From Diphasiastrum complanatum (lineage: Eukaryota > Streptophyta > Lycopodiopsida > Lycopodiales > Lycopodiaceae), in NCBI GenBank assembly GCA_029204225.1, contig CM055092.1, positions 99,399,460 to 99,463,459 on the forward strand: DNA of 64,000 bases, read 5' to 3'. Shown here one piece after another: positions 1-64,000 of the stretch (positions are counted from its first letter, which is position 1; each line of letters begins with the position of its first letter). The notes under the pieces were generated by a model, which was not told the origin of the DNA, ran no database searches, and saw nothing but the letters and a program-made list of their open reading frames with translations. Made by a program: the position numbers and the translations under genes.

Positions 1-702
1 TTTTTCTCGAGAATGAGAGTATCTGCCAATAGCAAGATTTCCGAATTCTTCTAATTGTATCGGAAGAAGAGTGCCATCAAATAATTCTTGTACTAATTTG
101 ACATCTTCCTCCGAATCGTTCCTTAATCTGATCTCTCGAAAGAATCGTGCTGAATGCTGTAAATAATTACACTTAGATATACAAATTTTGTACAAAAAAT
201 AAGGTCTTTGCTGCAAATGTGCCGAACTGTCGATAAGAATATGTACACAATAATTTATAAGCACGGGACCTTCGTTCAATCTTGCATGACTGTGTTTGAT
301 TTCTGCAAAAATATTCAGCAAAATTGCGCTCCCAGTCAATGTAGATCTCATATAGTTTCAGGGATACGCCATATTTATATTGATCAGCAAACCCGCATTG
401 TCCGATGCTGCTAGTGTCCGCACGCTCCGTTGGTTTGTACAGTTCGAATTGACAGTGTCGTCTCCAAAATTGTCGTGTTCGATCGTCGACCTCCAAAATT
501 GTAGTTCTTTGATTCGAATATATTCTAAAGCATACATACAGGTTGATCCTATATACAATTCGACTGACCCGAATGGACAGACTTTAAACTTGCCCTGTAG
601 GATTGCCCAGCATAAGCATCCTTTCTGCTCTATGTCTAACTGGTCCCATAACCAGAGAAATTCGTCCTTTTCCCACTCAATTTTCCAATCGTCGAAGGGC
701 AA
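1..702 (-). pseudogene. Extra coding region downstream of gypsy pol, distal part (runs off the left edge)
   Basis: One minus-strand frame stays open from about 702 to the window edge, broken only by a TGA near 358-360. The translation starts with an aromatic, acidic stretch (FDDWKIEWEKDEFLWLWDQL) and later contains FFREIRLRNDSEEDVKLVQE before leaving the window. I recognise no family and see no membrane segment or zinc motif. It lies downstream of the family-A integrase on the same strand, where Athila-type plant elements carry an extra (env-like) ORF. That position, not similarity, is the reason for the assignment. A minority view is a separate intron-bearing gene, since some breaks fall beside GT/AG dinucleotides. 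Confidence 0.4.
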
Positions 703-723
703 TGCCTACTGTGCCTGGTAGCA

Positions 724-1949
724 TCAAATAATCGACATGCCATTGCAATTCGATGTTAGGTGATGAGGCGTCCATTTCCAAAATTTCTTTGAAAAAACTT
801 TGAAACGTTCAGCACATACCTTCGACTGATTTCTTTTTGTGCGCTTTGCCTTTGGTGGTACTTCTGTCGTTTCATGCGAATGAAGTGTAATCGCGAAGTT
901 CTGATCATCGAGCTGCTGCTTGAAAGTTGTTACTTCTTTTTGCAGGTCTGATATTTGCACTAATGCCTGTGCATACTCCAAATGATCAGCAACTCCCGAA
1001 CAAGCTGTTACAGATTTAAGTTCGTTGACAGCTGTTCGATTGTGTCCCAGAGCCTTTGTATATTCGGTATGTGCATCTGGCCCGGTACAACCTCCGATTG
1101 CCGACAACTCCTTCAGCTCTGCTAACTCCTCTTCGAGTAGAGCTTTGTCGTCTTCGAGGGGTTGCAGAAAATCGATGCGAAAATTTTCGAGCATCTGATC
1201 TCGAAGTGTATTCAGCTTCATAGGATCAATTTGTGCAGTACCCGAAGTGCTGCATAGTGTAAGGCAGTTTCTGCCTTTATTTTCTTCAGGGCAGATTCTT
1301 GAAGTGATATCTGCAACTTTTCATTAGCAGATTTGACCTTCTCATGCTCCCATCTGCAAAGCATGAAAGAATCTCTGCACTTCTGCAAATTTGGCATCAA
1401 TCGCCTTGTTTGTCGCTTTCAAAGAATCATTTTCGTGGGTCAAATGGTTGAACTTGTCGACCCAATGATTGATTTCGCTCAAGCAACTTCGCGGTTGTCT
1501 GCTTCGAGCGTTTCGATTCGAGTCTTCGACTCGTCGATTTTCTCTTTCATCTCATCTGATGTTTTGAATAATTGCATCATTCCTCGTTGGATATTCATAT
1601 CATACCTTCGAACTTCTTGTATGATTTGTCTGGCCCCCTCAGAAAGATCACCCAACCCTTGATTCTGAAATGCATTAGGGTCTTCTTCTGATTTGGTGGT
1701 GTCTTCATCCGCAGCTTTACTTTTGTCCTGCCCCGGTTCTGTAATAATTTCGAGAGATGGTGGGCTCGGACTCTCCTGCGAATGAGCTTGTGCAGCACTG
1801 TCGTCCTGCATAGGCTCAGTTTGTGAAGCTTCATATCTTACTGGTTCTGAGCCAGTGCTAGGCTCCTTTTGAGTTGCTTCCTCTGTGATTTCCATGGCTG
1901 TTGCTGCAATACTTGGAGTAGCTGACTGCAGAAGGCTTGAGAAATCCAC
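724..1949 (-). pseudogene. Extra coding region, middle part: charged coiled-coil protein, frameshifted
   Basis: Open pieces at 1949-1479, 1400-1218 and 1221-724 follow one another on the minus strand in shifting frames. The first piece is low-complexity and acidic (many S, P, E, T), then becomes helical (DEMKEKIDESKTRIETLEAD). The following pieces are rich in L, E, K and A with heptad-like spacing (DDKALLEEELAELKELSAIG) and end in a basic patch (KAKRTKRNQSK). A coiled-coil structural protein is the safest description. No catalytic motif is visible. At least two frame breaks separate the pieces, so no continuous protein is made unless short introns are spliced out. It lies between the pol gene and the distal piece at 1-702. 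Confidence 0.4.
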
Positions 1950-2751
1950 CTTTGTTGTCGGAACCAGTCTGCCGACTAAGCTATTCTACTCGGCTTCCGT
2001 TAGAATTCCAAGATATTCACAGAGTCGAGAGATATGAGCTCCGACTACTGTGAATTTTTTGTGCTTGACCCACCTCAGAAAAGCTTTGAAGACAATCAGG
2101 CCGAAACAGACGGGATTTCCCTCAAGCGCATCCAGTAAGTAGCCAAAGTTCTGTACTGAAATAGTTGCATCAGCATCAGTGATGAACAGGACTTGATTGG
2201 CATACTTACAAAGCAGCTTCAGCTGAGTGTCCCTTCGTCATCGAGATTTTGTATCCCTTGCCTGGGGACATAGCAGTTTGCTAGGAAGTATTTTGTTTCC
2301 TCCACAGCATCCTTGGAAGTTGAATTACAGACTCCATCAGTCGGTAATCCCAAGGGCTGTAGAGAAAATTCTTTCATTGATCAAGCAGGCGGTGTTGCGC
2401 AGTTTGACCTTGAAATCAACATCAGTGACTTCGTGAATAGAATTCACGAATTCTTCACTGACGTTGGTTAGCACAATAGAGGGGTCCACCTTCATGTTAC
2501 CCAACCGGCAACGGTCCAACAAGGACTGAATCGACGCCAGCCGAATAGAGGCGCGAACCTTCCATGATATGGCGCTGCTTGAACTCGTATCCATATTTGT
2601 CGGATGGTTGTGTGCAAGAATCGCAATCGTAGAAGAGGAAAATGGATCGCAAGTAAGCACAAAGGAAAATTTGAAAGTGTAAGAGTAAAAAATTAGAAGG
2701 TAAGGGGTTTATGGTAACAAAGGATGGAAGAAGAGGATGGTGACGTGGCAT
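1950..2751 (-). pseudogene. Extra coding region, proximal part, unknown domain
   Basis: The frame at 2660-2337 (VDFKVKLRNTACLINERIFS) ends at a TGA. One base out of phase, the translation resumes with a plausible globular sequence (DAVEETKYFLANCYVPRQG, then FGLIVFKAFLRWVKHKKFTV near 2050-2120). It runs into the acidic piece at 1949. The mix of hydrophobic and charged segments looks like a folded domain that I do not recognise. With the two distal pieces it makes a coding stretch of at least 2.7 kb after integrase. One stop and one shift show that it is decayed, or that it is interrupted by an intron I cannot place. Confidence 0.35.
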
Positions 2752-2884
2752 AGTTGATTTGACAACTGTAAACCTATACTTAAGGCGGTATCTAACAAAA
2801 TCTTCATGACGGCGGTGAAAGTTAACATGATAAGTATCTTAAGACCGTTTGAATTTAAGAGAGTAATAAATGAGTAATTAAGTC

Positions 2885-2980
2885 GATAAGTAAATAAATA
2901 AATAAACAAATAAAAATAAATAAATAAATAAGTAATATAAATAAATAAATAAAAATAAAAAATAAATAAATATTAATAAA
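2885..2980. repeat. TAAA-type microsatellite
   Basis: An A/T-only stretch of imperfect TAAA/TAAAA units, interrupted by a few C and G bases, lies just past the 3' end of the gypsy pol frame. Confidence 0.8.
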
Positions 2981-3003
2981 TACGCAAATAAGACTCGAAT
3001 GAT

Positions 3004-3090
3004 GTTTGGATGATAGTATTCGAAGGATGTTCGGGTGGTATTCGAATGAATGATCGGATGATATTCGAATGAATGATCGGATGATATTCG
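3004..3090. repeat. Short tandem repeat around GAATGATCGGATGATATTC
   Basis: Two and a half imperfect copies of a roughly 26-bp unit with core ATTCGAATGAATGATCGG are followed by ATTCG and the pol stop region. The unit is rich in TTCGAA, like the rest of the family-A element, so it is probably part of that element. Confidence 0.6.
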
Positions 3091-5152
3091 TTAAATAAAA
3101 TATTTCTTGAGTCTGGAGCCGTTAATACGTGTAGGTAGGAGTTCTCCTTCGAGTGACTCAAGTTGTACCGAACCATTCTCGAATACTTCGATTACTTTGT
3201 ACGGTCCCAACCATTTCATATGAAGTTTTCCTGGAAACTTTTGGTGACGACTATCATAAACAAGGGCAAAGTCATTGGTCTTAAGATCGCAGATCTTAAG
3301 TGTAAAATCATATTTAATCTTTCGTTGCTCCTGAATTTTCTTTGTAAGTTCGAGTGAACGTGTTCGAGCTTCCGAAAGTTCTTCGATAATCAATAACCGT
3401 TCGTTGGTACAGTCTGCCTCTGTCCGTTCTGCTTGTATTCGGAAGGTAGGTATTTCAAATTCGATAGGCAGGATTGGATGCATTCCGTACGTAAGATAAT
3501 AAGGAGTCTGTTGAGTAGTGATCTTTTCAGTGTTTCTATATGCCCAGAGAACAGAGGGTAACTTTTGATCCCAGTCTGTAGCATGTGCAACAGAAATTTT
3601 ATTAAGGATCTTACATAATATGCCATTTGCTCTCTCTGTTAACCCATTAGCTTTCGGATTATAAGGTGTTGTCTTCCTATGTTTGATCTGGAAATAATTT
3701 GTCAGGTGTCGAATTGTTTCATTCAGAAAGTGTGTTCCTCGATCACTGACAAGTTCTAAAGGACAACCATATCGTGTAATAATAGATTTGAAAAGAAAAG
3801 CTGCGACAGTCTTCGAGTCGTTTCGTTTCGTTCCTTCAGCTTCCACATTCTTTGTCGCATAATCCTTTGCTACCAAGATATATCGACACTTGGTGTGTCG
3901 GGTTACTGGTTTGATTGGCCCGACAAAGTCGATCCCCCATTTTTCGAATGGTGCGAGCGGTAAAATTGGTGTCAATGGCCAATTCATTGCTTTTGTTGGT
4001 TTACCAGACCTTTGGCATGGATCACAAGATCGAATATAGATAGAGACATCTTTAAACATAGTAGGCCACCAATACTTGGCATTTAATATCTTTTTAACAG
4101 TGTTTTTGAGGGCAAAGTGACCTCCGGCATCTTCCGAATGTAAGTCTTGGATGACTTTTGAAATTTGTTCGGCTTCAAGACACCTTCTTAATTGATTATC
4201 AGCACCAAGTTTATACAGGATATTATTGATAATTGTATATGGTGCAACTTTGTATTGAAACACTGTTTTCTTCTCCAAGTCATATCCATCAGGATATATC
4301 TGATCTTTGAGATAATCAATAATATCAGAATAAAAAGAATTCGATGAAGATAACTCGAACAAATTTTCATCTGGGAAATCGTCATTCAATGGGTTTTCAA
4401 TTTTTCCAGTGCTTATTCGTGAAAGGTAATCCGCATTGGTATGGTATTTCCCTTGGCGAAGTTCAACTGTATAAGTGAATTCTTGTAATAACAGAACCCA
4501 GCGAGCTATTTGTCCTGATAAATCTGGTTTGTTTACTAGATATTTCAGAGCATAGTGATCCACATGGAAAATAAAAGCATACCCCAGCAAATAATGCCGA
4601 AATTTCTTGACTGTAAATATCATTCCAAGTGCTTCTCGTTCTGTCGCCGAATAATTCTTCTCCGAAGAACTGAGTTGTCGACTAGCATAATATATTGGAT
4701 ATTCTTTCTTCCGTTCGTCCTTCTGGCTTAGACATACACCAATAGCGAATGCTGACACATCCACATAACAATGAAATATAATTGACCAATTAGGTGGTCT
4801 TAAGATCGGTGCATTGATCAGTTTCTGTTTGAGATTTTCGAAAGCTTTTTGGTGTTCTTCTGTCCAAAGATACACCACTTCTTTCTTTAATAATTGAGTA
4901 AGTGCTGCAGATATTGAGGCATGATTCTGGATAAACCTTCGATAATAACCGACATGTCCCAAAAAGGCTCCAAGTTCGCGAAGATTTGTTGGTATAAGCA
5001 AATTCCGTATTACTTCGACTTTATCTTTGTCGACCTCGATCCCTCGATTGGATATTCTGTGTCCTAGAAGAATGCCTTCTCTCATTCCGAAGAAACATTT
5101 TTCGGGATGGAGTGACAGACAAGTGTCTCGACACTTGTGTAAGGTTAGCTTC
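3091..5152 (-). pseudogene. Ty3/gypsy pol C-terminal half: RT end, RNase H, integrase (family A)
   Basis: The frame is open from the LTR junction at 5152 to the stop at 3091 (about 687 codons). It begins in the RT thumb (SLHPEKCFFGMREG), then has RNase H with its acidic residues in YVDVSAFAIG, TEREALGM and HVDHYALKYL. Integrase follows: an HHCC zinc finger (HSEDAGGHF to CDPCQ) and a DDE core with D in WGIDFVG, D in LVSDRGTHF and E in GLTERANG. No chromodomain is seen. These enzymes degrade the RNA template and insert the cDNA. The frame lacks gag, protease and the RT palm, which lie in the arms to the right. The open frame continues upstream into antisense LTR, so its first ~45 codons are not pol. 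Coding integrity suggests a young copy. Confidence 0.9.
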
Positions 5153-6371
5153 TGTGAAGATGTGTATTTATTAAACAACGAATATACATCCGAATGAAGC
5201 AATATATATTCACATAAGAAGACAAGAGCTGGATACATATATAATGAAGGGACCTGCCTATATTTTTCGCGACATACTAAATATCGCATATAAAGGACAA
5301 GTCCTCAGCAATGAAGCGACATCTACAACAACCCTTAAATAAAGACACTTACATGAAACGACTCGATTCGAATCGACAATTCTAACTATAGTAATCTAAA
5401 CTCAGGGTTAGATACATCTTTGCGGTATAATCTACATATGTGTCAGATATATATTGGTTAACCTTATTCAGTAAAGTGACACGCCTCTAATTTATAAAGA
5501 CGTGATTGTTCGCTCTGAAGATGATAAAGAGAAGACACGATTCAGTCTTACTCACCAGGAGATATAGTTTATGTATTCGCTGAGAGATAAAAGTTTATGT
5601 ACTTGTGAGAGATCTTCTGAAGTACTCTAACAATCTTTCTTATATAAATCTATCTCTGGTCAGACAGTTGCATAAGTACATTACAGTCTATGTTGTGTAT
5701 CCGTAAAAGTGTTCTAACGAACTGTCTTAAAACTAACTTATTCGTTCATTCGAATATTTGTTTGACACTCGAATACTTGTTCGATACCCGAATAACGTTT
5801 ATCATCAGAAGTCTATCTCAGTCATCGATAGAAAAGTATGTATACAACTGAATTGATAGTCCCTGTCTGAAGAATTGAGATAAGATATCTGTATTCTGAA
5901 TATCTCCGAACATATGTTTCTAACATATTCGAAGATTATACAAGAGATTTAACTCTGAGGAGAACACTAGTTGTTGAGGACTACTGTTTAACTTTTGTTA
6001 ATCCAAGAATAAGATTAACTTATGATCACTGATGAACGAATACATCGAAATCAATCCGAATTCTTGCCGACACCTTAATCAGATAGAGTGGAGTACATTC
6101 GTACTACTCTGATAACAATTCTCCTGTAGAACGCCAATTCTTCGATTCGAAAGAGAAGACTGATATTCCGATTTTAAATATTCATTTATCCATTAAGTAA
6201 TCCAGGTTACTTAACCCAAATGTCTGTTTGACAACCAGACTAATTCTCCGTTTTATATCATACGAATAAGTCAGAACAATATCAACATTATACCATAAAG
6301 AAGCTATCCTCTTGGCGATTCGACATTAAATACTACAAAACTATACCAAATACAATTGGTTTTCCACGACA
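5153..6371 (+). mobile_element. LTR of gypsy family A, arm 1
   Basis: It starts at TGTGAAGATG, a terminus confirmed because the same sequence ends the opposite arm at 14762 before the flanks diverge. The 3' end is placed at ACGACA, 16 bp before the primer site, and is less certain because no second LTR in the same orientation is available. At about 1.2 kb it is a long LTR rich in TTCGAA. The five bases before it are GCTTC, which belong to the RT gene of the adjoining minus-strand element. Confidence 0.75.
5641..5648 (+). promoter_or_regulatory. Candidate LTR TATA box, arm 1
   Basis: TATATAAA lies about 490 bp into the LTR, a plausible position for the U3/R promoter. Transcription from it would enter the palindrome. 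Confidence 0.45.
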
Positions 6372-6387
6372 TAAAAAAACCAAATTT

Positions 6388-6405
6388 TGGCGCCGTTGCC
6401 GGGAT
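6388..6405 (+). other. Primer-binding site, tRNA-Asp type, arm 1
   Basis: TGGCGCCGTTGCCGGGAT is the sequence known from Athila-type plant gypsy elements as complementary to the 3' end of tRNA-Asp. It would prime minus-strand DNA synthesis. Compared with arm 2 it has lost one G from the G-run. Confidence 0.8.
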
Positions 6406-6462
6406 AGCCAAAAACAAACATGTTGATATAAAACTGACAAAATCATCGTCATTAATAAGTAT

Positions 6463-9400
6463 ATGTCAGACAGAGCTTCCCGACTCGAAAGATATCGAAA
6501 GATTCGAGAAGATTTTTTCAGAAATTTATCTGGAAGTTCTGATAGAGCTGAAACTTATTCGGATTTGTTAAAACCAGTTGCCAAACTAAAACCGAATATG
6601 GAAGGCCCTGCACCCCGACTTTCTTCAATTTCGAAGATCAGATACGATTATTTCAAAGGAACAACCTCAGATGATGCGGACAATTATGTTTCGCAGTTCG
6701 AATCAATTGCGAACGCGAATAATGAAGGTTCGGAGGCGGACAAACTGAGGATTTTTCCTGGTCTTCTCAGAAAACAAGCACGCATATGGTACAGCCAAGT
6801 CGAACCAGGACGAGTGGCTACCTGGTTGCTGCTGAAAGATGCGTTTCTACACCAATTTAGAGAAATTGGTTATTCATCCAGAGTACTCGGCAGACTCAAC
6901 AACATAGAGAAGAAGAGTCGAGAATCTCTGAGAAGGTATACTTGTAAGGTCAAGAATCTTATTGGAAAACTAACTGGAGTATACCCCGTTGCGATGCAGA
7001 TTGAATGGTTTCTGTCAGGTTTACCACCGAGTATAAATCGATACTGCAGACAAGGTGATACGACTACCTTAGCAGCAGTCATTGCAAGTGCTGAAAACTA
7101 TGAGACTTCTAAGCTTGCTCAGAAGAGAAAATCAACTAGACGAAGTCGAAAGTCTAAGCATGTTTCCAGTGGCAGTGAAGAGGATTCGAAGTCTGAATCC
7201 AGTTCCAGTTCCTCCAGTTCAGAATCCGAATTACACGACTCATCCGACTCTGAGACTGATGAGAGAGAACGAAGTAGTAAACGAAAACCCAAACGAAAGG
7301 ACGATAAAAATTCGGAGATGAAGCCAACAACATCAAAGGTCGAAAAGATTTGGAGGAGAGATCTTGCAGATATTAACAAAAGATTCAACGATCTAAAAGT
7401 TCAGATTTCAGAGGTTGCTGACAAGAGACCGAAATCATCTTCTTCCAATTCAGGACTATGGTGTACGAGGTGCGGTGCATCAGGACATTCGAAGGAAGAT
7501 TGCAGAACAGTGAATATATCTTACGTTGAAGATCCAACACATGAGGTGCTGTTTATTTTTCAGAATAATGATACAACAACAAATTTTGTTCAAGGCACGA
7601 CTACACCGTTCCAGCAATCCAAACCCAAATTCGGACCGAAAAGATATAATCCACCCGAATTTGTAACATCAACAACAAAGACTTCGAATTTTCCAAGACC
7701 AATTTCGGGCAATTGTTACAATTGTGGAGAACCAGGACATTTTTCACCAGACTGTCCGCAACCACGGAAGCCAATTGGGTATGTACCTCTCTGTTCGAAT
7801 TGTAAAGAACCAGGCCACAAATATCCTGATTGTCCCCAACCACAGAGGCCAAGACCTAAATACCAGTATGTAGCGACACCTGCTGCAATGGTAGACTCGA
7901 AAGGAAAAGTTTCGGCAGATGCGGTTATACAAAAAATTGACCTTGTGGAAAACCAATCAACGAGGACAACTGACCAATCTTGGCCAAGTGATATGGAAAC
8001 AATATTCAAAGTAAATACGAGGAGTTCTTCGAAAGATGACTCGAAAACCAACTCGAAAGGTTCCTCGAAGAAACGCAGAAAATCATCTAAGAAGAAGGGA
8101 ACGAATAAATCCCTAACAAAAGAAGATATTAAAGATGATCCCGACTATGATCGAAATGCTAAAAATTTGTTTTCAAAAGATATATCTATAGAAGCGAAAG
8201 AAATAATTGAAGAAGAACTACAAAGAGCAGCTACAGAAAGGAAAGTCAAATTCGAAGACGGGAACGAATCAATTCATAAAACCAAACTGTCGGAAGCCAT
8301 GATTGACAAGCCGATATCGAAGACGAAAGATTATGATATCGTAACTGATATTGGTTTTCTTCGTCCAAATATCACATTCGAACAATTGTTGGCAGACAAT
8401 ACTTACTATCGCAGGCAGTTAAAAGGACTTTCTACTCCAAAGAAGAAGAAAAGAAATCCCTTGCCAGAATTAGGAGTATTATCTATTGATTTGGGAGATC
8501 TTGGCGCACCGGAAATCGACATTACTATTAAGGGATGCTTAATCGAACATGTGCCGATTGATTCAGGTTCCAGCGTCAATATTATTATTGAAGAAACTGC
8601 TCACGCTCTGGGTTTGACAGATATTCGACCAACCAACCGAAATATCAAGTTGGCAGACTCAACACGACGAAAGCCTGTCGGAGAGCTGGAGAATGTTACT
8701 GTGTATATACAAGCCAAGCCTTTTACCATGAATTTTATTGTTATCAAACCAATGGGTTTGCCTTCTTACTCTGTGCTAATCGGAAGGCCGTGGCTGTATC
8801 AGTCAAATGCTAGTGTTCATTGGAAGTCTAGGGAATTAAGATTTCAAACTGGCGAGACCAATAATCGTGGAAAACCAGCAGAGGAGATCATTACCTGGAA
8901 TAAAGATAGATACGAAGGCGAAACTCCTATGACCGACACTAGCTATACTTCGGAAAATTCTTCTTATGCACTAAATATCTTCTCTAATGTTTCAGATGTC
9001 GAAGTTAAATTTTTCGAATGCTATGAGAATGATAACAAATCAGATAATGCAGAAGAATTCATCGATGTTTGCAACACAGAACTAGATGAACTAGTTATTA
9101 TTGAAGACGAATCAACAGATTCGTACGAATCGGACGACTCGGACGAATCAGACGAAGAAATTGAAAATAAGAATCAGTCTGTCGACACGAACATATCTAT
9201 GGAGACAGCAATGCGCGAAATTCATGGATATTCAAAGTCTAGTATGACAGAAGGTATGATTTTACCTGATTCAACAGAGCAAATTGAACTTGCACCGGGC
9301 AGATGTGTCCATGTTGCAAAGTCCTTGGGAGAAACTGAGTTATCTAAATACACTGAATTGCTTAAAGAGTATCAGGACGTCTTTGCATGGTCGCTTGATG

Positions 9401-9999
9401 ACTTAAAAGGAATTCCTGCCGAATATGGTGAACATCGAATTGATGTAAAGGAGAACGCTATTCCTGTTCGTCAGAGACAGTATCGACTTAATCCAAAGTA
9501 CTCTTTAATGGTAAAAGACGAACTCAACAAATATCTAAAAGCAGGAATTATTTATCATGTCTTAAGTAGCGAATGGGTGTCACCTATTGTGGTAGTACCA
9601 AAGAAGAAAACTGGCAAGATTCGTATATGCCAGGACTTTCGAAAGCTCAATGCAGCTACACAGAAAGATCATCATCCGTTACCATTCACTGATTCTATTC
9701 TGGATCAGGTAGCTGGACAAGAACGATATAGTTTCTGTGATGGTTTTTCAGGCTATAATCAAGTTAGAATGCGGAAGGAGGATAAAGCGAAAACCACATT
9801 CACCACCGATTGGGGCACTTATGCCTACAATAGAATGCCCTTTGGTCTCTGTAATGCGCCGGCGACTTTTCAACGAATTATGATGCTGATTTTTGCCGCG
9901 TTTTTACGATTTTTTCTCGAAATATTTATTGACGACTTCTGTGTATATAGCGATAGCAAATCTCATATCCAGAAACTGAAGCTGTCGTGGAAAAACTGA
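6463..9999 (+). CDS. gag-protease-RT polyprotein of family A, truncated (arm 1)
   Basis: This is an open frame of 1178 codons. Residues 1-230 are a gag capsid-type region (YVSQFESIANANNEGSEADK, IWYSQVEPGRVATWLLLKD). A Ser/Glu-rich linker follows, then three CCHC zinc knuckles (CTRCGASGHSKEDC, CYNCGEPGHFSPDC, CSNCKEPGHKYPDC). Protease is marked by PIDSGSSVNI at about residue 705. RT starts near residue 1000 (ICQDFRKLNAAT, FCDGFSGYNQVRM, MPFGLCNAPATFQ) and reaches the catalytic box as FIDDFCVYS. The frame then stops in the spacer, so the RT thumb, RNase H and integrase are missing. The ATG at 6463 directly follows the primer site and leader. An internal acidic stretch (YESDDSDESDEE) separates protease and RT. 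It is intact as a frame but defective as an element. Confidence 0.9.
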   Translation: MSDRASRLERYRKIREDFFRNLSGSSDRAETYSDLLKPVAKLKPNMEGPAPRLSSISKIRYDYFKGTTSDDADNYVSQFESIANANNEGSEADKLRIFPGLLRKQARIWYSQVEPGRVATWLLLKDAFLHQFREIGYSSRVLGRLNNIEKKSRESLRRYTCKVKNLIGKLTGVYPVAMQIEWFLSGLPPSINRYCRQGDTTTLAAVIASAENYETSKLAQKRKSTRRSRKSKHVSSGSEEDSKSESSSSSSSSESELHDSSDSETDERERSSKRKPKRKDDKNSEMKPTTSKVEKIWRRDLADINKRFNDLKVQISEVADKRPKSSSSNSGLWCTRCGASGHSKEDCRTVNISYVEDPTHEVLFIFQNNDTTTNFVQGTTTPFQQSKPKFGPKRYNPPEFVTSTTKTSNFPRPISGNCYNCGEPGHFSPDCPQPRKPIGYVPLCSNCKEPGHKYPDCPQPQRPRPKYQYVATPAAMVDSKGKVSADAVIQKIDLVENQSTRTTDQSWPSDMETIFKVNTRSSSKDDSKTNSKGSSKKRRKSSKKKGTNKSLTKEDIKDDPDYDRNAKNLFSKDISIEAKEIIEEELQRAATERKVKFEDGNESIHKTKLSEAMIDKPISKTKDYDIVTDIGFLRPNITFEQLLADNTYYRRQLKGLSTPKKKKRNPLPELGVLSIDLGDLGAPEIDITIKGCLIEHVPIDSGSSVNIIIEETAHALGLTDIRPTNRNIKLADSTRRKPVGELENVTVYIQAKPFTMNFIVIKPMGLPSYSVLIGRPWLYQSNASVHWKSRELRFQTGETNNRGKPAEEIITWNKDRYEGETPMTDTSYTSENSSYALNIFSNVSDVEVKFFECYENDNKSDNAEEFIDVCNTELDELVIIEDESTDSYESDDSDESDEEIENKNQSVDTNISMETAMREIHGYSKSSMTEGMILPDSTEQIELAPGRCVHVAKSLGETELSKYTELLKEYQDVFAWSLDDLKGIPAEYGEHRIDVKENAIPVRQRQYRLNPKYSLMVKDELNKYLKAGIIYHVLSSEWVSPIVVVPKKKTGKIRICQDFRKLNAATQKDHHPLPFTDSILDQVAGQERYSFCDGFSGYNQVRMRKEDKAKTTFTTDWGTYAYNRMPFGLCNAPATFQRIMMLIFAAFLRFFLEIFIDDFCVYSDSKSHIQKLKLSWKN

Positions 10000-10003
10000 A
10001 GCT
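9911..10003. other. Spacer of the inverted repeat
   Basis: The first two thirds continue the RT gene of arm 1, including FIDDFCVYS. Arm 2 has lost this section. The end holds two imperfect copies of AAACTGAAGCT, each followed by a TCGT. The second copy abuts the start of arm 2. RT coding in the spacer breaks off exactly at GAAGCT, the same bases with which the minus-strand pol resumes at the LTR junction near 5147-5152. Confidence 0.85.
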
Positions 10004-13000
10004 ATCGTAAAAATGCGGCAAAAATCAGCATCATAATTCGTTGAAAAGTCGCCGGCGCATTACAGAGACCAAAGGGCATTCTATTGTAGGCATAAGTGCC
10101 CCAATCGGTGGTGAATGTAATTTTCGCTTTATCCTCCTTCCGCATTCTAACTTGATTATAGCCTGAAAAACCATCACAGAAACTATATCGTTCTTGTCCA
10201 GCTACCTGATCCAGAATAGAATCAGTGAATGGTAACGGATGATGATCTTTCTGTGTAGCTGCATTGAGCTTTCGAAAGTCCTGGCATATACGAATCTTGC
10301 CAGTCTTCTTCTTTGGTACTACCACAATAGGTGACACCCATTCACTACTTAAGACAGGATAAATAATTCCTGCTTTTAGATATTTGTTGAGTTCGTCTTT
10401 TACCATTAAAGAGTACTTTGGATTAAGTCGATACTGTCTCTGACGAACAGGAATAGCGTTCTCCTTTACATCAATTCGATGTTCACCATATTCGGCAGGA
10501 ATTCCTTTTAAGTCATCAAGCGACCATGCAAAGACGTCCTGATACTCTTTAAGCAATTCAGTTTATTTAGATAACTCAATTTCTCCCAAGGACTTTGCAA
10601 CATGGACACATCTGCCCGGTGCAAGTTCAATTTGCTCTGTTGAATCAGGTAAAATCATACCTTCTGTCATACTAGACTTTGAATATCCATGAATTTCGTG
10701 CATTGCTGTCTCCATAGATATGTTCGTGTCGACAGACTGATTCTTATTTTCAATTTCTTCGTCTGATTCGTCCGAGTCGTCCGATTCGTACGAATCTGTT
10801 GATTCGTCTTCAATAATAACTAGTTCATCTAGTTCTGTGTTGCAAACATCGATGAATTCTTCTGCATTATCTGATTCGTTATCATTCTCATAGCATTCGA
10901 AAAATTTAACTTCGACATCTGAAACATTAGAGAAGATATTTAGTGCATAAGAAGAATTTTCCGAAGTATAGCTAGTGTCGGTCATAGGAGTTTCGCCTTC
11001 GTATCTATCTTTATTCCAGGTAATGATCTCCTCTGCTGGTTTTCCACGATTATTGGTCTCGCCAGTTTGAAATCTTAATTCCCTAGACTTCCAATGAACA
11101 CTAGCATTTGACTGATACAGCCACGGCCTTCCGATTAGCACAGAGTAAGAAGGCAAACCCATTGGTTTGATAACAATAAAATTCATGGTAAAAGTCTTGG
11201 CTTGTATATACACAGTAACATTCTCCAGCTCTCCGACAGGCTTTCGTCGTGTTGAGTCTGCCAACTTGATATTTCGGTTGGTTGGTCGAATATCTGTCAA
11301 ACCCAGAGCGTGAGCAGTTTCTTCAGTAATAATATTGACGCTCGAACCTGAATCAATCGGCACATGTTCGATTAAGCATCCCTCAATAGTAATGTCGATT
11401 TTCGGTGCGCCAAGATCTCCCAAATCAATAGATAATACTCCTAATTCTGGCATGGGATTTCTTTCCTTCTTCTTTGGAGGAGAAAGTCCTTTAAACTGCC
11501 TGCGATAGTAAGTATTGTCTGCCAACAATTGTTCGAATGTGATATTTGGACGAAGAGAACCAATATCAGTTATGATATCGTAATCTTTCGTCTTCGATAT
11601 CGGCTTGTCAATCATGGCTTCCGACAGTTTGGTTTTATGAATTGATTCGTTCCCGTCTTCGAATGTGACTTTCCTTTCTGTAGCTGCTCTTTGTAGTTCT
11701 TCTTCAATTATTTCTTTCGCTTCTGCAGATATATCTTTTGAAAACAAATTTTTAGCATTTCGATCATAGTCGGGATCATCTTTAATATCTTCTTTTGTTA
11801 GGGATTTATTCGTTCCCTTCTTCTTAGATGGTTTTCTGCGTTTCTTCGAGGAACCTTTCGAGTTGGTTTTCGAGTCATATTTCGAAGAACTCCTCGTATT
11901 TACTTTGAATATTGTTTCCATATCACTTGGCCAAGATTGGTCAGTTGTCCTCGTTGATTGGTTTTCCACAAGATCAATTTTTTGTATAACCGCATCTGCC
12001 GAAACTTTTCCTTTCGAGTCTACCATTGCAGCAGGTGTCGCTACATACTGGTATTTAGGTCTTGGCCTCTGTGGTTGGGGACAATCAGGATATTTGTGGC
12101 CTGGTTCTTTACAATTCGAACAGAGAGGTACATACCCAATTGGCTTCCGTGGTTGCGGACAGTCTGGTGAAAAATGTCCTGGTTCTCCACAATTGTAACA
12201 ATTGCCCGAAACTGGTCTTGGAAAATTCGAAGTCTTTGTTGTTGATGTTACAAATTCGGGTGGATTATATCTTTTCGGTCCGAATTTGGGTTTGGATTGC
12301 TGGAACGGTGTAGTCGTGCCTTGAACAAAATTTGTTGTTGTATCATTATTCTGAAAAATAAACAGCACCTCCTGTGTTGGATCTTCAACGTAAGATATAT
12401 TCACTGTTCTGCAATCTTCCTTCGAATGTCCTGATGCACCGCACCTCGTACACCATAGTCCTGAATTGGAAGAAGATGATTTCGGTCTCTTGTCAGCAAC
12501 CTCTGAAATCTGAACTTTTAGATCGTAGAATCTTTTGTTAATATCTGCAAGATCTCTCCTCCAAATCTTTTCGACCTTTGATGTTGTTGGCTTCATCTCC
12601 GAATTTTTATCGTCCTTTCGTTTGGGTTTTCGTTTACTACTTCGTTCTCTCTCATCAGTCTCAGAGTCGGATGAGTCGTGTAATTCGGATTCTGAACTGG
12701 AGGAACTGGAACTGGATTCAGACTTCGAATCCTCTTCACTGCCACTGGAAACATGCTTAGACTTTCGACTTCGTCTAGTTGATTTTCTCTTCTGAGTAAG
12801 CTTAGAAGTCTCATAGTTTTCAGCACTTGCAATGACTGCTGCTAAGGTAGTCGTATCACCTTGTCTGCAGTATCGATTTATACTCGGTGGTAAACCTGAC
12901 AGAAACCATTCAATCTGCATCGCAACGGGGTATACTCCAGTTAGTTTTCCAATAAGATTCTTGACCTTACAAGTATACCTTCTCAGAGATTCTCGACTCT

Positions 13001-13451
13001 TCTTCTCTATGTTGTTGAGTCTGCCGAGTACTCTGGATGAATAACCAATTTCTCTGAATTGGTGTAGAAACGCATCTTTCAGCAGCAACCAGGTAGCCAC
13101 TCGTCCTGGTTCGACTTGGCTGTACCATATGCGTGCTTGTTTTCTGAGAAGACCAGGAAAAATCCTCAGTTTGTCCGCCTCCGAACCTTCATTATTCGCG
13201 TTCGCAATTGATTCGAACTGCGAAACATAATTGTCCGCATCATCTGAGGTTGTTCCTTTGAAATAATCGTATCTGATCTTCGAAATTGAAGAAAGTCGGG
13301 GTGCAGGGCCTTCCATATTCGGTTTTAGTTTGGCAACTGGTTTTAACAAATCCGAATAAGTTTCAGCTCTATCAGAACTTCCAGATAAATTTCTGAAAAA
13401 ATCTTCTCGAATCTTTCGATATCTTTCGAGTCGGGAAGCTCTGTCTGACAT
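10004..13451 (-). pseudogene. gag-protease-RT polyprotein of family A, truncated and stopped (arm 2)
   Basis: This near-identical copy of the arm-1 polyprotein starts at 13451 with the same MSDRASRLERYRKIRE. All three zinc knuckles and the DSG protease motif are present. A tyrosine codon (TAC in arm 1) is TAA here, near 10563, splitting the frame into 962 and 184 codons. RT ends after the MPFGLCNAPATFQ box, before the catalytic FIDD box, so this copy could not make active RT even without the stop. Nearly all visible differences from arm 1 change the amino acid (for example THEVL to TQEVL, RPISG to RPVSG). That suggests drift without selection since the arms formed. Confidence 0.9.
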
Positions 13452-13509
13452 ATACTTATTAATGACGATGATTTTGTCAGTTTTATATCAACATGTTTGT
13501 TTTTGGCTA

Positions 13510-13527
13510 TCCCCGGCAATGGCGCCA
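13510..13527 (-). other. Primer-binding site, tRNA-Asp type, arm 2
   Basis: On the minus strand this reads TGGCGCCATTGCCGGGGA. It keeps the four-G run that arm 1 has lost but carries a G-to-A change in the middle. Each arm has therefore damaged its primer site differently. Confidence 0.8.
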
Positions 13528-13543
13528 AAATTTGGTTTTTTTA

Positions 13544-14762
13544 TGTCGTGGAAAACCAATTGTATTTGGTATAGTTTTGTAGTATTTAATGTCGAATCGC
13601 CAAGAGGATAGCTTCTTTATGGTATAATGTTGATATTGTTCTGACTTATTCGTATGATATAAAACGGAGAATTAGTCTGGTTGTCAAATAGACATTTGGG
13701 TTAAGTAACCTGGATTACTTAATGGATAAATGAATATTTAAAATCGGAATATCAGTCTTCTCTTTCGAATCGAAGAATTGGCGTTCTACAGGAGAATTGT
13801 TATCAGAGTAGTACGAATGTACTCCACTCTATCTGATTAAGGTGTCGGCAAGAATTCGGATTGATTTCGATGTATTCGTTCATCAGTGATCATAAGTTAA
13901 TCTTATTCTTGGATTAACAAAAGTTAAACAGTAGTCCTCAACAACTAGTGTTCTCCTCAGAGTTAAATCTCTTGTATAATCTTCGAATATGTTAGAAACA
14001 TATGTTCGGAGATATTCAGAATACAGATATCTTATCTCAATTCTTCAGACAGGGACTATCAATTCAGTTGTATACATACTTTTCTATCGATGACTGAGAT
14101 AGACTTCTGATGATAAACGTTATTCGGGTATCGAACAAGTATTCGAGTGTCAAACAAATATTCGAATGAACGAATAAGTTAGTTTTAAGACAGTTCGTTA
14201 GAACACTTTTACGGATACACAACATAGACTGTAATGTACTTATGCAACTGTCTGACCAGAGTTAGATTTATATAAGAAAGATTGTTAGAGTACTTCAGAA
14301 GATCTCTCACAAGTACATAAACTTTTATCTCTCAGCGAATACATAAACTATATCTCCTGGTGAGTAAGACTGAATCGTGTCTTCTCTTTATCATCTTCAG
14401 AGCGAACAATCACGTCTTTATAAATTAGAGGCGTGTCACTTTACTGAATAAGGTTAACCAATATATATCTGACACGTATGTAGATTATACCGCAAAGATG
14501 TATCTAACCCTGAGTTTAGATTACTATAGTTAGAATTGTCGATTCGAATCGAGTCGTTTCATGTAAGTGTCTTTATTTAAGGGTTGTTGTAGATGTCGCT
14601 TCATTGCTGAGGACTTGTCCTTTATATGTGATATTTAGTATGTCGCGAAAAATATAGGCAGGTCCCTTCATTATATATATATCCAGCTCTTGTCTTCTTA
14701 TGTGAATATATATTGCTTCATTCGGATGTATATTCGTTGTTTAATAAATACACATCTTCACA
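13544..14762 (-). mobile_element. LTR of gypsy family A, arm 2
   Basis: This is the mirror copy of the arm-1 LTR, ending on the plus strand with CTTCACA at 14762. The next five bases are CTAGC. If this LTR is the true outer end of the element, CTAGC should recur beside a 3' LTR to the left of the window. Differences from arm 1 are scattered single bases. Confidence 0.75.
14267..14274 (-). promoter_or_regulatory. Candidate LTR TATA box, arm 2
   Basis: TATATAAA on the minus strand, the counterpart of the arm-1 box. It also directs transcription toward the palindrome centre. Confidence 0.45.
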
Positions 14763-15600
14763 CTAGCTGAACTTGGTAGACTCGCATATCTACTTTAAGT
14801 CTATATTAGATCTTTCTATTATCACTGCTCATTATGTAGATGAGTTTTATTACTCAATAACAATTTGAACTCAATGAAGGATCTGAAATGCATGTTAGCA
14901 CTGGAGTACATTTTTTGAATCTGGCCTAGTAGACTGATTTCCATCAGTCAACAAAAAGCCAGCCCATCAGCCAACATTCTACACAGATGTAGATTGGATA
15001 GAAAGTATTGACACTAGAATATCAACTTCTGGATTTATGTTCAATCAAGGTCCAATCTCATGTAACAGCTAGACCTCAGTAACATTATCCTCCACCGAGT
15101 CAGATTTTATAGCTTGCACACATGCTACCAAGGAGGCGATTTGACTAAAGAACCATCCTGTAGATACCAATTTTATTCAGTCACATCTGACATTTATCTA
15201 CTATGACAACCAAATCACAAGGATAATTTCTTTGGTTTACTATAGGACATAGTTTATGGCAGCAGATTACTTTGCCATGGATTACCAACTCAGACTTAAC
15301 AATTTATTAAATCTGAAGATAAAAAATTTTCAAGATCCACATCAAGGGGGAGAGTTGGAATTCTATCCTCAAGCCCAATTCCATTAGGTAATGAACATCC
15401 TGAACAACTTGTTTATACATATTCTTGAAAAACTACAAAAATAGAGGGGGCATGATTTTTACTTGAAGATAAAAAAAATTCGGTATCAAATTTTTTCGAC
15501 CCAAGACTATTTTTCACCCAATGTCATTCTTGTCAAAGAGAGATTTTTCAACCCTGGGTTGGGTTGAATCAGTTCTAATTTTTTTGACCCTAGATCAAGT
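14763..15600 (+). pseudogene. Copia remnant: RNase H end, polypurine tract, start of 3' LTR
   Basis: Around 14980-15110 the translation reads YTDVDWIESIDTRISTSGF followed by TLSSTESDFIACTHATKEAI, the copia RNase H pattern (ADW..DDRKSTSG, LSSTEAEY). Stops interrupt it, including one in place of the Trp after the SSTE block. A later piece resembles the C-terminal DN.. segment. The purine run AAGGGGGAGAG at 15345-15354 is the polypurine tract. TTGGAATTC right after it would begin the 3' LTR. The first 150 bp after the gypsy arm show no clear homology. From 15360 to 15600 I see only LTR-like, T-rich DNA without a gene. Confidence 0.65.
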
Positions 15601-15610
15601 CTAATTTTTT

Positions 15611-16618
15611 CGAGAGCCGTCGAACCTATTCGGTACATATCGGTTCTAATTTTTCTGACCCTGAAAAACTACGAGCCTTTGTATATTTTCTGACCCTTTA
15701 TATATTTTTGACCCTTTGTATAAATCAGACCCTTTATAATATTCCGACCCTTTGTACTGTCAACTCGAAAATCCGACCCACGTCGTGACGTTGATAGTCC
15801 GCCTACTTCTATACATAACTCTTTGGCAAAAAAAACAGCTCTCTATTGTAGGACAAATATAGTTAATCAAGTAGATTAATGGTAGCTTTTAATGTACTGA
15901 TCATCTAACTTCCAATCATCAAGAAAGATCTACTGGAGTCGGCTCTTTGATCAGGTTATTATCTTGTAGGCGTTCTGTTGTAATTAGTCAGGTTAAGTTT
16001 TTTAATCAATTAGTTAGCCATCAACGAACTCACCTAAAGACTGATTAGCACCCACTGATTTGCACTAGATTCAAGCTCTTGTACTAAGTGTCGATTATTA
16101 TCAGAGTGCATTTTTTGTGTCTACACTACTATTTTTTTCTATTGCGTATTGTAGTTATTTGATCCATATTGAACTTGCTCATAGTTGGTAACTGATGCAC
16201 TTCGGATCCACGCACCACCTACTCAACTTCCGCTGCTCACCACTTCCATTGCTCCACTTCCACTGCTCACCACCATTTCCACTAATTTTTGACTGGTAGT
16301 ATCAGATAATCTGTCTAGATATCGACTAATCCGATACCAGTCACTCATCTCTGAATCCACTAAAATCCAACATTGTCAAGTAGAGATTTGGTGTGTGGCA
16401 TGACCCTATGTATTGGCATGAGATCATTTGCATCATGCTTGCTGAACTGGTGGAGCAGGCTGCCATAACTTGCATAATCAGCTGCCATTCACAAAGGTAT
16501 CAAACTGTTTTCCATCCAAGTGCTCAAGAATCACTGCTCCATAGTTCAAAATTTCCTTCACTCTATACGGGCCTTCATCGGTAAACTTCAATTTCCTTAC
16601 GACGGGCTTTCTCTACTG
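15611..16618 (-). mobile_element. 3' end of gypsy family B, copy 1 (non-coding)
   Basis: The first 590 bp match 50345-50935 closely. The shared part opens with repeated T-run plus GACCC units (TTTTTGACCCTTTGTATA type). Copy 1 alone continues from about 16200 to 16618, where copy 2 has a deletion. No coding frame of its own is visible. It lies 3' of the integrase on the minus strand, so it probably contains the 3' untranslated region and LTR. Confidence 0.55.
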
Positions 16619-17888
16619 CTAACACTTAACTGCCATCAATCTTGTTTCACACAATTTGTGCAACGCTTCATGACATAACTGCAAAGACTTATCATCATTT
16701 AGCTGCTTTGTCGATGCTATACGTAGAGATGGTATTAAAAATTCAATCGGCATGACAACATTTTGACCATAGACTAGTTGAAATGGTGTTTGATTTGTAC
16801 TACTTTTGTAAGCGGTTCTGAATGCCCATAATGTTGCATGCAGTTTATGTTCCCAATCAAATCGACTCGCTTCAACTGTTTTTATCATAATAGTGTAGAG
16901 AATCTTATTGGAAGATTCAGCTTGGCCATTCCCTCTAGGATAATAAGGAGTACTAAATCTATGTATAACAAAAAAATCTTCCAGTAAACACTTTATCGTT
17001 TGATTAGAAAAGTGTGTACCCCGGTCACTGACAATCTCGATAGGACATCCAAATCTAATAATAATATTTTTGTAGAGAAACTTGGCCATAGATTTCGCAT
17101 TAGCAACTTTGACAGCTTTGGCTTCAACCCACTTGGTCATATTATCAGTTGCTACGATAATATATCAGGCCTGAGATCCTCGCGTGGCAGGATGAATAGG
17201 ACCAATATAATTCAGTCTCCATTTTTCAAATGGTGCTTGCGATAAAACCAGATGTAAAGGTTCATAGTTCTGTCTAGTAGGCCATCGTGCTCGCTGGCAA
17301 ACATCACATGTCTGAATATAATTTTTTGTGTCTTTATAAAGCGTAAGCCACCAACAACCTGATTGCAAAATTTTGCGGACAATAATATCTATAGAGAAGT
17401 GTCCTTTGCCCATGCCATCATTTGAAAACGTGATTAAATCTAATATTTCATGCGATAAAACACATCTACGTAGAATATTGTCTGATCCATGACAATACAA
17501 TTTTTCAGCAATCAATTGATAAGGTTCAGCCTTATGAATCAATTGCATCTTTTGTACTTTTGTCAAAGAGTCATTCGGTTGTCCTAGCATCAAGTACTCA
17601 ACAATATTCGCGCGTGTGATAAGGGCTCGTTTAACAGTCTTCCAATCTGTGTGCTCAGTTTCATCTTGATTATAGTACCAATCTTGTGCTGCGCCTGTTA
17701 AGGCCATAGAAAAAAAGCTTAAGTTTATCTTGGAAAAAAACTTCACCATAGACTTCACAAGATTCAGAATAGATCTGAAGAAATCTAACTAGATCTATTA
17801 ATCCATTATATTTGGGTAGATCCAAACAGTGTGCTCTTCTAATAATGATTGGATTGACTTCTCGAGGAGCACCTCTAGGGGCAGCCAT
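16619..17888 (-). pseudogene. Gypsy family B copy 1: gag start fused to integrase by internal deletion
   Basis: Reading from 17888, MAAPRGAPREVNPIIIRRAH starts gag (LPKYNGLIDLVRFLQIYSES). A stop-bearing stretch and the gag piece AAQDWYYNQDETEHTDWKTV follow. Near 17600 the sequence jumps straight to pre-integrase (EYLMLGQPNDSL), omitting the protease, RT and RNase H. Integrase has the zinc finger (HFSIDI.. to CDVCQRARW), then a break near 17165 (TATATCAGG gives a stop), then DRGTHFSNQTIKC and NGQAESSNK with the D and E of the catalytic triad. Copy 2 still holds about 1.8 kb of the sequence missing here, which fixes the deletion point. Non-functional. Confidence 0.85.
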
Positions 17889-18451
17889 CTTTATAGATTA
17901 AATCAAGCAGACAATGAGGTTGGATCTAGATTTTCAATCAAAACTGTCTCGGATTAGATCTACTAGATCTCTTCGACTTGACATGAATTAGATTCCTATA
18001 TCGTGAATTCTCAAAAATAAAAAAATTCTTAGAATCAAAATTAGACTGTATCAGATTTGACTCGAAATTTGACAAGGACTTGATCTGGAAAATCAAAACC
18101 TAAAAATAGAACTAACGAAGGTCCCCTAGGGGAGGATTCACTCAATGAAGTTTCAATAGTGCTATTTTTGAAAAAAACTCTTTAATTAGATTTTTCTGAC
18201 AAATTCTATCGAAATAACCTTTGCCGCACTCTCAGACTCAGAATCTGAGACAAGATAAAGCTAGGGTAGAACTGGTGAAGGTTTCGGACACACAAAAGCA
18301 CAATTTTTGTAGTTTGACGAGGGTAAAAATAAAGATTTTCTATTATTTGAATAGGATGAATATTCGCCAAACTCAAAAACAGTAAATTATTTTAAATGGA
18401 ATAATATGAAAACTCGGCGAAGGTTCTGGCAAAGAATCAAGAGTAATACAC
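17889..18451 (-). mobile_element. Leader/5' region of gypsy family B copy 1
   Basis: This non-coding stretch upstream of the family-B gag matches 53651-54215 of copy 2 nearly base for base, including the GAAGGT and CTCGGCGAAGGTTCTGGCAA boxes. I find no clean primer site. Copy 1 lacks the following ~575 bp found in copy 2 (54216-54792). Confidence 0.6.
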
Positions 18452-19092
18452 ACGCAGGGTGCCAAATTCCTCTCACTTATTAACTAGAGTTAGAGTTGCC
18501 TTGGGATCCACAAACGCTCCAACAGAGTTAGGGTCCAATCAAAAGAGAGATATTCATCAATTTGGCCCAATCAAGTTTGAGGGCTCATATGTCACTCAAC
18601 CAATAGGATTCAGAGGAGGAAAAGAAGGTTTCCAATTATATTTCACTCCCTTTCATGTTAGATCACTACATTAGGAAAAATATGGCTCAAAATGGGCCCT
18701 TCAAAAAATTTCACTTTAGAGAGAGGTCATGTACAGACATAATACGAATCGGTAACTTTTGGTCGTCGTTTTCTGAGTTTTTAGCCTTGCTTGATGTTTA
18801 ACTAGTATGGTTAACTTCAAACATTAGCTAGTTAAGCATGAGATATAATAACCTCTCTGTATGCTCGTTTCAAAATTCGAGGCTAGAGCTTTAAGACTGT
18901 AAATCTTGGTGTACTCATTGCAAAAACTGAAGTGGGAGTAGCAGCACTTTTGAAATCTTTGTATGCTTATAGTGAAATATGAGGCGGGATGATTTTTCAG
19001 CGCAACATAGACATTACAAAAGTAAGGTATGCTAGATCTATTTAATTTGACTTATTATAGTTTGAAGTATTTATGGATCGTAGCTTGCAACA

Positions 19093-19565
19093 ATGGCAAT
19101 GTTCCATTTGCATGTTGCACTTCCTATGGAATACACTCCAATTATTAAGAAAAATTCGAAAGCTGTTGAGAATGTTGTTGAAATAGTTAGAGAATTGAGA
19201 ATGAATAATCATAAGAATATAGATTTGTGGGTGGATGGATCAATTTATTTAAATGATCCAGGTACGAATTTGTGTCCAAATTTTAAGTCCGTAACTCATC
19301 TTCTCATATTTGTATGTGAAGAAAATAACGGATTACTTGGATATTGTCAAAGGTAGCATGATATTGAAATGCATAGCATATCTTGTCTTAATAAGCAATT
19401 ACAGTTTGCTAATCAACAATTGCAACGTGGAAATCAACAATTGTTTCATTGTGTGCAATACACTAGTGCTGAAAATAATGCACTCAAGCATGCTATGTCA
19501 GAGTTGAATGCTACAATCACTACTCTTCGAGGATCAAACCAAAAAATGTTAGAATCCATGGAGTA
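19093..19565 (+). pseudogene. Unknown repeated gene C, first exon, copy 1 (stopped)
   Basis: The start MAMFHLHVALPMEYTPIIKK is followed by a basic segment and then a Gln/Asn/Leu-rich helical segment (CLNKQLQFANQQLQRGNQQL). A TAG at about 19354 replaces the TTG of copy 2, but the frame reopens and runs to the same stop at 19565. No signal peptide or catalytic motif is visible. The second half looks like a coiled coil. I do not recognise the family. The intact homologue is at 55421-55894. Confidence 0.5.
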
Positions 19566-19599
19566 GTTGAGATCTGATAGTTTAAAATCTGTTTGTTGA

Positions 19600-20375
19600 T
19601 ATAAAAGTTATCAAAAAGGCAATGATGAAAAGGAAAAGAAAGAGAGTACCGAAGAAGAATATTAATGACTTATCTACAGATAGCGGCAATAAAAAAAAAA
19701 GGATTCGAACATTTAAGTATGTTTTCTTTGTTTTCTTATAAACAATTTATTTGATTTGTTTTGGTCATAGAAGTTTCAATTGCATTTGATAATATGCATT
19801 ATCAAATTATTAAATATAATTTGAATTTTATATGTCTTTTGTAGATCATGTTTGTGGCAAAGAACTATTTAACAGATCTTCATGCATAAGATCTTCTTTA
19901 AGTCATGTTTTACCAAGAAAGTCAATAAAGGCAATGATGAAAAATGCTTAATCTCTAAAAATGAAAATGAAATTGTAGAGACTATTTTGAATAAGGTTGA
20001 AACTTACTTGGATGCAACTGTAATACTAGGTGCAATGTTTCTAGAATAAGCAGAAATGCTTATTCTACTTTTTTTAGATTAGTTAAAAAAGTCTTTTCTC
20101 AAGTGATGGTGAAAAAAACTTATCCTCCTCGTCCATATTGGGTAACATTAGCAATAAATTATTATAATGACAGAATGTTCAAAGTAGTTGGGCAACCACT
20201 TCATATAGCTGAATTATACAAATCAGAATATAGTGAGTGCAATTACAACGATTGCAATAATATTTATCTTGATATTGAAAATGTTCGAAAATATATTATT
20301 CGATTCTATAAACTAGACGAACATCAAGTAAATGGAAAGGTCACTAGATTCAATATATCTAACATTCAAATTTGA
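19600..20375 (+). pseudogene. Unknown repeated gene C, second part, copy 1 (frameshifted)
   Basis: A basic stretch (MKRKRKRVPKKNINDLSTDS) resembling a nuclear localisation signal precedes a likely intron (GTATGTTTTC at 19717 to TTTTGTAG at 19844). After it come broken frames, then a well-formed C-terminal domain at 20103-20375 (FKVVGQPLHIAELYKSEYSE, KYIIRFYKLDEHQVNGKVTR). Copy 1 carries a small deletion near 19880 and a TAA near 19950 that copy 2 lacks. Copy 2 has its own extra A near 56300. The unit is thus broken differently in each copy. Confidence 0.5.
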
Positions 20376-20525
20376 ATGTGTCCTAATTCAACTTTCTACT
20401 TTCTCTCACTTTCTAAAAGTGGTAATTTCACATGTACTTTGGCTAAAAATAACTTCATAAAATTTATCTCTAAGTATAAAATGCATATTGGCCTAAATTG
20501 CCAACTAATCAACATAGACCAAAAT

Positions 20526-22130
20526 CGAAAACCTCCTGCAAGATAGAGATGAATCTAGCCCTAATGGGTTCTGTGCTCAAGGCTCAAGAACCAAAAACTT
20601 TTGATAAAGCAAAGGAGCACAAGGAGTGGCATGAAGCAATGGAAACAAAAATGGAAGCTATATCGAAGAATAGGACGTGGAACTTGGTTGAGCTACCTGA
20701 TGATAAGATGCCTATCACTTGCAAATGGATATACAAGATCAAATATGGAGCTGATGGGTAGCTCAACAAGTATAAAGCACGGTTGTTTGAGAGAGGATTT
20801 GAGCAGCAGAAAGGTATTGATTTTGAAAAAACCTTTGCACCCGTAGTTAAGATGGTAACTATACGTTCTATCATTGCTATTTTTGCTTTCTATGGTTGGA
20901 AAATCAAGCAAATGGATGTTAAATCTGTTTTTTTTAATGGAGTGCTAGATGAAGAGGTGTACTTAGTACAACCTCAAAGATTTGTTGAGCCAGGGAGAGA
21001 GCATCTCGTTTGTAAGCTCAACAATGCCATTTATGGATTGAAGCAAGCACCACGGACGTGATACTCTTGCATTGATGAACACTTCAAGCGAAGGGGAATG
21101 ATAAAGAGTGATGTTGATCCTAATCTTTACATTCTAAGGCAAGATTCAGATATAGTGTTTATTGTGTTGTACATGGATGATTTGATTATTACAGGAAGTA
21201 ATGAGAGCTTAATTGATGACATCAAATCAGATCTTTCCAAAGCTTTTGACATGAGCGATCTAGGATTGATGCACTATTGTCTTGGCATTGAAGTATGGCA
21301 AAATGAAAATGTGGTCTTTCTTACACAAAGCAAATATGCACAAGATTTGCTTTATAAGTTCAATATGCAGGATTGTAAGTGTTTGAGTACACCTATGGAC
21401 GTCAACATGAAGCTTACTGCATATGATGAATTTGAGAAAGTGGATGCTTATTTGTATAGACAGTTGGTGGGTAGTTTGATTTATTTGACACACACGCGAC
21501 CTGATATTTCTTATGCTATTGGTGTTGCTAGTCAATTTATGCAAGATCCTAGTCAAGCACACTGGAAGTCTGCTAAATGTATTCTCAGATACATTCGAGG
21601 GACACTGAATTTTGGTTTGAGGTATGATCAGCCTGAACCCCAATGTTGGTAGGTTATACAGATGCCGATTGGGCAGGTAATATTGATGACGGAAGATCTA
21701 CCAGTGGTCATACATTCAGTTATGGTACAACTGCAATTTCATGGACCAGCAAAAAGCATCGTACAATAGCCTTATCATCGACGAAAGCTGAATATCGAGC
21801 ACTCAACAATGCTTCACAAGAAGCGGTATGGTTACGAAGATTGCTTGTGGATTTAGGTCAACCACAGGTGGATGTGACTACTATATCTTGCGATAATCAA
21901 GTTGCATTTACCTTGCCAAAAATCCAGTTTTACATGCTCGAACCAAGCACATCGAAATACATTACCATTTTATTCGAGAGAAAATTCTTGATGGAGCCAT
22001 TGATCTTGTTTTTTGTAAATCTGAAGATCAAATGGCAGATATTTTTACTAAGTCATTAGGTAGATGTAAATTTGAGAAGTTTCGTACTCTATTACAGATA
22101 GAAAAATGTAATTTTATCATTGAGGGAGAG
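20526..22130 (+). pseudogene. Copia pol: reverse transcriptase and RNase H, 5'-truncated
   Basis: The relic starts abruptly in the RT N-terminal region (AKEHKEWHEAMETKMEAISK, NRTWNLVELP, CKWIYKIKY). RT follows (KTFAPVVKMVTIRSIIAIFA, QMDVKSVFFNGVL, YGLKQAPR) with the catalytic YMDD at about 21172. RNase H has TDADWAGNIDDGRSTSGHTF and ALSSTKAEYRAL. A TAG at 20758, a TGA at 21059 (Trp in relatives), a frame shift at 21643 and another near 21920 break it. The last 150 bp before the LTR still encode the copia C-terminus (DQMADIFTKSLG) in a shifted frame. Gag, protease and integrase are absent. Confidence 0.9.
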
Positions 22131-22390
22131 TGTTAGAAATCAATGATAAACTTCATTGTTACTGTTTACGATCATATTAATATTGACAGTTGTGACCAGC
22201 TGTCAATAGTCGTAGGCTAGTCTAGCAGTCTACTCGTAGGTTTTCTCTCTCTATCAGGGTTTAGGATTTATTTGTACATTTTACATTCTGTATGTGGTAG
22301 TGTGATAGAGTGACAGTGCGTGTTCTTCTTCCGCCTTCTTTTGGTGATTGCTTATGGTGAATGCTTGATGTTGCATATCTAATTCTTGAG
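22121..22390 (+). mobile_element. Polypurine tract and 3' LTR start of the copia relic
   Basis: TGAGGGAGAG (22121-22130) is followed at once by TGTTAGAAAT, the usual copia LTR opening. The LTR is replaced after about 260 bp by a different copia relic on the other strand. Confidence 0.65.
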
Positions 22391-23240
22391 AATTCTTAAC
22401 TTCTCCATGCTTATAAATAGAAGCTTCTAGCGTATAAATGCTACTATGTCTCATAATATTACATTTTTCTCTAATTTAGACTAGTCATGTGAGAACTAGT
22501 AGAAGCACCTACCTGTCCACCTTGAATCCCATGATCCATTAGATAACACATAATATTTAAAGATATCATAAGGGAACTCCCATCAACCTTATCAAATGTA
22601 AAGTTACCTTGGCTACCGACCTTTTATTAAAGTCATCTTCCTCTTAAAACATTCACTTGTAAAATGACCAAGCCTTTTCTTCTAAAAGAAACTCACCTTT
22701 GATTTCTTTTTGCTACTACTTGCTTATTGGATTTGAACCTCTGATTTTAACTCCTTGTTATCTTGCCCTTGGAACTTACATCTATAGTAAAAATTTCTCA
22801 TCATCTTCCTTGATGTTGGAAGATAATTTCTAATGTTGTGTTCATGTTGGCAAGTTGATTCTCCAAGGTAGTAAGTTCTTTTTGGATTGTAGTACTTTAA
22901 GAAAAGTATTCATGGCCTCTTCCAAATCCATCGGGGAGAATTTGAACAAGTTTTCCTTCCTTGACTGTAGCTCCAATGTCTTCAAGCTCTCCATTGGATG
23001 CCTGATCATCAAAGGCGTTGATCAACTCATTTTCAAATTGATAGCCTTCATTAACTTGATTCCTTAATGTCAACATCCTTGAGATATTATTGGCTTCATA
23101 TATCTCTTGAAATATGTCCCAAGTCTCCTTTGCTATATTGACTCTTTTGACCCCCTTGAGGAGCTCATTAAACACTTTCATCTTGATGATGTGTAGAGCA
23201 AGTTATGCCATCTTGTCAAACTTGGTTCATTTTTCTATTT
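22391..23240 (-). pseudogene. Antisense copia gag and protease relic (family E, copy 1)
   Basis: Minus-strand ORF 23181-22897 shows a copia gag (UBN2-type) pattern: ETWDIFQEIYEANNISRMLT and later ELEDIGATVKEGKLVQIL. Further on, the translation has protease-proximal pieces (DKVDGSSLMISL) with stops. About 570 bp (22392-22960) match 63308-63870 closely, so both are copies of one family. Not functional. Confidence 0.7.
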
Positions 23241-23439
23241 ATCGAGGCTAGTGCTCCACTTCAATCCAAGCATATCATAATGTCCATCAAAATTTGAAGA
23301 GACTAACAATGATTCCATCCTAATCTTCCAAATTGTCCAAATAGGACCGTTCATTATTGGTAAGGGACAACAATTCTTGATGGTCATTTTATTAAGTTTT
23401 TATGGCTGACACATACACCACCAGCTTTCTTGCTGACTA
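23241..23439. other. Short unassigned stretch
   Basis: AT-rich sequence between an antisense copia relic and a gypsy gag fragment. No coding or repeat signal that I can defend. Confidence 0.5.
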
Positions 23440-23640
23440 ATAACACAAGAGCCCCCAAAGGGGATTTGTTGGGTCAAATATGGCCCATGCAAGTAGTTCG
23501 GAGGTCACCTTTTCTCGAAATGCCAAGATACAATGGATCAACAAATCTTATCAGGTTTCTCCAGATCTACGAACAAGCATGCGAGATCTATGGCGAATAG
23601 ACTCCTGAGAAAAAAATAAAGTTGTTCCCAGAAGAAATAC
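23440..23640 (+). pseudogene. Gypsy gag fragment, family-B-like
   Basis: In one frame the stretch reads EMPRYNGSTNLIRFLQIYEQ followed by ACEIYGE, a stop and KIKLFPE. This aligns with the family-B gag start (LPKYNGLIDLVRFLQIYSES). It is a fragment of about 60 codons only. Confidence 0.6.
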
Positions 23641-23649
23641 CCTCAGCCA

Positions 23650-26600
23650 CACAGATTTGGCCCTTACCCTCTAACACTATGATTCAACCATAGCTTCAAA
23701 CAGTCGGCCCACTTCTTGAGGCAATGGGTTTTTTCCCGGCGCTTTTCCATTCTGGGATTAACATGGGCCTCACCCTTCACGCTTATGCCACATGGGACGC
23801 GTCGAAGTCGCGTTTCGACTTCTTGTACCAAGGTACCACCACGTACAAGGTTAGGATTAACGTGAACTCGATGGTCACCATTGGCATTATGTCCGGTGAC
23901 CGTCAGCCCATGTCCCATCGTCAGGCACAAAGCCTAATCAAACCTTTTGTCACCAAGACTGCACCAGAGATCCTTATCCAAACTAACAACGGTTACCTGA
24001 TAGAGGCTATCACAGAACCAATCAAATAGGTGGCTGCGCATCTGTTGAACAACTTTCTAGTTATTTCAACGTTTCGCAAGGACAGAATCCAGTCCACGTT
24101 GTTGAGTCAGATAGTGGAATCCTTTTTGGCATTCCCTGGCCCCATGGTTGTGCCATACGACTGGCATGCCTTCCTCATTCATGAACTAACCATTTCCATC
24201 AAACCTAACAACCGTGAGCATATCACAGCAAGTACCATGTTGTGTAATTTTGCCTGCGCACTTCTCGAGGTGAAAGTGTGTGGTTTTTGTCACTCAAGCC
24301 TTCTATCTTCCATCGTGCCGCACACTAACTTTTATATGCCATCTGCCGCATCCACATCATCCCAACCTGCAGTTACTGACACAATGGCCAGCAAAAGATT
24401 GCGTGGCACTGCCCCTTCCTCCTCATCTCCCACCTACCACCAGACGACGTACCACAGCCACATCAGTAACCACTCCATCAACCACCGCCACTTCTTCCGT
24501 ACAACCTCCTCCACTTGTCTCTGTTGTCACTACTCCTCTTTCTGTTCCATCCATGACTACTTCTATTTCCATTCCCGCTTCCTCTGTTGATACCACTTCT
24601 ATTTTTGTTCCATTATCCACTACCCCTATGTCAGACCATTTATGCTCCATCCTCACCATCCGTGCTCCACACCACACTTTAGTTCCTCTTTGTTCCTCCC
24701 ATTCTCTTGTTTGGAAAAACAGGCCCCACTCTCGTTCCACTGCTTTTTCTTTCACACCACTTGTTTTGCCACCAAAGGTTGCCAAGGGCAACCAACCGTT
24801 GCCTGATGATGCATTTGTTCAAACAATTTCCATACCATCGCCAGATCGGACAGATCCCACCGCCCCAGATGACAACAGGTCCCTTGAGAACCTGATTGAA
24901 AACAACAACAACGATGTTCCACAAGTCGTCGGGGCTGCTACCACACAAGCCCCTATCAGTGCCACGTACAAGTTATTCCACCGGACTTAATGACGACGTA
25001 CCAAACCTTGGGGACATACATCTTGGAGGTGGTAGCAGCTAAGGCTATTTTGGACAGCCGGATACTCCACCTGGCGGCAAGCAACACCTAGCTACGAGCG
25101 AAACTCACAAAGCTGTAGCAAGAGCTTATTGTAGCTCAACAACATGAACAAGAAGGGCATCGGGAGATCGCCAAGTTGCAGCAGAAGGAGGATGGCCTCA
25201 ACCTATATATTTAAAGCCTATCCAAAGCGCTGACAGAGGCCTCCATGAGGGTGTGGGAGCTTCAATCCGAAGCGTCCCAACGGCTGGTTCCCCTCTAGAT
25301 TCAACTACAAATTTATGAAGCAGTAAAAAAATCCGCCTGGGGGTGGAAGTGAAAATCTTACAAAGTGAAAAACTCGTCTGGCTAGCTCAACCTGCAGCAG
25401 ACTCAAGGCCGTCTCTCAAGTAGAGATGAATCTCTCCAGGCATCAGGTACAGGTATATAGCCAAATGTTAAACAGCTACCAGGCAGAGTTCGACAAGTAC
25501 TAGACAAGCGCAACTCAAGAGCTCGCCCAGGCCAAACAAGCCCTCAAGGCTTACGAATAGTATATGGAGAAGAAGACCCAACCCACCCCAGTGGTGATGC
25601 CACTGCCACCTATTTTTTATGTTGCATAGATAATCACGAGCCAGGACCAAGGCCAGCAAGCAGCAGGGGGGTTCAGTCAAGATCAAGGGTCCGAACGCCA
25701 AGACCAAGGACCAACTGATACGGGTGCTGAGACGCGAGACCAACGCCAAGACGTAGGATAGGCCTCATCATCAAGAGGTTCGCGCACCATATCTATCACC
25801 CAGGCCTTCCAAAGACCAAAGTCTGTGGAGGAGAAAACAAACAAATTACTATCTAAGTATCCCCACGAGTCATCCAGAGGCAGCTGGCAGATATCATTTT
25901 CAGCTCAGACAATAAATGCCAATGTGCTGCAAGCACTACCCGCCCTCCAACCACAACCATAGTGGCATCAATAGCTCTTTGAAAGAGACCCAATGGCCAT
26001 CAGGGCCTATGTGACAAGTCGGTGAACGCGCACTTATTGTCATGCACATGACAATCCAAATGGGAGGAATGCGGCACCCCTCTGGACAAGCTCACAATTC
26101 AAAATTTCAATTGGCCACGAATTCCATCAGAGCATAGTTGGGATACAGATGTAGATGCCCAAAGGGCTCTCACCATATTTGCCAATAAATATTTCAACTG
26201 TCCTGATCCAACAGTCCGCGCGACAGCCACTTATGCCCGGGACTTAGAACATTTAATGGGATTGAAACCAAATGGGACAATTTTCTTCCCCCCTTATTCT
26301 TTGATCCTAATAAGGCGCTCATCTCCGACAAAGTCGAAGATCAGCTGCCAGTAATTCAAGTCTATTACTGAGCTGCATTCCTTGGTGATCCTTGGATGCG
26401 CAGATTCCAAGCGTGGGTCGACCAAGACTCATTGGCAGGCGTCCAGAAGTCCCTTCAAACGCCCAAGGACTTGAAGAAATTGGACCGCATCAATTTCATG
26501 GAAGACGTCATGGGCTACCTGATCCACTGGAGACGGGCTAAGAAGACTCTTTACTGAACCGGCAGAGTGTCGAGGGATCAGCACTACTTCAGGCTGTGGA

Positions 26601-26650
26601 ACCTGGTGGGGGATAAAATCGACCAATAAAATGTGTTGCAAGGGCAGGGC
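23650..26650 (+). pseudogene. Decayed coding stretch of unknown origin
   Basis: Plus-strand pieces at 23724-24029 (LHAYATWDASKSRFDFLYQG) and 24030-24300 (FPGPMVVPYDWHAFLIHELT) join in one frame across a single stop. A Pro/Ser/Thr-rich tract follows (24340-24990), then Ala/Gln/Glu-rich coiled-coil-like pieces with stops (25000-25550), and finally 26280-26640 (WMRRFQAWVDQDSLAGVQKS, KLDRINFMEDVMGYLIHWRR). Elevated GC and many near-open frames mark former coding DNA. It is probably an extra ORF of a large gypsy element, since it follows a gag fragment, but I recognise no domain. Confidence 0.4.
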
Positions 26651-27379
26651 ATCCTACGCATATAAGCCCATTGCTCAATGAGCACGCAAGCTTATGTTGT
26701 AAATAAAATAAAATTGACTTGGGCCTTTGTAATTAAAATAAAACTTGAGGCCCGAAGTCAATTTCAAACTTAGAGTTTACTTTTTTCAGAGTTGCGTCCA
26801 ATTTCGGACTCACATGAATCTTGTGATTTCCAATGTACTTTTTGTGGACCCTTGGATCAAGTTGGGTCCAAGATGAATGGATAGGATCAATGTAAATATT
26901 AGCCAATAGGATTGTGGGACAAGGACCTTTCCCATTTTATAAAAAGACACCATTTGTACTCTATTTTCATGCTTAATGAGGAGGAAGAAACTCTACCACT
27001 TTTTGGAGAGAAGCATCCTCATTTGCTATTCACTACTTGCTAATGCTTTTGATTGTGTTTTCTATTTCTATCTATTTTCATGCTATTGGTTGTCTTAGTT
27101 AATGTTTCTCCAATAGCAAGCATAAGGAGCATTTGAGCTAACCTCCATTCTCACCCTCTATCTCTCTCTTTCTCTCTTCTCTTCTCTCAATCTCTTCTAA
27201 TCTTCCCTTTTCTTTCACCTACAATCATGATGAAGGTAGTTTAGGGGAGTAGAGTTAGTGGAAGTAGTGTTAGTGGTGGTAGAGTTAGATAAAAAGTAGG
27301 AAACTAACTAAAAGTAGCATCTATGCATAGTTAGGTGCCTATCCAGTGAACTAACCCTTGTTGACAGGCGGGAGGGCTA
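26651..27379. other. Non-coding, possible LTR fragment
   Basis: No open frame. CCCATTTTATAAAAAGACACC near 26930 looks like a TATA region and would suit an LTR promoter, and polypyrimidine runs occur near 27160-27210. No partner copy is in the window, so the LTR reading is weak. Confidence 0.3.
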
Positions 27380-28508
27380 CTACTACATCGGATCGAAGAC
27401 CCTATATCGAAGTTTTTGATATCTTCCAAGTCAAGCAGCTCTATCTGACATGCATTAGGGATGGAGATAGAAATGTCATTTTGCATCAACTTGTTTGGTA
27501 ATCTCCGACAACGATGCCAAAAATTGGTATATGTCGCAATATACCAACACAAAATTGTTATATTTATGTAGTATTTAGATCGTTCCCCAAGGATATAGCT
27601 CTTAAAAGATGTTAAGTTGATATTTTATTGATTTATTTCGAATGAAATTGGTCCGAATGAGAAGCTGGTTGTCATCAGACATTTTGTAAGCAGCCAGTAC
27701 ACGTTTAGAAAAGGTGTGTAGAGAAATGAGTGCTAAACTACATTCTTCCATTATCAAACTGAATGTAAAGCGTTCTACAAATGAAATGTTATCAGAATAG
27801 CTCAAAGGAATTACACTCTGACTGATTAAGTTGTCAGCAAGGATCTATGATCTGTTCGATGCAGGTGCATACGAACAGGCAAAATGTTAAACCAATGTGT
27901 TCTAGGCAGAAGTCCTTAACAACTAAAGTCCAATTATAGTTTAATAACTCAAGTGATTTGCAAATATGTTAGAAACTTTTATCTTTGTTACTAACATGAA
28001 TATAGATCAATAACTCAGTTCCTCAGTCAGGGACTATCATCACAACATACATACTTTTTTATTAGCAATTGTGGAAAATTGCACCAAGAGTATGTTTACT
28101 CGAATGCCGAACACAAAGTATTCACTCATACGGGCAAAGCGATTTAGGATAGTTCTTTAAATCAACTGTACGAATACACAACAAATGACTATAATAACCT
28201 TCATCGCTCTATTCATTTCTCCAATAACTCTCACTCTCTCTTTTAATAATGTGAGAATGAAAAGTGTCTAGTTTTATAACCTACGGAGCAAACAAACACA
28301 CCTCTAGGAATTCTTGGTCCGTCGCTTTATTTACAAATTCTAATTATCATATAAGTTACAAGTACAAATAAATTGTACAATTGATGATTTATTGTGACGA
28401 TTCGAAATCAGTCGCTTCATATCCAAGTGTCGTTTCATTTCAGGAGGTCATGAATTCCTAAGTATAAATTGTCATTTTTGATTAAGTATACAAATATGTG
28501 ATATCACA
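27380..28508 (-). mobile_element. Old family-A LTR with primer site and gag start, truncated
   Basis: On the minus strand the order is LTR (about 28508-27536), a decayed primer site near 27503-27521 (GCATCGTTGTCGGAGA where arm 2 has GCGCCATTGCCGGGGA), and the gag start ATGTCAGATAGAGCT at 27451. The third gag codon block hits a TGA where arms 1 and 2 have CGA. Similarity to the young LTRs is clear in several boxes (ATACATACTTTT, CGAATACACAAC) but much reduced. The LTR opens with TGTGATAT. The element is cut off soon after the gag start. Confidence 0.7.
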
Positions 28509-30300
28509 CCTCAGGCCTTTCTCTTTGTCTTACGAAGCCTTTCAATGTTTTCATGAATCGTTCCAAGAAAAACATCCAACGACTATGGATAGTGCCTGAA
28601 TTAAAAAAATAAATCAATGTTAATGTGAGAACATGAGAATTACCACATATAACAATAGTCTAGCATGGACTAAGAATAGGTAATTGACGCAAGTATATGA
28701 TGTACCTGCAATGCCCACTGCAACTACCAAATGCACAATGAGATGCATTTTGAATGGTGAGAATGGATGTGGAAAAGTGCTTCTCGATCAAACACGCTGC
28801 CTCGATGGAGCTTTGTCTTGCCGCCTCAATGGATGCCAGCGGTATCTCTTTGGATAAAATGTATCTTCATAAGAAAGAGAAACAACAATGACATACGCAA
28901 AGTAAGATCATCATCTTGAATCACCCCAAGAAAAAATGATGTGAAACGCATGCACATTTACCGTACCTTCCCAAACCACTGATTTTGTAGATTGCACTCC
29001 TTAACTCCTCTATCAAAAACCCTCTCAACACCAAGGGAAGCACAAACTGCATGCACAAAAACAATTTGGTCATCGAGATACATATATGCGCAATGAGATC
29101 ATCATGAAATCACAAGACATGCTATAAAATGTGATTGACAATGTTGAGATGGATGAAATGTCAAAATACATGCCACACCAGCCTGTAAAAATTTATGTCA
29201 GTCATGAGACTTTAGTCCACTTAGCTTGTTGTCCCTTCTGAAAACACGCTTTAGGCATCGCATGTGTCATGTTGGAGTTTGAAAAGAGGCTATTGCCCTC
29301 TTTACAATCATCTCTCCTTGAGAAGATCCATGGGGCCCTTGGTAGGACAATGAAAGTCCCCACCATAGTGTGGCCATAAATTAGCCATCTTTGCCACTTC
29401 TTTTAAATCATCTCGTATGTCTTTTGTATCTTTGGACCTGGTCAAGTGCTCCCAAATCATGCTCCCGACATTCTTGAATATGTGCATCGAATCCAAGAGA
29501 TGGTTTATCAACAATTCCCCCCAATATGGGAGTGGCTTCTTGTCGAGACGCCGCCATGGTGTTATTTGGGAGCAACATTTTCTTGAGCAAACAGTGACAA
29601 AATATATGTTTATATAATTAGTTATATATAGTTTCTCACATCGCATGAATCAAAATAAAATGAGATTAGAGAAATTTGTATATAACACACATGAAGCTAA
29701 CAAGCTTACCCAAACAACTTCGTGATGCTCGTATCTGACCACCCGTACTTAGTTTGCAAGTTCAAAAGTAGCAAACAAGCTTGCAACTTTGACATTTGTG
29801 CACCCTCGTACAAAGGAATAGATGCCAAGCCATGCATCATCTCTTCTTCCCTTGTCAATGTGGCCTCAGGTGGGTCTGTGAAGAATGCATCCTTGTGTGT
29901 TGTGTCTCCTTGGGACATATCTTGGTGCAAGTACACAGCTGGTGTATGCAAGGAAAGTGGTGGCTCTCGTGCGCTTGCATGTCTGAATCTTGCGGATTGC
30001 ATGGCAACATCGGGTTGAATTCTTTCATAGTCATGTGAGTGTGAGTCATCGTCCTACACAATACAAGTGAAACAAACAATCAAGAATAATAGAATATTCC
30101 TCCAATCAGAAAGGGCGCCAAACAACATACATGGAAAAGAAGCATGCAGTGACGTCTTTAGCAATGCAAAGAGCTTTGCAAAGTAGAACTGACCGTCCGC
30201 ACAAATAATGACTCTCTCTCAATTTGACCATACGTGTGAACATGTGATATACTGGTATGTCGCTCTCGTCGCAGTGCATACTTACATCATGCACATGGAC
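28509..30300 (-). pseudogene. CACTA (En/Spm) Tnp2-type transposase relic, minus strand
   Basis: From right to left come an N-terminal piece at 30002-29706 (ACLLLLNLQTKYGWSDTSIT) and the Transposase_21 core at 29530-29310 (LPYWGELLINHLLDSMHIFK, then NVGSMIWEHL). Shifted pieces near 28850-28700 (HLIVHLVVAVGIAG) and a DUF4218 piece (ERFMKTLKGFVRQRERPE) follow, ending at 28509 where the old family-A LTR begins. The order matches the plus-strand relic at 36.6-38.9 kb. The protein would cut and join CACTA ends in the nucleus. Frameshifts, stops and loss of the C-terminus make it inactive. Some gaps between pieces may be introns. Confidence 0.75.
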
Positions 30301-30454
30301 ATGGTATTCTCTGGTGTAACCAGGCGTCTGATCCTATATGTGATGGTCTTGTCTCATCATCTGAAGATGAGGAACGTGAACTCGCCATTTGCATTGGTGC
30401 ACCTTGGGAGTTGACAATGGATGGAATACAAAATTAGGGAGCGAGGGATATGGA
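30301..30454. other. Short non-coding stretch upstream of the Tnp2 relic
   Basis: Possibly 5' part of the CACTA transposase region. Nothing firm is visible. Confidence 0.3.
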
Positions 30455-31925
30455 GAGAGAGAGAGATCATGAAAGAGAGAGAGAAAAATCATGAAAGAGT
30501 TAAAGGTAACCAACACTCCCAATTCTAGGAAGGTGTGTAGCCCTTGTTTTCTTCCAATAAAGATGTGATTCAAATGTTTTTTGTTGGACGATAAGTTCCA
30601 CGAGTAAGCCCAAACGCCGTAGAGAGGGAGCATGTGGTGACATTTTGGAATAGGATATAGCTATATAGTTCGGGAGTTTTGATTAGCACTCTACTATGTT
30701 CTTTCTTTGTTTTCTCCTCGTGTGTGTTTAGGTTCTAGGGTTTAGGGTGTGCGTGTGCATGTGTGATGCCATTCATTTACGTTTCGTGATTTGTTAGATC
30801 TTAATTCATTCATGTGTGTGTGTGCGTGTGTGGTTCCCGTATCATAGTCCGAGCTATTATAGGTATTGACTCAAAGCTAAGGGAAATACTAATTCATGCT
30901 ACCCTCATAATTTTTTACATAAATGTTTATCTATATCTTAGAAACAAATCTGTACTTTTATTTATAAATCTGTTGATAATGAGTACATTTATCAACTCGG
31001 GGTGGGAATCAGTTGAGGTCAGAACAAACCTCGAAATATCTGGGTCTGTTTAAGACAGTATACCATCTCTTATTCCGAGGTCCATTCTGACCTCTGCTCA
31101 TACATTTGCTACAGTTCATAAACAAATTATATGCTAGATTGTTACCAGCTCATATGCTAGATTAAATACCTCTGCTCATAAATTTTTACATAAATTTTCA
31201 TCTACTATCTTTTGTTGTAGATGCACGTTTTGTAGTGTAGGACTACATTCAATTTTATTTGTATTAGGTTTAATGAAAACATATCTACACATATTAGAAA
31301 AAAATCTGTACTTTTATTTATAAATTTGTTGATAATGGATACATCTATCAACTTGGGTGGGAATCAGTTGAGGTCGAAACAGACCTCGGAATATGTAGAT
31401 CTGTTTAAGACAATATACCATCTCTTATTTTGAGGTCCATTCCGACCTCTGCTCATACATTTGTTACAGTTCATAAATAGATTAATATATGCTAGATTGT
31501 TACCAGTGCATAAATGATAGATTGTATACCTCTGCTCATAAATTTTTACATAAATGTTTATCTCCTATCTTTTGTTGTAGATGCACTTTTTGTAGAGAGA
31601 GAGAGAGAGATCATGAAAGAGTTAAAGGTAACCAACACTCCCAATTATAGGAAGGTGTATAGCCCTTGTTTTCTTCCTTTAAAGGCATGGTTCAAATGTT
31701 TCTTGTTGGACGATAAGTTCCACAACAAAGCCCAAACACTGTAGGGAGGGAGAATGTGGTGACATTCTAGAATAGGATATAATTGTATGGTTCGAGAGTT
31801 TTGATTAGCACTCTACTATGTTCTTTCTTTTTTTGTTCTCATGTGTATTTAGGTTTTAGGGTTTAGAGTCCTGTATCATAGTCCGAGCTTTTATAGGTAT
31901 TGAGTCAAAGCTACGAGGGCAATAC
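30455..31925. repeat. Rearranged duplication block (units A-B-B'-A')
   Basis: Unit A (30455-30900: GAGA run, GGTAACCAACACTCCCAATT, GTTGGACGATAAGTTCCAC, telomere-like TAGGGTTTAGGG) recurs as A' at 31595-31920. Unit B (about 30926-31150: TCTGTACTTTTATTTATAAA, GGGAATCAGTTGAGGTC) recurs as B' at 31290-31505. All copies are in direct orientation and differ by a few percent to 10% by eye. There is no coding potential. It is probably the subterminal part of a CACTA element, because transposase genes lie on both sides. Confidence 0.75.
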
Positions 31926-32685
<760 letters not shown>

Positions 32686-32759
32686 CATGGTGATGTTATT
32701 TTTTTACTATGTTTGAGACTCCCCTTGGTTGTCTGCAGTATTTATCCCTTTTATTCCAT

Positions 32760-34460
32760 TGCACCCATTATATTAGATGATGGATCCCCTACTCAGAGGT
32801 CAGGCCATAGTCGCAGATCATCCCACCTTTCCTCTATGAGCGAGAGTGATCTCATTAGGTATCTTGATCAGTTGCGTTCCTCGCAGCAGTAGAGGGTCTT
32901 ACAGCGATTGAGGGCTCGATGTGAGGCTCGTAGCTCCTCTCGATTGGTTGAGTACATCGCACCTCCATCCGGCATGGTGCTACTGCAAGTTCTTCCTCCC
33001 TACATTCTCGAGAGAGGAGGAGGAGCCGCCTGGGTGTCTCCTGTTGTGGAGGATGTGGTGATAAGCCTGATATTCTCGATGTGCTCGTGAGTGCTAAACG
33101 TCCTCATAACACATGTCATCATGGGGGGTCCCTACTTTGAGATACACTGACCCAAGAAGTAGCACGTATGTCACACGATATTGAAACTCCTGCATCTGTC
33201 ACACCTCATATTTTCGGCATCTACACTTTCACCCCTCACATTCTCCCTCCCTCTAGACCCACTACAACTGAGTTTTGTCCTTTCTACTATACTCCATGGG
33301 GTCACATTTCACCATGGGATTTTGAGCCCACTCCCTTATAGTCTCCTCCTATCTATCTCCCATCCCGACACCCCCCCTTGGCTATCCTCCCCTTGGTACT
33401 CCCCCCCCCCCTCCCCTTTCCTATTCCCCCCCCAGTACACTACGTACACCCCACAACATCAGTATTCTCCCATCAGCGGGGCATCTGCCACACCCGAGGC
33501 CACCCCCATAGACACTCACAGAGCCACATCTCCCTTACTGGAGGCCACCCCCTTAGACAGTCCCATGGCTACATCGCCACCAGCTGCCATCCCACCGTCG
33601 TATGACATAGACAGGGTTGGTCAGATCATTCAGAATAATCGTGATAAGGGGGTCATCTTGCGCATGAGGATGCTCATGTATATCCACTTTTTCAGAGACA
33701 TTTTTCATGACTGACACGGATGACACATGATACTATGACTCCTGCATCTGTCACACTTGATTATCCTGACACTCTCACGCTCTCTCCTCACATTTTTCTT
33801 TCTTCGATACCCACGCCCCCTATGGGGTCTCCATGGCAACGTGATCCCTCTTGTTAGGCCACTCCACCCATTTTTCTCAAATTCAAATCCTTATTGGTTA
33901 CACTCTCGCTCAAACTCCTCCCCAACCTTCTCCTCTTTATTCCCCTCCCCACTATTCTCGTAATCACCTTTAAACTCCTCCCATTTTTCTCCCATTCAAA
34001 TCCTTATTGGTTACACTCTTGCTCAAACTCCTCCCAAAATCATTTCCATTGTAATCAACTCCCCCACTCTTTTTGACACTCCCTTTGCCACCTCTCCATC
34101 AGCTGACATCTTGCCATCCTATGATATAGATGCAGAAAAGCACATAGTGGAGGATGATCGCGGTGGTCGCGTCATCACTTGCATAAGGCAACTCACGCAT
34201 GTGGTCTTCAACAAGGACATTCTCAAGGACTGGCGCAAACAAAGTGATGAGAAAAAAAATTATGTCATTGACCAGTTGTATAAAGAATTTCCAGTCCCCT
34301 CCCCTGATTTGAAATTTGACCGAATATGGATGGAAAAACACATGGAAAGCGTGAGGAGCGACCGCAAATCAGAGATCCGAGATGCAGTGAGAGTTGGCAA
34401 ATCTAGGCCATACAACGTGCACAAAGATGATGGGAAGTTTGCAAATAAAGAATTTTGAGA
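32760..34460 (+). pseudogene. CACTA ORF1-type (Transposase_24-like) relic with internal tandem duplication
   Basis: An N-terminal piece at 32780-33080 (SSMSESDLIRYLDQLRSSQQ, later LERGGGAAWVSPVVEDVV) is followed by a Pro/Ser/Thr-rich tract (33250-33600). Then PPSYDIDRVGQIIQNNRDKG appears at 33595-33660. The 33173-33715 unit is duplicated at 33727-34460, where the second copy runs on into DWRKQSDEKKNYVIDQLYKE and a charged tail. The W...K..I...L...F pattern is that of plant CACTA ORF1 proteins, which bind or assist at element ends. A further ~113-bp duplication is nested at 33860-34035. Stops separate the pieces. Confidence 0.6.
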
Positions 34461-35342
34461 AGATTCAAATTGTCTCAAGCAACAAAGAGAGGTTGCTAAG
34501 AAGTGCACAGAGATGGCAGGGCCCTTGCACCTAGGCAATGGTGGCCAAGGTTCTTTTCATGCCCTTTTCGTAAATCTCTCCACCCATAAGTTGAACTTGT
34601 TTTTGTCATAATTCATATTACAGTCACTGATTTGTCAATTCATGCAGAAATCTACCATAAAGTGGTCCTCTTTCAAGCTTAGTTGACCAGTTTCAAACTG
34701 GTCAACTGAACTTGAAAGAGATATCGGGTTGACCAAGCGTTGACTGACCAAAACTTTTGACTGGCCATAACTTCTTTCTCGGAACTGGATCATGTTGGGT
34801 GTTGTTGAATAGTTCTCGTTGAGGGATTTCTAATGGCACCATAATCGTCGTTCAAAAGTTACACTGTTTTTTTGTTGAGTTGCATACTATACTACAAATA
34901 AAATGGCTTATTTACGGGATGCCCCTGACGCAAAATTATAGTTCTTTTAAACAAAAAAAAAAACCAATTTGAAGGAGGTACATTGAGAAAAAAAATAAAG
35001 AGTATCCTTCTGAAAGGCCTCTTTTGTGTTCAGATTTTCTCTAATGATGGGGACGATTCAGCTGCAACCTTGCTGGTACCCAATCTTATAATTGGCATTC
35101 GTGTATTTTCTCTCAAAATCTCTTTGCTATAAAAACACGAATGCAATCATTTAGATACGAAACATGATTGGTAATAAAAAACATATCTAAAATAATTATA
35201 ATAAAATCAAACTAAAAAAGAAAAACTTACAAATTGGGCTTGTAAATTGGATTTCCCACCCGAGCCAAGGGTGAGATTGGCCCAAGAGATTGATCTTGTT
35301 GTTGTTTGAAGCGATCAGGATTGGGATGCTTGGACTCGTGTA
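34461..35342. other. Non-coding stretch
   Basis: No supported gene. Near 34670-34730 the pair TTTCAAGCTTAGTTGACCAG / CTGGTCAACTGAACTTGAAA forms an imperfect inverted repeat of about 20 bp with a 7-bp loop, which could be a small hairpin. Confidence 0.4.
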
Positions 35343-35750
35343 TCACCTTTGCCCAATCTTTCTTTGAAGCCCACGCTGGCCTTTTTTTGCCATTTTAACA
35401 TATCTTCGTAAGGATTGATGCTTATGACGAATATGCATACACATATTCGTCAATGCCCACACCTCCCCAGATCTATTTGATTGAAGAAACTCACTATTCA
35501 AAATCGCAAGTATCTTATTCTTGTCATCTTGGTCTTGTTGCTCCCAAGGAGTGAATAAGTTGTGGCCAAAATATTTGAGTGCAAGGTCATGCATCCTATT
35601 GATGACGACATTTCCCTTGGTATCTTTGATGATGGAACCATCATCTTCTAAATTATAAAACAAATTGTATGATTCCTCCAATGGGATATCCATCGAAAGA
35701 TTACCTCTATTGAAATCGGGCTCTTCTTCGAAAAGACAAAGATATTTCAA
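35343..35750 (-). pseudogene. CACTA ORF1-type fragment, minus strand
   Basis: A 135-codon frame contains IINRMHDLALKYFGHNLFTP-like and WEQQDQDDKNKILAILNSEF blocks and a basic end (MAKKGQRGLQRKIG). The W...(D/K)KN.I...L...F layout parallels the plus-strand ORF1 relic at 34.2 kb, so I assign it to the same class. It lacks both ends of the protein and is probably the ORF1 partner of a minus-strand CACTA element. Confidence 0.45.
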
Positions 35751-35859
35751 TTTCTATGTTGACGGCACAGAAGTCAAGCCAGAAGGTGATGTAGCCATTA
35801 TCACCAAAGCAATATGCAACCATGATTGAATTTTGGCTCTAGGTTGAATTCTGACTCAG

Positions 35860-36264
35860 GGTTGAATTTGAATCCTTCATCTTTCCAACCAAAGTAGAAA
35901 CTATTCTACAGATACTATAAGGACTTGGACATGAAATCAAGGGCTGCAAAACTTTGAAATATAAAAATGAGAAGAAGTAGTACCAACAACAAGCCCATAT
36001 GACCAAGGTCGGAGAACAACATGATATCTATTCCTGATATTTCGATTCTGGAGCAACACAACATATGACTCACCACCAAGACTAGTTCAAATATTATAAA
36101 TCTTTCACCCACTCTCGAGTTGTGCAACTAGGAGACAACTCATCACATTCGATCCATGGTGAAGGAACAGTAAGGGTCGAATTTTAGAAGGGTGATGTCA
36201 AGTTGCTATCCAAATTTCTCCACGTACTAAATCTAACCAAGAACCTACTCTCAGTTAGTAGAAT
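35860..36264 (+). pseudogene. Copia protease fragment (family G)
   Basis: The translation shows YFDSGATQHMTHHQD, the copia protease active-site block, followed by HSRVVQLGDNSSHSIHGEGT and LTKNLLSVSRIV, with stops between. The same blocks occur at 42430-42680, so both are copies of one family. The fragment is cut at 36264 by the terminus of the small LTR element. Confidence 0.75.
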
Positions 36265-36493
36265 TGTGAAAATGTTTTATTCTTGGTGTGTGTGGTCGGC
36301 GGGCTAGCGATTGAACCTATGACCTCCCCCATTTCAGTGGGGTGCTCTACCACTAACCTACCCGTCCATTTGTATTCCAAGAGGGTTGTGCAAGGGCTAT
36401 AGCCTTGACACTTTTCAACACTCCCCCTCAAGGCATAGCCCTTTATAGCTACTACCCGCCTAAATCACACCCACAACCATGGCTCTGATACCA
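36265..36493 (-). mobile_element. TRIM-like miniature LTR element, partial
   Basis: On the minus strand, PBS TGGTATCAGAGCC (36493-36481, initiator tRNA-Met complement) is separated by about 50 bp from a polypurine tract AGGGGGAG (36428-36421). The tract directly abuts an LTR that starts TGTTGAAAAG at 36420 and ends in TTTTCACA at 36265, 156 bp. The internal part is thus only 73 bp. No coding capacity exists, which is the definition of TRIM/SMART elements. The other LTR should begin at 36494 (TGTGAAAGTTT...), but beyond the first few bases it does not match the left one, so that side is truncated or rearranged. It interrupts a copia relic. Confidence 0.55.
36295..36367 (-). other. tRNA-like sequence inside the miniature LTR
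   Basis: On the minus strand the stretch has GGTTAGTGGTAGAGC (A box), a CCCCA..TGGGG anticodon-type stem around CTGAAA, and GGTTCAATC (B box). Potential 5'/3' acceptor strands (GGACGGG with CCCGCCG) pair at about five of seven positions. The T stem pairs poorly, so it is not a functional tRNA gene. It could act as an internal RNA polymerase III promoter. Confidence 0.55.
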
Positions 36494-36539
36494 TGTGAAA
36501 GTTTACAAGTTGTAATATGAATTGCATTTGATTTCTTTA

Positions 36540-38945
36540 GGTTTTACAGCTTCCATATATAACACGTGTCTCGTTTGGGGACCGAATATTGATGCTCGAC
36601 ACTCACATTATCTAAGCAAAGTTGTATATGAAAATCATCGCAAATACTTGCGTGAGAATCATTCGTTTCGAAATACACAAAGAAAGGGATTAGGAGGAAA
36701 GAAGGAAACAAGGATGCCTCCAAAGAGGATGTCCATGGAAGATCGGCACAAGCTCTAGATTGAATCTGAGATCAAGCCAATCAATGGTATGAAAAGAGTA
36801 TCTATCTTTCATTGTCTACCATATTGGAATAAACTTTTGCTCAATCACTTGCTTGATCATATGGATATATTCAAAAATGTGAGTGAATCATTATGGAAAC
36901 ACTTGGTGGGCAAAAAAGATAGTATTAATGCAAGACAAGACCTACAAGAATCAAAGACAAAAGCAGAGTATTGGCGAAAGTTGGGTATAGATGAAAATAC
37001 TCATATCATTCAAAGAGCCCCTTGGATTCTTACCAAGGAAGAGTACAAGTATGTACGCATTTGCGAGATGAGAACGCCAATTGGTTTTGCTCATTCACTA
37101 CGAACATCATTCACAACAAAAGGAGAACTTCATGGTCTTAGATCTCATGATTGCTTGAAGATGCATGAGTAAATCTTTCCAATGTGTGTTCGTGGTTGTC
37201 TAATTGATCAACTTCACAATACCATTTACAAATAAGCATCCATTGTCAAGTACTTACATTTCTTTCATTTACGTTTTATGCTACTGCATATTTATTTTAC
37301 ATGCAAGTTTGATAAAGTCATATGATGATGATCATATACCACAAATATGATGTAGATGGATGTGTGACAAGAAGATTCGTGAGATAGATGAGGAAAAAAA
37401 ACATGACGATATAAGTGGAGGCTATATGTATGCTTGAGAGATATTTTCCAACCTCCATCTTGGACATACAAGTGCATCTGGTTGTGCACTTGGTCCAAGA
37501 AATTGATATTGTTGGTCCTATGTGCACTCAAGGTACAAAATATACGATTTTGATTTTTTTGGCCTCAATGTATTTAGCATCATTTTTTTACTATGTCATT
37601 GACCACTGCTCTCATTATTGCAATAAATGTTTATAACTAGATTTTTTTTTTGGAGAGATTCATGAAAGTTTTGAAATATTTTGTGCGTCAAAAGACAAGA
37701 CCAGAGGGAAGCATTGTCGATGGGTGGTTAGTGCAAGAATCTCTTATCTATGTCACTGAATTTTTGCTTCAAATACATTCATCTACTCCATGGCTATGGA
37801 ATGATGAGGAGAACAATGAGGTAAAAGGCAAAAGACCCCAAGGTATAGGTTCTCTTAAGAAAAGGAGCCTTTTCTAAGAGAAAAAATTTCTACTTTCATG
37901 CTCTATAATTCTAAAGTGATGGATAAGTGGTTGGAATTATACGAGAGAAGAAAAAAAAAATGTTGTCTAGAAATAAACACCGACATAATAGGCATAGTAG
38001 GGGCCATGCTGCACCTTCACGTGATGTTGACCAATGCACCATAGACAGACAAGATCAAAGGGACAAGTCATATCTGACACAGAATGGGAATTTGCAAGAG
38101 GATGTGATTGGAAGGTTTCTTTATTGTTTTTTTTTTAGTAAAAATACAATGTACATGTATAATAATTGATTATTGTCCTAATTACAGTTAATATGTGGCA
38201 GTATCGAAAGTATAGTGCAATGTAGGCATATGGTTGTTGTCATCGCGTTGAACGAGTTGACATGAAACGAGAAACTTATGATTGTGTTGTGATGGCATCT
38301 TTCAATCAAGAAAGTCCGAGTAGTGCGAGACCAAAGTCCAATCTCTAGAGAGCTTGAGTATGTAGGAATTATTCAAGATATATATGAAGTGTGTTTCGGC
38401 AAAAATGGTAAATAGTTTTTGTTTGATGTGAAATGGTTCAAAATCAATTATCAAGGGTCAAATGCAACCGTGAAAAGAGATCGTAGTGGATTTTTTGCTA
38501 TCGATTCAACCAAGACATTAAGCATGGATTTTTCAAACACATTGGTGTCGCCTTGTCATTGTGAACAGGTTTGTCAGATGAGTTTGACATCCATTTTTCC
38601 TCAATCATAATCAGTGATATACACTATTTCATTGCAATTCCATGACATTGTTTGAACAAACTTTATAACTTAACATTGTTAAATATTTGAAAATGCATAC
38701 ATTGAGAATGAAATGGATGACTTGAATATTGACAACACAAACATGGATGTTGATGAGAATATAAAAATATCTCCAAGTTTTCTAAATATTATAGAAAATA
38801 CTATAAATGAATCGAATGATTCTGACACAAACGACAATATCGAGAGAGTCCGATTACTATAGTATTGATGATGAAATTCATCTAAGCGGAGATGAGTTGC
38901 AAGATGTACTAGGTGATGAATTTGAATCTTGTTATGATGAATAAA
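36540..38945 (+). pseudogene. CACTA (En/Spm) Tnp2-type transposase relic, plus strand
   Basis: Exon-like pieces appear in family order: VYENHRKYLRENHSFRNTQR (36630), the Transposase_21 core LPYWNKLLLNHLLDHMDIFK (36810-36880), a conserved Gly-Leu/His-Asp segment (37000-37170), and YFPTSILDIQVHLVVHLVQE (37440). DUF4218 follows (MKVLKYFVRQKTRPEGSIVD, 37662-37770), then DUF4216 (WFKINYQGSNATVKRDRSGF to SPCHCEQV, 38428-38575), and an acidic tail (38700-38940). Several gaps look like introns, for example CAG|GTACAAAATAT after 37530. Stops near 37640 and 38240 and lost N-terminal sequence argue against activity. It would encode the DNA-cutting transposase of the element. Confidence 0.8.
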
Positions 38946-38950
38946 TTATA

Positions 38951-38986
<36 letters not shown>
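38946..38986. repeat. (TA)n microsatellite
   Basis: About 40 bp of alternating T and A with one G interruption, directly after the transposase relic. Confidence 0.95.
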
Positions 38987-38988
<2 letters not shown>

Positions 38989-39754
38989 AACCATTTATGA
39001 TAAAATAATAGTTTGCATAATTATTGCATCTTTATAATGCATTCTTGTATTTTTCAAGTTCATCTTGAGTTATATCTGACAATCACTTATGATTCATTCT
39101 AAATCAAATGCTTTCACTGCAATCTATACCTTATTAAAGATCTAGCTAAAATTGATTGACCAAATAAAACAATTAGTGAACATACGTTGATCATTTATAT
39201 ACGCTTCAAAAATAATTTTCTTTTGAAACATCCTTACTATACTGAAAATCTATATATTAAAGCAATATCTTCATATCTTCACTCTGGTTGAAATAATTTT
39301 CCTTTTCAAAGAAAAAAAAAATTGTAGATATATACTTGTTGGTTTCAATATTCTTTCTTTGCTTCTTTGCTCAGTCCACAATGTTGACATTGCAATTCAT
39401 CACAATCAAGTATGCACAATCATGCGAATTATATATTCACATAGTCATGCACAATCATGCAAATTATATATTCTCATAGTCATCATATATTCACATTATA
39501 ATATGAGAGATAATAATACACTTTTTCATAGTGTTCGATAATTCATTCATCTTTGCTACCACACAAATGTATATAACATTGCTTTTTTTTCATCAACAAA
39601 TTTTTGGAACATAACGATTTTGTCAGAGCATAATAATTTGACATCATAATCATTTAATTTTTAGTTCAAAATCATGATCATATAATAATCATTTTATTAT
39701 TAGTTAGCACTTATTCAAAATCTCAAAAGAAGTCTTATTCAAATTAATCCAACT
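38987..39754. other. AT-rich non-coding stretch
   Basis: No frame of interest. Short local duplications occur (CATAGTCATGCACAATCATGC-like pieces at 39420-39490), probably intergenic or transposon flank. Confidence 0.5.
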
Positions 39755-40181
39755 TTGGAATTCTCTGGAAATTTGCCACGCGTGGCAAATCTCTAGAATT
39801 ACACTTATAGTGAAAGTTGGTTAAATAACAGTCATGCATGGCACTTCCACGCGTGGCTCAATCATGACAATCACTTTGGCACTCATTTTTTAAAACTCTA
39901 TTTTTAAAACATCTCTAGTCGAGTTTTCTCACATGGATTTCTCTCTACCTGAGAGAAGGGCATTTCCAGACTTATATTTCAGTTGGACAAGTATTCACAC
40001 TTGTGAATGTACTTGTCTTGATGATTTATGCATGGTAGAAAGTGCTCTTGCCTTAGATTTATGCAATAGATCTTGATTTTCAATCTATGTGTGATCTATG
40101 TGCAATCACAAAGTCTCAAGAGATCAATAACACACTTTGTGGCACTCCCACATGTGTGAATTTCAACATGGTATCAGAGCT
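39755..40181 (+). mobile_element. Copia 5' LTR and primer site (family F)
   Basis: TGGTATCAGAGC at 40169 is the standard copia primer site complementary to initiator tRNA-Met, and it directly follows the LTR end TTTCAACA. The LTR start is placed at TTGGAATTC (39755) by comparison with the copia LTR opening at 15354, which is tentative. The U3 part contains an 18-bp perfect palindrome, TTTGCCACGCGTGGCAAA (39776-39793 region). Confidence 0.6.
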
Positions 40182-40739
40182 AGCCTAAGATATCCATGCA
40201 TATGTCAATTGGATGTGAAAATTTGCCTTGAAATCAAGAACTTTTGAGTGTACTTGCATCTACCAAAATTTGAATGGTTGGTGTTTCTCCAAGGTAGATC
40301 CGAATTGAGTGCTTGATTGCTTGTTGGAAAGCAACTGGTAAATGTAGTTTCTAGTGCAATTGATTTCAAGTCAATTGGATGTGCCTCGAAGTGATGTAGG
40401 TAGGGCACCTAACCTATGTAGACACATCAATTTAAGCTCACTTCTTGCTTTTTGATCCAAAAACACAAGGGAAAGCTTGCCAATATTGTCTATTTGAGAT
40501 CTAGACAATTTTTTGAGGTCATAGCCATATAGTTTCATGCAATACAATTGTATTTGAGTCATTTGTGAATGTTTTTGAGTGCTTTTGAGTGCTTGAGTCA
40601 AGTTGACCCAAACTTTGTCCATGCTCCATCTTGGGATGAGAGTTTGATCTAGTCTGAGAGAGATTGGTAGAGCTAGTGAGATGGGTCTCACACCAAGTCT
40701 CATATTGGAGTTAGTAGTGCACCTTTTAATGATCCATTA

Positions 40740-41570
40740 TTGAGAGAGAAGCAACACCTTCTGATCTATTACAAGACATCATTTTCACTTTTCATGGCTT
40801 CCATAGGTTCCTTCCTATTAATGTCAAGTGAGAGATTGAACACCTCCAATTATGACATTTGGAAGGTGAGGATGGACTCCATTTTGGTGCCCCAAGATGT
40901 GATGGAGATTGTGCTAGGACTTGAGGAGGAGTCTCAAGAGCTCCAAGAGGATTAAAAGTACAAGAAAAGGGCTAGGATGTCCCTACATATCATAAAGATG
41001 AATGTTTCCAATGAAGTGTTGTGGGAGATTGGCTCATGCACCTCATCCAAGGAGGCTTGGGACACATTGGAATCCCTCTATGAAAAGAACACATTGAAGG
41101 ATGATGGAGAGGTGAAAGCTTACTTCAAGAAGGACAAGCCAAGAGGAAGGGTCGAAGAGCAACATCAACATTTCAAGAAGGACAAATCAAAGGAGGAGAG
41201 TGATGAGGAGTCATCACAAAAAAGTTGCAAATCCAACAAGAAGTGCTACTTTTGTGGTAAGAATGGGTATTTTGCTTCTAATTGTTTCAAGAAGAAAGAG
41301 TTTAAGAGGGATGGTGATGTGGTAGCAAGTGAGACTAGATGTGGTAATATTTCAAGATTGATGTTAATCCTTGTGGACGTGTGGCCAAGAGGAGCTTGGA
41401 TCATCTCAAGGAGGAGAAGGCAAGTAATCTACCTCAACCTATGTTCCAAGACGGTGAGGCTCATGAAGATGGTGCTTTGGCAAAAACACATGGAGAGTTA
41501 TTATTTCATGTGACTTATTACTTAAAGACTTCAATTGGAGGTATCTCCTATCAAAGGTGCTTGATATGAA
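40740..41570 (+). pseudogene. Copia gag relic with damaged zinc knuckle (family F)
   Basis: After a leader, gag begins near 40795 (MASIGSFLLMSSERLNTSNY, DIWKVRMDSILVPQDV). An in-frame stop at about 40953 is followed by more gag (SKEAWDTLESLYEKNT), a Lys/Glu-rich part and the knuckle CYFCGKNGYFASNC. There the histidine of the CCHC pattern is Tyr, which should abolish zinc binding. Downstream frames break up. The product would be the nucleocapsid/capsid precursor of the element. About 200 bp between PBS and gag are missing coding signal and form the leader. Confidence 0.75.
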
Positions 41571-42162
41571 GATTGCAATAGTTGATACGTTGGGGATCTT
41601 TAGAGCCATATGCTTTGTCAACATTCATTTGAAAGTAAGGAATAAGGAGGATCTAATCTCAATCTAGAGGATGATGGTAGGATTTTCAAATCTACCAAAA
41701 ATCCAAGTGTATGATGGAGAGTTGCCAAGGCTTGAGGAGGAGGCTTCTCAACACATGGTTTTATGGAGATATTCAAGAGTCAAGGCCGAGTCTATGTGGC
41801 TCACTTCTCATGGCAAAGAGGGGCAAGTTTCAGGTGGTATCTACTCCAACATTCTCACTTATGCTTCTCTTCCATTATTTGATATACCATCTTGGTTTAT
41901 TGAGGATTCTACATCTCAAAGTTCAAGTCAGGCAATACTAGTTTTGTATGATGCCTATTACATCAACATATTTCTTGTCATTGATGGCTTAGATATGTTT
42001 CCAAATCATTTTGAAAGCAAGTGGTTGTCTCATCAAATGTATGCTCTTGGATCTACTAAGAGCAAGAATGAGTTTGTTACTCATAGTGTGAAAAATCATG
42101 TTTTTACATGTTTTGAGGCAATTCTTAAACTTCTCTTGAGATTAAGTGAAACATCCTTGTAG
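41571..42162 (+). other. Unassigned open frame within a copia relic
   Basis: A 163-codon frame (41671-42162) exists, but its composition is mixed and I see no copia or host motif (ILTYASLPLFDIPSWFIEDS). It lies between two copia pieces of different families. A chance frame or a captured fragment are both possible. Confidence 0.25.
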
Positions 42163-42179
42163 TCTAGGTCGAATTTTAA

Positions 42180-43640
42180 CTTAGGGTCAAATACTAGCTC
42201 GAGTGAAATTTGAATTCTTCTTCATCATTCCAGCCAAAGCAAAACCTGTTCTACGAATATTGTAAGAGGATTGGCCATCTCATCAAGAATTGCAGAATAC
42301 TCAAGTACAACAATGAAAAGAAGATGCAGTCCCAACAACAAGCAAATGCTGCTTCAACCAGTTACTCGATCTAGCATGAAGAGAAAGATGAAGCTACATT
42401 TTTTGACCAAAGTCAAAGAACAACATGATATCGATTCTTGGTATTTGGACTCAGGTGCAACACAACACATGACTCACAATCAAGACTGGTTCCATGACTA
42501 CAAGTCATAAACCCATTCTAGAGCTGTGCAACTTGGAGACAACTCACTCATTCCATTGCGGATGAAGGAACAATTAGAATCAAATTCCAGAAAGGTGATG
42601 TAATGTTTTTGTCCAATGTTCTTCACATTCCAAATCTGACCAAAAACTTGCTCTTAGTTAGCAAAATTACAGATTCAGGTCAGAGGGTCGAATTCGATAG
42701 ACAAGGCTGCACTATTCTTGACAAATTCAAAAAAATTTTGCTTTTAGTAGAAGATGTGGCAATTTGCACAAACTCAGTCACTCCTATTCTACAAGTAGTC
42801 AAGCTCTCTATACTACTACTTCTGATTCAAATGATATATCATAGATTAGGCCATTTAAATTCTAGTTGTAATCGACAAATGTTAAAACAAAACTTAGTAC
42901 AAAATTTACCCTTCATTAGCAAATTTAATACTCCATGTAAAAGCTGTATTTCCAGCAAGCATGTTAGAAGTTCAATCATTTCAGATCCAGAATGTATTTC
43001 TAAAAATTTGCTAGATCTTGTACACATGGACATTTGTGGTCCTATGTAGACTAGTTCCACAAGAGGAGCTGTCTATTTGTTGACTATTATTGATGACTTC
43101 GCTCAAAGGACTGTAACATATTTCTTGAAGAACAAATCCAATACTCTCAAGTTCTTCATGCAGTTCAAGGCATCATCAGAAAAATCGACCCAGAGAAGAA
43201 TCAAAGCTTTTACACTCAGATGCAGAGGGAGTATTTATCTCCAACAAACTCGAAGACTTCTACAAGGCAACCGTGATACAACAACATTTTACAACAAGCT
43301 CACCTCAGTTAAATGGTGTAGCTAAATGGAACACTCAGTCACTCATTGAAAGTGCAAGGAGCATGCTGGCCCATGCATCTCTTCCAAAGAAGTTCTGGGC
43401 AGAAGCTGTTACTACAACAGCCTACCTTCAAAATCGATCCATTTCATAGGCCCTGAATGGCAAGACACTTTATCAGGTGTGGACAAGATCGAAGCCATTA
43501 CTCAACCATATCAGAGTGTTTGGATGTTTCCCTTTCAGTCAGATCACTACTTGTGAACCTCAAGGGAGGATTACTTACAATCTTTAGGATCTTGAACTTA
43601 CTAACTTTACTTTTACATAAAACAAGTCTTGAAAAAACTT
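42180..43640 (+). pseudogene. Copia knuckle-protease-integrase relic (family G)
   Basis: Pieces in order are a zinc-knuckle-like YEYCKRIGHLIKNC, the protease block YLDSGATQHMTHNQDWF at about 42450, and LSNVLHIPNLTKNLLLVSKI. Next come the GAG-pre-integrase finger YHRLGHLNSSCNRQMLKQNL with PCKSCISSKH, then the integrase opening LLDLVHMDICGPM and TIIDDFAQRTVTYFLK. Stops (for example at 43047) and frame changes break it repeatedly. From 43320 to 43640 the integrase C-terminal half persists in shifted frames (KWNTQSLIESARSMLAHASL). RT and RNase H are absent. The fragment at 35860-36264 is a second copy. Confidence 0.8.
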
Positions 43641-44599
43641 AAATGAAATAAAATTAAACTTGAAATAATGAATCCAAAATTCATTCACAAAATCATTCAC
43701 ATGCAACAAAAGCATCTAGATTTGTTGCTTTCCTAGAGTAATTTAGTTTTTTTTTCTTGTTTGTGGATTAATGTAGGAACCAACATTCAAGTAAACTAAA
43801 TAGGCTAGAAATGTGGTATAAATCTTGCATATCCTCCAACATTCTAGTTTTTGATGTTCTTGGGATGTCCAAGAATCAAAACATTGATTGGTTTCTTGAT
43901 TCTTGGACTTCTTAAATGCTGTAGATTAGTTCTTGTTTTAGCTTTGTGGATTAATGCAAGTGTAGCTCAGTTTTAGTAAAGTGTAGGATCTGATTCAAGT
44001 CGTTTTTAGAGTAGGTAGCTGTAGAATCAATTGAATGTTCATTTGGGCTACATGCTGATTTGTAAATGAATGCTCATGGCTTGCATCTCTGTTTGAATGT
44101 GAGTGTTTTCAAGAGAGAATGACCTTGAGTGGTACTCTGACATGCAGGACATAATACTACAAAGATATTCAGTCAGCTTCTGCTTGGCCTGGGCATTGTA
44201 ACAAATAAGAAAATAGCCAAGTAATGCCCAAACGAGTCTGGTAATAGACAAGAAATAGTTCTGAAGAAAAAGCAAAGAAATAACCAACAGATCCTCTGGA
44301 GTAGGGGATCTGTCAACATTTGACACCGTTGCCACTTGAACTCCAATGCATTCTACATCCCGAAGAACTGCAATATTGTCACGCTCAGATCCATGCAAAC
44401 AAACTCCCAATCTCTCGCCACATCTGGGTTTCTACAAACTGGACATAGCCACATATATGGCTACATCATTGCCCATATCCACTGACTGATACACTCACAA
44501 ATCTATTGGCTACCTCATTGCTAGCAAATGCACTAACAGAGCTAGATTTCCTTCAACACAAGCTCACGTTCCTCCCGTCCCCTCACGCTTCCATTCTCA
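43641..44599. other. Unassigned stretch
   Basis: No supported gene. The minus-strand frame at 44410-44048 has no recognisable motif and I do not call it. Confidence 0.4.
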
Positions 44600-45510
44600 A
44601 CTGAAGCCCCTTAGTGAATCTCAACCGAAGCACCTGTATCAAATCTCAACCGGAGTGATCTATTAAATCTCAACTGACACACTCTGTCAAATCTCAACCA
44701 ATGCACTCTGTTAAATCTCAACCAGAGCCCATTGCTCAATTCTCAACCGAAGCGCTCGTTCAAATCTCAACCAAAGAGATTCTATCACGTCTCAACTAAC
44801 GGGGTTCCTCACCATTGCAACTAGACCACCTTCCACCTCTATCCACCATTGAACCGCAACAGCTGCATTCCATCACAAATGGATCACCTTCCACCTCCAT
44901 CCGTCATTGAATCGCATAAGACCTCATTCCATCGCAAATGGATCACCTTCCACCTCCATCCGTCGCGACCGCATTCCATCGCAACCATCCGCATTCACCC
45001 GTTGCGACCGCATTCCATCCCAACCGACCACATACACCCATTGCGACTGCATTCCATCCCAACCAAGCCCATACACCCGTTGTGACTGCATTCCATCCCA
45101 ACTGACCGCATTCAACTGTTACCCCGTATTCCTCCCAGATAGACCTCCACGCTAACCCCCTAAAGCCCCACACTGCTTCAGCTGCCCTTCATGCTCCATT
45201 CCCTTCAAATCTCAACCGATGGCCAGTGTTAAATCTCAACCGACAGCTAGAGCTAAATCTCAACCGACAGCCAGTGTCAAATCTCAACCGACGACCAGTG
45301 TCAAATCTCAACCGATGGCCAGTGTTAAATCTCAACCAACAGCCAGTGTCAAATCTCAACCGACGGCCACTGTCAACCTCTTAACTGGAGCCCACTGTTG
45401 AAATCTCTACCAAAGAGACTGTATCAAATCTCAACCAAAGAGACTGTATCAAATCTCAACCAAAGAGATTCTATCAAATCTCAACCGAAGGGGTCCCCCA
45501 CCATCTCAAT
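44600..45510. repeat. Minisatellite fields with AAATCTCAACCGA core
   Basis: At 44620-44790 and again at 45205-45500, units of about 24-31 bp repeat the core AAATCTCAACCRA with variable tails (GACAGCCAGTGTC type in the second field). Between them (44840-45120), units built around CGACCGCATTCCATC repeat every ~50 bp. Open frames here merely translate the repeats (KSQPTASV). Confidence 0.85.
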
Positions 45511-45599
45511 CGAACCAAATCTAGGCCAGATCACAAAACTTTCAAGCGAGATCCCTGATTGCCATTTCAACCGAACTACCATGTCCCCCAAGTGACACC

Positions 45600-45770
45600 G
45601 CATTTTGCTTGCATCCGACTCCCTCTATCTCTATTTGCATCTAATGCCCTCTGACTTTGTTTGCATCCGACTCCCTCTATCTCCATTTGCATCTAATGCC
45701 CTCTGACTCTGTTTGCCTCTGATGCCTCTACACTTGTTTTCATCCGACACCCATCTGCATCCCATTTATA
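45600..45770. repeat. Tandem duplication of a ~62-bp unit
   Basis: CCGACTCCCTCTATCTC, then TTTGCATCTAATGCCCTCTG, occurs twice in tandem, followed by degenerate units. Confidence 0.8.
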
Positions 45771-45889
45771 TTTTTTGAATCGATGGTACATCTAATAGCT
45801 TGAATCGACGATCTATATCAGACGTTGTTCGGAGTCATATTTGATGATCCACACAAACCACCAACTACACCACCATAAATCATAGCAAC

Positions 45890-47115
45890 TGCAACGAGCC
45901 TCCAACTATCGCATTCCACAGCAAATAGGCCACATCTACCCTTGAATCACAAACAGACCACATTCATCCGTAGTCGGAAACAAACCACATTCATCTGCAG
46001 TCGCATATAAACCGCATTCATCCACACATAGACCACCTTCTCACTGCATCTGCCTTGAATCGCAACAGGCGGCAAACATCATGACCACACTCGCACCACC
46101 TTACGACTGCACTCCCACCGCATCACACCGTAACAGACTGCACTCGCATAGCCTTACGACTGCACTCAGGCCACATTCAACCACAAACATCATGACCGCA
46201 CTCACATAGCCTTACGACTGCACTCAAGCCGCATTCAATCGCAAACATCACGACCGTACTCGCACAGCCTTACGACTGCACTCAGGCCGCATTCAACCGC
46301 AAACATCATGACCACACTCGCACAGCCTTACGATTGCACTCAGGCCGCATTCAATCGCAAACATCATGACAACACTTGCACATCCTTATGACTACACTCA
46401 AGCTGCATTCAACCACAAACATCACGACCACACTCGCACCACCTTATGACTGCACTAGCATAGCCTTACGACTGCACTCAGGCCACATTCAACCACAAAC
46501 ATCACGGCCGCACTCGCACAGCCTTATGACTACACTCAGGCCGCATTCAACCACAAACATCTCGACCGTACTCGTACAGCCTTACGACTTCACTCAGGCT
46601 GCATTCAACCGCAAACATCACGACAACACTCGCATAGCCTTATGACTGCACTTAGGCTACATTCAACTGCAAACATCATGACCACACTCGCACAACCTTA
46701 TGCCTGCACTCAAGCTACATTCAACCGCAAACATCACGACCACTCTCGCACCACCTTACAACTGCACTCAGGCCACATTCAATTGCAAACATCACAACCA
46801 CTCGCACAGCCTTACGACTGCACTCAGGCCGCAATCAACGTCAAACAACACAACCACACTCGCACAGCCTTACAACTGCACTTAGGCCGCATTCAACCAC
46901 AAACATCATGACCGCACTCACACCACCTTATGAATGCACTCAGGCTGCATTCAACCGTAAACATCATGACCGCACTCGCACCACCTTATGACTACACTCA
47001 GGCCGCATTCAATAGCAAACATCACGACTGCACTCGCACCACCTTACGACTGCACTCAGGATGCATTCAACCGCAAACATCACATTACAACCACACTCGC
47101 CCCACATTACGACTG
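45890..47115. repeat. Large minisatellite, ~80-bp units
   Basis: About fourteen degenerate direct units contain CACTCGCACAGCCTTACGAC, TGCACTCAGGCCGCATTCAA and CCGCAAACATCACGACC in that order. Some units show deletions or the CACCACCTTA variant. C-rich on this strand and non-coding. Confidence 0.9.
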
Positions 47116-47780
47116 CACCCACCACAAACAGACCACATTCTGCCCTTGAAACGTAGCTAGTGCATTCCGACTGCCCTAACACTGCTTTTCGACTGCCCTT
47201 GCACAGCATCCCAACCTTGCAATGCATCCGACCGTCCTTGCACCGCATTCCGCCCTTGCACTGCATCCCAATGCCATAGCATCACATTGCCACTGCACCC
47301 GCACTCCATTACCACCGCAATAGACCACACCTACACTATAATGAAGATGCAACATAAATGATCTTGCATCTGATGATCTTAAACCCAATGTTGCATCTGA
47401 CGTTGCATTCCAACGCTACATCCAACAACTTGAATCTGAAATTGCATTCCATTTGCATCCCACATTTTTGCATCTGACGTTGCATTCCAACGCTACATCC
47501 AACAACTTGAATCCAACATTGCATTCCATTGGCCTCCACATTTTTGCATCTGACACCACAAAAATTTCCAAAAAAATAAAACCCATACCATTAGGAAGCC
47601 CTTTTCATATTAAGTCTCCAATTGCCTTCCTTACAAACCCTTAACAAATCCAAAAAACACCAAAAACACCAAAAATTAAACCACACCAAAAAAAAAAAAC
47701 CCACAAAAAAACAAAAATCCAAAAACAGCAGAAACACATACACAACACAAAATAAACACACCAGTACCCAATGGACCAAC
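47116..47780. repeat. Further degenerate repeats and an A-rich tract
   Basis: From 47370 to 47560 the unit TGACGTTGCATTCCAACGCT + ACATCCAACAACTTGAAT recurs two to three times. From 47640 to 47780 the strand is a string of CCAAAAA-type units. No gene; the hydrophobic minus-strand frame here is the reverse of the A-rich tract. Confidence 0.75.
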
Positions 47781-49090
47781 AAAAATATCCTAAAATCCCA
47801 GGAGATTATCCATACGAGGTAAGGTCCCCTACAGTTGAACAAATCTAACATCATACGTTCTACCGAATGCGGTCCCAACTCCAAGAGCCATGCACAAACC
47901 CATTCGAGGAACAAGAACCTGTTAGAGCTGATTCCTCACGCGCACGACCCCATTTTTATGCTGCTGAACCCTCACAGGACAGAATCAACATTAATGGTGC
48001 TTCTGCTACCCACAGTGCTCATCTTGAGTAATGTACACCCAAGCTAGATCTACCAAAGGTTGACGGTAGTTTGGCCCCTCAACAATTTTTGCAAATCTTT
48101 GAGAATACATGTGATGTGTATAGCAAAACATCTCCCGCTGCTATGGTCCAACTATTTTCGATGACCATGATCGCTACAACACGTGATTGGTTTTTCAACC
48201 TTGATCATGAAGATAAGATAGACTGGTCAGTTCTAAAAGAGTCCTTTATCACACGCTTTAAGGCCCTTTCGCTTAATAGAGAGTCCTTTTGTCAAATTGA
48301 GTAATATCAAGATGGCGAAAGATGAACGTGTAAGAGACTATATCGAGCATTTCAAATGCCTCAAAAGTCAAGTACAAGAACAGCCCTCTGAACAAATGCT
48401 CAGCATATGGTTCTTAGTCGGCCTTCCAAGTGGATTAGACTCGAGCTTAAATCTAGTGATGAATATATGAGCCTAAGGTTAGCTATGTCTGATGCCATCA
48501 AAGAAGAAGACGAGGGATCAGATGTTGATGAATCCAAAGAAAGGAGAACACCACGTGCTCTTGTCCATGAGTCAAAGGCGATCGAGGACACCCGAGATCA
48601 ACTTTGAAAATCCCAGTTGGAGTTGCTTAATAAGAAACACCAACTACAAATGGAGAAACTCACCAATGAGTTTCAAACTACCTTGAAGTCTATCCAAAGC
48701 AATATGCCTGGTCATCCAAACACTTCACAGGTACCTTATAGATGAAAACCAATATGGTGCCCACACTTCAGGGCTATGCATCCTGCTGATGCTTGTCCTT
48801 CATATCAACCTATCCACACACATACAGTACATTCTTTGACTTATCCCGAATATCCATATGAAATTCTAGAACCATTAGTCATACAAGATGGCTATGTCGT
48901 TATACAAGGGCCATTGAACAATGGATGTTTCATCTATGGAAAAACTAGCCACTTCATGGTTGATTGTCCAGTCAAGACCAAGTACCATGCTGAGTGTCCC
49001 GACTATGTCAGAAAACACAATTTCAAAGACTATCTGAAACAACCAACTAAGATCCTACCTACCCGTCACGTCAGTTATGAATCACAATAG
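47781..49090 (+). pseudogene. Gypsy gag relic related to family B
   Basis: Capsid-type sequence appears at 48040-48300 (LPKVDGSLAPQQFLQIFENT, RDWFFNLDHEDKIDWSVLKE). Broken frames follow (SDEYMSLRLAMSDAIKEEDE, compare family-B NEYTLLQHAMDDAIREEDED), then a Gln/Leu coiled coil and a knuckle-like CFIYGKTSHFMVDC in which the second Cys is Tyr. Stops at about 48305 and 48606 and a frame shift near 48400 break it. Protease and pol are missing. The similarity to the B-family gag in order and motifs places it in the same lineage. Confidence 0.8.
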
Positions 49091-50344
49091 GATCCTCACG
49101 ACAACCACACGGGCACCATAGCAACCAACAGTTAATCTTGCTGCTCCACCAGATCCATAATGCAAAAAGACAATATGAAATGAGTCCTTGTCGAAAGAAA
49201 GTGAAACCGATATGCCATCATCTGCTACAATGTCCAACCACTAGCAACCTCCACAGAGAATTGACAATTTTTCTCCCATTATACAACTTGAAATCTATTT
49301 GTCTTTCCACATGCTGATAAGATGTCCAATGTGTGAATACACAATAAATCTAGGATTCAAAAATCAAGATAGAGATTTGGTTCTGAATCTCTTGTTCAGA
49401 GAGGTACTCATGACATAGTACCTCAACCATACCTGCATCTCAAGCTATATTTTACATCATCTGCTATCAATGATGGTAGGTTTTAGTATCACCAACCTTG
49501 CCTTGTTTTGACAAGGGCATGTGAGAGTAAATCTCCTTACTCTACAAACAATGGAATATGGCAATTGTCATTCTCCATAGTGAGAAGATAGAAACTTTTT
49601 GGAGCCTCGAGGAGAAAGTCGAGTTTTCTATCATTGTATGGTGATTACTTTTGATTCCAATGAAACCCAGCTTTGGAACATCCTAAACACTGCCTACAGG
49701 CCGTACTACAGCCTCATTTCCACATGTGTGGAGTTGGATTATAGTTTTTGATCAATGCTCTGATTGTCTCTACTTGTTTTCTATCAAGCTGCTAAACTGG
49801 ATCTTGTTTTCTGATGACTAGTTTTTGATAGATTGTTTAACAAGCACACAATCAACCTTGTGGATCATTCAAAGATCCATTTATGGTCCTTAGTACTGTA
49901 TTTTTCACAAGTTGGTCGCTAAACATTGATAGTGCTACCTCCTCGGACTTAGTGGCCTTCTCAAGACTCACCTGCCTATTACTCTCTTGCATCCACACTT
50001 AGGTAAATTATCAATATTGATAAATGCAAGTTTTTTTCGACATGTGCCATACAGTTCTCACTCTATAATGTTTGTTTATTTCATTGTTTCTCTTCACCTA
50101 TTTTGTGTGATTGATTTTTGCATGAGGAATAGCTACTGCACGAGAGTCTTCTATAGAGCATCTCCAAAACACATTTTCATTCATCTATCCATCTTCAGAT
50201 CCCCTTGTATAGCAGCTTAGGACTTTTGAGAAATATGAGAAACCCATGTCAAGTTAGAGTTGATTCTTTCATCTCATTGCCATATTAATCTTTGAGTCAA
50301 CTTCAGCAAGATCGAAATAAATTTAGTTAAAATTTGTTCAATTC
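49091..50344. other. Unassigned stretch
   Basis: No convincing frame longer than about 75 codons, and no repeats with the rest of the window. Possibly decayed internal gypsy sequence following the gag relic. Confidence 0.4.
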
Positions 50345-50935
50345 CGAGAGTCGTCAAACCTGTTCGGTACAGATCGGTTCTAATTTTTTTGACCCTGAAA
50401 AAATACGAGCCTTTGTATATTTTTTGACCCTTTATATATTTTTTGACCCTTTGTATAAATCAGACCCTTTATAATATTCCGACACTTTGTACTGTCAACT
50501 CAAAAATCTGACCCACGTCGTGACATTGACAGTCTGCCTACTTCTATACATAACTCTTTGGAAAAAAGGACTGCTCTCTGCTATAGGACAAATGTAGTTA
50601 ATCAAGTAGATTAATGGTAGCTTTTAATGTACTGATCATCTGACTTCCATTCATCAAGAAAGATCTACTGGAGTCAGCTCTCTGATCAGGTTATTATCTT
50701 GTAGGCGTTCTATTGTAATTAGTTAGGTTAAGTTTTTGAATCAATTAGCTAGCCATCAACGAACTCACCTAAAGACTTATTAGCGCCCACTGATTTGCAC
50801 TAGCTTCAAGCTCTTGTACTAAGTGTCAATTATTATCAGAGTGCATTTTTTGTTTCTACACTACGATTTTTTTCTATTGCGCATTGTAGTTATTTCATCC
50901 ATCTTGAACCTGCTCATAGTTGGTAACTGACGCAC
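50345..50935 (-). mobile_element. 3' end of gypsy family B, copy 2 (non-coding)
   Basis: This is the counterpart of 15611-16200, with the same run of T-tract/GACCC units. It joins the integrase gene directly after GCACTTCC, so the last part of integrase present in copy 1 (16201-16979) is deleted here. Confidence 0.65.
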
Positions 50936-51964
50936 TTCCAGTAAACACTTTATCGTTTGATTAGCAAAGTGTATACCTCGGTCACTGACAATCTCGATCG
51001 AACATCCAAATCTAATAATCATATCTTCATAGAGAAACTTGGCCGTAGATTTCGCATTAGCAACTTTGACAGCTTTGGCTTCAATCCACTTGGTCATATT
51101 ATCAGTTGCTACGATAATATATCGGGCCTGAGATCCTCGCGCAGTAGGATGAATAGAACCAATATAATCCAGTCTCCATTTTTCAAATGGTGCTTGCGAT
51201 AAAACTAGACGTAAAGGTTCATAGTTCTGTCTAGTAGGCCGTCGTGCTCACTAGCAAACAGCACACGTCTGAATATAATTTTCTATGTCCTTATGAAACG
51301 TAGGCCACCAACAACCTGATTGCAAAAGTTTGCGGATGGTAATATCTATAGAGAAGTGTCCTCTGCCCATGCCATCATGTGAAAACGTGATTAAATCTGA
51401 TATTTCATGCGATAAAACACATCTACGTAGAATATTGTCTGATCCATGCCGATACAATTTTTCTGCAATCAATTGATAAGGTTCAGCCTTATGAATCAAT
51501 TGCATCTTTTGTACTTTTGTCAAAGAGTCATTCGGTTGTCCTAGCATCAAGTACTCAACAATATCCGCTGCCCACTCAAGTACTGCCTGTACATAGAATA
51601 ATGTAGCGTCTGGTAATTCATCATCCACTTCAATATTAACTGGTGCGGATTCAATTTGCGAAACATGGTCATCTAGATAATGTTGCTTTTCCTTATGAAC
51701 CACAATTCAAAAGTCAAATTCAGTCAGTAATAGTAACCATCTTGCAATACACCCAGTATTGCACGTCTTGTTTACCAAGTAAAGTAACAGCTGGTGATCC
51801 GTATAAAATGAAAAGTACATTTCCATGAGGTAATGCTGAAATGGCACCAACTTCAGGAACTCTCCCAATGAAATATTGATCTTACTAGACAAAATATTCA
51901 TGAGCAGTTCTGTTTGCGGTGCTTCTGGTTCAGTCATCTTGAAGGGTTCTTCATGATGATGCAA
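50936..51964 (-). pseudogene. Gypsy family B copy 2: RNase H end and integrase, truncated
   Basis: RNase H remains as SFYTDHQLLLYLVNKTCNTG followed by CIARWLLLLTEFDF (about 51790-51707), then pre-integrase (EYLMLGQPNDSL), zinc finger (HFSIDITIRK to CAVC) and the start of the catalytic core (MTKWIEAKAVKVANAKSTAK, VSDRGIHFANQTIKC) before the deletion at about 50935. Stops lie near 51250 and 51105. The catalytic E is lost. It resembles copy 1 at over 90% in the shared part by eye. Confidence 0.85.
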
Positions 51965-53650
51965 CTAGGCATTATTTGTTCATGAATTTTTCGATTGCTA
52001 CAATGGTGAAGAATGAACTTCGGCTGTTGCTCTAGTCGCTTCAAGCTTCTCTTCTTCTTGCAGATGTTTAATCCACTGCCTCATATCCTGATATCTTCTT
52101 TTTTCTGCATGAAGATTTGAATAGACTCCAGATGTGGTTGGTATATCAGTTAATGGTATAGAATCAGCAGGTATTGGATCTGCTACCAGTCCTTTCTACT
52201 TTTGTGCCCTGGTGACCACCATCAAGGGTACACTTGGTTTATTCTAAGCTACTGGTCTTTGCTTGATTGTTATCAAATTTGCAAGCGCTATAGCCGGTGA
52301 TGGCTTTGGTTTTGCTGGACACTCCTTATAGCGATGCCCATAACCACAGTCACGACAAAATGGTACAAATTTTTCTTTATTTTGACATTTTGCAACTCTG
52401 TGATTTTTTTCACATGCAAAGCATCCAAGTGGCGTTCTGGTCCAGTTTCTAGATGCTTGTTGTTGTGCGACAACCTAAATAGCATATTGTTCTGAAGATC
52501 CACCTGCTTGATCATTACCATAGTTCCATTGCTCGGCACTTTTGTAAGGCTCTGGTTCCATCAAATTGGCAGTAGGAGCAGAATGCTTTGGTGGGGCAAG
52601 TAAGACTAGTCGTTCCGAGTATCCAAGAGTAGATTGATGAGGTCTAGCTGCCGGATTTCCTCCATAATGTGGTTCTTCATATCCCATATGGGCATACCGT
52701 TGCTGAATTATCTGAGGATTGAAGTTGCAAAAAGCAGTCTCAGGATCAGGCGAATTACACAAATGGCATATACTGATTTCCATTCATTTTTTCAATTGAG
52801 GACACTCATTCATTGTGTGATTTCTTGTACCAATAGAACATCAGATATTTTTTCTAGTAGGAAAAGTCTTTGCAAACTTCTCAGGTTCCTTGTTGGCTTC
52901 TCCGTGGAAATCTTCCAATGCTTTGATCTTCTCATCAAATTGCGACTACAACTTTTTCATCTGTTTCTACTAGTTCTTCCCAAGTTTCTCGAACTCATCG
53001 AGCATCATTTCTGTAGTACCGTTGACATTCGTTGATGCAATAGTGGTGGATGTCGTAGTGGTCTGCCCTACTGTATAAGACAACATATTGATATTCGGCT
53101 CATCGTCTGAATCTTCATCCTCCTCCCGAATTGCATCATCCATAGCATGTTGCAAAAGTGTGTACTCATTATGGCGTTTCAGCTCACGTTTGATCCTTTT
53201 AGGTAAACCTGACAGCATCACATAATCATGACAGTTTCGTTAATTAGCTCAGGTTCGCACTCAGATTTGAGACGTTTTACCAATTCAATGTAATCTCAAA
53301 CCATTTTCTGCCTTTCGATTTTAATTTTACTTAAAAGTAGAAAAGGGTCTTCCATAAACTTCCAAGGTTTGAACTGTGTGATAAGGGCTCGTTTAACAGT
53401 TTTCGAATCTGTGCGCTAAGTTTCATCTTGATTATAGTACCAATCTTGTACTGCGCCTGTTAAGGCCATAGAAAAAAAGCTTAAGTTTACCCTGGGAAAA
53501 AACTTCACCATAGACTTCACAAGATTCAGAATAGATTTGAAGAAATCTAACTAGGTCTATTAATCCATTATATTTGGGTAGATCCAAACGGGGTGCTCAT
53601 CTAATAATGATTGGATTGACTTCTCGAGGAGCACCTCCATGGGCAGCCAT
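51965..53650 (-). pseudogene. Gypsy family B copy 2: gag
   Basis: Gag starts at 53650 in the same context as copy 1 (LPKYNGLIDLVRFLQIYSES). Stops occur from about 53600 on. A readable piece lies at 53221-52970 (LSGLPKRIKRELKRHNEYTL, then a DEDSDDEP acidic tract). The nucleocapsid part at 52783-52288 has CHLCNSPDPETAFC and, further on, several Cys/His pairs near 52400. Protease and the RT palm, expected between 52288 and 51964, are not recognisable, so pol is largely deleted. Copy 1 lacks most of this stretch. Confidence 0.75.
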
Positions 53651-54792
53651 CTTTATAGATTAAATCAAGTAGACAATGAGATTGGATCTAGATTTTCAAT
53701 CAAAACTGTCTCAGATCAGATTTGCTAGATCTCTTCCACTCGACAAGAATTAGATTCCTATATCGTAAATTCTCAAAAATAAAAAAATTCTTAGAATCAA
53801 AATTAGACTGTATCAGATTTGACTCAAAATTTGACAAGGACTTGATCTAGACATCAAAACCTAAAAATAGAACTAACGAAGGTTCCCCAGGGGAAGATTC
53901 ACTTTGCAAAGATTCAATAGTGCTATTTTTGAAAAAAAAATTCTTTAATTAGGTTTTTTTGACAAATTCTATGGAAATAACCTTTGCCGCACTCTCAGAC
54001 TCAGAATCTGAAACAAGATAAAGCTAGGGTAGAACTAGCGAAGGTTTCGAACAGACAAAAGCATAGTTTTTGTAGTTTGACGAGGGTAAAAATAAATATT
54101 TTCTATGATATGAATAGGATGAATATTCGCCAAACTCAAAAATAGTGAATTATTTTAAATAGAATAATATGAAAACTCGGCGAAGGTTCTGGCAAAGAAG
54201 CAAGAGTAATACTAGTATTTTTGCAAAAAAGAGACTTTTTTGACAAAAATATGACAATATGACAACTGATCCTCTGAGAAACCTTCTATTTATGATATAA
54301 TTCTTCGTCTACCTGGCAGTAGATAGATACAAATCACACCTATGCACAGTGAATCGAGTGAAGGTTCTTTTTTTGTTTGGGATTTTTGTGATTTTTTGAT
54401 GGTTTTTGATGGTTTTTTTTATGTTTCTAGAAATCTGCTGGGAAGGATTGTTCGCCCTTCAAACTGAAGGTCATGTGATCAAAACTGAAGGGGCCTGCAA
54501 CTCGGCGAACGTTTTCTGAAATAGGAAAAAAATCTATCAGCTCTGATGACGATTTTTGTCTCCTTTTGGCCAAAATATAACAGACTTGACCGATTTTGTT
54601 GTTTTTTCTGATATCTCAAATCCAAATGGATCTTAAGGTTGGTGATTTGAATAGCTTTCCCTGTTTCACAATTAGATAAGATTTCACACAAGAATATTTA
54701 CTTAAATCAGGCATTAAAAGTCTCGGCAAAGGGCCTAAAGTCCTTTTATTAACTTTCTAATTAATCAAATCTCTATGCTATCATCGGGTTGG
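53651..54792 (-). mobile_element. Leader/5' LTR region of gypsy family B copy 2
   Basis: The first 565 bp match copy 1 (17889-18451). The remainder (54216-54792) is missing in copy 1 and ends in CTAAAGTCCTTTTATTAA and GGGTTGGACTTACA, a block repeated at 57965-58025. No gene. Confidence 0.55.
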
Positions 54793-55420
54793 ACTTACAC
54801 ACGTAGGGTGCCAAATCCCTCTCACTTATAAACTAGAGTTAGGGTTGCCTTGGGATCCGCAGACCCTCCAACAGAGTTAGGGTCCAATCAAAAGAGAGAT
54901 ATTCATCAATTTGGCCCAATCAAGTTTGAGGGCTCATATGTCACTCAACCAATAGGATTTAGAGGAGGAAAAGAAGGGGTCCAATTATATTTCACTCCCT
55001 TTCATGTTAGATTACTACATTAGGAAAAATATGGCTCAAAATGGGCCCTTTAAGAAATTTCACTTTAGAGAGAGGTCATGTAGAGACATAATACGAATCG
55101 ATAACTTTTGGTCATCGTTTTTCGAGTTTTTAGCCTTGCTTGATGTTTAACTAGTATGGTTAACTTCAAACATTAGTTAGTTAAGCATGAGATATAATAA
55201 CTTCTCTGTATGCTCGTTTCAAAATGCAAGGCTAGAGCTTTAAGACTGTAAATCTTGGTGTGCTCATTGCAAAACTGAAGTGGGAGTAGCAGCACTTTTG
55301 AAATCTTTGTATGCTTATAGTGAAATATGAGGCGAGACGATTTTTCAGCGCAACGATTTTTCAATCTATTCAATTTGACTAGTTGTAGTTTGAAGTATTT
55401 ATGGATCGTAGCTTGCAACA

Positions 55421-55894
55421 ATGGCAATGTTCCATTTGCATGTTGCACTTCCTATGGAATGCACTCCAATTATTAAGAAAAATTCGAAAGCTGTAGAAAA
55501 TGTTGTTGAAATAGTTAGAGAATTGAGAATGAATAATCATAAGAATATAGATTTGTGGGTGGATGGATCAATTAATCCTAATGATCCAGGTATGAATTTG
55601 TGTCCAAATTTTAAGTCTGTAACTCATCTTCTCATATTTGTATGTGAAAAAAATAACGGACTACTTGGATATTGTCAAAGGTTGCATGATATTGAAATGC
55701 ATAGCATATCTTGTCTTAATAAGCAATTACAGTTCGCTAATCAACAATTGCAACGTGGAAATCAACAATTGTTTCATTGTGTGCAATACACTAGTGCTGA
55801 AAATAATGCACTCAAGCATGCTATGTCAGAGTTGAATGCTACAGTCACTACTCTTCGGGGATCAAACCAAAAAATGTTAGAATCCATGGAGTAG
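55421..55894 (+). CDS. Unknown repeated gene C, first exon, copy 2 (open)
   Basis: A 157-codon frame starts with MAMFHLHVALPMECTPIIKK. Residues 1-90 are mixed and end in LLIFVCEKNNGLLGYCQRLH. Residues 95-157 are rich in Q, N and L with two NQQL repeats, typical of a coiled coil. The start is chosen because the alignment with copy 1 begins there and the upstream sequence is not open. It could continue by splicing into the basic segment at about 55935. I know no family with this sequence. Confidence 0.5.
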   Translation: MAMFHLHVALPMECTPIIKKNSKAVENVVEIVRELRMNNHKNIDLWVDGSINPNDPGMNLCPNFKSVTHLLIFVCEKNNGLLGYCQRLHDIEMHSISCLNKQLQFANQQLQRGNQQLFHCVQYTSAENNALKHAMSELNATVTTLRGSNQKMLESME

Positions 55895-55929
55895 TTGCGA
55901 TCTGATAGTTTAAAATCTGTTTGTTGATA

Positions 55930-56708
55930 TAAAAGTTATCAAAATTGCAATGATGAAAAGGAAAAGAAAGAGAGTACCAAAGAAGAATATTAATGACTTA
56001 TCTACGGATAGTGGCAATAAAAAAAAAGGATTTGAGCATTTAAGTATGTTTTCTTTGTTTTCTCATAAACAATTTATTTGATTTGTTTTGGTCATACAAG
56101 TTTCAATTGCATTTTATAATATGCATTATCAAATTATTAAACATAATTTGAATTTTATATGTCTTTTGCAGATCATGTTTGTGACAAAGAACTATTTAAC
56201 AGATCATTCATGCATCAGATCTTCTTTAAGTCATGTTTTACCAAGAAAGTCAATAAAGGCAATGATGAAAAATGCTCAGTCTCTAAAAATGAAAAATGAA
56301 ATTGTAGAGACTGTTTTGAATAAGGTTGAAACTTACTTGGATGCAACTATAATACTAGGTGCATGTGATTACTCTGGAATAAGCAGAAATGCTTATTCTA
56401 CTTTTTTTAGATTAGTTACAAAAGTCTTTTCTCAAGTGATGGTGAAGAAAACTTATCTTCCTCGTCCATATCGGGTAAGATTAGCAAGAAATTATTATAA
56501 TGAAAGAATGTTCAAAGTAGTTGGGCAACCACTTCATATAGCTGAATTATACAAATCAGAATATAGTGAGTGCATTTACAACGATTGCAATAATATTTAT
56601 CTTGATATTGAAAATGTTCTAAAATATATTATTCGATTCTATAAACTAGACGAACATCAAGTAAATGGAAAGATCACTAGATTCAATATATCTAACATTC
56701 AAATTTGA
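55930..56708 (+). pseudogene. Unknown repeated gene C, second part, copy 2
   Basis: A basic stretch like that of copy 1 leads to a likely intron (56044 GTATGTTTTC to 56171 TTTTGCAG). Downstream, the frame ending at 56708 is open for 206 codons. It contains ILGACDYSGISRNAYSTFFR and a C-terminal domain with RPYRVRLARNYYNERMFKVV and LDEHQVNGKITRFN. An extra A near 56300 relative to copy 1 suggests that the first part of this open frame is out of phase with the original. There are no catalytic signatures that I can name. Host gene fragment and transposon gene are both possible. Confidence 0.5.
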
Positions 56709-56858
56709 ATGTGTCCTAATTCAACTTTCTACTTTCTCTCATTTTCTAAAAGTGGTAATTTCACATGTACTTAGGCTAAAAATAACTTCATAAAGTTTAT
56801 CTCTAAGTATAAAATGCATATTGGCCTAAATTGCCAACTAATCAACATGGACCAAAAT

Positions 56859-57700
56859 AGATCAAACTGGTTGACAGTTTCTCACAGTCCCTCTTCGACT
56901 AGTTTAGAATAGACTTCGAGAATACTCCAAGTGAAGTCCTATGCTTTAAAGGTAAGCATGTGTTTTCCAAGTGCTTTCGTGAAGATATCAGCTACACATT
57001 CCATTGAAGACACATGTTGAAGCTCCACCTCCTTTGCCATGGCTTGTTCTCACAAAGTGGCATGCCACCTCAATATGCTTGCTCCTAGTATGAAAGTTAG
57101 GATTGTTTGCCAACTTTTGGGCTGAAAGGTTGTCACAAAAGATGATTGGGCTCTCTAAAAATTCCAGCAAGTTAAGATCCTTTATCATCCTCTTGATCCA
57201 TATATCTCCTTTGTGTAATGAGTAAGAACTTTGTAATCGGCCTCACTAGATGACAATGAGAGAGTGGCTTGTTTCTTCGACATCCATGATATAGCTCAAT
57301 CACCTATGAAAATACAATGTGCACTTGTGGATTTTCTATCCATTTGATCTCTAGAAAAGTCTAAATCTGAAAAACCATACAAGTTTGGTGATGATCCCTC
57401 ATACAATATGCCAAAATCTCGAGTGCCCATGATGTATCTCAAAACTCTTTTCTCTAGCTTCCAATGCTCTTCACTAGGATATTACATAAATTGGCTTAAT
57501 CTACCAACAAAATAGCTTATATCTAGTCTTGTGATGGTTAGATATATAAGTGAACCAACTAGCTTTCTATAGAGAGTAATGTCCTCGAAGGATCTTTCAT
57601 TACCTCTTATAGTTAGCTTTACATTTGACTCCATAGGTGTATCACAACACTTTGCATCTACCATATGAATTTCAGCATATGAATCCTAAGAGAGCGATAG
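56859..57700 (-). pseudogene. Antisense copia RT/RNase H end
   Basis: On the minus strand, KLVGSLIYLTITRLDISYFV followed by GRLSQFM (57570-57482) is the copia RT-RNase H connection. A stop and frame changes follow, then SPIIFCDNLSAQKLANNPNF and HTRSKHIEVACHFVR (57150-57040), the RNase H C-terminal block. It is truncated at both ends. Confidence 0.85.
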
Positions 57701-58094
57701 CATATTTAAAATTTCAGCATGAAGATCCACATCTAACTCTAACATCCATTAACCCTAAGCATTAACACTAAGATGCACAATAAAGATAACTCGAGTTGGT
57801 CCCTTTTTATAATAGAGAGGAGAACCCTAGCCTCATAATCCTATTGGTCCATTTCTACCTCCCTAATTATTCAAATTTATAAAAGAGTGAAATCTATCCA
57901 AAATTGGAGGGAAACCCGACTTTATTTAATAACTTGACATTTAGGCCCTGCGACATGAAAGTCCCGCAAAAAGGCCTAAAGTCCTTTTATCAAATAACTA
58001 TGTGATCCTTGGGTTGGACTTACATACGCAGGGTGCCAAATCCCTCTCACTTATTAACTAGGGTCAGGGTTGCCTTGGGATCCGCAAACCCTCC
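57701..58094. other. Non-coding stretch with the CGCAGGGTGCC block
   Basis: From 57960 to 58094 it repeats the block seen at 54725-54870 and in part at 18452-18520 (GGCCTAAAGTCCTTTTAT, TTGCCTTGGGATCCGC, ACCCTCCAAC). A third occurrence without unit C shows that this block is its own repeat, perhaps an LTR edge. Confidence 0.55.
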
Positions 58095-58580
58095 AACACA
58101 ATCGCAACCGGATGCCAACAACTCACATCTCAACCGGATGGCAATCTTGACCGGATACCAACAACTCAAATCTCAACCGAATGGCAATCTCGACCGGATG
58201 CCAACAAAGACAAAATCTCGACTAGATCAAAGTCATCACATATCGACTGAATCACTTGTTTTAAATCACGACCGGATTAGAGTCATCACATATCGACCGG
58301 ATCACCTGCTTAAAATCTCGACCAGAGCAGAGTCATCACATCTCGACTGGATCCAAAGAAAAAATCTCGACCGGATCACCTATTTTAAATCTCGACCACA
58401 GCAGAGTCATCACATCTTGACTGGATCCAAAGAAAAAATCTCGACCGAATCCAAAGACAAAATCTCGACCGGATCAGAGTTAACACATCTCGACCAGATC
58501 CAAAAGACAAAATCTCGATCGGATCAGTATCTCAAATCTCGACCGGATCACCTGTTTAAAATCTTGACCGGGTACCATGT
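58095..58580. repeat. Minisatellite with AAATCTCGACCGGAT core
   Basis: About fifteen irregular units of 20-45 bp carry the core AAATCTCGACCGGATC with tails such as AGAGTCATCACAT. The core differs from the 44.6-45.5 kb field (AAATCTCAACCGA) by one or two bases. Confidence 0.85.
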
Positions 58581-58883
58581 GATGGTTTTGTTGGAGTGAA
58601 ATTAGATGTATAATATGATAGAGAGTACATGAAAAAGAGGGCCTCTCATGTGTATTCATTTTTGACAAAGTCCATCATTGGAGAATGTTCTTCTACATAG
58701 AGTACACAAGTAAAACATAGGCTCCCAAGAGGGAGTACACTTTTAGGCGTTAATACCAACTAGAAGTAAATACCCAAGATCTCTCTTCATAATCTTTATA
58801 GTCATTGTTGCCACCTCTCAAGTTCGAGCCTTCCCTTGGAAACCAAGAAGCATTGTTGCCACCTGCATTAGTCTTGCCATGCA
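58581..58883. other. Upstream intergenic stretch
   Basis: No gene or repeat is recognised between the minisatellite and the promoter region of the dioxygenase gene. Confidence 0.4.
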
Positions 58884-58911
58884 TATATAAAGGTTGTCAT
58901 GCATATATAAA
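58884..58911 (+). promoter_or_regulatory. Duplicated TATA box with RY (CATGCAT) motif
   Basis: TATATAAA occurs at 58884-58891 and 58904-58911 inside an exact 20-bp direct repeat (CATGCATATATAAAGGTTG). CATGCAT matches the plant RY element. Transcription would start near 58920-58940, in the leader of the dioxygenase gene. Confidence 0.5.
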
Positions 58912-59384
58912 GGTTGGGCGTTGGTTCTCTCCGAGAAGACTTAGGCTGCAGTGCCACCGCCACCTCTCCTTCACCCTTAACCCTTCATCCCTACAAGCGG
59001 CTCTGACCTTCTCGATCTATTACGCTACTTCGAAATCTGGGAAATCTCTCTCTCGATCTTTTGGTTGCTTTTGCTCTCGTGCGCGCATACATATCACTGA
59101 CGGTGGAGAAACTACCACACTATTGCTCTATAGCTAAAGATACTGCTAGCTAGTCCGCTGCTATTGCTCAAAAAACTACTCCGCCGCCCACTGATCGGGA
59201 GAAGTTTCCTGTCTCCAACGCCACCATTGCACTGCTGCTCTCTGCACCACTGATACCAGGACCAATTCTGATGCATTGTTCCTGTATAAAGCCTACATTG
59301 GCACTCACTAGCTCTAACAGCATTTTGGGCTTCTGCTGCATAGTGTTTTTTGGTCGGGCTTATCTCAGTATATTCAATTTCAGC

Positions 59385-61133
59385 ATGGATATTGCCCAGA
59401 TTCACGTTCAGGTGTGTGTTTACAAACTTGTTTTTGTGATGCTCGTTCGCAGCTGGAGTTTTCGTCAATGCTATGTGTTGATAGTTGGTTGTAACTAATT
59501 GTATATTTCGTAGCTATTTGGGAGTGAGGACGGGCACCTGGCAGGTCATTGCTTAGTAGTGTCGGATAATGATTGAACGTAGACTGGCCAGAGTGTGAGT
59601 TTAATTCAGCTTGCTTTTCCACGATCCGTCACTTACTCTAATTAATTTCTCTTGCATTCGGTTGCATTTCTATATATTAGCTTGTCAGAGGAAGTTTTTC
59701 TTTCGGAATTGGTGAGAACATGTTTTTGAGTCGAAAGATGGTTTGATCCAAAGCCCATGCAAGCAGTACACATCGCTTTCTTTCCTTCATCACTTCACAT
59801 AGTCTTGCCAACATTTTTCTAACATGGACACAGCAACCTATAAATGGACTGATACTAAATGGTTGATCAGTTATGACATTTCAGTTACAAAAGCTTTTGC
59901 TAGTTAAGACGTTCTACTTATATTGTTTTCACTGAATGTAGAAAGAGTTGGAAGCTTGGGAGTACAATGCAAACGATGAGGATCACCGGCTTACGGACAA
60001 GTTTAGTCCCAATCGTCCAGTGCCACAGGAACACATCCACGGTAATCACACTCAACAAGCAACTACTAAGATTAGTTTTGCTTGTACCTATTGGAGATAT
60101 TGGAGAGGATATGAAAGGAGCAAATTCAAGCTCAATTTACTAACTATGCAAGTTTTGACTGTCAGAGCAGGGAGTGCTGACATGGAAGCTTGATGTAGAC
60201 GAATGGGAAAAGAACACTTTGCTAGAAACAATCAAGATGGATCGTGGGTACAAATACTCGGTATTGTTCTCGCCTAAATTGATTCAGTTGGTTTGTGACT
60301 CTGGAGTTTCTATCAGCTTGAGTTTGTTATTGGAATCGCTATATTAAATCATAGGCCATAAATAGGAGGGAGATGCTAATATTCTCAATGATGTGTGGCA
60401 CTAGGAGGTTGTGACTGTTTGCCCCAAAGAGATGGAAGATTTCGAAGAAAAAGTGAAAGGATTTTTCCAAGAACATATGCATTCTCAAGAGGAAATACGG
60501 TTGATACTTGATGGCAACGGTCAGAAGAGGCCATTAACGAATACTAGCTTAAAAATTAGAATATGTTGTTTTGTCTGTATTTTCAGTAAAATTTAGTGAT
60601 TGCAAGAACAATTTAGCCGTAATGGGTTGATCTTGCGTTTGCAGGCTACTGGGACATTCGAGATTATGACGGTAAATGGATTCGTTTCCGAGTAACTAAG
60701 GGTGATATGATTGTTCTTCCTCCAGGAATGTTTCACAGGTTTACGATTGATGAGAACAATTATATCAAGGTAATGCAACCATGTATGAAACTTTTTCCCA
60801 TATAACGATTTCAGAGTCTTGTTGATTGCAGTGCTAGTGTTACACTCTAAAGCCTGCATACTTGGGTACAGGCACTTCTCTTGTACACAGACGTTCCATA
60901 CAGGACTCAGCATGGAGCGGAGAGTGAAAGTGCTGCAAGGTAAGTAAGCCAGCTCGAGCATGGGTAACATTTGCAAATTGTCTTAGCATTCATAAAGTTC
61001 TCGACTACCACGAAAAAAAGCAAGCTCTTTTACGCTGCTCTCATTGTCTGGATCGTGGTACAGGAAAGAATACGTGGACAAAGTGCTGAATAACCCTGCG
61101 GCCGTTCATAGACACCGGATTACCACTCAGTGA
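59385..61133 (+). CDS. ARD: Acireductone dioxygenase (methionine salvage), seven proposed exons
   Basis: The enzyme oxidises acireductone to formate and the 2-keto acid of methionine, recycling the methylthio group left by ethylene and polyamine synthesis. Proposed exons are 59385-59411, 59942-60041, 60166-60260, 60405-60519, 60645-60769, 60872-60939 and 61064-61133. All introns are GT-AG, phases fit, and the product is about 199 residues, normal for the family. Metal ligands are all present: the two His and Glu in EHMHSQEEIR and the His in PPGMFHRFT. Other family blocks are LEAWEYNANDEDHRL, GVLTWKLDVDEWEKN, GYWDIRDYDGKWIRF and ARKEYVDKVL. Exon 1 (MDIAQIHVQ) is tentative: an in-frame ATG at 59271 would add 38 residues. 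Sequence such as YWDIRD and LLLYTDVPYRTQHG departs from the usual YFDVRD and RLFVGEPVWTPY. No break is seen. Confidence 0.9.
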
Positions 61134-62339
61134 AAGCCAGTCTAGTCTGTTAACAGACTTTTTCCAGCCAAGATGGTGGCTGTTGGATCTCTTATATAGC
61201 TGTCCTAAAAATATCTCTAGCGGCTGTGGCCGGACCACATAAATACCCAGTTATAGATTGGTTTATATCGGCATATCTCGTTTTTTAAGACGCTCCTAAT
61301 TCGCAGGATATATTAGTTAGATATACTATTGATTAGTACAGTACAAAACTGATACAATCATAGAAAATGAGCGGGATTCTTCCCATTCAACTGGATAAGT
61401 TCTGTGCTTGTACAAGGCATATATTTATCTATATGATGAATTGTCACACCAGGGAGTTCTGGAATATAACTATGAAGTTAATTTTCTGTCTGCAGAGCTC
61501 ATAACATTCTATTTTATTACCTTTTTGAGCATTAACATGCTGTCCAATTTCTTTTTTTTTTCAGAATCAAGGGCTGCATAGAAGGTGAAATTTTCATGAC
61601 GATCCCACATGAAGCTACTTGATCTACAATGCCCACATAAAGCTACTTGATATTTAATATGACAAATTCCCTGAAATATACTTAACGATACCTTTCTGAA
61701 TTTCTTCTCTCTTGTAGAATTATATCTTAATTCACTTGAGCTTCAACATAATACATATTCTTGTTTATCGGAAATTAGCTTCAGATCTAGATGTTTTTCT
61801 ATGTGCCGAATCTCAGAGGTTATTATTCCTTCTTTGGATAACTGCAACAAGAAATAATAACTTCTGAGGGCATTGTAGATCAAACAACCTGAACTATTAT
61901 TCTACCCTGAAGCAAAATTTGAGGCTTGGCATATCCTTCAAACTCGTCGTGGTTTAGATCCCATACATTCTTACGCGCTGAAGGTTTGAATTCTTATGTG
62001 AAAGTGCATACTATGGCTATAGTCACTTGGATGATGATCATAGCTTGCCTGGAATCCTTTGTTCTTGGAGCTTTTGAGATCATTTTAGTATCTTTCTATG
62101 AATCGTGTAGATGCAAACAATTGGGGATCGAAAGGAGCATTGCAAGTATTATTAGCTATATTACGAGGAGTTGCATTACTAATTGCTCGCTACATATACT
62201 AGAAATCTTGGTGTATGACACCAAGGAATGCCCTTTAAATTAACATAGATGTGACTAATTGAGGCAACTTTTGTCTAACAAATTAAAAGGCCAAAAGTAA
62301 ATTCTAAAAAATGATTCATGAATCCATTAGTTGTTAACT
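61134..62339. other. 3' flank of the dioxygenase gene, non-coding
   Basis: No further exon with recognisable coding is present. The frame at 61926-62243 has no family signature. The 3' untranslated region and poly(A) site of ARD should lie in the first few hundred bases. Confidence 0.5.
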
Positions 62340-63880
62340 ATATGAGCCTGCTCATTAGCTTTTATAGAGAGTAGTGTCTTCAGAGGTTGCTTCTCTATCT
62401 CTTATACCTCGCTTACTATCTCTTAAACCAAGCTTTATTTCAAAACACTTGGCTAAGTGCTAGCTTCGTCTTTACAATTTATCCATGACTATCTTTCTTG
62501 AACAGTGTCATCAACATATAGTATAAAAATTTGATGTTAAATTCATCAATCATAAATGTGATGTTAAGAAAATGCATTATGCTCACTCACAATGAACTAA
62601 AGCCCACGCTAGAAATTTAGAATCAAGCATTCAAATATCTTGGGGCTTGCTTGAGCCCATACAAGTGTTCTTTTGTTTTAAGGCAGACAAGCTTTTTGCA
62701 TGAAAACACTTTGAGGTAATTACCTTAAAGAATTGAATAAGATAACTTACCATCAAGTGGAGCAAATGGTGGCCTATTTGAAATGAAGTTAAGTGTAATT
62801 GATTGTCTCATCCACCTAAAGTGGGAGCTTTAGAATACATGAAAACTTCTATTTTATCTCTTGTCCATTTCATTTTGTTGAGGAGTCTTTGGGCAAGAAA
62901 TTTGGCTTTGAATACCATGTGTTGTCACAAATTTTGATAGAGTCTTTAGAAATTTACTCATATTGATTAATCTCAATATTTTCATCTTGATGCTGAGTTG
63001 GTTCTCCATCATAGATTTAAACTTAAAGAATGTCTCCTTCACTTGTTCCATGCTCTTAAGTAAGTATATCCATGTATGCCTACTATTGTCATTAATAATC
63101 AATGTATCAAATGTGTTGTATATTGTTTTGTAGTAAACATGTGTTGTAAAACACTCTTTTACTAGAAAAGTGAACATGTGTTGTATATTGTAAAAAAATC
63201 AAGAGGTAGCCCGGTTAGATTATAATTGACCAAATAATGTATGCATTTAAATCGGATGTCCCAATCTCTTGTGCCACAACTCAACCAAAGACACAATTTG
63301 CATAACATTCTTAACTTCTCCATGCTTATAAATAGAAGCTTCTAGCTTATAAATCTTACTATGTTTCATAATATTATGTTTTTCTCCTAATTGTGACTAG
63401 TCATGTGAGAACTAGTAGAAGCACCTACCTATCCACCTTGAATCCCGTGATCCATTAGATAACACATAACATTTGAAGATATCATAAGGGAACTCCCATC
63501 ACCTTATCAAACGTAAAGTTACCTTGCCTACCGACCTTTTATTAAAGTCATCTTCCTCTTAAAACATTCACTTGTAAAATGACCAAGCCTTTTCTTGTAA
63601 AAGAAATTCACCTTTGATTTGTTTTTTTCTACTACTTGCTTATTGGATTTGAATCTCTGATTTTAACTCCATGTTATCTTGCCCTTGGAACTTATATCTA
63701 TAGTAAAAATTTTGCATCATCTTCCTTGATGTTGGAAGATAATTTCTAATGTGGTGTTCATGTTGGCAAGTTGATTCTCCAAGGTAGTAAATTCTTTTTG
63801 GATTGCAATACTTTAAGAAAAGTATTCATGGCCTCTTCCAAATCCATCGGGGAGAATTTGAACAAGTTTTCACAAACGAG
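62340..63880 (-). pseudogene. Antisense copia relic: integrase, protease, gag (family E, copy 2)
   Basis: Read from right to left, the gag/protease part (63870-63308) matches 22392-22960. Integrase lies at 63100-62860 with DNSRHTWIYLLKSMEQVKET and later GIQSQISCPKTPQQNEM, the copia SxxxTPQQN block. RT debris follows toward 62340. The Gly usually after TPQQN is Glu-Met here. Stops and indels are frequent. It is a more complete copy than the one at 22.4-23.2 kb. Confidence 0.8.
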
Positions 63881-64000
63881 TCAGTGAGAGTACTTTACAG
63901 TTTAAGACCCTCTACAAGAGTTCCCAGGTCCCAAAATGAGCCAAAATGAAGCCAGAACCCTCACAAACAATAATTTCTTCGGCAACTAACTCTCGCTGGA
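63881..64000. other. Window end, unassigned
   Basis: The match with the other family-E copy stops near 63870. The last 120 bp show nothing recognisable. Confidence 0.4.

What the first reader, a model, noticed from the sequence alone, without database searches (positions are those of the whole stretch)
5153..14762. 9.6-kb near-perfect palindrome made of two facing half-retrotransposons
Two 4.76-kb arms (LTR to mid-RT) face each other across 93 bp with about 99% identity and only one net base difference in length. Both LTR TATA boxes fire inward, so each LTR could transcribe one complete arm and then its complement, giving a hairpin RNA of several kilobases. Long inverted duplications of transposons (the maize Muk locus is the known case) can silence their whole family through small RNAs. 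This locus has the layout for that role against family A; the silencing itself is inference.
Basis: partly seen in the sequence, partly recalled or inferred. Interest (0 to 1): 0.88.

Follow-up and report, generated by a model that had tools for sequence, protein, structure and literature searches.

The report
Palindromic self-inserted LTR retrotransposon
A mobile element appears to have inserted its own end into its own middle and been copied backwards, leaving a 9.6-kb mirror-image locus that could make long hairpin RNA, though no expression or silencing could be tested.

Summary
The palindrome is real. Arms 5153-9910 and 10004-14762 differ by 39 substitutions and one 1-bp indel over 4758 bp (99.2% identical), around a 93-bp spacer. 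It is not two free-standing half-elements. The left flank (3091-5152, minus strand) holds the other half of the same kind of pol: the end of RT, then RNase H and integrase. Matched piecewise to Ty3 RT, the arm's RT stops and the flank's RT starts at the same place, within one residue. The left arm's LTR begins at TG, joined to GAAGC of pol. The same arm ends, 4.8 kb away, at that same GAAGC(T). This is the geometry of an LTR end attacking its own cDNA (autointegration), followed by a fold-back copy of the 5' half. Coding differences between arms look neutral (25 nonsynonymous, 8 synonymous, pN/pS 0.87), but they are clustered. A nested second copy followed by deletion is the main rival. The RNA-hairpin layout holds: TATA-like boxes at 5641 and 14274 face inward. 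Silencing is untested. The own-genome, protein and literature searches did not complete, so novelty rests on recall.

The parts
3091..5152 (-). C-terminal half of pol (end of RT, RNase H, integrase), open reading frame; read outward from the palindrome's left edge
   Evidence: Pfam RT_RNaseH_2, RT_RNaseH, Integrase_H2C2, rve
173..2708 (-). stretch after pol with several interrupted reading frames; the element's 3' LTR is not in the window
   Evidence: ORFs; 3 pieces tested, no Pfam family above its cut-off; no match to the LTR in 1-5152 at E up to 0.1
5148..5152 (-). GAAGC: first five bases of the pol flank, joined to the LTR terminus; candidate 5-bp target-site duplication
5153..6385 (+). left LTR, begins TGTGAAG; inner edge approximate (before the primer-binding-site-like stretch)
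5641..5648 (+). TATA-like box TATATAAA of left LTR, pointing inward
   Evidence: motif only
6388..6409 (+). primer-binding-site-like stretch TGGCGCCGTTGCCGGG... (type recalled, not tested)
6427..9983 (+). left arm gag, zinc knuckle and N-terminal part of RT, open throughout (protease not reported by Pfam on this arm, weak on the right arm)
9911..9983 (+). 73 nt of RT present only in the left arm (loop); ends CTGAAGCT, the same site to which the LTR is joined at 5152/5153
9973..10012 (+). two adjacent 20-bp units, 17 of 20 identical, across the centre junction; the only such place among 9570 positions of the palindrome apart from its 1-bp shift
10004..14762 (-). right arm: LTR, gag, weak protease, RT part; reading frame interrupted by one in-frame stop (frames 10563-13487 and 10002-10562)
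13530..14762 (-). right LTR (outer edge set by the alignment, inner edge approximate)
14267..14274 (-). TATA-like box of right LTR, pointing inward
   Evidence: motif only
14763..14767 (.). CTAGC: five bases outside the right LTR, predicted to recur outside the unseen 3' LTR
   Evidence: prediction
14980..15216 (+). flank: decayed Copia-type RNase H stretch with in-frame stops, not pol of this family; 14763-14979 not identified
   Evidence: tblastn with the window's own Copia RNase H against 838 bases: 30 of 83 residues identical, E 1e-8 for that tiny search

Best explanation
This is one Ty3-type LTR retrotransposon (minus strand; its 3' end lies beyond the window start) that rearranged itself before or during integration. 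Step 1: the 5' LTR end of its linear cDNA attacked the element's own RT gene at GAAGC (one-ended autointegration), so the LTR became joined to the 3' half of pol and the other side of the cut left an open end ...CTGAAGC(T). Step 2: that open 3' end folded back on its own strand 73 nt upstream and was copied to the LTR terminus, making the second arm, which therefore also ends at the LTR terminus. Step 3: the molecule, now with LTR ends on both outer sides, integrated next to or into an old Copia-type remnant (CTAGC flank). A 20-bp duplication at the centre came with or after the joining. Once integrated, either LTR could transcribe one arm and then its complement and give a stem of about 4.2 kb (TATA-like box to spacer). 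Shown: the arms, the LTR ends, the shared site, the split RT, and near-neutral coding differences. Inferred: integrase chemistry, fold-back order, integration step, RNA hairpin.
For: Both arms stop matching at TG; the two bases just outside differ. The left flank starts GAAGCTAACC and the left arm ends CTGAAGCT: 6 shared bases, 7 if the next A (also the first base of the right arm) is counted. Searched apart, the arm's last whole codon (9979-9981) extrapolates to residue 231 of Ty3 RT (4ol8), and the flank's first whole codon (5149-5151) to residue 232. So the two pieces split one RT at the point of insertion. If the arm's inner end were unrelated to the insertion site, ending within about 2 nt of it has a chance of order 5 in 5000 (my arithmetic). 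pN/pS between arms is 0.87, 25 of 33 coding changes nonsynonymous against 25.8 expected if neutral; the chance of 25 or more is 0.00008 at omega 0.2, 0.004 at 0.3 and 0.11 at 0.5. The pol half in the flank is open over its whole length, so it is not visibly older than the arms (weak test).
Against: The shared site is 6-7 bases, not exactly the 5 expected for this group (5 is recalled). Differences between arms are clustered (most in any window of 300, 550, 1000 bp: 11, 15, 18 of 39; p 0.002, 0.001, 0.011, window sizes chosen by me; the longest difference-free stretch, 573 bp, is not unusual, p 0.25), and the LTRs have 5 where 10.1 are expected (p 0.04). Uniform decay from identical arms would not predict this; two parental copies or later conversion could. 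Outside the LTRs, 8 of the next 12 flank bases match in register (0 of the nearest 2, 10 of 20, 17 of 40); random 12-mers of the window do so with frequency 0.004 (length chosen after looking). This may be chance or target preference, but it leaves room for a homology-guided joint. The 3' LTR and its flank are outside the window, so the target duplication of the whole insertion is unseen. Step 2 needs the LTR's 5' strand to stay unligated during copying. No second example or family copy could be examined.
Confidence: 0.55

Rival explanations
1. Two insertions and a deletion: a full second copy of the same family inserted in inverse orientation into pol of the first at GAAGC, and later its 3' half, its 3' LTR and 73 bp of the host copy were deleted, perhaps by trimming of a large loop between the two inverted arms.
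For: Nested insertions are common in repeat-rich plant genomes (recalled). Explains the LTR terminus and site duplication on the left and the clustered differences between arms. A loop trimmed back to the stem would end near the insertion site on its own.
Against: Unless loop trimming is invoked, the arm's end at the insertion site is a coincidence of order 1 in 1000 (my arithmetic). Two copies from active parents should show fewer nonsynonymous differences, though decay after insertion can mask this.
Confidence: 0.28
2. Two sister cDNAs from one particle: one autointegrated at GAAGC, and its open end was joined by end joining to a second cDNA cut near the same site. Same result as the best explanation without fold-back copying.
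For: Gives the same joints; the duplicated 20-bp unit at the centre fits error-prone joining; small real differences between sister templates would explain the clustered mismatches.
Against: Needs a second break within 73 bp of the first; near-neutral pN/pS gives no sign of two selected parents.
Confidence: 0.1
3. Assembly or read artefact (fold-back read of a single strand).
For: Perfect inverted repeats are a known artefact of long reads (recalled); no reads were available here.
Against: Arms carry 39 substitutions, 27 transitions to 12 transversions, and one single-base indel. Both arms stop at the LTR terminus; the two bases next to it differ and only 17 of 40 flank bases match; the left joint fits a target-site duplication. 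A fold-back read would mirror the flank too.
Confidence: 0.05

Closest known systems
Retroviral and Ty1 autointegration products, including cloned retroviral circles with an inverted segment (recalled, nothing read)
   Same: LTR terminus joined to an internal site of the same element with a short duplication and inversion of one segment
   Different: Known ones are mostly extrachromosomal circles (recalled); this is an assembled genomic locus with a second, mirror-image copy of the 5' half
maize Mu killer (Muk), inverted duplication of a MuDR element that silences the family through hairpin RNA (recalled, nothing read; one search failed)
   Same: long inverted duplication of part of a transposon, transcription through both arms possible
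   Different: an LTR retrotransposon with a promoter-like LTR on each arm; no RNA or silencing evidence here
complex LTR retrotransposon insertions by template switching in Triticeae (Sabot and Schulman 2007, recalled; searches failed)
   Same: rearranged LTR element insertions explained by events during the replication cycle (recalled)
   Different: could not be compared in detail
Ty3-type elements of the Athila/Tat kind with a reading frame after pol (recalled)
   Same: order gag, RT, RNase H, integrase, then a further frame-bearing stretch
   Different: family not identified; no relative could be searched

Membership tests
Ty3/gypsy LTR retrotransposon | gag, zinc knuckle, protease, RT, then RNase H and integrase in that order | tested here: met
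   order seen across the arms and the left flank; Ty3 RT/RNase H 4ol8 and Ty3 Gag-Pol 7q5b are the best solved relatives; protease weak (right arm only, below Pfam cut-off)
Ty3/gypsy LTR retrotransposon | two LTRs in direct orientation with target-site duplication | not testable with these tools
   the 3' LTR lies outside the window; no LTR match in 1-5152; own-genome search did not complete
Autointegration product | LTR terminus joined precisely to an internal site of the element | tested here: met
   that flank and arm are the same family rests on the continuous RT, since no full copy could be compared
Autointegration product | short stagger duplication of the internal site on both broken ends | tested here: inconclusive
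   GAAGC on both ends, but shared stretch is 6-7 bases
Autointegration product | both broken parts come from one molecule | tested here: inconclusive
   same split point of RT and near-neutral differences fit; mismatch cluster does not
Muk-like silencing hairpin locus | long inverted duplication of transposon sequence | tested here: met
Muk-like silencing hairpin locus | transcription through both arms, small RNAs, silencing of family members in trans | not testable with these tools
   no RNA data; only TATA-like motifs
Fold-back read artefact | arms identical and mirrored through the flanks | tested here: not met
   39 substitutions; flanks match at 0 of 2, 8 of 12 and 17 of 40 bases outside the LTRs

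The most novel reading that the evidence does not exclude
Autointegration, usually seen as a dead end for the element, here produced a heritable, promoter-driven hairpin locus of its own family: a retrotransposon that generates its own silencing trigger by failing to integrate properly. If general, host genomes would gain Muk-like loci directly from the elements' own integrase.
Probability: 0.12. Interest if true: 0.85.

Novelty: new variant of a known kind. Interest (0 to 1): 0.5.

Why it matters
Autointegration is known mainly from extrachromosomal DNA (recalled). A genomic copy that keeps both joints at base resolution lets the order of events be tested, and it gives a simple route by which a retrotransposon can create a natural hairpin locus against itself. 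How silencing of a new element family starts is a long-standing question, and such loci are candidates that can be found by sequence alone: an LTR terminus joined to an internal site that is also the arm's inner end.

Tried and rejected
Palindromic molecule with two 5' LTR ends inserted as a unit into an older copy: rejected, since the five bases outside the right LTR are CTAGC, not GCTTC, and the right flank is not pol. Reverse-transcription template switching alone: it does not explain an LTR terminus joined to an internal site shared with the arm's inner end. Filler DNA at the centre: first read as untemplated filler, then seen to be an imperfect 20-bp tandem duplication (17 of 20). Another copy of the family in the window: none close. 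Age of the flank half from open reading frames: it is open, but the power is weak. Relatives in viral contigs: none for one 448-aa piece of the left arm and one 18-base pattern (the tool says records of the window's own genome may be left out). Rfam: nothing at gathering scores. The bacterial-type promoter scan is not relevant to this kind of DNA.

Not answered: the genome search on the own assembly, same request each time; the paper search; paper reading. Hence no paper was seen in any form, no relative was compared, and nothing is claimed about what is or is not in print.
Full report
OBSERVATION. The finding's structure is in the sequence as described. The exact arms are 5153-9910 and 10004-14762, 39 substitutions and one 1-bp indel over 4758 bp, with a 93-bp centre. 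Both arms end at the LTR terminus TGTGAAG. Just outside, the two nearest bases differ; 8 of 12, 10 of 20 and 17 of 40 bases match in register. The 8 of 12 is more than random 12-mers of the window give (frequency 0.004; length chosen after looking), and I have no firm explanation for it.

WHAT THE FINDING MISSED. The minus-strand frame at 3091-5152 is the second half of a Ty3-type pol: end of RT, RNase H, integrase. The left-arm frame (6427-9983) is gag, zinc knuckle and the first part of RT; Pfam names the protease only weakly, on the right arm. Searched separately against solved structures, the left arm's RT piece matches Ty3 RT (4ol8) residues 45-225 with its residues 14-201; its last whole codon, residue 207, extrapolates to 231. 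The flank piece matches 235-475 with its residues 4-245; its first whole codon extrapolates to 232. Allowing for the shared codon and one residue of slack in unaligned ends, the two pieces are one RT split at one place. The DNA agrees: the flank begins GAAGCTAACC and the left arm ends CTGAAGCT. So the LTR was joined at the very site where the arm itself stops. That flank and arm are one family is inferred from this continuity; no full copy could be compared.

CENTRE. Of the 93 bp, 73 (9911-9983) continue the left arm's RT. The other 20 (9984-10003) are explained by two adjacent 20-bp units, 9973-9992 and 9993-10012, 17 of 20 identical; among 9570 positions of the palindrome no other place shows this apart from its 1-bp shift. 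Setting the duplication aside, the left arm's end meets the right arm's first bases directly, with one ambiguous A.

AGE AND NATURE OF DIFFERENCES. 27 transitions, 12 transversions. In coding sequence 25 nonsynonymous and 8 synonymous, pN/pS 0.87, with 25.8 nonsynonymous expected if neutral. For comparison, 25 or more nonsynonymous changes would have probability 0.00008 at omega 0.2, 0.004 at 0.3 and 0.11 at 0.5. So differences between two long-selected parents are unlikely to dominate, but a mixture is possible. AT-for-GC differences are balanced, 17 in each arm. Against a single birth event: differences cluster (11, 15 and 18 of 39 within 300, 550 and 1000 bp; p 0.002, 0.001, 0.011 in 3000 placements, window sizes chosen by me) and are few in the LTR (5 against 10.1; p 0.04); the longest difference-free stretch, 573 bp, is not unusual (p 0.25). 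Gene conversion between arms or two source templates could cause the clustering.

MECHANISM. Most likely a one-ended autointegration of the 5' LTR into the element's own pol, then a fold-back copy of the 5' half ending by run-off at the LTR terminus, then integration in older repeat DNA. The right flank holds a decayed Copia-type RNase H at 14980-15216 (tblastn with the window's own Copia RNase H, 30 of 83 residues identical, E 1e-8 against 838 bases); 14763-14979 is not identified. This order of events explains with few assumptions why both arms end at the LTR terminus, why one arm ends at its own insertion site, and why the loop is made of the arm's own end. The nested-insertion-plus-deletion rival needs the deletion to stop at the insertion site by chance, or a loop-trimming process. 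The decisive datum, the 3' LTR and its flank, is outside the window, and the own-genome search did not complete.

FUNCTION. Each LTR has TATATAAA facing inward (5641, 14274; five other TATA-like matches in each), so an RNA with a stem of about 4.2 kb is possible. Whether it is made, and whether it silences the family, is unknown. One search shows no close second copy in the window: an LTR relative at 66-77% near 27.4-28.2 kb, and for the flank's pol two Ty3-type relatives at 39% (about 16.5-17.6 and 50.9-51.9 kb). Nothing in the sequence separates a working silencing locus from inert debris.

NOVELTY. Autointegration and hairpin silencing loci are each known (recalled). The combination at one genomic locus may be uncommon, but no paper could be searched or read, so I claim only a new variant of a known kind. 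The host is taken to be a plant from the element types and primer-site-like sequence (recalled); it was not identified.

Noticed in passing
27407-28195 (-): Diverged relative (66-77%) of this family's LTR, continuing past the LTR end; no relative of the arm's protein found elsewhere in the window at E 1e-3.
   Followed up: partly
15608-22955 and 50342-63871: Collinear blocks 93-95% identical in direct orientation (15608/50342, 16978/50935, 17614/53376, 18447/54796, 22392/63307), probably two copies of a second Ty3-type family with insertions or deletions between blocks.
   Followed up: no
46072-47118: Tandem array, 58-bp unit, about 83% alike, inside a stretch (44-48 kb) with strong GC skew -0.41 and several other tandem arrays.
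   Followed up: no
58006-58599: Tandem repeats of a motif like ATCTCGACCGGATC within an open frame; similar ATCTCAACC units also at 44.6-45.5 kb.
   Followed up: no
8188-8719 / 11195-11726: Cluster of arm differences (15 of 39), unexplained.
   Followed up: partly
5141-5152 and 14763-14774: 8 of 12 bases just outside the two LTR ends match in register although the nearest 2 differ; unexplained.
   Followed up: partly
173-2708 (-): Frames after pol are interrupted several times although pol beside them is open; the post-pol region may have been broken before this insertion.
   Followed up: no
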